DNA of 39,760 nt from Actinotalea fermentans ATCC 43279 = JCM 9966 = DSM 3133 (GTDB lineage: Bacteria; Actinomycetota; Actinomycetes; Actinomycetales; Cellulomonadaceae). The position numbers and the translations under genes are program-made. Under the pieces are notes generated by a model, which saw only the letters and a program-made list of their open reading frames with translations, was not told the origin of the DNA and did not search any database. How positions within the stretch are numbered: position 1 is the first letter of the stretch; every line of letters starts with the position of its first letter. Of this stretch, positions 1 through 39,760 are shown in pieces. The stretch is from assembly GCA_000767215.1 (NCBI GenBank), contig AXCX01000003.1, positions 1 to 39,760 on the forward strand, given 5' to 3'.

Positions 1-18
1 CGGCTGACGCCTGCGGCC

Positions 19-525
19 TCAGAGGTCGTCGGAGGCGACGATGGCGTCGCGGAGCACCGCGGCGACGTCGGGGGCCGCGGCCGCGGTGATGGCCTGCGTG
101 ATGTCGCGGAGGTGGCGCACCTGGTCGGGTGTGAGGGAGTCGAAGACCAGGCGGCGCGCCTCGCGGACGTGACCGGGTGCCGCCGCCTCGAGGAACGCCA
201 TGCCCTCCTCGGTCAGCTCCAGCTCGGTGCACCGCGCCTCGTCGGTGACCACGTGCCGGCGGACGAGTCCGCGCTCCTCGAGCCGGCTCGCCGCGTGCGA
301 GAGCCGGGACAACGAGCCGCCGGTGAGTTGGGCCAGCGGGCTCATCTGCACCCGCCGGCTCGGCGGCGCCGAGAGCTGGGACAGGATCGAGTACTCGAAG
401 AAGTTCAGGCCGCTGTCCCGCTTGAGCTGGGCGTCGACCGCCGGCGGGAGGCTCATGAGCATCGCCATGAGCGACATCCAGGCATGGCGCTCGTCGCGGT
501 CGAGCCAAGGCGTCTCGTCGGGCAC
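19..525 (-). CDS. MarR-family transcriptional regulator
   Basis: A winged-helix repressor of about 168 residues, the usual MarR length. The core reads as a MarR fold: helix around LNFFEYSILSQLS, then QMSPLAQLTGGSLSRLSHAASRLEERGLVRR as recognition helix, followed by a wing with TDEARCTELELTEEG. I start it at the GTG at 525 (VPDETPWLDRDERHAW) because the MarR N-terminus begins there; the reading frame stays open upstream through the operators and into the divergent azoreductase gene, so a longer start is unlikely. It is transcribed away from that gene, and two palindromes lie between them. By analogy with MarR/oxidoreductase pairs it probably represses both genes and is relieved by an electrophile or quinone; the ligand is not visible from sequence. 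Confidence 0.88.
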   Translation of the reverse strand: MPDETPWLDRDERHAWMSLMAMLMSLPPAVDAQLKRDSGLNFFEYSILSQLSAPPSRRVQMSPLAQLTGGSLSRLSHAASRLEERGLVRRHVVTDEARCTELELTEEGMAFLEAAAPGHVREARRLVFDSLTPDQVRHLRDITQAITAAAAPDVAAVLRDAIVASDDL

Positions 526-543
526 GCGCCCATCGTACGGCCC

Positions 544-594
544 GGCTTGAATGTTCAAGCCCTTCGTGTGACAGTGGGGTTGAACATTCAAGCC
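544..594. promoter_or_regulatory. Twin MarR operator palindromes
   Basis: Two near-identical palindromes sit between the divergent genes: CTTGAATGTTCAAG (546-559) and TTGAACATTCAA (580-591). Both follow TTGAA-N2-TTCAA and their centres are about 33 bp apart, near three helical turns. MarR dimers typically bind palindromes of this kind. The second lies right before the ribosome site (GAGGGA, 595-600) of the azoreductase gene and the first is just upstream of the marR start, so binding would shut both promoters. Confidence 0.8.
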
Positions 595-606
595 GAGGGA
601 GCAGCC

Positions 607-1251
607 ATGTCCGTCCTGCGTATCGACGCCAGCATCCAGGGTCCGCACTCCGCGAGCAGCGAGCTCGCCGACCTCGCCGAGGCCGGCTGGACCGCCGCCC
701 AGCCCGGCGCGACGTTCGTCCGGCGCCACCTGGCTGCCGACCCTCTCCCGGCCGACGCGTGGTCGACGGCCGTCCTCGGCGGGTTCATGCCCGAGGACCA
801 GCGCACGCCCGAGCAGCGCGACGCGATCGCGCTCGCCGCGACCCTCGCCGACGAGCTGCGCCACGCCGACGGCGCGATCCTCGCCCTGCCGCTCTACAAC
901 TGGGGCGTGTCGCAGCACGTCAAGACGTGGATCGACCTCGCCATCGCCGGCGGCACCAGCGGCGAGCGCCTCCTCGACGGCACGCCGACGGTCGTCCTCA
1001 CGACGCGCGGCGGCGGCTACGGCCCGGGCGCCCCCCGCGAGGGCTGGGACCACAACACCGCCTACCTGCGCCGGATCGTCGCGGACGTCTGGGGCGCCGA
1101 CCTCGTGGTGGTCGAGCGCGAGCTGACCCTGGCCGGGGTCAACCCCGCCATGGACGCGTTCATCGAGACCGCGGCGCTCCTGCGGAAGACCGCCCAGGAG
1201 GCCGCGTACGAGGCGGGCGGCCGGGCGGCGTCGCGCGTCGGGGTGCGGTAG
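607..1251 (+). CDS. FMN-dependent NADH-azoreductase / NAD(P)H oxidoreductase
   Basis: A 214-residue flavodoxin-fold oxidoreductase of the AzoR/NQO-like family, which reduces quinones or azo compounds with two electrons from NAD(P)H. The N-terminus MSVLRIDASIQGPHSASSELA is the FMN phosphate-binding strand and loop. LALPLYNWGVSQHVKTWID and the TTRGGGYGPG segment are the conserved flavin-binding loops of this family, and the GWDHNTAYLRRI segment matches the end of the AzoR fold. The ATG at 607 follows GAGGGA by 6 bases. It pairs with the divergent MarR gene, which suggests induction by electrophiles. The exact substrate is not inferable. Confidence 0.9.
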   Translation: MSVLRIDASIQGPHSASSELADLAEAGWTAAQPGATFVRRHLAADPLPADAWSTAVLGGFMPEDQRTPEQRDAIALAATLADELRHADGAILALPLYNWGVSQHVKTWIDLAIAGGTSGERLLDGTPTVVLTTRGGGYGPGAPREGWDHNTAYLRRIVADVWGADLVVVERELTLAGVNPAMDAFIETAALLRKTAQEAAYEAGGRAASRVGVR

Positions 1252-1305
1252 CGCGGGCGAGGTCGGGCCGTACGCTGGCCCCGCGCGGATCGAGGTCCGC
1301 GCGCC

Positions 1306-1378
1306 GGGCCTCTAGCTCAACTGGCAGAGCAGCGGACTTTTAATCCGCGGGTTGTGGGTTCGATCCCCACGGGGCCCA
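1306..1378 (+). tRNA. tRNA-Lys(TTT)
   Basis: All four arms pair. The acceptor stem is GGGCCTC with GGGGCCC (one G-T pair), the D arm GCTC/GAGC, the anticodon stem GCGGA/TCCGC around loop CTTTTAA (anticodon TTT), and the T arm GTGGG/CCCAC around TTCGATC. A73 is at 1378 and the 3' CCA is not fully encoded. Length is 73 nt. tRNA 3' ends are the commonest attachment sites for tyrosine-integrase elements, and an integrase lies 3.4 kb downstream. Confidence 0.97.
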
Positions 1379-1698
1379 CCGTGGTGTTTGTGCAGGTCAG
1401 AGGCTTGCAGGAGCCTCGAAGAGGGCCAGCAGAGGGCGTCCACTTGGGCCGCAAGTCCGCATCCAGTCCGCACTTCGGCCCGCGACTCGATGTTCGACTC
1501 GACGACGGCGCCGTCGCCCGTGTCGATGCGGGGTCGTGTCGACCCGGCGCGGGACAATCGCTCCGGACAGAGCCCAGCCACCCCTGTGGCCTAACGCTCA
1601 GTCGAGCCGTCTCGACTTCGAGGCGAGGAGGACATGGCCGGAATGGGTAGAGAGCCTCGATCGTGCCGGCGCTTGGCCGGGCAGGTCAGGCGGCGACG
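1379..1698. other. Non-coding region between tRNA-Lys and cargo operon; candidate attL side
   Basis: No convincing gene is seen here. The stretch starts at the tRNA 3' end, where the integrated element would begin. It holds a tandem 8-bp repeat (1454-1472) and a small inverted repeat GGTCG-tgt-CGACC near 1534. The promoter of the sigma-factor operon must lie in its last 150 bases, but I see no clear -35/-10 pair. Assignment to attL is inference, because no second copy of the tRNA end was found. Confidence 0.5.
1454..1472 (+). repeat. Tandem AGTCCGCA repeat, possible integrase arm site
   Basis: AGTCCGCA occurs at 1454-1461 and again at 1465-1472, an exact 11-bp period and about 75 bp from the tRNA end. 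Short direct repeats at helical spacing close to an att core are typical of integrase arm-type sites. That function is inferred; the repeat itself is directly visible. Confidence 0.4.
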
Positions 1699-2232
1699 GT
1701 GACCACCGTCCCGCCGGACCTTGGTGCGCTGTACCTCCGTCATCGGGATGCGATGCACAGGGTCGCTGCCTCCGTGCTGCGAGAGGCGGGTCGGGCTTCT
1801 GAGGCGTCGGACGCGGTGAGTGACGCGATGGTCTCGATCATGGCGTCTCCGCGAGACGTGCGGAACTGGGAAGCGTTCCTCGTGACCGCTGCGAAGCGGA
1901 AGGCGCTCGATCGAGTTCGCTCTGCGGAGGTCCGGCACGGCGGACCCGAGCTCGTCACGTCCGCACATGATCGCGCTGAGACAACAGACATCGCGGAAGA
2001 CGTCGCCGATGCTCACGACCGAGGTAGACGAGCGGCGCTGGCCAGGGCCAGTCTCTCGGTCTTGGACGAGCGTCATCGAACGGCCGTATGGCAGACCGTG
2101 GCACTCGAGCGACCGCGCGCAGACGTGGCCATCGAGCTGGGCGTGAGCCCGGCCCGCGTCAGCCAGATGATCACCCGAGCGCTGGCACTCCTTCGAGACG
2201 AGATGGGTAGAAGGGAGGGAAGAGATGGATGA
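1699..2232 (+). CDS. Sigma-70 family (ECF-like) RNA polymerase sigma factor
   Basis: About 177 residues with ECF sigma layout. The region-2-like part has LYLRHRDAMHRVAASVLREAG and VSDAMVSIMASPRDVRNWEAFLVTAAKRKALDRVR. The region-4 helix-turn-helix near the end has LDERHRTAVWQTVALERPRADVAIELGVSPARVSQMITRALALLRDEM. GTG at 1699 gives a natural sigma N-terminus; an in-frame GTG at 1663 would add 12 residues. The stop overlaps the next start by 8 bases, so the genes are translationally coupled. It heads a five-gene plus-strand module. Codon use is looser (more A/T-ending codons) than in the transfer genes, suggesting separate acquisition. It may drive its own module or an element promoter; this is not proven. 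Confidence 0.75.
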   Translation: MTTVPPDLGALYLRHRDAMHRVAASVLREAGRASEASDAVSDAMVSIMASPRDVRNWEAFLVTAAKRKALDRVRSAEVRHGGPELVTSAHDRAETTDIAEDVADAHDRGRRAALARASLSVLDERHRTAVWQTVALERPRADVAIELGVSPARVSQMITRALALLRDEMGRREGRDG

Positions 2233-2890
2233 GGACGAGCGCGACCGGCTTCTGTCGGAGCTGATCGAGAGGCCTGAGGAGCGCGAACGGATTCTGCGGA
2301 CCGCCGAACTGAGCGGTCCGGACCGAGACGAGTTGGCCAGCTTGCTCCAAACGGCGAGCGCGCTCTGGTTGTCGGCCTGGAGTGCACCCAGACTCGAGGA
2401 TGACGCGGTGGCGGCAATGCTTGGACTTGTCCCCGATCGCGAATGCAGGCTCGACTCGCCGGCGTTGTCACGTGCAAGAAAGCGCGCGCGCCTAAGTGTG
2501 AGTGACGTCGCGGCACGGCTGCGAGAGCGCGGCTGGGACTTCGAGAGGAGCGACGTCTTCAGGTGGGAGACGCGTACCGCCATCGATGTGCCCCCCGCTG
2601 TCGTGCAAGCAATCGCGGAGATCCTTGTCACGCCGGTGGACCGACTGATCTCACCCGCTATTTCTCAGTCACTGCCTGAACCGATTTCCGTCGCACGTGA
2701 ACACCCGAAGTTCGAGCAGCTCGTGAACCGCTGGGCGGAGGCCAGACAGGTCTCGCGTGCCGTGGCCGCCGCGACGCTCGAAAGCCGGATGCTTGCGACC
2801 GTGCACCGCGGCGAACGGCCCGACTCGGAACAGCTTCTGCGATCGCTAGACGCTCTCGTCGCGTCTGTTGAAGGGGCCGATGAGGAGTGA
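2225..2890 (+). CDS. Helix-turn-helix protein coupled to sigma factor
   Basis: A 221-residue acidic protein. The N-terminal 75 residues are rich in Glu/Asp/Arg and helical (MDEDERDRLLSELIERPEE). The middle, about residues 85-140, resembles an XRE-type HTH: LSRARKRARLSVSDVAARL, then DVFRWETRTAIDVPPAVVQAIAEIL, with a C-terminal helical tail. It overlaps the sigma gene by 8 bases and precedes the ImmA gene by 7. Two readings fit: an ImmA-sensitive repressor (as in ICEBs1 ImmR/ImmA) or an anti-sigma-like partner of the upstream factor. I do not recognise a named family, and both roles are inference from context. Confidence 0.6.
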   Translation: MDEDERDRLLSELIERPEERERILRTAELSGPDRDELASLLQTASALWLSAWSAPRLEDDAVAAMLGLVPDRECRLDSPALSRARKRARLSVSDVAARLRERGWDFERSDVFRWETRTAIDVPPAVVQAIAEILVTPVDRLISPAISQSLPEPISVAREHPKFEQLVNRWAEARQVSRAVAAATLESRMLATVHRGERPDSEQLLRSLDALVASVEGADEE

Positions 2891-2897
2891 GGCTCGA

Positions 2898-3914
2898 ATG
2901 AACCTGGAAGTTTGCGTCGAACGGGCCCTCTCCCTGCTGACCGATGACGTGCGAGCACGCTTCACGGAGAGCCCGATGGCGGTTCTCCGCGAGGACTTGA
3001 AACTGACGGTTCGACCCGCGGAGCACCTCTCCGATGCCCGCGACGATGGCGGTGCATGTGACGGCGTGTCATTTCTCCAGGACGGCGTGATCCTCTACGC
3101 GCCGACACCGTGGAGCCGACGGGAGAACTTCACCCTTGCCCACGAGTTGGGGCACTGGCTCGTCGACCAGGCACCAGACGTCTACGACTGGCTGGCCGAT
3201 CAAGATGAGCCCGGTCGTCTCCTTGAGACCGCGTGCGACAGAATCGCCCAGCGCCTTCTTCTGCCAGAAGCTGCGGCCCTCACGGTCATCGGCGCGGGGC
3301 CACTCACGGCGCAGCATCTGATCGACCTCTACGACGCTTCACAGGCGAGCAGGCCGGTCTGCGCGATCGCGCTCGCCAAGCGCTTGCCGGGCCTGGGCGC
3401 TGTCGCCATCATCGACCGGGCCACCCAGGAAGTGACCCATGCCAGCGTCAAGCCGGACCCTGAGCAAGGCTGGCCCATAGTGTTCCCGTGGCGCGGTCAG
3501 CAACTCACCCAAGGTCACGCGCTTCTCGGTCTTGCGTCCGGGGCATCGCTGTCTCAGCGGTTGCCTTGGTGGACGCCTTGGGGGGCCCAGGCGGACTTCT
3601 ACGTGAACGCCGTCGGCGACGAGAAGCGGGTCTACGCCGTGTTCTGCGACTCGGACCTCTGGAAGATCGAAACGTTTCACGCCCCGATCCAGCGCGACTT
3701 CGATACCCGGCCCCTTCTCTCTGGCTCTTGCTGCGGCACCACCTTCCAGCGGCGTGGCTACCCATGCCAGGCGTGCAGGCAGCCGTTCTGCCCCAACTGC
3801 GGCGACTGCCGTTGCGAGCGGGACGCTAAACATGCGGCGACTTGCACACGATGTTTCCTCCAGTTCAGTCCGCACTTGGTGGTGGACGGCCTTTGCGTGG
3901 AGTGTCGCGCCTGA
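2898..3914 (+). CDS. ImmA/IrrE-family metallopeptidase with Cys-rich C-terminal tail
   Basis: A 338-residue protein. Residues 78-90 contain the zinc peptidase motif HELGH (H82, E83, H86) in the ImmA/IrrE setting (RRENFTLAHELGHW), followed by ETACDRIAQRLLLP, the usual second conserved helix. The last 60 residues are unusual: CC-x-TTF, then repeated CxxC pairs (CQAC, CPNC, CRC, CTRC, CVEC), suggesting two or three zinc ribbons. ATG 2898 is chosen over TTG 2868 and ATG 2880 because GAGGAG lies 10 bases before it. ImmA-type enzymes cleave HTH repressors to release mobile elements; the coupled HTH protein is the obvious candidate substrate. The zinc tail may sense or bind DNA or protein; this is inference. 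Confidence 0.82.
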   Translation: MNLEVCVERALSLLTDDVRARFTESPMAVLREDLKLTVRPAEHLSDARDDGGACDGVSFLQDGVILYAPTPWSRRENFTLAHELGHWLVDQAPDVYDWLADQDEPGRLLETACDRIAQRLLLPEAAALTVIGAGPLTAQHLIDLYDASQASRPVCAIALAKRLPGLGAVAIIDRATQEVTHASVKPDPEQGWPIVFPWRGQQLTQGHALLGLASGASLSQRLPWWTPWGAQADFYVNAVGDEKRVYAVFCDSDLWKIETFHAPIQRDFDTRPLLSGSCCGTTFQRRGYPCQACRQPFCPNCGDCRCERDAKHAATCTRCFLQFSPHLVVDGLCVECRA

Positions 3915-3999
3915 CCTAACTCCAGCCGCCTCCATCTCGACTACCCAGCGAGAGCCCCCGCGAAGCGGACCCGGGGCTGTCGGAAGGGAGGCGAGAAGA

Positions 4000-4155
4000 A
4001 TGGCCAAGAACACAGGTCGCGGACACCGCATCGGTGCCGTCAAGGGTCGCAGCGAGTTCAAGCGCGGCGGCACGTGGTTCAAGCGCGACGCCGCAACCGG
4101 CCGCATCCTCAACGGCAGCCCGAACCAGCACAAGGGCGTCCGCAACGAGAAGTAG
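4000..4155 (+). CDS. Small basic protein of unknown function
   Basis: A 51-residue, strongly basic, Gly-rich protein starting MAKNTGRGHRIGAVKGRSEF and ending GVRNEK, preceded by GGGAGGCGAGAAG (good ribosome site). It contains the motif KRDAATGRILN. The TGR core recalls the ITGRYIS repeats of the small protein at 29776-29973 on the other side of the element. Such small basic TGR proteins recur in actinobacterial mobile elements and phages, as far as I recall, without known role. It sits between the metallopeptidase and the Cas2-like gene and is probably co-transcribed with them. Nucleic-acid binding is plausible from charge only. Confidence 0.7.
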   Translation: MAKNTGRGHRIGAVKGRSEFKRGGTWFKRDAATGRILNGSPNQHKGVRNEK

Positions 4156-4224
4156 CCCGATGGGCCGGCGGCATCCCCGCGTCGCCGGCCCCTCGGCTCG
4201 CCCCAGCCATAAAGGAGAAGCGAA

Positions 4225-4494
4225 ATGGCCGCACTGCTCATCACTTACGACCTCAACAAGCCCGGACAGAACTACGACAGTCTCTACGAGAAGATCAGGG
4301 AGCTTGGCACCTGGTGGCACTACCTCGACTCCACGTGGATCGTCGTGTCGTCTCTGAGCCCCAGCCAGGCCTTCGACCGACTGAAGCCCTCGATGGATGC
4401 TTCGGACCGCATGCTCGTGCTCGACATCACGAAGGACACCTACTCAGGCTGGCTGACACAAGCGGCCTGGGACTGGCTCAACGCGCATGTCTAG
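4225..4494 (+). CDS. Stand-alone Cas2-like (SinR-annotated) protein
   Basis: An 89-residue protein with the compact ferredoxin-like pattern of the Cas2/VapD group. The first strand MAALLITYDLNKPGQNYDS carries the Asp (D9) that in Cas2 nucleases binds metal. A helix YDSLYEKIRELG, a strand WWHYLDSTWIVVSS, a helix SPSQAFDRLKPSMDASD and the strand RMLVLDITKD follow. Databases often label this family SinR, which is misleading since no HTH is present. The ribosome site AAAGGAG lies 8 bases before ATG 4225. There is no CRISPR array or Cas1 in the window, so it is not an adaptation protein here. An RNase/toxin role like VapD, or a DNA-binding role, are both possible. It ends convergently against the Xis-like gene, 7 bases away. 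Confidence 0.75.
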   Translation: MAALLITYDLNKPGQNYDSLYEKIRELGTWWHYLDSTWIVVSSLSPSQAFDRLKPSMDASDRMLVLDITKDTYSGWLTQAAWDWLNAHV

Positions 4495-4501
4495 GCCAAC
4501 G

Positions 4502-4810
4502 TCAAGGGCGCGGTGGCGGTGTGATGAACTCGTCGATCGCAGCGACCGGGATCTTGCGCAGTCGGCCGATGCGGATCGAGTGGATCTCGCCGGCGGCGAT
4601 GAACTCGTAGAGCTTGCTGCGGCTGATGCCCAGGACGGCGGCCGCCTCCACGACGCTGAACACTCGGCGTTCGTCCGGCTGCAGCGTGATGTTGATGATC
4701 GGCTGCTCGACCTCTCGGACCCTTCGGCGCGTCCGTTCGGTACTGACCGAGGTCACGCGAACAGGGGTCGGCTTGCCCTTCGGGGCGTCCCCTCGCTTGG
4801 GCGGGCTCAT
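4502..4810 (-). CDS. Excisionase-like DNA-binding protein (MerR/AlpA-type HTH), downstream of integrase
   Basis: A 102-residue protein. A basic linker is followed by FSVVEAAAVLGISRSKLYEFIAAGEI and HSIRIGRLRKIPVAAIDEFI, the classic excisionase winged helix-turn-helix (helix17 type) used by Xis and AlpA proteins. The ATG at 4810 overlaps the integrase stop (ATGA), so it is translated right after the integrase. The longer upstream frame is out of register with the overlap and unlikely. Known role of the family: bending att DNA to favour excision. A second, different HTH of this type precedes the integrase, so the two may split excision and regulation. Confidence 0.82.
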   Translation of the reverse strand: MSPPKRGDAPKGKPTPVRVTSVSTERTRRRVREVEQPIINITLQPDERRVFSVVEAAAVLGISRSKLYEFIAAGEIHSIRIGRLRKIPVAAIDEFITPPPRP

Positions 4811-5925
4811 CCGGCGTCCGCCCCTGTGGCGTTTCCGCCGCCCGCACCCCAAGCACCCAGCGCGTCGGTCGCGGCGGCGTTCATCCGCTCCGCCACGTCG
4901 TCGAGCTCCGCGTCGAACAGGCCCGAATACACATCCAGCGTCATCGACGCGGACGCGTGCCCGAGCATCCGCTGGACCGCCTTCACGTTCGCCCCCGACG
5001 CGACGGCGAGGCTCGCGGCCGTGTCCCGCAGGTTGTGCGGCGTCAGCGGCGCGAGGCCTGCGCGCTCCACGGCGGGGTCGAAGAAGTAGTGCCGGAAGTT
5101 CGAGTTCCTCAACGTGCCGCCCTTGCTCGCTGTGAACAGCGGCGCGTCGGCAGGCTTCTCCGCCATGTACGCGCGCAGGCGGGCGACGAGGAAGGCCGGG
5201 ATCGGGACGGCCCGACGCCGGTAGGTCTTCGGGGCGTCCCGGTGGAGTCCCCCGCGCGACAGCTCACTGATGCTCCAGTTCACGGTCACCCGGCCGCGCT
5301 CGAGGTCGACGTCGCCGACTTGGAGCCCGGCGGCCTCGCCGAACCGCAGGCCGGTGAAGGCCAGCAGCACGACCAGCAAGTCGTACGGCTCGGGCAGCTC
5401 CGCCGCGAGTCGGGCGACCTCCTCGTTGCTCAGGAACCGCTGAACCGGCCGCGTCAGCCGCGGCTTCGGGACGCCGTCGGCGACGTTCCTGGTCAGGCGC
5501 CCGTCCCGGACCGCGAGCTTGAGCATCTGCGACATCACGATCAGCGTGTGCCGCGTGTGCGCCGGGCTGCGGTCGGCCTGGATCTCCGCGACCCACCTGA
5601 CGAGGTCGGCGTGCGTGATGTCCGCGAGCGCCACCCGCCCCCACCTCGGGAGCACCCACACGCGCAGGGCGCTCTCGTACTTCTCCCGCGTGCGCGGCCG
5701 CAGGTGCGCCTTCGTCGCGAGCCAGACCTGCGACCACTCCTCGACGGTGACCCGAGCCTTGGCCGGATCCACCCAGTCGCCCCGGGCGATGGACGACGCC
5801 TGCGCCGCGAGCCAGCGTTCGGCGTCGGCCTTCCGTGCGAAGTGCCGAGCGCGCTCCTTGCCGGTCGCGTCGCGGTACCGGGCGCGCCACATCCCGTCGG
5901 GCCGCTTCTTGACGCTCCCGGCCAC
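4807..5925 (-). CDS. int: Tyrosine site-specific integrase
   Basis: A 372-residue tyrosine recombinase with full-length architecture. It has an N-terminal AP2-like arm-binding domain (MAGSVKKRPDGMWRARYRDA), a SAM-like core-binding domain (about residues 58-145) and the catalytic domain. Catalytic residues are present: R194 in FTGLRFGEAAGL, K233 in DAPKTYRRR, H297 and R300 in PHNLRD, H323 in MLGHASASMT and Y333 in DVYSGL. It therefore looks active. The GTG at 5925 follows the upstream HTH gene by 2 bases. Its 3' end faces the tRNA-Lys, but a five-gene plus-strand module separates them, so that module would lie inside the element. Confidence 0.95.
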   Translation of the reverse strand: MAGSVKKRPDGMWRARYRDATGKERARHFARKADAERWLAAQASSIARGDWVDPAKARVTVEEWSQVWLATKAHLRPRTREKYESALRVWVLPRWGRVALADITHADLVRWVAEIQADRSPAHTRHTLIVMSQMLKLAVRDGRLTRNVADGVPKPRLTRPVQRFLSNEEVARLAAELPEPYDLLVVLLAFTGLRFGEAAGLQVGDVDLERGRVTVNWSISELSRGGLHRDAPKTYRRRAVPIPAFLVARLRAYMAEKPADAPLFTASKGGTLRNSNFRHYFFDPAVERAGLAPLTPHNLRDTAASLAVASGANVKAVQRMLGHASASMTLDVYSGLFDAELDDVAERMNAAATDALGAWGAGGGNATGADAG

Positions 5926-5927
5926 GG

Positions 5928-6185
5928 TCAGGCACTCACCTCACGCCGGCACTCGCTCTCCAGCCACGCCTGCACGGCGACCGGGCTGTAGCGCAGGTGC
6001 TTGCCGACGCGATACGCGTCCGGACCGGTGCCGAGGTACCGCCACTGGTGGAGCGTCGCGATGGGGATCCCCAGGAAGGCGGAGACCTCCCCGATGGTCC
6101 ACAGCCGCTCGACGGTCGGCGGGGCGACGTCGGCCACCCTCGCGCGCGACGTCGTCGCGGCGGCACTGGTGCGCGAGCGAGGCAT
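5928..6185 (-). CDS. Small HTH protein, Xis/AlpA-like, upstream of integrase
   Basis: An 85-residue protein. After a Ser/Thr/Arg-rich lead (MPRSRTSAAATTSRARVADV) comes LWTIGEVSAFLGIPIATLHQWRYLGTG followed by YRVGKHLRYSPVAVQAWL, the helix17/MerR-type excisionase fold. The ATG at 6185 is preceded by GGAG at 7 bases; a longer in-frame start lacks a ribosome site. It lies 2 bases before the integrase, the arrangement of xis-int pairs in actinobacterial elements such as pSAM2. It is the better candidate for the true excisionase. Confidence 0.85.
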   Translation of the reverse strand: MPRSRTSAAATTSRARVADVAPPTVERLWTIGEVSAFLGIPIATLHQWRYLGTGPDAYRVGKHLRYSPVAVQAWLESECRREVSA

Positions 6186-6195
6186 GGCGATCTCC

Positions 6196-7053
6196 TCAGA
6201 GCCGGGCGGGGGCTGCGGGTACGGGGCGGACGTCGGCGGCCGTTCGGGTGGCAGCGCCACCGACCGTGCGCTGGGCGCTCAGCACTGTGCGCGCCGCCTC
6301 CCGCTCGCTCAGACCGGCGCTCACGGCGGCCGTCACGAGCGGCTCGAAGTCCTGGACGCCGGCCTCCGCGGCCCGACAGGCAGCCCAGAACAGGGCGTTG
6401 TCGCGGTTGCCCTCGGGCTGCCGCGCCACGTGCGCGGCGAGTGCCGGCGTCGGGTCGCCACCCTCGCGCTGACGGACGATGCCCTGGCCCACGCCGCCTC
6501 GCGCAGCGATCGGGGTGAGGAGATCGACGACGGCGCTCCAGTCCAGCGGGCGACCAGGCCCCGGCCGCGTCGCGATCAGCTGGTAGTCGCGGGAGTAGGC
6601 CTTGGTCTGGCCGAACGACGGCGGCAGCAGGACGTACCCGCCGGTCGCCCGGAAGTCGACGTGCAGCCCGCGCAGGCTGCCGTTGTGCTGGTCAGTGCCG
6701 GGGTAGTGCAGGTGCAGACCGCCCGACGGCGTCAGGACGGCCCGGACCCAGCCGTCGACCAGCCCGGCGGCCTGGGCGCGGTGGAACGCGTGCCAGCCGT
6801 TGCCGTCGGGCCGGACGTCGACGTCGAGCACGTCGAAACCAGGAGCCCCGGTCGGTGCGGCGATGTTCGCGGACGGGCGCATCGACCACCATCGGCGGAT
6901 GCGGTCCGCGTCGGTCGTCGCGTCGTGGAAGCCGTTCGCCGTCAGCGGCGTCTTGCCGCCGGGCACACACGGGAAGACGGCGATGCCGGCGGCTGCGTAG
7001 GCGAGCGCACGGTCGCGCAGCGTGGGGGCCGGTGTCGTGGCCGCGTCGTTCAC
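6196..7053 (-). CDS. Bifunctional DNA primase/polymerase (Prim-Pol) domain protein
   Basis: A 285-residue protein with the N-terminal Prim-Pol domain: LAYAAAGIAVFPCVPGGKTPLT, then the acidic catalytic strand FDVLDVDVRPDG (D-x-D), TPSGGLHLHYPG with the conserved histidine, and the GGYVLLPPS strand. The C-terminal 90 residues form the small helical tail often found with these enzymes (EGNRDNALFWAACRAAEAG). No helicase domain is fused, unlike larger plasmid replication primases. GTG 7053 follows GGAGG. It probably primes synthesis on the transferred strand or supports element replication. Confidence 0.85.
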   Translation of the reverse strand: MNDAATTPAPTLRDRALAYAAAGIAVFPCVPGGKTPLTANGFHDATTDADRIRRWWSMRPSANIAAPTGAPGFDVLDVDVRPDGNGWHAFHRAQAAGLVDGWVRAVLTPSGGLHLHYPGTDQHNGSLRGLHVDFRATGGYVLLPPSFGQTKAYSRDYQLIATRPGPGRPLDWSAVVDLLTPIAARGGVGQGIVRQREGGDPTPALAAHVARQPEGNRDNALFWAACRAAEAGVQDFEPLVTAAVSAGLSEREAARTVLSAQRTVGGAATRTAADVRPVPAAPARL

Positions 7054-7122
7054 GGTGCGCCTCCTCGCGTCGGCAGGGTCGACCCAGGGAGCCCCGGCCG
7101 CGCGCACCGCAGGGTCTCCGTG

Positions 7123-7599
7123 TCAGTCGTCTCGTGCCGACAGGTCCGCCTCGAGGTGGGCGGCGAAGCGAGCCCCGTAGCCGGTGGTCATCGGATCCGT
7201 CGCCCATGCCGGCGGGGCGTCGGGACGATGCTCACCGGGCCGGCAGCCCGTCCGTCCGCACCAGAGCTGCAGCCGCCCCCGCGCGGCCGCGAACGTCTGA
7301 TGCCACTCGACGGGCCCCACGGGCGACGCCGCCGGGTCGAACGATGCGCGGTGCGCCGTGCGCAGGGCGGAGAGTTCCTCGACCAGGTGGCCATGCGCGA
7401 ACCAGCACGGTGGGACGTCGCGGTGGTCGAGGCTGTAGCGGCTGGCGAGCCACCGCACCCAGGTGTCGAGCTCGGCCCAGGCCGTCGCGGCGGTGGCTGC
7501 GTCCAGGTGCTGCCAGACGACCGGCCGTGGGCGACCGCCAAGGACCTGGTCGACGAGCGCGTCCACGTCGACGTGGTCGTCATCGACGGGAGCAGACAC
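7123..7599 (-). CDS. DUF4913-domain protein
   Basis: A 158-residue protein. The central segment WAELDTWVRWLASRYSLDHRDVPPCWFAHGHLVEELSALRTAH has the Trp- and Cys-containing signature I associate with DUF4913, a family found almost only in actinobacterial plasmids and ICEs. The C-terminal CGRTGCRPGEHRPD adds further Cys/His. GTG 7599 has AGGGGAG 8 bases upstream. It lies 2 bases from the preceding unknown gene and 69 bases before the primase, inside the minus-strand operon. Function is unknown; co-occurrence with transfer genes suggests an accessory DNA-processing role. Confidence 0.72.
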   Translation of the reverse strand: MSAPVDDDHVDVDALVDQVLGGRPRPVVWQHLDAATAATAWAELDTWVRWLASRYSLDHRDVPPCWFAHGHLVEELSALRTAHRASFDPAASPVGPVEWHQTFAAARGRLQLWCGRTGCRPGEHRPDAPPAWATDPMTTGYGARFAAHLEADLSARDD

Positions 7600-7601
7600 T
7601 C

Positions 7602-8999
7602 CTACGCTCCCCTGGCGGCGCGACCGTGGCCGACCGGTTCGAAGTGAGCCGTCAGGGGTGCGGTTGTCGGCGCGTCGGGCCGGAGCTCGATCTGACGACG
7701 CGCGAGCGCATGGCGCAGCTGAGCCGTGGACGCGCGAAGGACCCGCTCCGCTCCCGGGGCCGGCGCGTCGGTGGTGGCCTCGATCGCCGCACGGCGCGCG
7801 GTCACGACGGCGCTGTCCAGGGCTCGCACCAGCGGTACGACGTCGAAGCTGGCCGCCGGCCGCCACAGCAGCGGGCTGTCCTCGGAGCGATCGCGGACGG
7901 CCACGCCGTGCTCGGCGACCGCCCGAGCGGCGGCATCGCGCAGGGCGACCGTCATCGTCGCGGTCGGGGCGGCGTACGCACTGACATCCGTGAGGACGGC
8001 GCGGGCGTCGTCGGGGCTTCGCGAGGCCGCCTGCAACCGCGGAAGTCCCGAGGCGCCGATCTCCCGACCCTGAGCGAGAGCGGCCGCCGAGCCCGGGGTG
8101 AGGCTCGCGAGGTTCGCGCGGCTCTGCGTGACGGAGACCGCCAGCTCGTCGGCGTGCGCGCTGAGGAGGGCCGCGAGACGAGCGCCGGGGCCCTCCTGCG
8201 CACCATCCGCCGCCCGCAGGACGGCGACCGCGCCCCGGTCCGCCTGGGCGAGCACCCTGGTGAGGGAGAGCACGTCGGTGATCGAAGCGTCGCCCCGCGC
8301 GAGGAGCCGACCGGCGTTCTCGACGGCCCGCGGCAGTGCGGCGAGCGTGGACACGGGGACGATGCGGCGGCTCGGGTAGATCGGGCTCCATGTCGGGCCA
8401 CTGGGTTCCTCAGGATCGCCGGCGAGGCGGACAACCTCACGCGCCTCGACGGCGAGCGCCGCGGCGGCCTGACGGGCACGCGCGTCGCGGCCGCCGGCCG
8501 GCACGAACTCGGTGAGCAGGTCGGACCTCGTCACGGCCAGGACCTCAGCCAACGCCGCGACCTCGCCGAGCGCCGTCCATCGCTGCGCGCCACTCATGTG
8601 GTGCGCCTGGGCGCGCATGGCCTGGGCCGATGTTGCGGCGGAGACCACCAACCCCGTCCACACCTGGACCGCTCCGTGTGCGCGCGCCGGGCTCGTCGGG
8701 ACGTCCGCCCAGCGCGACGACGGCGGCTGAGGGTCCGGGGAGCGGTCGATGGGCGGCAGGGCCACCAGGCCGCTGCGCGGCAGGCGGACTGGATGCCGGA
8801 CCAGGTCCGCGATCTCCGGCTGGACGGCGGCGCCCATGCTGAGGCCCGTCACCGTCTCCACCATCTCCGCCAGGAGCACCGCGAGGTCGTCCTGCAGCCG
8901 GCCGACCGGCATCGCGGTCGCCGCACCGGGAGGGGTGACCAGGGCAAGGGCCGCGTAGCGGGTCGCCAGCTCCATCCGGCCGGCGTAGATCAGGCCCAC
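7602..8999 (-). CDS. Unrecognised ICE-associated protein, Ala-rich and helical
   Basis: A 465-residue protein, Ala/Leu/Arg-rich, with long predicted helices and no catalytic motif that I recognise. Recognisable stretches include LATRYAALALVTPPGAATAM and WSPIYPSRRIVPVSTLAALPRAVEN, plus a C-terminal basic tail. GTG 8999 overlaps the stop of the preceding gene (8990); ATG 8975 is an alternative. It ends 2 bases before the DUF4913 gene, so the three genes 9361-7123 form one translational unit. Position inside the conjugation operon suggests a structural or scaffold role; nothing more can be said. Confidence 0.6.
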   Translation of the reverse strand: MGLIYAGRMELATRYAALALVTPPGAATAMPVGRLQDDLAVLLAEMVETVTGLSMGAAVQPEIADLVRHPVRLPRSGLVALPPIDRSPDPQPPSSRWADVPTSPARAHGAVQVWTGLVVSAATSAQAMRAQAHHMSGAQRWTALGEVAALAEVLAVTRSDLLTEFVPAGGRDARARQAAAALAVEAREVVRLAGDPEEPSGPTWSPIYPSRRIVPVSTLAALPRAVENAGRLLARGDASITDVLSLTRVLAQADRGAVAVLRAADGAQEGPGARLAALLSAHADELAVSVTQSRANLASLTPGSAAALAQGREIGASGLPRLQAASRSPDDARAVLTDVSAYAAPTATMTVALRDAAARAVAEHGVAVRDRSEDSPLLWRPAASFDVVPLVRALDSAVVTARRAAIEATTDAPAPGAERVLRASTAQLRHALARRQIELRPDAPTTAPLTAHFEPVGHGRAARGA

Positions 9000-9361
9000 G
9001 GCGAGGCCTCGCCAAGCTCTTCGGCCGCGAGGATCCGCGCCGCTGTGTCGAGGTGCCGCAGGGCTTCGGCGAGGAGGAGGGCCGCCGACAAGGGCTCGAC
9101 GCGGAGAATCGCCCCGCGCACCAGGCGTCGCGCGGTCGCCAGGACTCCCAGCGCGCTCAGCTCCGACGGCAGCCTCTGAACAGTGACGGATGCGGCTGCG
9201 ACGACATCGAGCCCCTCCCATGCGGCGCAGATCTCCAGCGCTGCCGCCGAGCCTGGGGCACATCGGTCGAGCGCGACGTCGAGGAGGCCTCGCACCGAGG
9301 CAATGACGTCAGCGACCTGGAAGTCGTCCAGGCGAGCAATCGACTCGGCGGTCTCGTCCAC
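8990..9361 (-). CDS. Small helical protein of unknown function
   Basis: A 123-residue protein starting VDETAESIARLDDFQVADV, rich in Ala/Leu, with VEPLSAALLLAEALRHLDTAARILAAEEL at its end, all probably helical. The GTG at 9361 has a strong GAGGAGGG site 5 bases upstream. It overlaps the start of the next gene by 10 bases and leads the minus-strand unit that runs down to the integrase. No family recognised. Divergent from the small plus-strand gene at 9492. Confidence 0.62.
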   Translation of the reverse strand: MDETAESIARLDDFQVADVIASVRGLLDVALDRCAPGSAAALEICAAWEGLDVVAAASVTVQRLPSELSALGVLATARRLVRGAILRVEPLSAALLLAEALRHLDTAARILAAEELGEASPWA

Positions 9362-9491
9362 GACAGCCCTCCTCGCCGATCCGGTGCAGAGGGGAGACCG
9401 CCCGGCGCGCACGCGCAGCAGGCGGTGTCGGAGGAGCGACCTACCTTGATCACGTCGCCTCCGGCCGGGAGGCCGTGGCAAGGGAGCCACT

Positions 9492-9647
9492 ATGAAGGTC
9501 GCCGCATATCACTCGTCCAACCCGTCCGACCCCGACGTCTACCACGACCACGACAACTGCCCTTCCGGCCAGCAGATCCCCTGGTACAACAAGGTCGACG
9601 GGACCGGCGGCCACCCGCGCTGCAAGCACTGCCGCGACATGGACTGA
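9492..9647 (+). CDS. Small Cys/His protein (51 residues)
   Basis: A 51-residue protein beginning MKVAAYHSSNPSDPDVYHDH, with C23 and the closing RCKHCRDMD; the His/Cys arrangement (H-D-H-DNC ... CKHC) could bind one zinc. Ribosome site AGGGAG lies 6 bases before the ATG. A strong hairpin terminator follows 16 bases after the stop, which supports a real, separately transcribed gene. I recall similar short proteins in actinobacterial plasmids and phages, without known function. It is on the opposite strand to the transfer operon. Confidence 0.7.
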   Translation: MKVAAYHSSNPSDPDVYHDHDNCPSGQQIPWYNKVDGTGGHPRCKHCRDMD

Positions 9648-9663
9648 CTTCGGTCTCCCGCCG

Positions 9664-9692
9664 TCCTCGGGCGCCCGCCGAGCGCCCGAGGA
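9664..9692 (+). terminator. Hairpin terminator after small Cys/His gene
   Basis: Perfect 11-bp stem TCCTCGGGCGC / GCGCCCGAGGA with a 7-nt loop. It starts 16 bases after the stop at 9647. No U-tract follows, as is common in high-GC actinobacteria. Confidence 0.75.
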
Positions 9693-9761
9693 TGGCATGC
9701 CGTCTCGACTGCACACGGCGAAACGAACGTCCGCATCTCTCACCGTGGCTAGCCTCGCGAT

Positions 9762-10595
9762 GTGCCCAGCGACGACGCCCAAACGGTGGTTCCAGGCCCC
9801 GAACGCTGCCTCGAGGTGCTTGACGACATCGTCCGGACGTGGCGCGTCGGCACGGGCGGCCCGACGGTTCACACGCGGTTCGCGCGCCAGTTCGTCCCCG
9901 TGATCTGGGCGAATACCTGCCACCTCGTGGCCCTCGCCGAAGGGCTTGTGACGCTCCACCGCGCTGGGCTGCATCTCGCCGCAATGCCCCTCGTGCGACA
10001 GATCATCGAGTTCGCGATGAGGTGCGTATGGATGGAGCGATACCGCGAGAACGTTGGCGCGGTGATCGTCGAAGGTGCGAAGAAGAGGCGCCTTGCCCTG
10101 GAGACTGCGGTGAGCACGGGGATCCTCGCCAGCGACGATCCCGTGGTGGCCGAAGCTCGCGAGGTCGTGGCCAACGCCGTACTGGACCACGCAACGTCGG
10201 GCAAGGTGTTCGAGACGCTCTGCAAGGAGATCCAAGGCGGCGAGAAGGTCTACGCCTACTACCGGATCGCCTCGAACTACACCCACCCCAGCCTGATGCT
10301 TACCGACCTGTACCTGGTTGAGGACAAGACCTCGCCCGTCGGGCTCCGCTTGGCGACGAGTGCGCGCCCCACCCCCGAAGACGCCTGGCTCGGCATCTCC
10401 ACCAGCCTCGTCATTCTGGGCTGTCTCGCCTGGGACAGGGTCGACCGGAACCACCCGCACCGTGCACTTCTGCGTGGCTACGCCAAGGAGTTCGGTGTCC
10501 CGACCGGCCAGGCGACGATGACGAACGAGGGCTTCATCGCCTGGAACAAGGCCAACCGGGCCCGCGGGCGCGCACACGCGAGTCGTCCTCGTTGA
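9762..10595 (+). CDS. DUF5677-like hypothetical protein
   Basis: A 277-residue, all-helical protein. The pattern HLAAMPLVRQIIEFAMRCVWM and YAYYRIASNYTHPS resembles DUF5677 proteins, which I recall as HEPN-like helical proteins seen in defence islands; the match is from memory and moderate. No HEPN R-x4-H catalytic motif is evident. The GTG at 9762 is the first in-frame start. It lies between two minus-strand transfer blocks, downstream of a terminator, so it is probably cargo with its own promoter in the 70 bases before it. Toxin, defence or exclusion roles are possible but unproven. Confidence 0.55.
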   Translation: MPSDDAQTVVPGPERCLEVLDDIVRTWRVGTGGPTVHTRFARQFVPVIWANTCHLVALAEGLVTLHRAGLHLAAMPLVRQIIEFAMRCVWMERYRENVGAVIVEGAKKRRLALETAVSTGILASDDPVVAEAREVVANAVLDHATSGKVFETLCKEIQGGEKVYAYYRIASNYTHPSLMLTDLYLVEDKTSPVGLRLATSARPTPEDAWLGISTSLVILGCLAWDRVDRNHPHRALLRGYAKEFGVPTGQATMTNEGFIAWNKANRARGRAHASRPR

Positions 10596-10634
10596 TGTCG
10601 TGCGGCCCGCGCACCTAACCGAAGTCCGGGTCCC

Positions 10635-12389
10635 TCACGAGGCGGGGCCGTGTGGCAACCGCTGGAGTTGGCGACGAGTGGTCCACGGCGCGAGGTCCAG
10701 CACGACGGGCGGCGCCGTCCGCAGCAGCAGCACCCCGGTCCCGAACGGCAGCGTCCGAAGCCGCGACGTGTCCATGACCGGCACCCGCCGCACGCTCGAC
10801 GACGTCGACCGTCCGCCGTAGTGGTCGCGGGAGACCGACGTCAGCTCCTCGTCACGGTCGCCAATCAACGTGGCGAGGTCGGTCAGGTCTCGGGCGTTCG
10901 AGCCGCCGCCGAGGATGACCTTGGCGATGGCGGCGTCCCAGAGCGTGCCTGCCTGCTGCTCGCCCCACTTGTCGCGGGCCTGCGAGAGCGACTGGAGCAC
11001 GGCGAGCGTCGTGACGCCCGAGCCGCCGCCCTCCGACATCAACGCGGGCAGCGACGGCAGCGGCGCGAGGTTGCCGATCTCGTCCAGGGCTAGGAGCAGC
11101 GGTGGGTCGAGCCGCGCACCGGGCGACGCCGCCGCGATCCGTCGGGCAGTCTCCACCATGTCCTCGACGAGCGCAGCCACGATCGGCGCCGCGGCACCGG
11201 CCCCGGATGCGGTTCCCAGCACGTACAGCGTCCCCCGGTCGCGCAGGAACGCAGCCGGGTCGAACTCCTCGCCCTCCCGCGGCGAGACCGCGTCGAGCAC
11301 TCGGGGGTCAGCCAGCGCGGACAGCGCCTGCCGGACGCCGAGCCAGATGGAGTCGCGGGTCCGGGAGTCAGAGTTCGCGGCCTGCTCGAGCGCGTTGTCC
11401 CACCCCGGAGCCGCCGACGGGCGTCCGAGGATCGTGATGGCCTCGGTGGCTGCCGCCGGGTCGAGCGACCACCGGTAGAGGTCGCGCGCAGCCCTGCCAT
11501 CCAACGCCGCAGCGTGCAGCAGCGCGCGCAGGACGGTCTCGGTCTGCGCCTGCCAGAAGTCACCGCCGTCGGTGCCCCGCGAGATGCCGGTCCCGGCGGC
11601 CAGGCCTCGCGCGCGGATCATCGCGATCTGCGGGACGTCGCACCCGCGCACCGGCGACCATCGCAGCCCGTCGGGCACACCGGCCGCGAGACCCTGAGGG
11701 TCGAAGACCGCGACCGGCCCGACCTCTCGCCTCGCCGCATAGGTGACGGCGAAGTTATCCGGCCGGGTCGATGTCGTGACGACGGCACCCGGGGCGTCGA
11801 AGAGCATCGGGATGACCATGTGCAGGCCCTTGCCCGACCGCGGCGGCCCGACGACGAGGATCGAGTCCTCCACCGACGCCCACGCCTGCGCGCCGTGCGA
11901 CCGGCCGAGCAGGTAGCCGACCTCACGAGGGCGCGGGTGGGGCAGCGACGGCCGGGCATGGCGTGCGCGCCGGGTCACGGTCCGCGGTCCAGCAGCTTCC
12001 AGCACTTCGCCCCTGGTCGCGGTGCCCTGGAGGTTGCGCGGGTCGGCACGACGACGTCGCGCATCCCGGCGGGACCATCGAGCGAGCGCGATCGCCAGAG
12101 CGATTGCCACCACGACGACCACACCCGTCACAGCCCAGTAGCCAACGGGCCCAGGCATCGGCGTCCTCCATGCGGCGCTCGGATCCGACGGCTCGCGAAC
12201 GACGGCGATCGACCCCGCCAACCCGGCCTGCGGTGCCTCGCGCCCAGTCACGACAGCCGCCGCGGCAGCGCCTACCCACAGCACACCAGCCGCGCCCACG
12301 AGTGCGGCCAGAGCGCCGAAGGCGACGTCCGTCAGCGACCCCGGCGGCGCCACGCGTTTCCCAGGCTCGCGGCCCATGCCAGCACTCAC
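10635..12389 (-). CDS. Type IV coupling protein (VirD4/TraD-like)
   Basis: A 584-residue T4CP. Two N-terminal membrane helices (about residues 20-45 and 80-105) anchor it. The ATPase has Walker A GPPRSGKG (about residue 180, preceded by SILVVG) and Walker B LLLALDEIGNLAPL (about residue 433), with the arginine-rich C-terminal part of VirD4 proteins. It couples the relaxosome to the secretion channel. GTG 12389 overlaps the VirB4-like stop (GTGA). The reading frame stays open far upstream, giving a spurious 904-codon ORF; the start at the overlap is the likely one. It is the last transfer gene before a strand switch. Confidence 0.92.
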   Translation of the reverse strand: MSAGMGREPGKRVAPPGSLTDVAFGALAALVGAAGVLWVGAAAAAVVTGREAPQAGLAGSIAVVREPSDPSAAWRTPMPGPVGYWAVTGVVVVVAIALAIALARWSRRDARRRRADPRNLQGTATRGEVLEAAGPRTVTRRARHARPSLPHPRPREVGYLLGRSHGAQAWASVEDSILVVGPPRSGKGLHMVIPMLFDAPGAVVTTSTRPDNFAVTYAARREVGPVAVFDPQGLAAGVPDGLRWSPVRGCDVPQIAMIRARGLAAGTGISRGTDGGDFWQAQTETVLRALLHAAALDGRAARDLYRWSLDPAAATEAITILGRPSAAPGWDNALEQAANSDSRTRDSIWLGVRQALSALADPRVLDAVSPREGEEFDPAAFLRDRGTLYVLGTASGAGAAAPIVAALVEDMVETARRIAAASPGARLDPPLLLALDEIGNLAPLPSLPALMSEGGGSGVTTLAVLQSLSQARDKWGEQQAGTLWDAAIAKVILGGGSNARDLTDLATLIGDRDEELTSVSRDHYGGRSTSSSVRRVPVMDTSRLRTLPFGTGVLLLRTAPPVVLDLAPWTTRRQLQRLPHGPAS

Positions 12390-13867
12390 GGCCGCCCCGC
12401 CATCCGCGCCGCGGTATCGAAGACCTCGAGCTCCCCGCGCGTCAGCTGGTGCTGGGCGACGAACGCCCGGTCGTGGATGCGCCACAGCCCTTGCCCGACG
12501 CCGAGCGTGGGCAGCAGCTCGGTCTCCGTCTCGGTCAGCCCGAGCGCCAGGGCGGATCCGGCGAGCTGGTCGGCCTCTTGGCGGTAGATGATCCGCGTCG
12601 AGCAGTCGGCGAGCAGGCCTTGGGCGAGGGCGCGGACTTCTGAGCCAAGGTCGCCGATGGCGTCGAGGTCGGACAGCCGGTGGACCACCATGAGGTTGGC
12701 GATGCCGTACGCGCGCGACAGCTTCCACTGGGCCTGCATCCGACGAATGAGTGCGGGGTGCCGCATGACCCGCCACGCCTCGTCGTAGACCACCCACCGC
12801 CGACCGCCGGCCGGGTCGAGCAGCGCGCCCTCCATCCACGCCGATGCGCACGTCATGACCAGCGAGAGCAGGGTGTCGTTGCCCGACACCTGCGACAGGT
12901 CGAGGGTGACCATCGGCGCGTCCGGGTCGAAGGCCACGGTCGACGGTCCGTCGAAGATCCCCGCGAGGTCGCCGCGGACGAGCCGCCGCAGCGCGTGGGC
13001 GACCTCGCGCCCGTCGGTGCGCAGCTGGTCGGCGTCGACGTCGTCGGCGCCGAGCGGGTTGATGAGCAGGGCGACGACGTCGGGCAGGGTCGGCTCGGTG
13101 CAAGCAGCCACTGCGTCGGCCAGGGCGGCGTCGAGGGCCGTGTGCTCGACCGGCCGCAGCGCCCGGACGAGCACGGTCTCCGCGAGGGTGCCGAGCAGTT
13201 CGCGCCGCCGGGACCACACGAGGCCGGACCACTGCTCGTCGGGCAGCCCGTCCGGGCGCCGCCCGGCGTCGAGCGGGTTGAGCCGGTTGGGCAGCCCGTG
13301 CCCCAGCGCGATGGTCGCGCCACCGACCGCGCGTGCGACCGCGGTCCACTCGCCCTTCGGGTCACCCGGGACGTAGACGCGGATCCCGAAGGCCAGGGAC
13401 CGGGTCGCCAGCGACTTGGCCAGGGCGGACTTGCCGGTGCCGATCACCCCGGCGAGCAGCACGTTCGGATTGGTGATCAGCCCCTGCGCGTAGAGCTCCC
13501 ACGGGTCGTAGACGAACGCGCCGCCCGAGAGCAGGTCAGTGCCGATCAGGACGCCGTCAGAGCCAAGTCCGGCCTCGGCGAGGAAGGGGTAGGCGCCCGC
13601 AAGGGTGGCCGATGTCGCCGCGTGCGGCGGGACGGCGAAGGGGAGCCACGAGCGCAGCGCGGCAGGGCCCGGGTCGCCGGATCGCGGGAGGTAGGCGGGA
13701 CTTCTGCCCTGTCCGTCGGCCCGAAGGCGGTCACGACGCGCGGCGAGCGCTTCGGCGTGCGCCGAGCGTCGCGCCGCCGCCAGACGGCGCCGTCGCTCGC
13801 GGCGACCTGCGGCGAGCTCGGCCGCGGGCGCGACGAGCTGGGTCGCATGCGTGCGCGGGGCGTCCAC
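12386..13867 (-). CDS. VirB4-like conjugation ATPase
   Basis: A 493-residue T4SS ATPase. Walker A is GVIGTGKSALAK (residues 140-151), Walker B WVVYDEAWRVM; other VirB4 marks are FVYDPWELYAQGLITNPNVL before the P-loop, KGEWTAVARA, LDLSQVSG and the HRLSDLDAIGD segment after Walker B. N-terminal 60 residues are very basic. It lacks the long N-terminal VirB4 domain, and the upstream SCO6880 protein probably supplies it. GTG 13867 is 5 bases after the SCO6880 stop; the gene is chained to the coupling-protein gene by a GTGA overlap. Confidence 0.9.
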   Translation of the reverse strand: MDAPRTHATQLVAPAAELAAGRRERRRRLAAARRSAHAEALAARRDRLRADGQGRSPAYLPRSGDPGPAALRSWLPFAVPPHAATSATLAGAYPFLAEAGLGSDGVLIGTDLLSGGAFVYDPWELYAQGLITNPNVLLAGVIGTGKSALAKSLATRSLAFGIRVYVPGDPKGEWTAVARAVGGATIALGHGLPNRLNPLDAGRRPDGLPDEQWSGLVWSRRRELLGTLAETVLVRALRPVEHTALDAALADAVAACTEPTLPDVVALLINPLGADDVDADQLRTDGREVAHALRRLVRGDLAGIFDGPSTVAFDPDAPMVTLDLSQVSGNDTLLSLVMTCASAWMEGALLDPAGGRRWVVYDEAWRVMRHPALIRRMQAQWKLSRAYGIANLMVVHRLSDLDAIGDLGSEVRALAQGLLADCSTRIIYRQEADQLAGSALALGLTETETELLPTLGVGQGLWRIHDRAFVAQHQLTRGELEVFDTAARMAGRP

Positions 13868-13872
13868 GGCGC

Positions 13873-15345
13873 TCAGATCCCCCTACACAGCGGCAGCGCG
13901 GCCGCGGCGAAGGCCTGTGCCTGCTGACCGAGGAGCAGCCGCGTCTCGCACCCGGCCTGGACGGCGGCTTGCTCGATCGCGGACCGCGCCGCCTGCAGGG
14001 CGTCGAGGTCCGGCGCGGTCACGACGACGAAGCCGGCGAAGCGCAGGTCGCCGTGCCCGGCGATGAGGTCCCGCTCGCGCTGGGTGACGTCGGCCCACTC
14101 CTGCTCGGCGCCGGCGTCGGTGATCTGGCCGATGCGGGCGCGGTGCGCGGCGTCGGTCTGGTACTCGACGCGCTCCTTGCGGACCGCCCGCATCGCCTCG
14201 GTGGTGGTCAGCGGCTGGGCGACGATCGAGGTTGCCCGGCGGACGCCCGCAGCCAGGAGGACGGTCGAGAGGAAGCCGGGGTAGACCTCCGAGCGCGGCC
14301 ACTCGCTGATCCAGTAGACGGCGTGGACGCCGGTGTCGGTGCGTAGATGGTCCAGGTGCTCTTGAACGGTCACCGGCCCGGCCGTGGCCACGCTGCGCCC
14401 GATGGCGGCGCGATCGATGCGGCGGGCAGCCTCGGGGTCGTAGGCGAGGCGGAGCATGACCGACAGGTCCTCGGGGTCCACCCAGCCCTCGACGGTGATC
14501 TCGGCCGCGCGCAGCGCCGCAACGACCGTCGTCAGCTCTCGACGCAGCACCGCGGCCGCTCCCCCGACGCCGCCGCCCTCGGCCCGCACGGCCCGCCGGG
14601 CACGGGACATGTCGAGGCTGATGCTGATCGTCGTCTCGTGACGTTCGGTCGCGGGCGCGGCCTGCTCGAGGAGCTCGCGGTACTGGCGGGACGCCCAGGA
14701 GTCGCCTGGAATTCCGCGCGCCGCCCAGTGGTTGCGGACGCCCGCACCGGAGTCGGGCAAGGTCCGCTCGAGCACTTGGACCCGGGCGATCTGCCCCGAC
14801 GCGCACGCGGTGGCGAGTGCGCGACCCCAGCCCGCGACGCGCCGCTCCTGGTCGCTGGGCGACTGGAGGACGAACGACGGGTGCCGCACCTTGGCGACGG
14901 CCGTGAGGGTGTTGGCGTGCGGGTCGTGGATCATCGCCGCGCCCGTGAGCTCGTCGTGGTGCAGGCGCAGGCGGGCGGCGTCGCCGGGCAGTGCCAGCGT
15001 CCCAGCGGGGCGCGGGGCGAGGACCCGCACGCCGTAGACGTTCTGGTGCAGGGCCCGGCGCAGCAGCCAGTGCCCGTACACGGGCACCCACTCGGCGGCA
15101 TGCCGACCGGCCACCGACACCGACGCAGCCGCCACCGCGAGCCCCCACGCGGGCGCCGTGACGACGACGCCCGGAATGCCTGCCGAGTACACGGCGGGAA
15201 CCACGATGAGCAGGGCGACGGCGAGCGACACCAGACGCGGCCCGGAGAGGCCGAGAAGGACGCCGCGCGTGGACCGACGGCCGAAGCGAACGGTTCCGGG
15301 CGTCCCGGTACCGGTGGCGCGCGGGCGTGCAGCAGCGATCGTCAT
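13873..15345 (-). CDS. SCO6880-family conjugation protein (VirB3/VirB4-N-like)
   Basis: A 490-residue protein. Residues about 30-70 hold two membrane helices (LVSLAVALLIVVPAVYSAG and VVVTAPAWGLAVAAASVSVAG), as in PrgI/VirB3-type proteins, followed by a soluble domain with HYRLHHDELTG-like features (LRLHHDELTGAAMIHDPHAN) and ISISLDMSRARRAVR. This combination is the SCO6880 family of actinobacterial conjugative elements, which pairs with a split VirB4. ATG 15345 is preceded by GGAG and overlaps the VirB6-like stop (ATGA). Confidence 0.82.
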   Translation of the reverse strand: MTIAAARPRATGTGTPGTVRFGRRSTRGVLLGLSGPRLVSLAVALLIVVPAVYSAGIPGVVVTAPAWGLAVAAASVSVAGRHAAEWVPVYGHWLLRRALHQNVYGVRVLAPRPAGTLALPGDAARLRLHHDELTGAAMIHDPHANTLTAVAKVRHPSFVLQSPSDQERRVAGWGRALATACASGQIARVQVLERTLPDSGAGVRNHWAARGIPGDSWASRQYRELLEQAAPATERHETTISISLDMSRARRAVRAEGGGVGGAAAVLRRELTTVVAALRAAEITVEGWVDPEDLSVMLRLAYDPEAARRIDRAAIGRSVATAGPVTVQEHLDHLRTDTGVHAVYWISEWPRSEVYPGFLSTVLLAAGVRRATSIVAQPLTTTEAMRAVRKERVEYQTDAAHRARIGQITDAGAEQEWADVTQRERDLIAGHGDLRFAGFVVVTAPDLDALQAARSAIEQAAVQAGCETRLLLGQQAQAFAAAALPLCRGI

Positions 15346-16484
15346 GAGGGCTCCCCAGATGTCGACGGGGCGGACGCCGGCTGGCGCGCGGCGGGCGGAG
15401 ACGCGGCCGGGGCGAACCAAGCGTGACTCAGCACGGGGATCGGCTGCGCGCTGGACCGGGACGACCCAGAGGCTGCGGCGCCGCCGGCGGCAGCCGCGCC
15501 AGCCGGGCCGGCACTCGCTCCGCCGACGACGGCTGTGACCGAGCGCACCATCGACTGGACGCTGATGCGGCCCTGGTTCGCGACGGCGATGGTCGAACCG
15601 TTGGTCGACCGGTGCCACTCCCCGGCGACATGCGTGCCCGCGAAGTCCAGCACCTTGAAGCACGCCCATGGGGCCAGCGACGCCAGGAGCAGCAGGATCA
15701 GGCCCGAGAGCAGGGCGCCGATGCCTGTCGCCCCGCCGACCATCCCCACCGCGACGACCAGGACGATCACGATGGCGAGCTTCGACAGGATCAGCGCGAG
15801 GGTGACCTGGACCCAGCGGATCACCCAGCCCGAGGTGATCCGGGCGGCTCCTCCGGCCAGCGCGAGGGGCGCGACGACCACGGCGATGACGATCAGCGCC
15901 TGGCGGACCAAGAGCGTCCCAAGCGTGAGGGCGGCGCCGACGATGAACAGCAAGCCGAAGACGATCAGCAAGGCGCCGCCCGCGCCGCTGGCACCGGCGG
16001 TGGCCACCTCGGTGAGGAGCGCCACGTCGATCAGCCCTCGCGCCGCGTCCTGAATGGATGTGCCCGCGAGGCCGGCGATGCCGTCGCAGATCCCGTCGAC
16101 CGCGATGAGCAACGCCTGTACGACGGCGGCCGCGGCTGCGGTCCCGAGCGTCGCGATGCCTGCGCCGGTGACCGCGCGCGCCAGGCCGCCGGGCTCCCGA
16201 CGGATGGCCGCAGCGATGACCTGGACGACGAACAGGCCGACGATGACGACGAGGGCGACCGAGCCGAGCGCCGCCGCGTTGCGGGTCACGTACTCGGCGC
16301 TGAGGTCGACGGTGGTCGTCGTCGAGATGGCGTCGAACACCGCGTTTATGACGCTCTCGGCGGCGGACGCGAACGCGCCGCCGATCGAGTCGAGGATCCC
16401 GCCCGCCGCGAAGCTCCCCACGCCGGACACGGCGTCCGAGGCGAGGCACGCAGGCGAGATGGGCAGCAGGTCGCACATGTCCAT
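15342..16484 (-). CDS. VirB6/TrbL-like polytopic membrane protein
   Basis: A 380-residue membrane protein with about six to eight hydrophobic segments, for example GSVALVVIVGLFVVQVIAAAI, LLIVFGLLFIVGAALTLGTLL, ALIVIAVVVAPLALAGGAAR and LIVIVLVVAVGMVGGA-like runs near 15.7 kb. The C-terminal 70 residues are Ala/Ser/Pro-rich and probably cytoplasmic. It starts MDMCDLLPISPACLASD, a short Cys-bearing N-terminus. It is the inner-membrane channel subunit of the T4SS by position and topology. ATG 16484 has GGAG 8 bases upstream. Confidence 0.82.
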   Translation of the reverse strand: MDMCDLLPISPACLASDAVSGVGSFAAGGILDSIGGAFASAAESVINAVFDAISTTTTVDLSAEYVTRNAAALGSVALVVIVGLFVVQVIAAAIRREPGGLARAVTGAGIATLGTAAAAAVVQALLIAVDGICDGIAGLAGTSIQDAARGLIDVALLTEVATAGASGAGGALLIVFGLLFIVGAALTLGTLLVRQALIVIAVVVAPLALAGGAARITSGWVIRWVQVTLALILSKLAIVIVLVVAVGMVGGATGIGALLSGLILLLLASLAPWACFKVLDFAGTHVAGEWHRSTNGSTIAVANQGRISVQSMVRSVTAVVGGASAGPAGAAAAGGAAASGSSRSSAQPIPVLSHAWFAPAASPPAARQPASAPSTSGEPS

Positions 16485-16514
16485 GAGCTCGGCTCCGCTC
16501 GTTCGGGAGCCGCG

Positions 16515-16829
16515 TCAGACCAGCGAGCCGGTGTTCGAGAAGAACGTCACGATCGCGTTCGCCGCCCCGATGAGCAGCGCCGCCCCAGCCGCGACAACGA
16601 CGCCGGTCTTCCCCCGGCCGGCCAGGTGCGGGTTCCCCGAGTTGGAGCCGAACCCCCACACGACGGACGACACCACCAGCGCCGCGACGCAGGCAACGAG
16701 CCCGAACGTCAGGAGCGCCCCGACGATCTCACGGAGCTGCGCGAGGCCGGGCAGGCCCGAGGTATTGGACGAGATGCCGGGGTCGTCGAACGGTAGGAGG
16801 GCGGCGAGGGCGTACGGCGTCGCGAACAT
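16515..16829 (-). CDS. DUF6112-family small membrane protein (pilin-like)
   Basis: A 104-residue protein with two membrane helices (LLTFGLVACVAALVVSSVVWGF and GVVVAAGAALLIGAANAIVTFF) linked by a short Gly/Asn-rich loop GSNSGNPHLAGRGKTG. This matches DUF6112, the VirB2-like small protein at the head of SCO6880-type transfer operons. ATG 16829 is preceded by GGAG at 7 bases. It lies 30 bases upstream of the VirB6-like gene and 99 bases downstream of the small HTH gene. Confidence 0.8.
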   Translation of the reverse strand: MFATPYALAALLPFDDPGISSNTSGLPGLAQLREIVGALLTFGLVACVAALVVSSVVWGFGSNSGNPHLAGRGKTGVVVAAGAALLIGAANAIVTFFSNTGSLV

Positions 16830-16928
16830 GGTGGGCTCCGGGTGGCCAAGGTTCCGCGCGAGGGCGGCTCGCCACTGGGAGGCGCGTGCATGCGCACCGA
16901 GACCACGCCATGGACATCGCGTGACGCA

Positions 16929-17261
16929 CTACCTGTCGTGGGCAGCTTCCTCGTCGAGCCTTCGAGCCCAGCGCTCGTGCGCCGACTGTCGCGTCATCCC
17001 CGTCGCCGAGCCGATCTCGGCCCACGTCCTCCTTCCGGGACTGGACCGTGGCCAGCCCAGCGCGGACGGGCCATTCGTGCTCCGCGCCGCGGCTACCGCC
17101 CTGCGCTCCAGTTCCTTGGCGAGCTTGACCGCTGCAAGCGCCGCCGCGAGTTCGCGAAGTTCAACGGGTTCGTCCGGCCGGCAACGGGCGAGTTCCTCCA
17201 CAGCCCTCCTGAGGAGCCTCGCGGCGGCACGTTGGTGGGAGTCGCAGCCGTCAGGGATCAC
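16929..17261 (-). CDS. Small HTH protein at head of transfer operon
   Basis: A 110-residue acidic/basic protein. N-terminal helices (QRAAARLLRRAVEELARCRPDE, PVELRELAAALAAVKLAKELERR) precede a clear HTH: RTWAEIGSATGMTRQSAHERWARRL. The HTH resembles those of small sigma-region-4-like or AsnC-like regulators common in these operons. GTG 17261 has no strong ribosome site. A pair of TCACCTGA direct repeats overlaps its start, which could be its own operator. It probably regulates the T4SS operon that follows; the DNA target is inferred. Confidence 0.68.
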   Translation of the reverse strand: MIPDGCDSHQRAAARLLRRAVEELARCRPDEPVELRELAAALAAVKLAKELERRAVAAARSTNGPSALGWPRSSPGRRTWAEIGSATGMTRQSAHERWARRLDEEAAHDR

Positions 17262-17287
17262 CTGACAAACGTCTCATGTTCACCTGA
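17258..17287. promoter_or_regulatory. TCACCTGA direct repeats upstream of transfer operon
   Basis: TCACCTGA at 17258-17265 and at 17280-17287, 22 bp apart (two helical turns). They straddle the start of the HTH gene and would read TCAGGTGA on the operon strand. Repeated motifs at helical spacing beside an HTH gene suggest an operator, but could also be chance or part of the coding sequence. Confidence 0.4.
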
Positions 17288-17432
17288 GCGATCGCGGCCA
17301 ATTGGATGTATGCGCAGGTCAGGCAGGGTGTCGGCGGTGTCCGAGGTCATGGTCACAGTTGTATGTGCCGTCCTCGGGACGGTCGCGTGAGGACACCCTG
17401 AACTCATGCGTTCGCTCCGAAAGGACCGGCAC

Positions 17433-17597
17433 ATGGCACGACGCCCCCGTGATGCTGATGATGCGCTCTTCACCTTCCAGCTCAGTCGGGCAACGGCAGA
17501 GAAGATCACCGTCGTCGCGGCGATGCTCAAAAGCGTTGCTGGTGCGCTCGCGAGTCTGATCGTCCTGGGCCTGCTGATCACCGCTGTGTTCCTGTGA
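17433..17597 (+). CDS. Small single-span membrane protein
   Basis: A 54-residue protein (MARRPRDADDALFTFQLS then a helix ATAEKITVVAAMLKSVAGA) with a C-terminal hydrophobic span SLIVLGLLITAVFL. AGGA lies 8 bases before the ATG at 17433; ATG 17406 would add nine residues. A hairpin with GAGCCGC/GCGGCTC overlaps the stop, consistent with a terminator. It is on the opposite strand to the transfer operon. Unknown function; small single-span proteins in ICEs sometimes serve exclusion or toxin roles, which is inference. Confidence 0.5.
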   Translation: MARRPRDADDALFTFQLSRATAEKITVVAAMLKSVAGALASLIVLGLLITAVFL

Positions 17598-17614
17598 GCC
17601 GCCAAGTGCGGCTC
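17596..17614 (+). terminator. Hairpin at end of small membrane gene
   Basis: Stem GAGCCGC / GCGGCTC (7 bp) with a 5-nt loop, beginning inside the stop codon of the 17433 gene. A second inverted repeat, GATAGGCG ... CGCCTATC-like, lies at 17635-17663 and could terminate the minus-strand methyltransferase gene. Confidence 0.5.
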
Positions 17615-17755
17615 CGGGGGGCCGCCACGCGGCGGATAGGCGCCATGGGGCCACGCCGCCTATCGTCGACGGGCACTGCACCGAAGACGGTCACCCGGAC
17701 CCCTCCGCTGACGCTTTGTGCGCTGTGTCTTCAGCTCCTCGTCGGAGCGCTGAGG

Positions 17756-18586
17756 TCAGGCGTGCTCGGCGGCGAACAGGATGTGCGTGCCGCCGTCGGC
17801 TGCGCCGGGCTCGGCGCACGCAGCGACCTCGTGTTCCAGGAACCGGGTCCAACGGTCGGGGTCCGCCTCGAGGTCGGCCAGCACGTCAGGGTCGCCGAGC
17901 GATGCCCAGTTGCTGGCGCTCATCGCGAGCGTGCGCCCGCCCGCCGCGGAGACCAAGTCAGCGAAGCCGCCGGCGCGGAACATCTGGCACACGTGCGCCG
18001 ACCCCGCCAGGTGGCGCAGGTCGCCGGTCGCGAGCACCCGGTCGTTCGCCTCCTCGCCGAACGCGGCCGCGACCTTGACCACCCCGGGCAGCTGGTAGCG
18101 CCACGTTCCGAGCATCGACATCACCGAACCGACGACGACCCCGCCGCGGGCGGTGATGCGCAGGAGCCCGCGAAGCGCCGCCTCGGTCTCCTCGAACGCG
18201 TACGAGAGGGGACCGCCGTAGGCCAGGACTGCGTCGAACTCGCCCTCCGCGAAGCGGCTGACGTCGCACACGTCCAGCAGCTCGCGCCGCTCCACCGCGG
18301 CCTCGGCTTCGGTGGAGCCGACGTACCGCTCGTTCAGACCCAGCTGGACCGGCGAGATGTCCGTCACCACGACGGTCGCGCCCAGTGCGGCGAGCTCGGT
18401 CGTGAACCGACCGGGCCCGGCTCCGACCTCGAGCACGCGGGCGCCCGGTTGCACGAACCGGGCGAGGAAGCGCCGGTGTACCTCCAGGGACACGCGCCCT
18501 GCCACGTCGCCGACAAGACGGTTCCACTCGGCGTCGCCGAACTCGTCGTAGTAGGCGCGCGTCGCTTCCCTGTCCTCAGCAGTCAT
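17756..18586 (-). CDS. SAM-dependent methyltransferase
   Basis: A 276-residue class I methyltransferase. Motif I is LEVGAGPGRFTTELA (residues about 55-70), the acidic strand TVVVTDISPVQL follows, and DAVLAYGGPLSYAFEE is motif IV/post-I. It shows no DNA-methylase catalytic motif (no NPPY or DPPY), so small molecules or proteins are likelier substrates. ATG 18586 begins MTAEDREATRAYYDEFGDAEW, a usual N-terminus for this group. It lies in cargo between two transfer blocks, and its substrate cannot be named. Confidence 0.88.
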   Translation of the reverse strand: MTAEDREATRAYYDEFGDAEWNRLVGDVAGRVSLEVHRRFLARFVQPGARVLEVGAGPGRFTTELAALGATVVVTDISPVQLGLNERYVGSTEAEAAVERRELLDVCDVSRFAEGEFDAVLAYGGPLSYAFEETEAALRGLLRITARGGVVVGSVMSMLGTWRYQLPGVVKVAAAFGEEANDRVLATGDLRHLAGSAHVCQMFRAGGFADLVSAAGGRTLAMSASNWASLGDPDVLADLEADPDRWTRFLEHEVAACAEPGAADGGTHILFAAEHA

Positions 18587-18978
18587 GACCGGCAGTGTGC
18601 CCGACCGCGCGCCAGCGGCAGTCCCGGTCGCGCCCACCGGGCGCCACCGTCACACCGGAATCCAATGGGGGGCGCCGCGCCCCTCGAGATGCGGATCCGC
18701 ACCGACGACGAAGACCACCCGATTCCTGGCAAGGGCGCCTCTCTCCTAGGGAGCGAGGAGACTGCGCATGCTTGGCCGTCGCCGACGTCGGTCGCGCTGA
18801 GCACCGCGCGAGAACGCATCCGCCCATTGCGATGCACCGGCGCGCCGAAGGTCCCGATGAGCCCGACCGGAGAGAGGGCCCAACCACCCGGTTGGGCCTG
18901 ATCACTGTCTGCGCACTATGGGAGGGTGCATGGTGCGGGCGACAACTGCGATCGCCGCGTCAAGGCCGGGGGTGTGCG
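18587..18978. other. 392-bp intergenic region with a hairpin
   Basis: No supported gene. It separates two divergent genes and so must hold both promoters. A strong inverted repeat GGCCCAACC-ACCC-GGTTGGGCC (18877-18898) stands in it, with no T-tract; it may end a short transcript or be an operator. The rest shows nothing I can assign. Confidence 0.55.
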
Positions 18979-19614
18979 ATGCGAAGCGCTCTGTCCGTTG
19001 CGGCACTCGCGGCGGTGCTGGCTCTGTCGGCGTGCGGAGCGCAGGAGCCGGGCAGTGCCTCGGAGGACACCACCGAGGCCTCGGAGACGCGAACCGCCAC
19101 CGCGGAACCGACGACGGAGTCCACACCGACGCCTACGCCTACGCCTTCCCCGACGCGGGTGCCAGGGACATACATGCTGGGCGAGACCGCCGAGGAGTTC
19201 GCCGGCGGCGTCCTCACTCTGAAGTCGATTGAGGTTGTTCAGGAAGTCGCGACCACGGACGGTGTCCCGATCACCGCTGCGGAGGGCGAGCAACTCGTCG
19301 TCTTCCACACGCACTTCGTCAACAACTCGAACGGCACGGTGGACCTGTCGTGTGCGGGGGTGCTGACCTGGTACGTGCAGGTGTTCGACACTGAGCAACG
19401 CGAGCTCGCGCCGGTCTTCGAGACTTACCGCATCCCCGGGAACCCCGAATGCAACTATCAACTGCTTTCGGGACAGGAGTCGGACTGGAACTTCGTGTTC
19501 CGTGGAATCGCTGGGGCCACGCCACGGGTGCTTCAGATCACCGACACTCGCACGTACGAGGACTGGATCGCCTGGGCACTCACGGACGAGCCGCTTCGGC
19601 TCGCTGAGGACTGA
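18979..19614 (+). CDS. Secreted lipoprotein, DUF4352-like
   Basis: A 211-residue lipoprotein. The signal peptide (MRSALSVAALAAVLALSAC) ends with lipobox LSAC, so the mature protein begins with the Cys at residue 19. A Thr/Glu/Pro-rich linker (TPTPTPTPSPT) follows, then a beta-sandwich-like domain with FHTHFVNNSNGTVDLSC and WNFVFRG, resembling DUF4352 lipoproteins. It is exported to the outer face of the membrane. Its stop lies 86 bases from the end of the convergent P60 gene. In an ICE, surface lipoproteins can serve entry exclusion, but there is no direct evidence here. Confidence 0.78.
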   Translation: MRSALSVAALAAVLALSACGAQEPGSASEDTTEASETRTATAEPTTESTPTPTPTPSPTRVPGTYMLGETAEEFAGGVLTLKSIEVVQEVATTDGVPITAAEGEQLVVFHTHFVNNSNGTVDLSCAGVLTWYVQVFDTEQRELAPVFETYRIPGNPECNYQLLSGQESDWNFVFRGIAGATPRVLQITDTRTYEDWIAWALTDEPLRLAED

Positions 19615-19700
19615 ACGACTCCCAGCCGGCGCTTGAGACGCTCGGGGAGACTGTCTCGTAGAGATCGCGTCCGAGGCACTCCCCGTGTCGAGTGATGGAC

Positions 19701-20705
19701 TCAGGAGCTTCCAGAGAGCCGGAGACCGCCGATGAACTTCGGCGCCCAGTACGAGCTCTGCGACACGCGCTGCTCGATCTTCACCACGTCGCCCGTCTGC
19801 GGCGCCTCGATCATCGCGTCGCCGCCCAGCGACATCGCCACGTGGAAGATCGTCGACGGGTCGCCGAGGTCATGCGCGAAGAACACGAGGTCGCCCGGCT
19901 GGAGCTGCGCCATCGTCGTCACTCGCACGCCGGGCGCGTTCCACTGGTCCCGTGACGTCCTCGGCAGCAGGACGCCCGCCTGCGCCCAGGCGTAGCGCGT
20001 GAGGCCCGAGCAGTCGAAGCCGACCGTGCCGGCGCCCGAGCCGAAGCCGAGCGTCGGGCCGTTCAGGTCACCACCGCCCCAGGCGTACGGCGTGCCGAGC
20101 CACTGCTCGGCGGCCGCGATCGCGACACGTGCGGACTCAGACGCCGGTGCGCACCCTGCCGACGCCGCAGCCGCAGGGTCGTCGAGGATGTCCGCCAGCC
20201 ACGCACGAGCGCCGGCCTCCCACTTCGCGTAGGCGTCCGGGAACGCCGACCGCTGCACGGCCTGAGCCGCCTCAGTGAGCGCCATCGCCTCCCACCCGTC
20301 GACGTCGAGCAAGCCACGGTTGCCGGTCGGCGAGGACGGACCACCGAAGAATGCCGCGGCCGCGTACGCAGGCTCGCGCACCTGCTCCGGCGTCCCCCAG
20401 CCCATCGACGGCCGCTGCTGGAACAGCCCGAGCGAGTCGCGGTCGCCGTAGTCGAGGTTGCGCAGGCCGGACTCCTGCATCGCGGTCATCAACGCGATCA
20501 GGAGTCCCCGCGCAGGCACGTCCCGCTGCTGGCCGACAGCGACGATCACCCGCGCGGACGCCGCCTGCTCGTCGTCGAGATCCACGACCGGCCCGGCGGC
20601 GACGGCGCAGCCACTCTCCGACTGGAGGGAGCCGGCCAGACCTGCCAGCGCGCCGGTGAGGACGAGGACGCCCGCGACGACGGCGGCGCCAACCTTCGCG
20701 AGCAT
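19701..20705 (-). CDS. NlpC/P60 peptidoglycan hydrolase with transglycosylase-like domain
   Basis: A 334-residue secreted protein. The N-terminal hydrophobic segment is a signal or anchor (VGAAVVAGVLVLTGALAGLAG). Residues about 50-190 resemble a lytic transglycosylase: IALMTAMQESGLRNLDYGDRDSLGLFQQRPS has the catalytic Glu context. The C-terminal NlpC/P60 domain has catalytic Cys in GFDCSGLTRYAW and His in IFHVAMS. Such two-domain enzymes (VirB1/Tcp-like) open the cell wall for the T4SS. ATG 20705 overlaps the VirB8-like stop (ATGA), so it is translated with it. Confidence 0.9.
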   Translation of the reverse strand: MLAKVGAAVVAGVLVLTGALAGLAGSLQSESGCAVAAGPVVDLDDEQAASARVIVAVGQQRDVPARGLLIALMTAMQESGLRNLDYGDRDSLGLFQQRPSMGWGTPEQVREPAYAAAAFFGGPSSPTGNRGLLDVDGWEAMALTEAAQAVQRSAFPDAYAKWEAGARAWLADILDDPAAAASAGCAPASESARVAIAAAEQWLGTPYAWGGGDLNGPTLGFGSGAGTVGFDCSGLTRYAWAQAGVLLPRTSRDQWNAPGVRVTTMAQLQPGDLVFFAHDLGDPSTIFHVAMSLGGDAMIEAPQTGDVVKIEQRVSQSSYWAPKFIGGLRLSGSS

Positions 20706-21364
20706 CAGGGCACGACCGTCGCGCCGACCAGGACCAGGTGGCAGCGGTCGACGTCGGCGCCGTCGGCCGGGCATCGCATGCCGATGGTGACCGTCCGCTC
20801 GCGGGAGGCGGTCTTCTCAACGCCGGCCTCGACGTACGTCGTCGTCTCGATGCCTGTGACGTTCCGCATCGCCCAACCCGGCTCGGCCTGCCCGCTCGTG
20901 ACCACCTGCGCCCAGGAGCCCGGCTCCCAAACGTCGCCCGCCTCGAACGTCGACCGCTGCTCGTTGGCGCGCATGCGCTGCCACAGCTCGTCGGCGGGGA
21001 TGCGGGCGGCGACCAGTGCCTCGAGGTCGGCGCGGCCGGTCTCGCTGAGCCCCGGGTCCGCGTCGGCAAGGAGGACGTCCTGGTAGTCCGCTGGGTCCAG
21101 GCTCCGGGTGTCGACGGCGAAGAGCGTCTCGGCGACGGCCGTCGCGTAGGCGTCGGGCTCCTCTGTGTGCGGCAGGGACGTCGCCCCGCTGGGCGTGTCG
21201 GCGCGCGGAGTGCGCTCGGGGTTCCGGCCGGCCGGGGCAGTGGCGCTCGGGGGATCGGACGACGGCGCCGCACCCGGCGCGAGCGTGCCGCGCATCGTCC
21301 AGGCGGTGACGACGACCACGAGGAGTGCGCCGATGGCAGCTGCGATCCCGAGCGCCTTCTTCAT
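20705..21364 (-). CDS. VirB8/TcpC-like membrane protein
   Basis: A 219-residue protein with one N-terminal membrane span (ALGIAAAIGALLVVVVTAW), a Pro/Ser/Thr-rich linker, and an outer domain starting at DAYATAVAETLFAVDTRSLDP, which resembles the NTF2-like fold of VirB8/TcpC proteins. A Cys pair near the end (MRCPADGADVDRCHLV) could be a disulfide. ATG 21364 has GGAGG 8 bases upstream. It forms a short operon with the P60 gene, together completing the T4SS. Homology is weak from sequence; context is the main support. Confidence 0.68.
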   Translation of the reverse strand: MKKALGIAAAIGALLVVVVTAWTMRGTLAPGAAPSSDPPSATAPAGRNPERTPRADTPSGATSLPHTEEPDAYATAVAETLFAVDTRSLDPADYQDVLLADADPGLSETGRADLEALVAARIPADELWQRMRANEQRSTFEAGDVWEPGSWAQVVTSGQAEPGWAMRNVTGIETTTYVEAGVEKTASRERTVTIGMRCPADGADVDRCHLVLVGATVVP

Positions 21365-21431
21365 CCTGACCTCCCGCTGGGCGTGTGCCTCAGGGACGCC
21401 TCCCTGTGCGCACGCCGGACGCTCGGACGTG

Positions 21432-22298
21432 TCAGGCGGCCGCCGCGTCAGCCAGGGCACCGGCTGCGGCGTGCTGTCGCGACGTCAGGAAGGCGATCCG
21501 GTCGACGGCACCGACGACGTCGGCGGGGCGAGCAGCGGGGTCACGGTGCAGAGCGAGGAGCAGCGACTGCGCCGCCCGGTCGCCGCGCCGCGGGCCGATG
21601 AGCAGAGCGGCCAGGGCGGCGAGCTCAGCACCGTTCAGCTTCAGGACGTCGCGCAGGTACAGGTCACGGCGAAGGGCGACCTCCTCGTACGACCGCCGCG
21701 CGCCAGCCATGACGTCGAGCGCACGATCGACGGCGTCGGCCCAGAACTCGGCCTCGGCGCGGTCGGCGCCGGCAAGGTGTCGAACGAGCGCCCTGAGGGC
21801 AGGAGACCGGCCGGTTCCGGCCGCATCTGAAGCGGTCCCGTCCAGCCCGGCGCAGGTCGCCAGGCACTCGTCGTCGGCGCCCAGGCGGTTCACGCCGACG
21901 GGCCACTCGCTGCGGGGACGCCGGACCGCACGAGCACTGAGCATCGCCGCCGCCGCGCCCTCCACAGCCATCGCGCGGCCCACCGCCGTCCACAGGTAGG
22001 CCCACGGCGCCTCTGCCGCCGCGACGTTGCGCGCGAACCTGTCGAGGGTGATCCAGGCGAGTGTCAGGACGTCGCCGGGGTCGGTCTCACCGCCGGCCCA
22101 GTCCCTGTGCGCCATGTTGGCCCCCCACTTGGCACACCTCTTGGTGAGTGCACGCATCACCGCTCGCCCGGCGACGCCTTCCCAGCCAAGGGTGGCCACC
22201 TCGCCGAGCGCGGCGCGCAGGCCCTCGTTGGTGTCGACGTCGAGGACGTCGACTTCGCCGGAGCGCGAGGAGGCAGGGGCGATGAGCGCGGTGGACAT
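21432..22298 (-). CDS. Sigma-region-2-like ICE protein of unknown function
   Basis: A 288-residue protein. Residues 70-110 (DPGDVLTLAWITLDRFARN, APWAYLWTAVGRAMAVEG) look like region 2 of sigma factors, but no region-4 HTH is obvious at the C-terminus; RRSYEEVALRRDLYLRDVLKLNGAELAALAALL might be a degenerate one. ATG 22298 follows a weak site. It precedes the VirB8-P60 pair by 68 bases in the same direction and is divergent from the XRE gene. It may be an ICE-specific regulator; family not identified. Confidence 0.55.
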   Translation of the reverse strand: MSTALIAPASSRSGEVDVLDVDTNEGLRAALGEVATLGWEGVAGRAVMRALTKRCAKWGANMAHRDWAGGETDPGDVLTLAWITLDRFARNVAAAEAPWAYLWTAVGRAMAVEGAAAAMLSARAVRRPRSEWPVGVNRLGADDECLATCAGLDGTASDAAGTGRSPALRALVRHLAGADRAEAEFWADAVDRALDVMAGARRSYEEVALRRDLYLRDVLKLNGAELAALAALLIGPRRGDRAAQSLLLALHRDPAARPADVVGAVDRIAFLTSRQHAAAGALADAAAA

Positions 22299-22373
22299 GG
22301 TGTCGGGGACTTCCGAGAGGCATCGCATGACATCCATCGGAAGCCGGGCCCACAGGACGGCGGCAGGTCACGT

Positions 22374-22414
22374 CGGGACGCTTCGGGACGTCCCGGCGAG
22401 CACCGGACGTCCCG
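22374..22414. promoter_or_regulatory. Three CGGGACG(TC) operator-like repeats
   Basis: CGGGACG at 22374-22380, a perfect 12-bp palindrome CGGGACGTCCCG at 22384-22395, and CGGACGTCCCG at 22404-22414. Starts are at 10- and 20-bp steps, so all lie on one helical face. They sit between divergent genes, 23 bases before the XRE start, and are good candidates for binding sites of the XRE-DUF5919 protein. Confidence 0.6.
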
Positions 22415-22436
22415 CCGCCGGGAGGGAGGTACGGCC

Positions 22437-23165
22437 ATGAAGAACGTCCAGCTCGAGACGGCGATGCACGCCGCCGGCCTCAACCCCGCCACGCTGGGCG
22501 AGGCGGCACAGGTCGACGCGAAGACCGTCGAGCGGTGGATCCGCGACGGCCGCATCCCGCGGGCATACAACCAGTGGGCCGTGTCGAAGGTCCTCAAGGT
22601 GGAGCCGTCCTACCTCTGGCAGAGCCCGGCCGACCTGCCGACGCAGTCGCCAGGGCCACAGGAGAGCCACCTCTATGCGCACCGCGGCCTCGTGCCCCAC
22701 CACCTGTGGACGGACCTCGTCAGGGGCCCGACGACGTCGTTCAGCGTCCTGGTCTACGCCGGCCTCCCGTGGTTCGAGGTTGACCCCGGAGTGCTCGACT
22801 GCCTCCGTCTGCGGGCGAGCGAGGGCGTGCGGATCCGGCTGGCACTGGGCGACCCCGACTCCCCCGTCGTCGCGAGGCGGGGAGAGGAAGAGGGGATCGA
22901 CATGGCCGCGCGGGTGAGGAACAGCCTCCGCATCATCGAACCGCTGATCGGCCACCCGGGCATCGAGGTGCGCCTGCACGCGACGACGCTCTACGCATCG
23001 CTCTACATCTCCGACACCGATCTGCTCGCGAACCACCACATCCTCGGAACGCCGGCCGCTCAGGCGCCGGTTCTCCACGTGCGACGGAGCCCCGGCGGCT
23101 TCCAGTTCGATCGATACGCTCGAAGCTTCGAGATCGCTTGGCACGACGCCCGCACGTACGAATGA
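22437..23165 (+). CDS. XRE-family regulator with DUF5919 domain
   Basis: A 242-residue protein. The N-terminal HTH is LETAMHAAGLNPATLGEAAQVDAKTVERWIRDGR, followed by YNQWAVSKVLKVEPSYLWQSP. The C-terminal domain (SFSVLVYAGLPWFEVDPGVLDCLRLRASEGVRIRLALGDPDSP, HATTLYASLYISDTDLLANHHILG) is DUF5919, resembling a phospholipase-D-like fold. It is usually paired with a Nudix gene, as here. ATG 22437 follows GGGAGGGAGG. The stop overlaps the Nudix region by one to three bases, and three operator-like repeats lie just upstream, so autoregulation is likely. Confidence 0.83.
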   Translation: MKNVQLETAMHAAGLNPATLGEAAQVDAKTVERWIRDGRIPRAYNQWAVSKVLKVEPSYLWQSPADLPTQSPGPQESHLYAHRGLVPHHLWTDLVRGPTTSFSVLVYAGLPWFEVDPGVLDCLRLRASEGVRIRLALGDPDSPVVARRGEEEGIDMAARVRNSLRIIEPLIGHPGIEVRLHATTLYASLYISDTDLLANHHILGTPAAQAPVLHVRRSPGGFQFDRYARSFEIAWHDARTYE

Positions 23166-23176
23166 GCGGAGGTCCC

Positions 23177-23647
23177 GTGGCCCGCACCGACTACTACGAC
23201 GATCCGGATGCGCCGACGCCGAACAGCGTCGTGCCCGCGGCCGTCGGCTGCATCACTGACGACCAGGGCCGGATCCTCCTTGAGCACCGCGTCGACAACG
23301 ACCTGTGGGCGTTGCCGGGCGGGACCCACGACTTCGGCGAGAGCATCGTCGAGACGGTGGTCCGCGAGGTCCGCGAGGAGACGGGGCTCGACGTCGAGGT
23401 GACCAGGCTCGTCGGGCTCTACACCGACCCCAAGCACGTCATCGCCTACACGGACGGCGAGGTGCGGCAGCAGTTCACGCTCGCCTTCGAGTGTCAGGTG
23501 GTCGGTGGGACTCTCGAGAAGGACTCCGAGAGCCAAGAGCTGAGGTGGGTTGCCCCGGAGGAGCTCGACGGGCTGAGGATCCATCCGTCGATGCGGAAGC
23601 GGATCGACCACTTCCTCGAAGGGCGGAGAGAGCCCTACCTCGGCTGA
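23177..23647 (+). CDS. Nudix hydrolase
   Basis: A 156-residue Nudix protein. The complete Nudix box is present: GGTHDFGESIVETVVREV then REETG (G-x5-E-x7-REV-x-EE-x-G). Substrates are nucleotide diphosphates of the X type; exact one unknown. GTG 23177 has GGAGGT just upstream; ATG 23162 overlapping the XRE stop (ATGA) is an alternative. In pSAM2 a Nudix protein (Pif) causes intracellular immunity against redundant transfer, so this gene may play an exclusion role; that comparison is inference from the pairing. Confidence 0.88.
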   Translation: MARTDYYDDPDAPTPNSVVPAAVGCITDDQGRILLEHRVDNDLWALPGGTHDFGESIVETVVREVREETGLDVEVTRLVGLYTDPKHVIAYTDGEVRQQFTLAFECQVVGGTLEKDSESQELRWVAPEELDGLRIHPSMRKRIDHFLEGRREPYLG

Positions 23648-24198
23648 ACGGGGGCCAGCGTCTGCTCAACCCGGCGGACTGTCGCGAGAAGCTCAGGTGT
23701 CACCTGGCGGATCGACCGGTGCACGACATGACCAGCCTCGTAGCGCTCGAGGATCTCGGCGATGCGCTCCTCCGCACTCAACGGCTGGCCGGCTGGGCCC
23801 GTGGTGAGGTCGGCGTAGGTGAGCGCATCGGCGACGGGCGACTGCTCAGCGGGGAACTCGGCGGTCAGGAGCTCCGCAAGGCCTCGAGACTCTGCCTCGG
23901 CCCACGCACCGGTGTGGTTCGCGATGAGTCGGCAGAGCCGATCAGGGGCGCCGAGTGCGCGGAGGTGACGGGCGCCGTCGAGCGGGTGGAAGCCGGTGTC
24001 GAGGAGCTCGGCGCAGTAACCGATGTCGTGCAGCCAGGCGGCGGCGACGAGAAGCTCGGCATCCTCCTCGCTGAACATCCGCGAAAGGGAGGCGGCCGCG
24101 GTAGCGACGCCGGCGGAGTGATGCCAGCGAGCGGTGCCGACGCCGAGAAGCTCGCCCGCATGCCTCTCAGCGCCCGCGACCACTGCCTCGGCTATCAC
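23635..24198 (-). CDS. HD-domain phosphohydrolase
   Basis: A 187-residue HD protein. H...HD...D pattern: WHHSAGVATAAAS holds the first His, AAWLHDIGYCAEL has the HD doublet, HPLDGARHLRALG follows, and LIANHTGAWAEAE gives a further His; the later Asp lies in ALTYADLTTGP. Family role is metal-dependent phosphohydrolysis of nucleotides or signalling molecules. It is convergent with the Nudix gene and overlaps its end by 13 bases. GTG 24198 is the only reasonable start. The Nudix-HD pair suggests nucleotide metabolism in this cargo block. Confidence 0.82.
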   Translation of the reverse strand: MIAEAVVAGAERHAGELLGVGTARWHHSAGVATAAASLSRMFSEEDAELLVAAAWLHDIGYCAELLDTGFHPLDGARHLRALGAPDRLCRLIANHTGAWAEAESRGLAELLTAEFPAEQSPVADALTYADLTTGPAGQPLSAEERIAEILERYEAGHVVHRSIRQVTPELLATVRRVEQTLAPVQPR

Positions 24199-24202
24199 CT
24201 CG

Positions 24203-24304
24203 TCACGGTACGACGGGACCGCCAGCGCGAGCGATGCCGATCAGGGCCGCGATGCTCTGGCCCCTGCCCGGGGGCGCATCGGCCTTCACCCCACCGCCGG
24301 GCAT
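24203..24304 (-). CDS. Possible 33-residue small ORF before HD gene
   Basis: ATG 24304 to TGA 24203 encodes 33 residues beginning MPGGGVKADAPPGRGQSI. It ends 4 bases before the HD start, so it could be a coupled leader ORF. No strong ribosome site. The composition looks coding-like but I do not recognise it, and it may be chance. Confidence 0.25.
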   Translation of the reverse strand: MPGGGVKADAPPGRGQSIAALIGIARAGGPVVP

Positions 24305-24429
24305 CGGTCCGCCGAAGAGGAGTCGTAACGGGGCTCCGGCGGGTTTCACCCAGGTTCGGCACCCCGTCCCCACCTCCGCGCGGTAGAACGGGGCGACCGG
24401 CAAGTAGAGACGGGTGAGCGGAGACGGCG

Positions 24430-25017
24430 ATGGACCTGGCGGCCCTGTCCAAGGCGGAGCGCGAGGCGCTCGCGGCCGATCCCGGGACGGAGCCGGAGGT
24501 GTTGGCCGAGCTCGCCTCGGACTTCTACCTCTTGCCCACACTCGTAGCGAATCCCACGACCCCTCAGGACACGCTGCGCGGCATCTACCGCGACTTCCCC
24601 CACCTGCGGCCGGCGGATCCGGGCCCGCTCGGCGAAGCTCCCGACGACGAGGCCGCGGCTGCGATCGCCGCGTTCCGGAAGCGCCGTGAGGCCGAGGCCG
24701 CGATCGAGGGCTACCGCCGACGCCAGACGACGCCTCGGCCAGGCGGGTCCTCGGCACAGTACGTGCAGGTGCTCGACGCCAACGGCCGCGCAGTCCAGGT
24801 CCCGCTGAGCGCGCTCCGGAACCAGGGCACGAACGGACTCGCCATCGCCTCCTTCGTCCTCTCCCTCGTCGGCGGAAGCGTCCTGGCGGTCATCCTTGGT
24901 CACGTCGCGAAGGGCCAGATCGCGCAGACGGGCGAGAACGGGGAGGGCCTCGCCACCGCCGGCTTGGTGATCGGGTACGCCAGCATCGCCTTCTTCCTGC
25001 TGCTCCTCGCGCTCTGA
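24430..25017 (+). CDS. LRV-domain plus DUF4190 membrane protein
   Basis: A 195-residue protein. Residues 1-60 (MDLAALSKAEREALAADPGT, TEPEVLAELASDFYLLPTLVANPTTPQDTL) match variant leucine-rich repeat (LRV) patterns. A charged helix with EAEAAIEGYRRRQTTP follows. The C-terminus has two membrane spans (GLAIASFVLSLVGGSVLAVILG and GLATAGLVIGYASIAFFLLLLAL) of the DUF4190 type. ATG 24430 lies 6 bases after GGAG. Cargo-type gene; function unknown. Confidence 0.72.
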   Translation: MDLAALSKAEREALAADPGTEPEVLAELASDFYLLPTLVANPTTPQDTLRGIYRDFPHLRPADPGPLGEAPDDEAAAAIAAFRKRREAEAAIEGYRRRQTTPRPGGSSAQYVQVLDANGRAVQVPLSALRNQGTNGLAIASFVLSLVGGSVLAVILGHVAKGQIAQTGENGEGLATAGLVIGYASIAFFLLLLAL

Positions 25018-25193
25018 CGCCGACGACGCCCGCCAGAACCGGCTCAGCACGGTCGAACGTGCTTGGAGTTGGCAATCGCCGTCAGCGACGACCGCCCTGT
25101 CCCGACAACCCCATCGTGCTCGATCGCGTCCACGCCTCTGGCATGTGAGGCCGGTTCCGTAACGAGGTGCGCGGCGCCGGCTCTCCCCAGGCC
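25018..25193. other. Intergenic region upstream of relaxase unit; candidate oriT
   Basis: It contains a hairpin AGCACG-gtcgaa-CGTGCT (25046-25063) and a wider inverted repeat GAACCGGC (25036-25043) / GCCGGTTC (25150-25157). Relaxase nick sites usually sit next to such repeats upstream of the relaxase gene. No nic consensus known to me is visible, so oriT remains a guess. Confidence 0.3.
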
Positions 25194-25529
25194 ATGCCGA
25201 CCACTCCACGCCGCCGACGCCGCTGGCCCACCCGCACGTGGGCCGAATCCTCCACGCCCACACCGACCGGCGGCGCCGCCGTCGGCCGCTGCCCCGAGTG
25301 CGGCGCGACCCTCACCGCCCGTCGGCGCGACGCCGTCTACTGCTCGCGGGTCTGCCAGACGCGGGCGTGGCGGCGCGGTCGCGCCGTCCGTCGATGCCAG
25401 GTGTGCCGCCGTCGTCTCCGCCCGCATGCCCGGGCCTCGGCGCGGTACTGCTCGGACGCGTGCCGTCAGCGCGCGGCCCGTGCCCGGACGGCGAAGGCGC
25501 GAGCCGAGAGCATCGGCAGCGCGGCGTGA
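25194..25529 (+). CDS. Small double zinc-finger protein coupled to relaxase
   Basis: A 111-residue basic protein with two treble-clef-like units: CPECGATL ... YCSRVCQTRAWRR and CQVCRRRL ... YCSDACRQRAAR. Each has CxxC followed by YCS-x2-C, a tandem duplication of one zinc module. Basic flanks suggest nucleic-acid binding. Its TGA overlaps the relaxase ATG (TGATG), so the two are translationally coupled. A role as relaxosome accessory protein is a reasonable inference. ATG 25194 lacks a strong ribosome site. Confidence 0.72.
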   Translation: MPTTPRRRRRWPTRTWAESSTPTPTGGAAVGRCPECGATLTARRRDAVYCSRVCQTRAWRRGRAVRRCQVCRRRLRPHARASARYCSDACRQRAARARTAKARAESIGSAA

Positions 25530-28500
25530 TGAGCGCGTGCGTCCGGTACGCCGGCCAGTCGTACACGTACCTGCTCGACTCGGTGACCAAGGACCACGGT
25601 CGGCCCGCCGCAGGCTCGCCGATGACGCGGTACTACTCCGCGCACGGCACGCCGCCCGGAACCTGGCTGGGCACCGGGCTCGCCGGGCTCGCCGACGGTC
25701 GCGGCATCCCCGAGGGCTCGTTCGTGACCCCGGTCCAGATGGAGCGCCTCTTCGCCAACGGCGAGGACCCCGCCACGGGCACCGCGCTTGGGCGGTCCCC
25801 ACACGTGTACGCCGACGGCGACCCTCGGCGCCCGGTCGCCGGGTTCGACTTTACGTTCACGGCCGAGAAGTCGGTCTCCGTCCTGTGGGCTCTGGCCGAC
25901 CCGTCGACCCGCGAGCTCATCTACGCCTGCCACCGCCAGGCGATCGCCGACGTCGTCGCCCTCATCGAGCGCGACGTCGCCAAGACCCGGATCGGCACCA
26001 ACGGCGTCGCGCAGGTCGACGTTCGCGGCGTCGCCGCAGCGGCATTCGACCACTGGGACTCCCGCGCGAACGACCCGAACCTGCACACCCACGTGGTCAT
26101 CGCCAACCGCGCGCAGGGCCCCGACGGCAGATGGCGCACGCTCGACTCCCGCGCCGCGCTGAGGGCCGTGGTCGCGATGTCGGAGCGGTACGACGCCCTC
26201 CTCGCCGACCACATCACGGCGCGGCTGGGGCTCGACTGGGAGTACCGCGAGCGCGGGCCGGGACGGAACCCCGCGTACCAGCTGGCCGCCGTCCCGCCCG
26301 AGCTCGTCGCCGCGTTCTCCCGCCGCTCGGCCGCGATCGACGCCGAGACCGACCGCCTGATCGAGGCCTACCTCGAGGCGCACGGCAGGCGGCCCGACGC
26401 CGTGACCGTCCTCCGCCTTCGGCAGCACGCGACCCTGGCCACCCGCGACACGAAGGCTGTCCACTCGCTCGAAGACCTCACGTCCCAGTGGCATGCACGC
26501 GCCGCCGAGGTCGTGGGTGCCAGCCCTACCGCGTGGGCGGCAAAGGCCCTCGCCGCAACACGATCGCTGGCCCCCGCCGCGACCGAGCGGCCAGACGCTC
26601 TCGTGGCCGACGCCGCAGAGGCAGTCCTGGCCGCACTCGCGAGCAAGCGCTCGACATGGACGCGCTGGAACGTCGACGCCGAGGTGTCGCGCGCCCTGAA
26701 GGCCCACCGCTTCGCGACGTCGGACGCGCGCGACGCAGCCACCGCGATGGTGGCCGACGAGGTCGCCCGGCGCTCTGTCCTGCTCACCCCGCCCGAGGTC
26801 GCGCCCGTCCCCACCGCCCTGCGTCGGCACGACGGCGGCTCCGCGTTCCGCCCGCACCGCAGCGAGCGCTACACGTCCCAGCGGTTGCTCGACGCGGAGG
26901 CACGACTCCTGGCCGCGGGCCGAGACCGCAACGGCCCCGCCCTCGCCACCGCGCCGGAATCGGCGCCAGGCGCACTGTTCGACGACCAGGCCGACGCCGT
27001 TGCAGCGATCGCCACGTCGGGGCACGTCGTCGACGTCCTCGTCGGAGCAGCCGGATCGGGCAAGACCCACGCACTGGCAGCCCTGCGCGCCGCCTGGGAG
27101 TCCGAGCACGGACCCGGCTCGGTCGTCGGGCTCGCGCCGTCCGCCGCGGCGGCCGACGTCCTGGCGCAGAGCCTCGGCATCGGCTGCGAGAACACCGCGA
27201 AGTGGCTCGTCGAGCACGACGCCCAACCCGACCGCCTGCACCGCATCGACCGCGCCCGCGCCGCCATGCACGCAGCCCCCGACGTCGCTACCGCCCGCAC
27301 CCTGGCCGACCACCTCGCGCGACTCACCGCTCAGGTCGAGCAATGGCGGTTCCACCCCGGCCAGCTGGTGATCCTCGACGAGGCGTCTCTGGCCGGCACG
27401 CTGCCGATGGACAGGATCGCCGCGTGCGTCGGCGATGCGGGCGCCAAGCTGCTGCTCGTCGGCGACTGGGCGCAGCTCTCCGCGATCGACGCCGGCGGGG
27501 CCTTCGGCCTGCTCGCCCGGAACTGCGGCCCCGGCGTCCCCGAGCTCGGCGCCGCACGCCGCTTCGCCCACGCCTGGGAGCGCGACGCCTCCACCCGGCT
27601 GCGGGTCGGTGACCCGTCATGCCTCGACGACTACGACGCCCACGACCGCCTGTCGGCCGGGGACCACCCCGCGATGGTGGACGCCGCATACCTCGCGTGG
27701 GCGGCCGACGAGCGAGCCGGGCTGCGGTCCCTGCTCATCGCCGGCGACCGCGACACCGTCCGCTTGCTCAACGAGCGCGCCCGCGCCGAGCTTGTCGCCG
27801 CCGGCGCCGTCGGGGCGAACGGGGCGGTCCTGCACGACGGCCTCGTGGCCGGCGTCGGCGACCGGATCGTCACCCGACGGAACGACCGCCACCTCGGCGT
27901 CGGCGAGGGCTGGGTCAAGAACGGGGACACATGGACCGTCGTCGCCCGCCACGACGACGGCGCCCTCGCGGTCCGGCGCGAGGTGGGCGGACCGGCGGTC
28001 GTCCTACCCGCGACGTACACCGCCGAGCACGTCGAGCTCGGCTACGCCACCACCGCGTTCCGGGCGCAGGGCGCGACCGTCGATACCGCGCACGCGGTCA
28101 TCAGCGGAGCGTCGATGACGCGCGAGGTCCTCTACGTCGCTCTCACCCGGGCGCGCCAGTCGAACCGGGCGTACGTCTGCACCGACGTCCTCCCCGAACC
28201 GCTGCAGGGCTTCGCCGACGTCGCCCCGACCAGCCGTGGTGTGCTCACCGCCGTGCTGAGCCACGTCGGCGCTGCCACGTCCGCTCACGAAGTCCGGTTC
28301 GACGAGACGGAGGCGGTCGGCTCGATCCGGACTCTCGCCGCGGAGTACGAGACCATCGCGCACCTCGCTGAGGCTCCGCACTGGACGGCGCTGCTTGGGC
28401 AGTCGGGCCTCACGTCCGATCAGGTCCGAGCGATCGAGGCGTCGCCCGCGTTCGGAGCCCTCACAACGTCCCTGCGCCGGGCCGAGGCGCACGGCCTCAA

Positions 28501-29056
28501 CGTCGACGCCGCCCTGCCTGCCCTCGCCAACCGGGCCGACATCGGGGCCGTCGACATCGCGTCAGTGCTCCACGAGCGAGTCGACGGATGGACCACGGCG
28601 AGCATCGCCGGGAACCGAGCGCGTCCCGCGCGGCTTGTGTGCGGACTGATCCCTGCGGCGTCACACGCCGTACCCGGGGAGATCGCGGCTGCGCTCATGG
28701 CGCGCGAGCGGTTGCTCGACGAACGCGCGGACCTACTCGTCGAGCGGGCCCGGGCAGCCGCTGCCCCGTGGCTCAGAGAGCTTGGCCCGGTCCCCGCCGG
28801 TGCGGCTGCACGCTCGCGGTGGGAGAAGCGCGCGCGAACCGTCGCTGCCTATCGGGAGCGGCACAGCGTGACCGATGCGGCACGCGCCCTCGGCGCCAGC
28901 GCCGTGGCCGATCGGCAGCAGGCCAACGCACGGGCGGCGGCCGCCGCAGCCCTGTCGGTCCAGCGGGGTCTCGGCGCGATGACGCCAAGCCCGGAAGCAC
29001 GGATACCTGCGGCGCAGGCGCCGGGCCTCGAGCGTCAGAGCGGCGTGGGACGGTGA
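25529..29056 (+). CDS. MobF relaxase/helicase (TraA/TrwC-like)
   Basis: A 1175-residue conjugative relaxase. The N-terminal TrwC domain has the catalytic Tyr region (VRYAGQSYTYLLD), FTFTAEKSVSVLWAL and the metal-binding three-His motif FDHWDSRANDPNLHTHVVIANR (about residues 173-192). The second half is a RecD-like helicase: Walker A GAAGSGKTHAL (about residue 505), Walker B LVILDEASLAG (about residue 613), ATTAFRAQGATVD and TREVLYVALTRAR. It nicks oriT, stays covalently bound to the strand and unwinds it. ATG 25529 overlaps the zinc-finger stop. It is a full-length enzyme of the actinobacterial MobF group and the most reliable mark of a self-transmissible element here. Confidence 0.95.
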   Translation: MSACVRYAGQSYTYLLDSVTKDHGRPAAGSPMTRYYSAHGTPPGTWLGTGLAGLADGRGIPEGSFVTPVQMERLFANGEDPATGTALGRSPHVYADGDPRRPVAGFDFTFTAEKSVSVLWALADPSTRELIYACHRQAIADVVALIERDVAKTRIGTNGVAQVDVRGVAAAAFDHWDSRANDPNLHTHVVIANRAQGPDGRWRTLDSRAALRAVVAMSERYDALLADHITARLGLDWEYRERGPGRNPAYQLAAVPPELVAAFSRRSAAIDAETDRLIEAYLEAHGRRPDAVTVLRLRQHATLATRDTKAVHSLEDLTSQWHARAAEVVGASPTAWAAKALAATRSLAPAATERPDALVADAAEAVLAALASKRSTWTRWNVDAEVSRALKAHRFATSDARDAATAMVADEVARRSVLLTPPEVAPVPTALRRHDGGSAFRPHRSERYTSQRLLDAEARLLAAGRDRNGPALATAPESAPGALFDDQADAVAAIATSGHVVDVLVGAAGSGKTHALAALRAAWESEHGPGSVVGLAPSAAAADVLAQSLGIGCENTAKWLVEHDAQPDRLHRIDRARAAMHAAPDVATARTLADHLARLTAQVEQWRFHPGQLVILDEASLAGTLPMDRIAACVGDAGAKLLLVGDWAQLSAIDAGGAFGLLARNCGPGVPELGAARRFAHAWERDASTRLRVGDPSCLDDYDAHDRLSAGDHPAMVDAAYLAWAADERAGLRSLLIAGDRDTVRLLNERARAELVAAGAVGANGAVLHDGLVAGVGDRIVTRRNDRHLGVGEGWVKNGDTWTVVARHDDGALAVRREVGGPAVVLPATYTAEHVELGYATTAFRAQGATVDTAHAVISGASMTREVLYVALTRARQSNRAYVCTDVLPEPLQGFADVAPTSRGVLTAVLSHVGAATSAHEVRFDETEAVGSIRTLAAEYETIAHLAEAPHWTALLGQSGLTSDQVRAIEASPAFGALTTSLRRAEAHGLNVDAALPALANRADIGAVDIASVLHERVDGWTTASIAGNRARPARLVCGLIPAASHAVPGEIAAALMARERLLDERADLLVERARAAAAPWLRELGPVPAGAAARSRWEKRARTVAAYRERHSVTDAARALGASAVADRQQANARAAAAAALSVQRGLGAMTPSPEARIPAAQAPGLERQSGVGR

Positions 29057-29060
29057 TGAT

Positions 29061-29678
29061 ATGACGAGGCTGATCCTCTGCGAAGTCGCCCGCTGGGCGC
29101 GCGCCGTTGGCGCGCCTCTCGTGTTGCTCGCGACCGTCACCTTCGGGCCAGCCCTCTTGCCGTCGGGCACCATGCGCCTCGTTCCCGCCGGCCCGTTCTT
29201 CATTGGGTGGCTCACAACGGTGGCCGCCGCGCTCACTTGGCTGCTCCTGACGGCAGTCCGCACCGTGCTCGGGCCGGCCCGCGACCACCGGGCGGCGGAG
29301 CACCTTCAGGTCCTTCGCGAGGGAGCCGCGGCAGAGCACGCGCATCTGCTGTGCATCGAGCAGACCCTCGGGCGCTCCCCGGCTGGTCAGCGCGCCCTGA
29401 TCTCTGACGTCCACGACGGCACATCAACTGACGTCTGGCTGTCCGAGGCGGCTCTACCCTCTGGCTCCTTCGCGCTCGTGGTGTTGGGCAACAGCACAGG
29501 GAGGTTGGTCGACTGGATGGACCCGGCGGAAGTCGCGGCGGCCCGGCGCGCCGAGCGGAAGGCGTCGGCGCGGCGGCGGTGGCAAGCGACCCACGCCGCG
29601 CGGCTCGCGGCGCGTCGTGCACGCACCGGCGCTGCCGACGTCATCCGTGCGGCTGAAGCGCTTCTCGACCGACACTGA
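29061..29678 (+). CDS. Membrane protein following the relaxase
   Basis: A 205-residue protein with two N-terminal membrane spans (VGAPLVLLATVTFGPALLP and PFFIGWLTTVAAALTWLLLTAV) and a soluble, charged C-terminal half ending in an Arg/Ala-rich helix (AAARRAERKASARRRWQATH). ATG 29061 lies 4 bases after the relaxase stop, so it belongs to the same operon. It ends 40 bases before a perfect bidirectional terminator. Not recognised; may be a relaxosome tether. Confidence 0.68.
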   Translation: MTRLILCEVARWARAVGAPLVLLATVTFGPALLPSGTMRLVPAGPFFIGWLTTVAAALTWLLLTAVRTVLGPARDHRAAEHLQVLREGAAAEHAHLLCIEQTLGRSPAGQRALISDVHDGTSTDVWLSEAALPSGSFALVVLGNSTGRLVDWMDPAEVAAARRAERKASARRRWQATHAARLAARRARTGAADVIRAAEALLDRH

Positions 29679-29718
29679 CCCTCGACTACGGCCGCGGCGA
29701 ACTAGAGTCAGCGAACTG

Positions 29719-29763
29719 AGGGGGCGTTCGATCTCATCGGCATTGAGATCGAACGCCCCCTCG
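29719..29763. terminator. Perfect 19-bp bidirectional hairpin terminator
   Basis: GAGGGGGCGTTCGATCTCA (29719-29737), 7-nt loop TCGGCAT, and its exact complement to 29763. It stands between the convergent relaxase-operon end (29678) and the repeat-protein end (29776), so it can stop both. Stem length and perfection are above the usual size. Confidence 0.88.
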
Positions 29764-29775
29764 CCTGCTGCGCCG

Positions 29776-29973
29776 CTACTTGCCCGTCTCCGTGACGCTC
29801 GTCTTCGGATGCCGAGCGGCCGCCGCGTCGGAGATGTAGCGGCCCGTGATAGCCGACCTGTTGTGGGTGCCGGCCGACTTGTTGCTCCCGGCTTCCGTAA
29901 CGGTCGTCCTCGGATGTCGCGCGGCCGCAGCGTTCGAAATGTAGCGACCGGTGATAGCGGACCTGTGAGCCAT
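29776..29973 (-). CDS. Small two-repeat protein with ITGRYIS motif
   Basis: A 65-residue, basic protein made of two near-identical repeats: RSAITGRYISNAAAARHP and RSAITGRYISDAAAARHP, each followed by RTTVTE or KTSVTE. Between them is a short linker (AGSNKSAGTHN). AGGAG lies 6 bases before ATG 29973. Short TGR-repeat proteins are common and uncharacterised in actinobacteria. The repeats are also conserved at the DNA level, suggesting recent duplication. The TGR core is shared with the small basic protein at 4000-4155. Confidence 0.7.
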   Translation of the reverse strand: MAHRSAITGRYISNAAAARHPRTTVTEAGSNKSAGTHNRSAITGRYISDAAAARHPKTSVTETGK

Positions 29974-30025
29974 GGCGGCTCCTCTCTCTCCTGGGTGTCG
30001 CCCGCAACTCGGCACGGGCAGCCGT

Positions 30026-31189
30026 CTACCTGAGACGGTTGTCGGGGGTCTTGACGAGGGTGAGTCGGGGTTTGGGGTCGTCGATATCGGCAAGGCGGCG
30101 GATGTGCTGCGGCGCCATCTGCAGGTCCTCTGCGATCTGCGCCAGGGATACGCCCGCTCCGTCGAGCAACTCGATGGCGTTCTTGAGTAGCTCGGGCCGT
30201 TCGCCTGCGTAGTCCCAGATGGGCTGTGAGCGGCGGGGAAGGCTGTTGAGTGTCGCGTAGGCCCTTCGCTGCGTCGATTCCGAGACGATCTCCAGTTCCT
30301 TCAAGCGGTAGAGCAGGGAGTCCACCGACACGCCCCACACCTGACTGAGCTCCTCCAGCCGTGTGAAGTTGATCCGGCGTGGCAGCAGGTCCCCGATGAC
30401 GTCGCGGGGTGTCAGGAACTCTGCTGCGAAGGTGTTGGCTTGGCGCTCCATCTGGCTGTCCGTGCCTTGCCGACCGTGGTGGAGCACGACGTGTCCGAGC
30501 TCGTGCGCGGCTGAGAAGCGGTGACGCATCACGTCGTTCGCCTTGTCTGGCGTCAGGACGATGACCGGCCGGGGCAGCGCGGTTGTTGAGAATGCGTCGA
30601 TTCGGCTCTTGTCGTCGCGGTCACCGTCCTGCTTCATGGAGAAGAGCACGGTGAGGATGCCGTGCTGCTCAAGCTGGTAAACCAGATGCTTGATCGGCTC
30701 CAGGCCAAGACCCCAGTGCTTGCGCATCAGTCGTGCGGCGGAGATCGGGTCTGGAACGTCGTAGGAGTCGGGCGCCGCCCAGTGCGGCAGGTCCACCGAC
30801 GGGAAGATGACGCTCTCCTCCAGGTAGCAGCTGAGCTCCCAGACCTGTTCCACGTATGCGATCGCCTGCTGCTGCTGCGCGACCGTCGTCGATCGCAACC
30901 GACGGAAGGATGCCTCGGCGATATCGACCTGAACACGTGGACGACCATGTGCGAAGAAGCCCGGCGGCACTCGAAGCGCGCGTGCGAGCGCGGCGACCGT
31001 GTCCGCGCGCGGCTTGACCTCACCGCGCTCGTACTGGCCGATGGCCGCCGCGGAGACGCCGACGGCGTCATGCAGCTCGCTCTTGGACATCCGACACATC
31101 CGCCGCGCCTGCGTCAGCCTCGCCGGGTCGAAGGCGCGTGCGACGTCCGCGAGTCGGAGGGCGTCTGCGGTAGAGGTAGGCCTGACCAC
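30026..31189 (-). CDS. XRE regulator fused to ImmA/IrrE metallopeptidase
   Basis: A 387-residue fusion. N-terminal HTH: LTQARRMCRMSKSELHDAVGVSAAAIGQYERGEVKPR (residues about 25-61). Then a linker and the peptidase domain with HELGH (H229, E230, H233; SAAHELGHVVLHHG), followed by MERQANTFAAEFLTP, the second conserved helix. Such XRE-ImmA fusions act as repressors whose peptidase is built in. GTG 31189 lies 2 bases after the stop of the 31192 gene, so it is coupled. It is the second ImmA-type protein of the window, on the far side of the element. Role may be immunity, stress sensing or toxin control. Confidence 0.87.
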   Translation of the reverse strand: MVRPTSTADALRLADVARAFDPARLTQARRMCRMSKSELHDAVGVSAAAIGQYERGEVKPRADTVAALARALRVPPGFFAHGRPRVQVDIAEASFRRLRSTTVAQQQQAIAYVEQVWELSCYLEESVIFPSVDLPHWAAPDSYDVPDPISAARLMRKHWGLGLEPIKHLVYQLEQHGILTVLFSMKQDGDRDDKSRIDAFSTTALPRPVIVLTPDKANDVMRHRFSAAHELGHVVLHHGRQGTDSQMERQANTFAAEFLTPRDVIGDLLPRRINFTRLEELSQVWGVSVDSLLYRLKELEIVSESTQRRAYATLNSLPRRSQPIWDYAGERPELLKNAIELLDGAGVSLAQIAEDLQMAPQHIRRLADIDDPKPRLTLVKTPDNRLR

Positions 31190-31191
31190 GG

Positions 31192-31929
31192 TCAGGAGCC
31201 CTCGTGCTGGCTGGGGCGCGGCCGCAACTTCGTCGCCGTGCGAGGACGCCGCCCATCGGCGAAGCCACCCGCGATGTGGGAAATGACCGGTGGCGCCTCG
31301 ACAGCGGTGGGAGCACTGACGTACGCGAGTCGCCTCGGCTGCGTGAACTCCAGGTAGTGGCCGACGAGGCGCGCTGGCCCCCAGTAGATCGCGCCGATCC
31401 CTGCCGGTGTGCTGCTGTAGTACGGCACGTAGAGCGTGTCCGGCTTCGCAGCGCGCCCGAGGACGGCAAGCACGTCGGAGAACGTGGCGACATCGTCCTC
31501 GGGCTGCTCGAGCTCGAAGAGCCCCTGAGGGACGTGCTTGCGGTCACTCGTCCGCGAAAAGAGTTCCCGGCGGCTGTCCGGCAGGTAGGGGAGGCGGATG
31601 TGCTGGTACTTGCGTGGCATCAACTTGCCCACGCGGTGCAGGAAGAGGAGCTTCTCGTCGACGAGGATCAGCGAACGTCGAGTACCTGCGATCCGGACAT
31701 CGCGGTACGAGGAGAGTCCCTTGAGCTGAGCAGCGAGTTCCTTCGGAGCCCCGCGCGACATGCCGACTCCATAGACGTCCTGATCACCATCGGGGTCTGC
31801 CCACTCCTGCTGGGCTCGCGCCGATCGTTCCTGGCACAGGTGCAGCGCCAGCGGAATCGCGTGCTCAATCGCCGCGCGGTCATCGGCGGCGAACTCGTCG
31901 TACCAGCTGGGATCGTGCCTCACGTCCAC
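31192..31929 (-). CDS. Unrecognised protein upstream of XRE-ImmA
   Basis: A 245-residue protein. N-terminal part is acidic and helical (VRHDPSWYDEFAADDRAAIEHAIPL); the centre has beta-type stretches such as RSLILVDEKLLFLHRVGK, and IRLPYLPDSRRELF; the C-terminal basic tail reads RPRTATKLRPRPSQHE. GTG 31929 has GGGAGG 5 bases upstream and a clear promoter 37 bases before it. It is co-transcribed with the XRE-ImmA gene. No motif identifies an enzyme. By position it could be the target, partner or toxin of the metallopeptidase; this is speculation. Confidence 0.65.
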   Translation of the reverse strand: MDVRHDPSWYDEFAADDRAAIEHAIPLALHLCQERSARAQQEWADPDGDQDVYGVGMSRGAPKELAAQLKGLSSYRDVRIAGTRRSLILVDEKLLFLHRVGKLMPRKYQHIRLPYLPDSRRELFSRTSDRKHVPQGLFELEQPEDDVATFSDVLAVLGRAAKPDTLYVPYYSSTPAGIGAIYWGPARLVGHYLEFTQPRRLAYVSAPTAVEAPPVISHIAGGFADGRRPRTATKLRPRPSQHEGS

Positions 31930-31965
31930 CTGCGCCTCCCACGTCGCCTCGGTTGATCAAGCTCG

Positions 31966-31993
31966 ACTTTAGCCAGGAGCGCAGATATGTCAA
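31966..31993 (-). promoter_or_regulatory. Promoter of the XRE-ImmA operon
   Basis: On the minus strand TTGACA (31993-31988) and TAAAGT (31971-31966) are spaced by 16 bp. This is the most consensus-like sigma-A promoter seen in the window, about 37 bases before the GTG. The surrounding DNA is unusually A/T-rich. Confidence 0.65.
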
Positions 31994-32120
31994 GTTACGG
32001 CCCTGAACCGCATCCTCTACAGTCACAACAGTCGCATCCATGGAGTTCATGCGACCACGTCTGCCGCCCGCTGGGCGCGCTCCCTGCAAGGTCGAGCCGT
32101 CCGACCCGGGGCCGACGGTG

Positions 32121-33611
32121 TCAGGCGCTGGCCGGTTTCGCGGCCCGTTCGACACGGATGAGCAGCGATGCGACCACAAGCAGCGCGACGATCCAGCCAA
32201 GTGCAAGGAGGAGCGCTCCGCCTTCGTCGAAGGTCTCGGTCAGCGCGCCGTCGAACACCACCCGGCTCGCCCCATAGCCCGGCACGAAGCGCGCCCAGTC
32301 CGGTGGTCCGTCCTGCAGCATCGGGCTCTGCCCGATGGCGAGGTCGAGGAACGGGATGAGGAAGGCGATCAAGGCGCCGCTCAGTCGTCCGACCAGCGGT
32401 CCGACGATGACGCCGATGAGCGCGAACGTCGCGGCGATCAGGGCGTTCCCGATGGCATACGGGAGCCATTGGTGCGCCTCGAAGAGCGGCACCGTGACCG
32501 CCAGGGACGCCACGACCGCCAGTGCGGCGGCCGTGAGCGCAGCGCCGACACGGGTGGCGAGGACCACGGAGCGGCGTTGGCCGGCCAGGACGAGGCGCTG
32601 GTCCGCGCCGCGCCCCTCGACGCCGATGAAGACCCCGGCGAGTGCCGCGAGCGAGCCGATGGCGATCGGCGCCATGGTGCCCGCATGCATGTGCGCAGGG
32701 TCGAGGATCGCGACGATCTCCACGCCGCCCTCGCGAAGTCTCACTGGGGAGCTCCCGCTCGGCGTCACGGCGTCGGCGAGCCAGACGAACACCACGGGAA
32801 CGGCTGCAAGCAGAACCCAGAGCACGGGGGTGCGGCGCCAGGCGCGGAAGGCCATCCGTAGCCCGGCGGTCAGCTGAGCCGCCGCCGTCGAGGGGCGCGG
32901 AGGGCGTTGTCGGCGCAGTGCCGACGTGCGCAGGACTGCGGCGTAGGCGACCACGAGCGCACCGACGGCCCAGACCAGTGCCCACGTCAGTGGGTCTGGT
33001 CCACCGTGACCCGGATCTGCACCCATGGTCCACAGAGTGACGAAGTGGGTAGGGAGCACTCTCAGCGCCGCCGTATCGGCTCCGGTCATCGCCGGGCCGA
33101 AGAACACGTCGAGAATCCACACGAACAGCAGCAGCATGGTGCCGTTCACGGGGTTCGCCACGACAGAGCCAACCATCGCGCCGACCGCGAGGTAGATCAC
33201 GGCGAACAGGGCGGTCCCCACGACCACCGTCGAAGGCTGATCGAGCCCTGTGCGGATCGCCAGGGCGGCCAGTGCAGAGCCCGAGGCGAGTGCGGCAAGC
33301 ACCCCACCCGAGACGAGACGCCCGGTCACGAGGGTGGCACGCGGAAGCCCGGCGATGACGAGGCGGCGGTCGCTGAACCGCGCCGCCGAGACCTGGAAGT
33401 ACATGCCGACACCCGCGATGAAGCCTGCGGCCCAGCCAGCCGTGATCGAGTCGATCGAGACTCCGCCGGTCCCGAGCGTCTCGCCAGCCTCGGCCAAGGG
33501 GCCGGCGGCGACGAGCACGAAGGCGACAGGCACCGCAACGAGCACGAACAGGTTGACCGGGTTCCGCAGGTGGTCGGAGACGAACCGCCGGGCCAGCAGT
33601 GCGGAGGTCAT
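32121..33611 (-). CDS. ABC-2 type exporter permease
   Basis: A 496-residue permease with about ten hydrophobic segments in two similar halves, for example LFVLVAVPVAFVLVAAGPLA and VLWVLLAAVPVVFVWLADAV, each followed by a cytoplasmic basic stretch (AARFSDRRLVIAGLPRATL and EGRGADQRLVLAGQRRSVVL). This duplicated ABC-2 membrane layout is seen in exporters. ATG 33611 overlaps the ATPase stop (ATGA). The operon is preceded by a CopR-like box and a CsoR-like operator, which suggests metal-linked export, but the substrate is not shown by sequence. Confidence 0.82.
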   Translation of the reverse strand: MTSALLARRFVSDHLRNPVNLFVLVAVPVAFVLVAAGPLAEAGETLGTGGVSIDSITAGWAAGFIAGVGMYFQVSAARFSDRRLVIAGLPRATLVTGRLVSGGVLAALASGSALAALAIRTGLDQPSTVVVGTALFAVIYLAVGAMVGSVVANPVNGTMLLLFVWILDVFFGPAMTGADTAALRVLPTHFVTLWTMGADPGHGGPDPLTWALVWAVGALVVAYAAVLRTSALRRQRPPRPSTAAAQLTAGLRMAFRAWRRTPVLWVLLAAVPVVFVWLADAVTPSGSSPVRLREGGVEIVAILDPAHMHAGTMAPIAIGSLAALAGVFIGVEGRGADQRLVLAGQRRSVVLATRVGAALTAAALAVVASLAVTVPLFEAHQWLPYAIGNALIAATFALIGVIVGPLVGRLSGALIAFLIPFLDLAIGQSPMLQDGPPDWARFVPGYGASRVVFDGALTETFDEGGALLLALGWIVALLVVASLLIRVERAAKPASA

Positions 33612-34297
33612 CGGGACCACGTCCGACCGTCGCGCACGTCGACGATGCGCGTGAAACGGTGCTCGTCCACGACGAAGTGGGACACCACGAGCACGGACTT
33701 GCCGCGAGCCCGACGCGCCTCGACCAGGTCCCAGAACCGCAGGTAGGTGTCCCAGTCGAAGCCCGCGTACGGCTCGTCGAGGAGCAGGACGTCGGGGTCC
33801 GGCAGGAGCGCGAGCGCGAGGTTGAGCTTGGACAGAGTGCCGCCCGACAGGCGGTCTACCCGAACGCCGGCGTACCGCGCGAAGTTCAGGCCCTCGTAGA
33901 GCTCGTTGCGGCTGCGACGTACGTCAGCGTCGGGCATGCCGTAGGCGCGGCCGAAGAGCTCGATGTGCTCGTCGCAGGTGAGGCGGCTGTACACGAGCGG
34001 CTCCTGCGGGCAGTAGCCGATCCGCCCGCGGGTGGTGACGGTTCCCGCGTCGGCGTCGAGGGCGCCGACGAGCACCTTCATGAAGGTGCTCTTGCCCGAG
34101 CCGTTCTCACCTACCAGGCCGACGACCTCGCCGGGGTAGAGCTCGATGCCGGCGCCCGCCAGGACCTGCGCCCGCTTCCGACGCCGCCCGAGTCGGCGGT
34201 ACGCCTTCTCGATGCCGACCGCCGACAGGAGTGTCGCGGCGCCCCAGGCGCCATCGTTTCCCGGCAGAACCTGCGTGCGCGTCTCCGACGCCTCCAT
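33608..34297 (-). CDS. ABC exporter ATPase subunit
   Basis: A 229-residue ABC ATPase. Walker A GENGSGKST, Q-loop YCPQEPLVYS, signature LSGGTLSKLN (degenerate LSGGQ), Walker B VLLLDEPYAGFDWD and switch VVSHFVVDEHR are all present. ATG 34297 lies 29 bases downstream of a CsoR-type palindrome. It pairs with the permease through an ATGA overlap. Together they form a two-gene exporter in the metal regulon described for the neighbouring units. Confidence 0.88.
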   Translation of the reverse strand: MEASETRTQVLPGNDGAWGAATLLSAVGIEKAYRRLGRRRKRAQVLAGAGIELYPGEVVGLVGENGSGKSTFMKVLVGALDADAGTVTTRGRIGYCPQEPLVYSRLTCDEHIELFGRAYGMPDADVRRSRNELYEGLNFARYAGVRVDRLSGGTLSKLNLALALLPDPDVLLLDEPYAGFDWDTYLRFWDLVEARRARGKSVLVVSHFVVDEHRFTRIVDVRDGRTWSR

Positions 34298-34326
34298 GGC
34301 TTCACCTTCGATCAGCTCGGATCCCG

Positions 34327-34345
34327 AATACCCCGTAGGGGTATT
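34327..34345 (-). promoter_or_regulatory. CsoR-type operator before ABC exporter
   Basis: Palindrome AATACCCC-GTA-GGGGTATT (19 bp, perfect arms). It resembles CsoR operators such as that of B. subtilis copZA. It lies 29 bases before the exporter ATG. A very similar site with the same 3-bp centre precedes the P-type ATPase gene. Confidence 0.7.
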
Positions 34346-34393
34346 TGAGGCCTCCAGTGGAGCGCAGCCGGATTGAGAACGGGGCCATCAATC

Positions 34394-34411
34394 GGTGAAG
34401 GTTCGATGAAG
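34394..34411 (-). promoter_or_regulatory. CopR-like direct repeat before ABC exporter
   Basis: On the minus strand CTTCATC-GAAC-CTTCACC, an 11-bp-period direct repeat. It lies 48 bases upstream of the CsoR-like palindrome and 96 bases before the ATPase start. It is the same motif as near the SHOCT, Met/His-rich and P-type ATPase genes. Confidence 0.65.
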
Positions 34412-34494
34412 CGCGGCAGGCCCACGAAGGGGTACGCGAGTGTGCGACCGCCGGCGGGTGGGGCCGGGCTGCCCCTCAGGAGGTCGGACGCCCC

Positions 34495-34725
34495 TCAGGA
34501 CGAGAGGTGACTCAGCCGCTCTTCGTACTCGTCGGTGGTGATCTCGCCGCGCGCGTATCGCTCGGCCAGGATCTCGAAGGCCGTCCGCGGCCCGGCAGAG
34601 CGGCCGGGTGGAGTGCGCGGCTCGCTGGCGCGCAGGACCAGCAGAACGACGAGGACCATGACCAGGGTCAGGATGATCCAGGAGACCCACATTCCGGCGC
34701 CCATGCCGTAGCCCCAGCTCATCAT
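34495..34725 (-). CDS. SHOCT-domain small membrane protein
   Basis: A 76-residue protein beginning MMSWGYGMGAGMWVSW with a membrane span (IILTLVMVLVVLLVL), a Pro/Arg linker and the SHOCT motif FEILAERYARGEITTDEYEERLSHL at the C-terminus. AGGAG precedes ATG 34725 by 7 bases. A CopR-like repeat lies upstream. Short SHOCT membrane proteins frequently accompany copper-handling genes in actinobacteria, as I recall; their function is unknown. The Met/Trp/Gly-rich start could touch metal. Confidence 0.82.
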   Translation of the reverse strand: MMSWGYGMGAGMWVSWIILTLVMVLVVLLVLRASEPRTPPGRSAGPRTAFEILAERYARGEITTDEYEERLSHLSS

Positions 34726-34792
34726 CGTCGCGCTCCTCTCAGCTCGCCGACGCAAGGATCGCTCCGCGACCGCGAAGGCTCGGTCACGGTGC

Positions 34793-34810
34793 GATGAAGA
34801 CCTGATGAAG
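34793..34810 (-). promoter_or_regulatory. CopR-like direct repeat before SHOCT gene
   Basis: On the minus strand CTTCATC-AGGT-CTTCATC, two perfect 7-bp units at 11-bp period. It is the best match of the four in the window and fits TGAAG-N6-TGAAG on the plus strand. It lies 67 bases before the SHOCT start. Confidence 0.75.
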
Positions 34811-34826
34811 GTCCCCCGCGTGGACG

Positions 34827-35621
34827 TCAGAGCGGGTGCAGGAGGCGCCTGATGAACTGGCGGGTCCGCTCCTGCGCAGGGTCGGTCAGCACCTGCCTGG
34901 CCGGACCCTCCTCGAGCACGGCGCCCTCGTCGAGGAAGACCACGCGGTGGGCCACCTCGCGGGCGAACTGGAGCTCGTGCGTGACGACGACCATGGTCCA
35001 GCCTTCGGCGGCGAGGTCGCGCATGAGTGTGAGGACGTCGCCGACGAGTTCCGGGTCCAGCGCCGATGTCGGCTCATCGAAGAGGAGCAGGTCCGGGCGG
35101 AGGGCCAGCGCCCGAACGATTCCGACCCGCTGCTGCTGGCCACCCGAGAGCTGGAACGGGTAGGCGTCCGCCCGATCGGCCAGGCCGACTCGGGCGAGCA
35201 GCGCCAGGGCGTCCTCCCGCGCCTCACGCACCGGTCGTCGCTGCACGACGATCGGTCCCTCCGTGACGTTCTCCAGGACCGTCTTGTGCGGGAAGAGGTT
35301 GTAGTGCTGGAAGACCATGGCGGACCTGTCGCGCAGGGCGTTGAGCTGGCGCCGGTCGGGCGAAGTCGCGAAGTCGACGGCGAGAGAGCCGTGGACCTCC
35401 ACCCGTCCTGCGTCGGCGACCTCCAGGCCGTTGAGGCACCGCAGCACGGTCGTCTTGCCCGATCCGGAGGCGCCGATGATGGCGACGACCTCGCCGGTGT
35501 GCACCGTGAGGTCGACCGCGCGGAGGACCTCATGGGTGCCGAAGGACTTCCGCAGACCGGTGACGGCCAGCAGCGCGGGGCCGTCAGCAGCGCGGCCGGC
35601 GCCGGGGTCAGTGGGCGACAT
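34827..35621 (-). CDS. Polar amino-acid ABC transporter ATPase
   Basis: A 264-residue ATPase of the glutamine/histidine/cystine uptake class. Walker A GASGSGKTT, Q-loop VFQHYNLFPHKTVLEN (the FPH/YNLF typical of this class), signature LSGGQQQRVGI, Walker B LLLFDEPTSALDPE and switch VVVTHELQFA are all there. ATG 35621 overlaps the permease end by 14 bases. It forms an operon with the permease and the binding lipoprotein upstream. The cystine-type substrate is suggested by the binding protein. Confidence 0.93.
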   Translation of the reverse strand: MSPTDPGAGRAADGPALLAVTGLRKSFGTHEVLRAVDLTVHTGEVVAIIGASGSGKTTVLRCLNGLEVADAGRVEVHGSLAVDFATSPDRRQLNALRDRSAMVFQHYNLFPHKTVLENVTEGPIVVQRRPVREAREDALALLARVGLADRADAYPFQLSGGQQQRVGIVRALALRPDLLLFDEPTSALDPELVGDVLTLMRDLAAEGWTMVVVTHELQFAREVAHRVVFLDEGAVLEEGPARQVLTDPAQERTRQFIRRLLHPL

Positions 35622-36276
35622 ACCTGTCCAGCCTCTTCTCGAGCACGCCCTGGCCGGTGGACAGGGCGAGGCAGATCACCCAGTAGACCAGGGCGGCCTC
35701 CAGGTAGAGCAGCATGAACTCCTGGCTGAAGGCGGCTACCTTCTGCGCCTCCCGGAACAGCTCGGTGACCAGGATCAGCGAGGCGAGTGAGGTGTCCTTG
35801 ACCAGCGAGATGAACGTGTTCGACAAGGGAGGCACGGACACCCGGGCAGCCTGCGGCAGGATGATGCGCCGCAGCGCCGTCGGACGCGCCATGCCGATGA
35901 CGTACGCGGCCTCCCACTGACCCTTCGGCACCGAGAGGATCGCCGCGCGCACGACCTCGGCGGCGTAGCCCCCGACGTTCAGCGAGAAGGCGATGATCGC
36001 GCTCGGCCACGGGTCGATGACGAGGCCGAGGCTCGGCAGGCCGTAGAAGACCACGAACAGCTGCACGAGCAGCGGCGTGCCGCGGATGAGCGAGACGTAG
36101 CCCCGCGCCAGGGCCGCGACCAGCCGCCTCCCGGACAGCCGCATGAGCGCGACGGCGACCGCGATGACCATCCCGCCGGCGAAGGAGGCGAGCGCCAGGG
36201 GGATCGTGCCTCGGATCGCCCCGCCCGTGATGGGGCCGAGCGATCCGAGGACGAGATCCCACTGGTCAGACGTCAC
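35608..36276 (-). CDS. Polar amino-acid ABC transporter permease
   Basis: A 222-residue permease with about five membrane spans and the EAA-like loop (KGQWEAAYVIGMARPTALRRIILPQAARV), typical of His/Glu/Gln/cystine (HEQRo) transporters. YVSLIRGTPLLVQLFVVFYGLP and FSLNVGGYAAEVVRAAILSVP are family hallmarks. GTG 36276 starts 10 bases after the binding-protein stop. It delivers the substrate bound by the lipoprotein across the membrane. Confidence 0.92.
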   Translation of the reverse strand: MTSDQWDLVLGSLGPITGGAIRGTIPLALASFAGGMVIAVAVALMRLSGRRLVAALARGYVSLIRGTPLLVQLFVVFYGLPSLGLVIDPWPSAIIAFSLNVGGYAAEVVRAAILSVPKGQWEAAYVIGMARPTALRRIILPQAARVSVPPLSNTFISLVKDTSLASLILVTELFREAQKVAAFSQEFMLLYLEAALVYWVICLALSTGQGVLEKRLDRYVAH

Positions 36277-36286
36277 TGCGGGCCCG

Positions 36287-37120
36287 TCACTGGGAGACGT
36301 CCTCGCCGAAGAACTCCGCGGAGATCTCGGCGAGGGTGCCGTCGGCGGCGAGCGCAGCGAGCGCCTCGTTCACGGCGTCGGCGAGCGCGGTGGACCCGGA
36401 GCGGAACGCGAAGGCGCTGCGGGAGACGTCGTCGGTCTCGGCCGCGACGACGAGCCCGGCGGCACCGGTCTGCTTCTTGTAGTCCAGGAACGTGAGCTCG
36501 TCGTTGATCGTCGCGTCGACCCGGCCCTGCTCGACCAGGGCCACCGCCTGGGCCCAGCCCTCGACGGCCTCGATCGTCGCGCCGTTCTCCTCGGCGAGCG
36601 TGTACCAGTTGCTCGTCAGCGACTGCGCGGTGGTCTTGCCCCCCAGGTCGGCGAAGGAGCCGATGGAGTCGTCGCCCTCGCGGACGACGATCACCCCGGG
36701 GCTGTAGGTGTACGGCTCGGAGAACGTGTACGCCTCCTCCCGCTCCGGGGTGATGGAGACCTGGTTCGCGATCACGTCGAAACGGCCCGCCTCGAGGCCG
36801 GCGAAGATTGCGTCCCACTGGGTCTCCTCGAACCGGACCTCGACGCCCAGCTCCTCGGCAACCGCGCGGATCACCTCGACGTCGTACCCGGTCAGATCTC
36901 CGGATCCGTCCTCGTGGAAGGAGAAGGGACGGTAGGTGCCCTCGGTCCCGACCACGAGAACGCCGGCCTCCTGAACGTCCGTGAGCGAGGTGTCGGACTC
37001 TGCGGGAGGTGCGCTCGGCTCGGCCGACTGGTCGTCGCCGCTGTCGGACGAGCAGGCGCTGACGGCGAGAGCGGCCGTCAGGGCCAGGGCGGTGGCGGTG
37101 AAGAGACGTCGTGCAGTCAT
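36287..37120 (-). CDS. Cystine-like amino-acid-binding lipoprotein
   Basis: A 277-residue periplasmic-type (family 3) binding lipoprotein. Signal TARRLFTATALALTAALAVSAC with lipobox VSAC; a Ser/Asp/Pro-rich linker; then DVQEAGVLVVGTEGTYRPFSF. The downstream features YDVEVIRAVAEELGVEVRF, RFDVIANQVSITPER and NWYTLAEENGATIEAVEGW closely resemble TcyA/TcyJ-type cystine-binding proteins, so cystine or a related amino acid is my best guess. ATG 37120 has GAGG 8 bases before. No regulatory site of the copper type lies in this operon, so it seems independent of the surrounding metal genes. Confidence 0.88.
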   Translation of the reverse strand: MTARRLFTATALALTAALAVSACSSDSGDDQSAEPSAPPAESDTSLTDVQEAGVLVVGTEGTYRPFSFHEDGSGDLTGYDVEVIRAVAEELGVEVRFEETQWDAIFAGLEAGRFDVIANQVSITPEREEAYTFSEPYTYSPGVIVVREGDDSIGSFADLGGKTTAQSLTSNWYTLAEENGATIEAVEGWAQAVALVEQGRVDATINDELTFLDYKKQTGAAGLVVAAETDDVSRSAFAFRSGSTALADAVNEALAALAADGTLAEISAEFFGEDVSQ

Positions 37121-37511
37121 GGAGGTACCTCTCGTGGTCGTGCGCGGAATGCACCTCACAAGGACGCGAGGTGCGGTGCCGGGGAGGCGCGCCGAGTCGG
37201 CGCTGCCGTCAGGCGATCGCCTGCGGCGTCGAGCGGCCGGGGCCGGTCAGGCGGCGATGGCCGGGCTCAACAGGAGCGCGAGGGGCAACAACAACACCGC
37301 TGCACGCGGGCGCGAGGCGCGGGCGTGCACGAGGCGGTGGTGCGCAGCATGCATCGATGAAACCACATGGCCTGGAGCGGCACCGTCCCGGTTCAGCCCG
37401 CGCGCGCCTTCCTTGACGGAATCTTCATCGTCCCGGGGTCCCGGCCTCAACGGTCCGGGCGCACGCTGGACCTGAACGGTCGGACCGCCGACCCTGGTGA
37501 AGGGATCCATC
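37121..37511. other. 390-bp intergenic region between importer operon and Met/His-rich gene
   Basis: It must hold promoters of both divergent units. A CopR-like repeat (37412-37429) belongs to the plus-strand gene. A minus-strand small ORF (37247-37354, 35 residues, hydrophobic, LLLPLALLLSPAIAA) precedes the importer and might be a leader peptide, with weak support. No riboswitch fold was recognised. Confidence 0.5.
37412..37429 (+). promoter_or_regulatory. CopR-like direct repeat before Met/His-rich gene
   Basis: CTTGACG-GAAT-CTTCATC, 11-bp period; the first unit is degenerate. Oriented like the others toward its gene, 82 bases from the ATG. Confidence 0.5.
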
Positions 37512-37979
37512 ATGCGAGCTTCCGTGAGAGCCGCGCTGCTCGTCGGCGGGGGCGCAGCACTGGCCCTCGGTGTCTCCCCGGCGCTGGCGGCACCTCTGGC
37601 GAGCCCCGCCCCCGCGGGCGGTTGGTCCGTCACCGAGGGGCCCCGGGATGGCGAAGGCAAGGTCAAGGTCTGTCCGGAGGCGGGCTCCGACGGCGTGCCT
37701 GACATGTCGCGGTCCGCGATGGCGTCGATGCACCGCGCGCACCATCGCGACCGGGCGGGAGACGCCGAGGGCATGGCCGGCATGCACCGGGCACATCACC
37801 GCGACGGCGGCCCCCGCGGCATGATGGGCGGGCACCACGGCGACATGATGGACGGCGTCGATGACGACGACATGATGGACAGCCGCGACGACGACATGAT
37901 GCGTGGCCGCGACGGCGACGACATGATGGGCGGCCGCGACGCCGACGACATGATGGGCCCTGGTCACATGGGCCGGTGA
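37512..37979 (+). CDS. Secreted Met/His/Asp-rich protein, probably metal-binding
   Basis: A 155-residue exported protein. Signal peptide RASVRAALLVGGGAALALGV ending around SPALAAP. The mature part has a Cys (VKVCPEAG) and then repeats: two MHRAHHRD units and five DDMM-type units (DDMMDS, DDMMRG, DDMMGG and relatives), the latter repeated at DNA level as GACATGATG. Met- and His-rich stretches bind Cu(I)/Cu(II) in periplasmic proteins. AGGGA lies 8 bases before ATG 37512 (GTG 37497 also possible). It precedes the heavy-metal ATPase gene by 116 bases, in the same direction, and has a CopR-like repeat upstream. A copper-buffering role is the best reading. Confidence 0.75.
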   Translation: MRASVRAALLVGGGAALALGVSPALAAPLASPAPAGGWSVTEGPRDGEGKVKVCPEAGSDGVPDMSRSAMASMHRAHHRDRAGDAEGMAGMHRAHHRDGGPRGMMGGHHGDMMDGVDDDDMMDSRDDDMMRGRDGDDMMGGRDADDMMGPGHMGR

Positions 37980-37999
37980 AGCAGCGCGCAGCGAGGTGT

Positions 38000-38017
38000 C
38001 TTCATCAAACCTTGATG
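38000..38017 (+). promoter_or_regulatory. CopR-like direct repeat before P-type ATPase
   Basis: CTTCATC-AAAC-CTTGATG, 11-bp period. It lies 78 bases before the ATG and 40 bases before a CsoR-like operator, almost the same architecture as before the ABC exporter. A TATGAC -10-like hexamer follows at 38028-38033. Confidence 0.7.
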
Positions 38018-38057
38018 CGCCTGCGGGTATGACTCGCACCTGCACCGTGGTTGCATG

Positions 38058-38076
38058 GGTACCCCCCAGGGGTATC
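38058..38076 (+). promoter_or_regulatory. CsoR-type operator before P-type ATPase
   Basis: GGTACCCC-CCA-GGGGTATC, with arms TACCCC/GGGGTA and a 3-bp centre, as in the exporter operator at 34327-34345. It is placed downstream of the putative promoter, 19 bases before the ATG, so binding would block transcription. Confidence 0.7.
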
Positions 38077-38095
38077 ACGCCACGAGGAGGCCTTG

Positions 38096-39760
38096 ATGGA
38101 TGAGCGGCGAGTCGTACTTCGGGTAGGCGGGCAGCACTGGGCGACGTCGACGCCCGGGGTGGAACGGGCGCTGGGCCGACGTCCAGGTGTCCTCGGTGTC
38201 GAGGCGAACGCCGTGGCGCAGACCGCCACGGTCACCTTCGATGCCGACGTCACCTCGATGACCGACCTCGCGTCCTGGGTCGAGGCGTGCGGGTACCACT
38301 GCTCAGGACGCTCGGTGCCCGACCACGTCTGCGACGCCATGAGCGAGCCCATGCCTGGAGCTGGCGCGGCGGTCACCGGTCACGCGCACCACACGCTCCA
38401 CGAGCCGAGCACGCCTCCGGCCGAGCTCGAGGCCGAGCCCACGGCGCCTCACGAGCGCGGGCATGGCGACGAGCACATGGGCCACGAGCACCACGCAGCC
38501 GCTCACCCGACGGGCGCGCCATCGCCGCACGAGGCCATGGGTCACGGGGGGCACCACGGCGGCGGCTCGATGGCGGACATGGTCCGCGACATGCGCAACA
38601 GGTTCCTGGTCGCCGCGCTCCTGTCCGTCCCGATCACCCTCTACTCGATGATCGGCCGCGAGTTCCTCGGGTTCAGCGCCGCAGCACCCCTCGGGCTGCG
38701 CGACGACGTCTTCATGCTCGTCCTGTCGTTGCCCGTCGTCTTCTACTCCGCGTGGATCTTCTTCGACGGCGCCTACCGTGCCCTGCGCGCCCGGACGCTG
38801 GACATGATGGTCCTGGTCGCCGTCGCCGTCGGCACCGGTTGGCTCTACAGCGTCGTCGTGACCCTCACGGGCGGCGGCGAGGTCTTCTACGAGGCGGCGT
38901 CGGTCCTCACCACCTTCGTGCTGCTGGGACACTGGTTCGAGATGCGCGCCCGCGGAGGCGCGAACGACGCCGTCCGGACGCTCCTGGAGCTGGCGCCGCC
39001 GCGCGCGGTGGTGCTGCGGGACGGCGTCGAGCACGAGGTGCCCACCGCGGAGGTCCTCGTCGGCGACACGCTGCTGATCCGGCCGGGGGCGAAGGTTCCT
39101 GTCGACGCCGTCGTCGTCGAAGGTGAGTCCGAGGCGGACGAGTCCATGGTCACCGGCGAGAGCCTGCCGGTGGGGAAGGCCCCCGGCGACCCGCTCATCG
39201 GAGCATCCCTCAACGTCAGCGGGACGCTGAGGGCCCGCGCGGTGAAGGTCGGCGAGGACACCGCCCTGGCGCAGATCGTCGCGATGGTCCAGGAGGCACA
39301 GAACTCGAAGGCCCCCGGGCAGCGCCTGGCGGACCGCGCCGCGTTCTGGCTCGTCTTCGTCGCCCTCATCGGCGGCACCGGCACGTTCCTGGCCTGGTGG
39401 CTCGCCGGCGCATCGGTTCCGACGGCCATGCTCTTCGCCATCACCGTCGTCGTCATCACCTGCCCGGACGCGCTCGGGCTGGCCACGCCGACGGCGATCA
39501 TGGTCGGTACCGGGCTGGGCGCCCGCCGGGGCGTGCTGTTCAAGAACGCTACGGCGCTCGAGGCCTCCGCCCGCATCGACACGGTCGTCATGGACAAGAC
39601 CGGCACGCTCACCAAGGGCGCCCCCGAGGTCACGGACGTCGTCGTGGCGCCGGGCGCCGACGAGGCCGAGGTCCTCGCCCTCGTCGCGGCGGTCGAGCGG
39701 GAGTCGGAGCACCCGTTGGCGCGCGCCGTCGTCGCCCACGCCGACCAGGCGGGCGCCCGC
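38096..39760 (+). CDS. Heavy-metal (copper-type) P1B ATPase, partial, with CPD motif
   Basis: First 555 codons of a P1B ATPase that runs off the window. Residues 1-70 look like an HMA domain (RRPGVLGVEANAVAQTATVTFDADVT), but the CxxC is replaced by QHWATS; a second Cys pair lies in CGYHCSGRSVPDHVC. Residues 95-160 are His-rich. Membrane helices follow from about 170. TGES is at 353-356, the ion-path motif is CPD (456-458) in place of the usual CPC, DKTGT begins at D500 and HP is at 539-540. The GGAGG before ATG 38096 decides the start. CopR-like and CsoR-like sites precede it, so copper export is likely, but the CPD change may alter specificity. Confidence 0.93.
   Translation, partial: MDERRVVLRVGGQHWATSTPGVERALGRRPGVLGVEANAVAQTATVTFDADVTSMTDLASWVEACGYHCSGRSVPDHVCDAMSEPMPGAGAAVTGHAHHTLHEPSTPPAELEAEPTAPHERGHGDEHMGHEHHAAAHPTGAPSPHEAMGHGGHHGGGSMADMVRDMRNRFLVAALLSVPITLYSMIGREFLGFSAAAPLGLRDDVFMLVLSLPVVFYSAWIFFDGAYRALRARTLDMMVLVAVAVGTGWLYSVVVTLTGGGEVFYEAASVLTTFVLLGHWFEMRARGGANDAVRTLLELAPPRAVVLRDGVEHEVPTAEVLVGDTLLIRPGAKVPVDAVVVEGESEADESMVTGESLPVGKAPGDPLIGASLNVSGTLRARAVKVGEDTALAQIVAMVQEAQNSKAPGQRLADRAAFWLVFVALIGGTGTFLAWWLAGASVPTAMLFAITVVVITCPDALGLATPTAIMVGTGLGARRGVLFKNATALEASARIDTVVMDKTGTLTKGAPEVTDVVVAPGADEAEVLALVAAVERESEHPLARAVVAHADQAGAR

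Follow-up and report, generated by a model that had tools for sequence, protein, structure and literature searches.

According to a review, the systems that sense copper in the cytosol and in the periplasm can be activated independently (PMC7558416). In Corynebacterium glutamicum the published model assigns CopRS and CsoR to separate operons (PMC3140484), and the CsoR operators of Streptomyces lividans follow the pattern TACX9GTA (PMC3902906). Here we examined a stretch of 39,760 nucleotides from Actinotalea fermentans (the window), in which copper-export genes adjoin an element that looks like mobile DNA. The exporters of this copper island probably stand behind composite promoters, combining CopR-type activation with CsoR-type repression, such that full output would need copper on both sides of the membrane.

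The initial annotation had described four direct repeats of the type CTTCATC-N4-CTTCATC, and all four were recovered in front of the same genes (Table 1). As a test, this literal pattern was dropped as too loose: at ≤3 mismatches it gave 7 matches in the window versus 1.41 expected, so that the box of the Met/His-rich gene taken alone is indistinguishable from chance. The four sites do conform to a refined consensus, CTTSATS-RAAY-CTTSATS, which at ≤2 mismatches selects exactly these sites in the window (0.01 expected; none of 100 shuffles contained four). Since two of the window's own four sites are among the 21 composite promoters behind this consensus, independent support comes from scans of the genome and the genus and from the orthologous positions in Cellulomonas carbonis, where all four boxes are present. 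In the genome, 14 of the 15 sites matching the refined box at ≤2 mismatches were located on three copper-gene contigs that make up about 3% of the assembly, and the reversed-pattern controls of the genome and genus scans yielded 1, 1 and 0 sites. One box, on contig C603, falls within a predicted ORF, which counts against the scheme.

Table 1. Coordinates of the features discussed, numbered from the first nucleotide of the window.
Feature	Position	Strand	Details
ABC transporter membrane protein (ABC-2-like)	32121..33620	-	PF12698 21.3 bits, under the 31.6 cut-off; 94% identical in C. carbonis
ABC transporter ATP-binding protein	33608..34297	-	Pfam ABC_tran 84 bits
CsoR-type operator, ABC-exporter promoter	34328..34344	.	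ATACCCCGTAGGGGTAT; 50 bp past box; palindromic in C. carbonis too, centre altered
CopR-type box, ABC-exporter promoter	34394..34411	-	CTTCATCGAACCTTCACC; literal motif 1 mismatch, refined 1; C. carbonis copy has 2 mismatches
Small membrane protein with SHOCT domain	34495..34755	-	PF09851 33 bits, cut-off 27; likely ATG 34725
CopR-type box, SHOCT gene	34793..34810	-	CTTCATCAGGTCTTCATC; literal motif 0 mismatches, refined 2; kept in C. carbonis
CopR-type box, Met/His-rich gene	37412..37429	+	CTTGACGGAATCTTCATC; literal motif 3 mismatches, refined 1; kept in C. carbonis
Met/His/Asp-rich protein, apparent signal peptide	37497..37979	+	Likely ATG 37512; signal peptide and DDDMM-type repeats by eye
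CopR-type box, ATPase promoter	38000..38017	+	CTTCATCAAACCTTGATG; literal motif 2 mismatches, refined 0; kept in C. carbonis
Candidate -10 element TTGCAT	38051..38056	+	Predicted; near conserved T at box+50, here at +51
CsoR-type operator, ATPase promoter	38059..38075	.	GTACCCCCCAGGGGTAT; 42 bp past box; TACCCC core; fits TACX9GTA
P1B-type ATPase, copB-like, N-terminal HMA domain, CPD motif	38096..39760	+	Pfam E1-E2_ATPase and HMA; gene cut by contig end
Window contig end	39760		Inside the P1B-type ATPase gene

A resemblance to the CopR box of Corynebacterium had also been proposed, and the half-sites do agree with the published and tested C. glutamicum box, TGAAGATTTnnTGAAGATTT, read on the other strand, the shared core being CTTCATC-N4-CTTCA. 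The full 18-base C. glutamicum box was absent at ≤1 mismatch from this genome and from 394 genomes of the class. Among 19 congeneric genomes, boxes occurred in 13, exactly those with a CopR orthologue at least 61% identical, a threshold chosen after the list had been seen; with the search's own CopR cut-off, boxes were present in 13 of the 15 genomes with a match versus none of the 4 without (p ~0.004). Comparison with the C. glutamicum site, this co-occurrence and the copRS genes on the presumed next contig and on a second island support an assignment of the boxes as CopR-type.

The regulators are absent from the window, as had been stated. The contig ends inside the ATPase gene, and the sequence beyond was therefore deduced from another contig and one relative. 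Synteny with C. carbonis indicates that the contig carrying copRS (C313) very probably follows that of the window (C212), which would put copRS about 10 kb past position 39760; copRS is also found on a second island of the same genome. A search for copRS and csoR just past the contig end had been suggested; csoR was found on another contig, C30. The regulator on C313 consists of receiver and Trans_reg_C domains and the kinase of HAMP, HisKA and HATPase_c domains, all above the Pfam cut-offs. The histidine spacing of CopS, HxH-x14-H, is present in both kinases of this genome and in 14 of 21 kinase matches overall, one of the misses being a sequence without its N-terminus.

The genome contains a single copper-type CsoR gene, which is located on a contig that also carries hemL and looks like part of the core genome. 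As the only one of its kind, it appears to tie the island exporters to the CsoR of the host in addition to the CopRS of the island. The protein scores 107 bits against PF02583 (DUF156/Trns_repr_metal; cut-off 22.8), and an RLxR motif and Cys, His and Cys ligands were identified by eye in the translation. It was not filed as RicR because its score on NF052430, 139.2 bits, is below the curated cut-off of 175. Core CsoR was present in 18 of the 19 congeneric genomes, and of the 13 genomes whose palindromes were listed, 12 had one at 36-58 bp from csoR. One genome (G015) has boxes and CopR and no CsoR was found in it, which counts against the scheme.

The window contains two palindromes versus 0.02 expected. 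A 17-mer scan of the genome at ≤2 mismatches identified four places, three of which (two ATPases and the ABC exporter) stand behind a box while the fourth precedes csoR; the G-tract operator pattern TACX9GTA is found at the three exporter sites and at csoR. These comparisons support CsoR-type operators. The scans of boxes and palindromes alike thus place the motifs at copper genes rather than randomly in the genome, and the box-palindrome pairs of this genome precede exporters only, in line with the initial annotation, in which the palindromes of the window were confined to the exporter and the ATPase and located past the boxes. The centres, said to be the same, agree in their length of 3 bp and differ in sequence (GTA/TAC versus CCA/TGG). 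In front of csoR (with copZ and copA) there is an operator and no box. On C313, the exporter gene for a CPC ATPase lacks a CsoR-type operator, which counts against a scheme of composites for exporters. In our reading, the island genes with a box only mostly encode envelope or secreted proteins.

For the truncated ATPase the best NCBIfam model was the copper-translocating ATPase TIGR01511, with 341.4 bits for the incomplete gene versus a cut-off of 397, while a complete paralogue on C798 reached 586.3 bits. Both carry CPD and not the CPC or CPH of a Copper P1B-1 or P1B-3 ATPase; CPD has been described in three atypical rhizobial Cu-ATPases (PMC5552934). In C. carbonis the ABC ATP-binding gene has a 93% identical counterpart, whose promoter is the same. 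A Pfam search with the Met/His/Asp-rich protein gave no match.

The composite, a box followed by a CsoR-type operator at 40-52 bp, recurs in other genomes. Five actinobacterial families have it before P-type ATPases, and the ATPases concerned are of three subtypes (CPC, CPD and CPH), with the box flipped for CPH. Seven relatives contained 13 box-palindrome pairs with gaps of 41-50 bp, of which 11 were before ATPases, one before an ABC exporter and one before csoR. The box was flipped in 5 of these 13; orientation is therefore not a rule, and the earlier statement that each box points to its own gene, correct for the four in the window, was rejected as a general one. In G018 the composite stands before an island csoR and not an exporter, which weakens the rule that composites occur only before exporters.

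A collection of genome contigs gave 46 matches, of which 21 (GC 63% or more) were kept and 25 (GC 60% or less) set aside. P-type ATPases followed 18 of the 21 high-GC composites. L037 and L068 are truncated behind a leader gene of HMA or cupredoxin-like type, and a Microbacterium MAG (L077) has a composite with no ATPase behind it, which counts against the scheme. Among the low-GC matches, 12 had no csoR homologue in the locus and 13 had one; the latter are apparently true operators of csoR, next to which the coding sequence of csoR contains half a box by chance, judging from one case inspected by eye. No composite was found in viral contigs. On plasmid p110066 a box and a perfect palindrome before an ATPase are 82 bp apart, and hence not in composite geometry, and on Rhodococcus pRHL3 a perfect box is followed by an imperfect palindrome (1 mismatch), with a perfect palindrome 85 bp off on the other side.

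In the alignment of composites, the letters of CTTCATC, CTT and TACCC/GGGTA were fixed by the search pattern, so that only the RAAY spacer, the last part of the second half-site and a T at box+50 were free to vary. This T was present in 15 of 22 promoters, exceeding all 5000 permutations, in an alignment where one sequence (L060) was read from the wrong half-site. The -10 element is poor in the ABC promoter, which counts against the scheme. No -35 region was evident by eye.

We established directly that the sites exist, are clustered and are conserved, and that both kinds of regulator gene occur in one genome; we infer regulator binding, the direction of its effect and the start site. Copper outside the membrane would activate the kinase CopS and lead to phosphorylated CopR, which would bind the direct repeat upstream of the predicted transcription start and activate RNA polymerase. 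Copper-free CsoR on the operator, overlapping or just past the predicted start, would block the polymerase until cytoplasmic Cu(I) rises, and the exporters would be fully on only with high copper on both sides. Dual binding by CopR and CsoR at the composites is well supported by comparison; the AND logic is a more tentative proposal.

That both regulators bind and combine in another way is a less likely reading, though one of some weight: loss of CsoR alone might give useful export that CopR boosts in an additive or OR-like manner, or CopR might help to displace CsoR. The architecture by itself does not fix the logic, and graded obstruction would fit the observation that the operator distance shifts by about 12 bp and the T column does not move relative to the box. 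In C. crenatum, moreover, copA rose about 9-fold with copper in a strain without the csoR homologue versus 15-fold in the wild type (PMC11124244). The absence of an evident -35 region would instead favour dependence on an activator.

It is improbable that a single layer works at the exporters, the palindromes being active and the boxes inert or the reverse, as both sites have been kept together at a 40-52 bp gap across the ATPase subtypes, the ABC exporter and the five families. Direct repeats with a period of about 11 are common for regulators of the OmpR family, a second CsoR-family gene is located on C701, and the 6-bp palindrome could form a short RNA stem. On this basis, the repeats might be sites of a different OmpR-family regulator, or the palindromes might be bound by a different CsoR-family protein or form an RNA stem, which we consider very improbable given the agreement with a tested CopR site, the co-occurrence of boxes with CopR and the same palindrome in front of the copper-type csoR. 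The C701 protein is a less likely reader of the operators: by eye its ligand histidine is missing, and its score on the RicR model is only 46.6 bits.

Under the preferred reading of joint CopR and CsoR control, a promoter type that merges both kinds of copper sensing in five actinobacterial families would allow a testable prediction of the signals that each gene needs. More tentatively, and with somewhat more doubt than confidence, the composite may be a portable two-compartment AND switch: the island would bring CopRS and the box and borrow the core CsoR of its host through the operator, so that exporters would be expressed only at high copper both outside and inside the membrane, with one layout shared by four exporter families (the CPC, CPD and CPH ATPases plus the ABC exporter) and the box in either direction. 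An acquired resistance island could then stay quiet in a new host by plugging into the resident repressor.

In another actinobacterium, Mycobacterium tuberculosis, the chalkophore operon (Rip1/PdtaSR) also receives positive and negative inputs and involves a two-component system, but with other proteins, NO induction and control linked to PdtaR; it is not a CopR/CsoR promoter (PMC8131098). In Pseudomonas paraeruginosa the mobile cusRS-pcoA2 locus, part of an integrative and conjugative element, likewise has copper genes under an accessory two-component system and core-genome regulators (PMC11195947). The core regulators there are two-component systems that share one site; in the present case, a cytosolic repressor from the core genome would form the second layer and would use a separate site. 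CsoR of S. lividans is similar in its RLxR motif, in the Cys/His/Cys ligands seen by eye, in the TACX9GTA operator and in csoR and copZA-type targets, but its operators are described as acting alone, while in the present island they also follow a response-regulator box (PMC3902906). CopRS of C. glutamicum shares with the present system an OmpR-family regulator and a HAMP/HisKA/HATPase kinase, a direct repeat with the same half-site core, and one box for divergent genes in some relatives (PMC3140484, PMC3353115), as well as histidines H39, H41 and H56 of the extracytoplasmic loop with the spacing HxH-x14-H (PMC3140484). In contrast to the single box of C. glutamicum, with which the cited parts of these reports mention no CsoR site (PMC3140484, PMC3353115), we find a regulon of many sites, some of whose boxes are paired with a CsoR operator.

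The four direct repeats and the two palindromes claimed in the initial annotation were all found in place. Repeats of the CTTCATC-N4-CTTCATC type are present at all four sites, but the literal motif is weak at the site of the Met/His-rich gene. The SHOCT box may continue at the same spacing into a third half-site, a degenerate one. From 21 composite promoters, in which a CopR-type box is followed by a CsoR-type operator, we derived the consensus CTTCATC-RAAY-CTT[CG]AT[CG] and loosened it to CTTSATS-RAAY-CTTSATS. Allowing up to two mismatches, its matches in the window were exactly the four sites, against 0.01 expected. Since two of these four belong to the consensus set, the independent evidence comes from the genome scan and the comparisons rather than from the match in the window.

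The assembly is 3.62 Mb in 841 contigs, one of which, C212, is the window in its entirety. At up to two mismatches, the literal repeat occurred at 20 sites in the genome, against 1 for the backwards pattern, and the refined motif at 15. All but one of the latter are located on contigs C212, C313 and C798, about 3% of the assembly, and the fifteenth lies within a predicted ORF on C603; the random scatter that the initial annotation would have counted against a regulon was thus not observed. The palindrome ATACCCC-N3-GGGGTAT (up to two mismatches) occurs in four places: in the window, ahead of the ABC exporter and of the ATPase; on C798, ahead of a paralogous ATPase; and on C30, ahead of csoR. 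A fifth site, on C333, was added by the shorter TACCCC-N3-GGGGTA (up to one mismatch). Three of the four palindromes stand behind a box, at 41, 42 and 50 bp.

The CopR site of Corynebacterium glutamicum, TGAAGATTTgaTGAAGATTT (PMC3140484, excerpt), reads AAATCTTCATCAAATCTTCA on the opposite strand and includes CTTCATC-AAAT-CTTCA, within the consensus of the boxes described here; the full 18-base box was absent, at up to one mismatch, from this genome and from 394 sampled genomes of the class. Among 19 congeneric genomes, boxes (up to two mismatches) were present in 13 and the reversed pattern in none. These 13 were exactly the genomes whose CopR orthologue is at least 61% identical; four of the six box-free genomes had no CopR match at E <= 1e-60 and two had best matches of 58% and 53%. 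The chance of such a split is 1 in 27,132, for a 61% threshold chosen after seeing the data, and at the cut-off of the search itself boxes occurred in 13 of 15 genomes with a CopR match versus none of the 4 without. The spacing of histidines H39, H41 and H56 in C. glutamicum CopS (PMC3140484, excerpt), HxH-x14-H, is kept in 14 of 21 kinase matches, including both kinases of this genome.

Both window palindromes fit TACX9GTA which, like ATATACCCCTNAGGGGTATAT, describes the CsoR operators of Streptomyces lividans (PMC3902906, excerpt). A core CsoR (82-100% identity) is encoded in 18 of the 19 congeneric genomes searched, none being found in genome G015, and among the matches listed (through G012) the palindrome lies a few dozen bases upstream of csoR in 12 of 13 genomes. 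The best NCBIfam match of this CsoR is the RicR model, with a score under its cut-off.

The initial annotation proposed looking for copRS and csoR just beyond position 39760. The start of C313 encodes the C-terminal part of an ATPase resembling the continuation of the gene truncated in the window, with a few residues missing. One contig of Cellulomonas carbonis carries the whole series in the same order (ABC exporter, SHOCT-gene box, amino-acid ABC transporter, Met/His protein, ATPase, DUF3105, DUF305, CopA, SHOCT2, copS, copR, CcdA), with boxes and operators at orthologous positions, and copRS is therefore very probably located about 10 kb past 39760. A second island, on contig C798, has a copRS of its own. 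The only copper-type CsoR gene of the genome is on the 11-kb contig C30, together with an HMA-protein gene, a gene for a CopA ATPase and hemL (547 bits, cut-off 527); the island contigs have no csoR. The other PF02583 match, on C701, is by eye without the ligand histidine and has RicR as its best model (46.6 bits). Eight relatives encode second CsoR copies (59-74% identity) on contigs that bear boxes as well. Four mobility-type genes fall in the window's first 30 kb, so that, judged from gene content, the copper genes adjoin a conjugative element. The imported exporters of this genome would rely on the resident repressor.

Coordinates of features in the window and in other inspected sequence stretches (L-numbers)
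Feature	Stretch	Position	Strand
Integrase	window	4807-5925	
TraG/TraD-type coupling protein	window	10635-13349	
NlpC/P60 protein	window	19701-20774	
TrwC relaxase	window	25238-29056	
SHOCT box with possible third half-site	window	34782-34810	-
Amino-acid-type ABC transporter	window	34827-37159	
CPD motif of the ATPase	window	39443 onwards	
CPD motif of the paralogous ATPase	L027	3616	
Lgt-like gene	L028	17422-18252	
Second PF02583 match	L032	291-638	
Box and operator upstream of an island csoR, genome G018	L126	1958-2039	

The island transporter, of cystine/polar amino-acid type and divergent from the Met/His box, has TcyN and a cystine-binding protein as best models, both under cut-off, and is kept in C. 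carbonis. An Lgt-like gene with a box in front matches prolipoprotein diacylglyceryl transferase models under cut-off; similar genes were noted, by annotation or by eye, in islands L083, L085, L125 and L126. In this genome, CPD replaces CPC or CPH in the ATPases that lie behind a composite; CPD recurs in relatives and has been described in three rhizobial Cu-ATPases (PMC5552934, excerpt).

Eleven close box-palindrome pairs, those visible among the matches listed for relatives, were inspected in six genomes; one of them is followed by the ABC exporter, the other 10 by a P-type ATPase. G018 has two more, one before an ATPase and the other before its island csoR, so composite targets are not exporters only, and in G018 the outside sensor might raise the amount of the inside repressor. 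The box is flipped in 5 of these 13 pairs, with a gap of 46-49 bp. All five flipped boxes (L115-L119) precede CPH ATPases and forward boxes, where the motif is in view, CPC or CPD ATPases; box orientation thus follows ATPase subtype. A search of 84,980 species, in forward orientation only, matched the composite pattern in 46 stretches, 21 of them with a GC content of 63% or more. Twenty of the 21 are titled actinobacteria (Cellulomonas, Actinotalea, Sanguibacter, Demequina, Microbacterium, Intrasporangium, Arachnia, Raineyella, Nocardioides and unnamed MAGs), and the remaining one, a 'Proteobacteria' MAG, shares a nearly identical promoter with an Actinomycetes MAG; both come from one set (BP9). 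Eighteen precede a P-type ATPase (Cellulomonadaceae, Sanguibacteraceae, Demequinaceae, Intrasporangiaceae and Propionibacteriaceae among them), in two the sequence ends early, behind a leader gene, and one is without an ATPase.

A T is found at +50 from the box in 15 of 22 promoters (largest count in 5000 permutations, 13); alignment on the operator gave at most 9 of 22. A -10 element held at a constant spacing of about 32 bp from the box, with the operator floating behind it, is thereby suggested; the predicted -10 fits poorly in some promoters. The box would be the site of activation and the operator an obstruction at the transcription start. The AND logic proposed in the initial annotation is the simplest reading of such an arrangement; additive control by both regulators may apply instead, in line with C. 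crenatum, where copA was still induced about ninefold by copper after loss of the csoR homologue, against 15-fold in the wild type (PMC11124244, excerpt). By box and operator, the promoters of this genome fall into three classes. The operator stands alone before csoR, the box alone before the SHOCT, Met/His, DUF305, CcdA-redoxin and other genes, and the two together before the ATPases and the ABC exporter. An exception is the CPC ATPase encoded on C313: the boxes before it are divergent and no operator accompanies them.

Teramoto and co-workers reportedly published on CsoR of C. glutamicum, which could bear on the novelty of a dual-regulator promoter. In the open-access literature (PMC, excerpts) we found no report of CopR and CsoR sites at one actinobacterial promoter.
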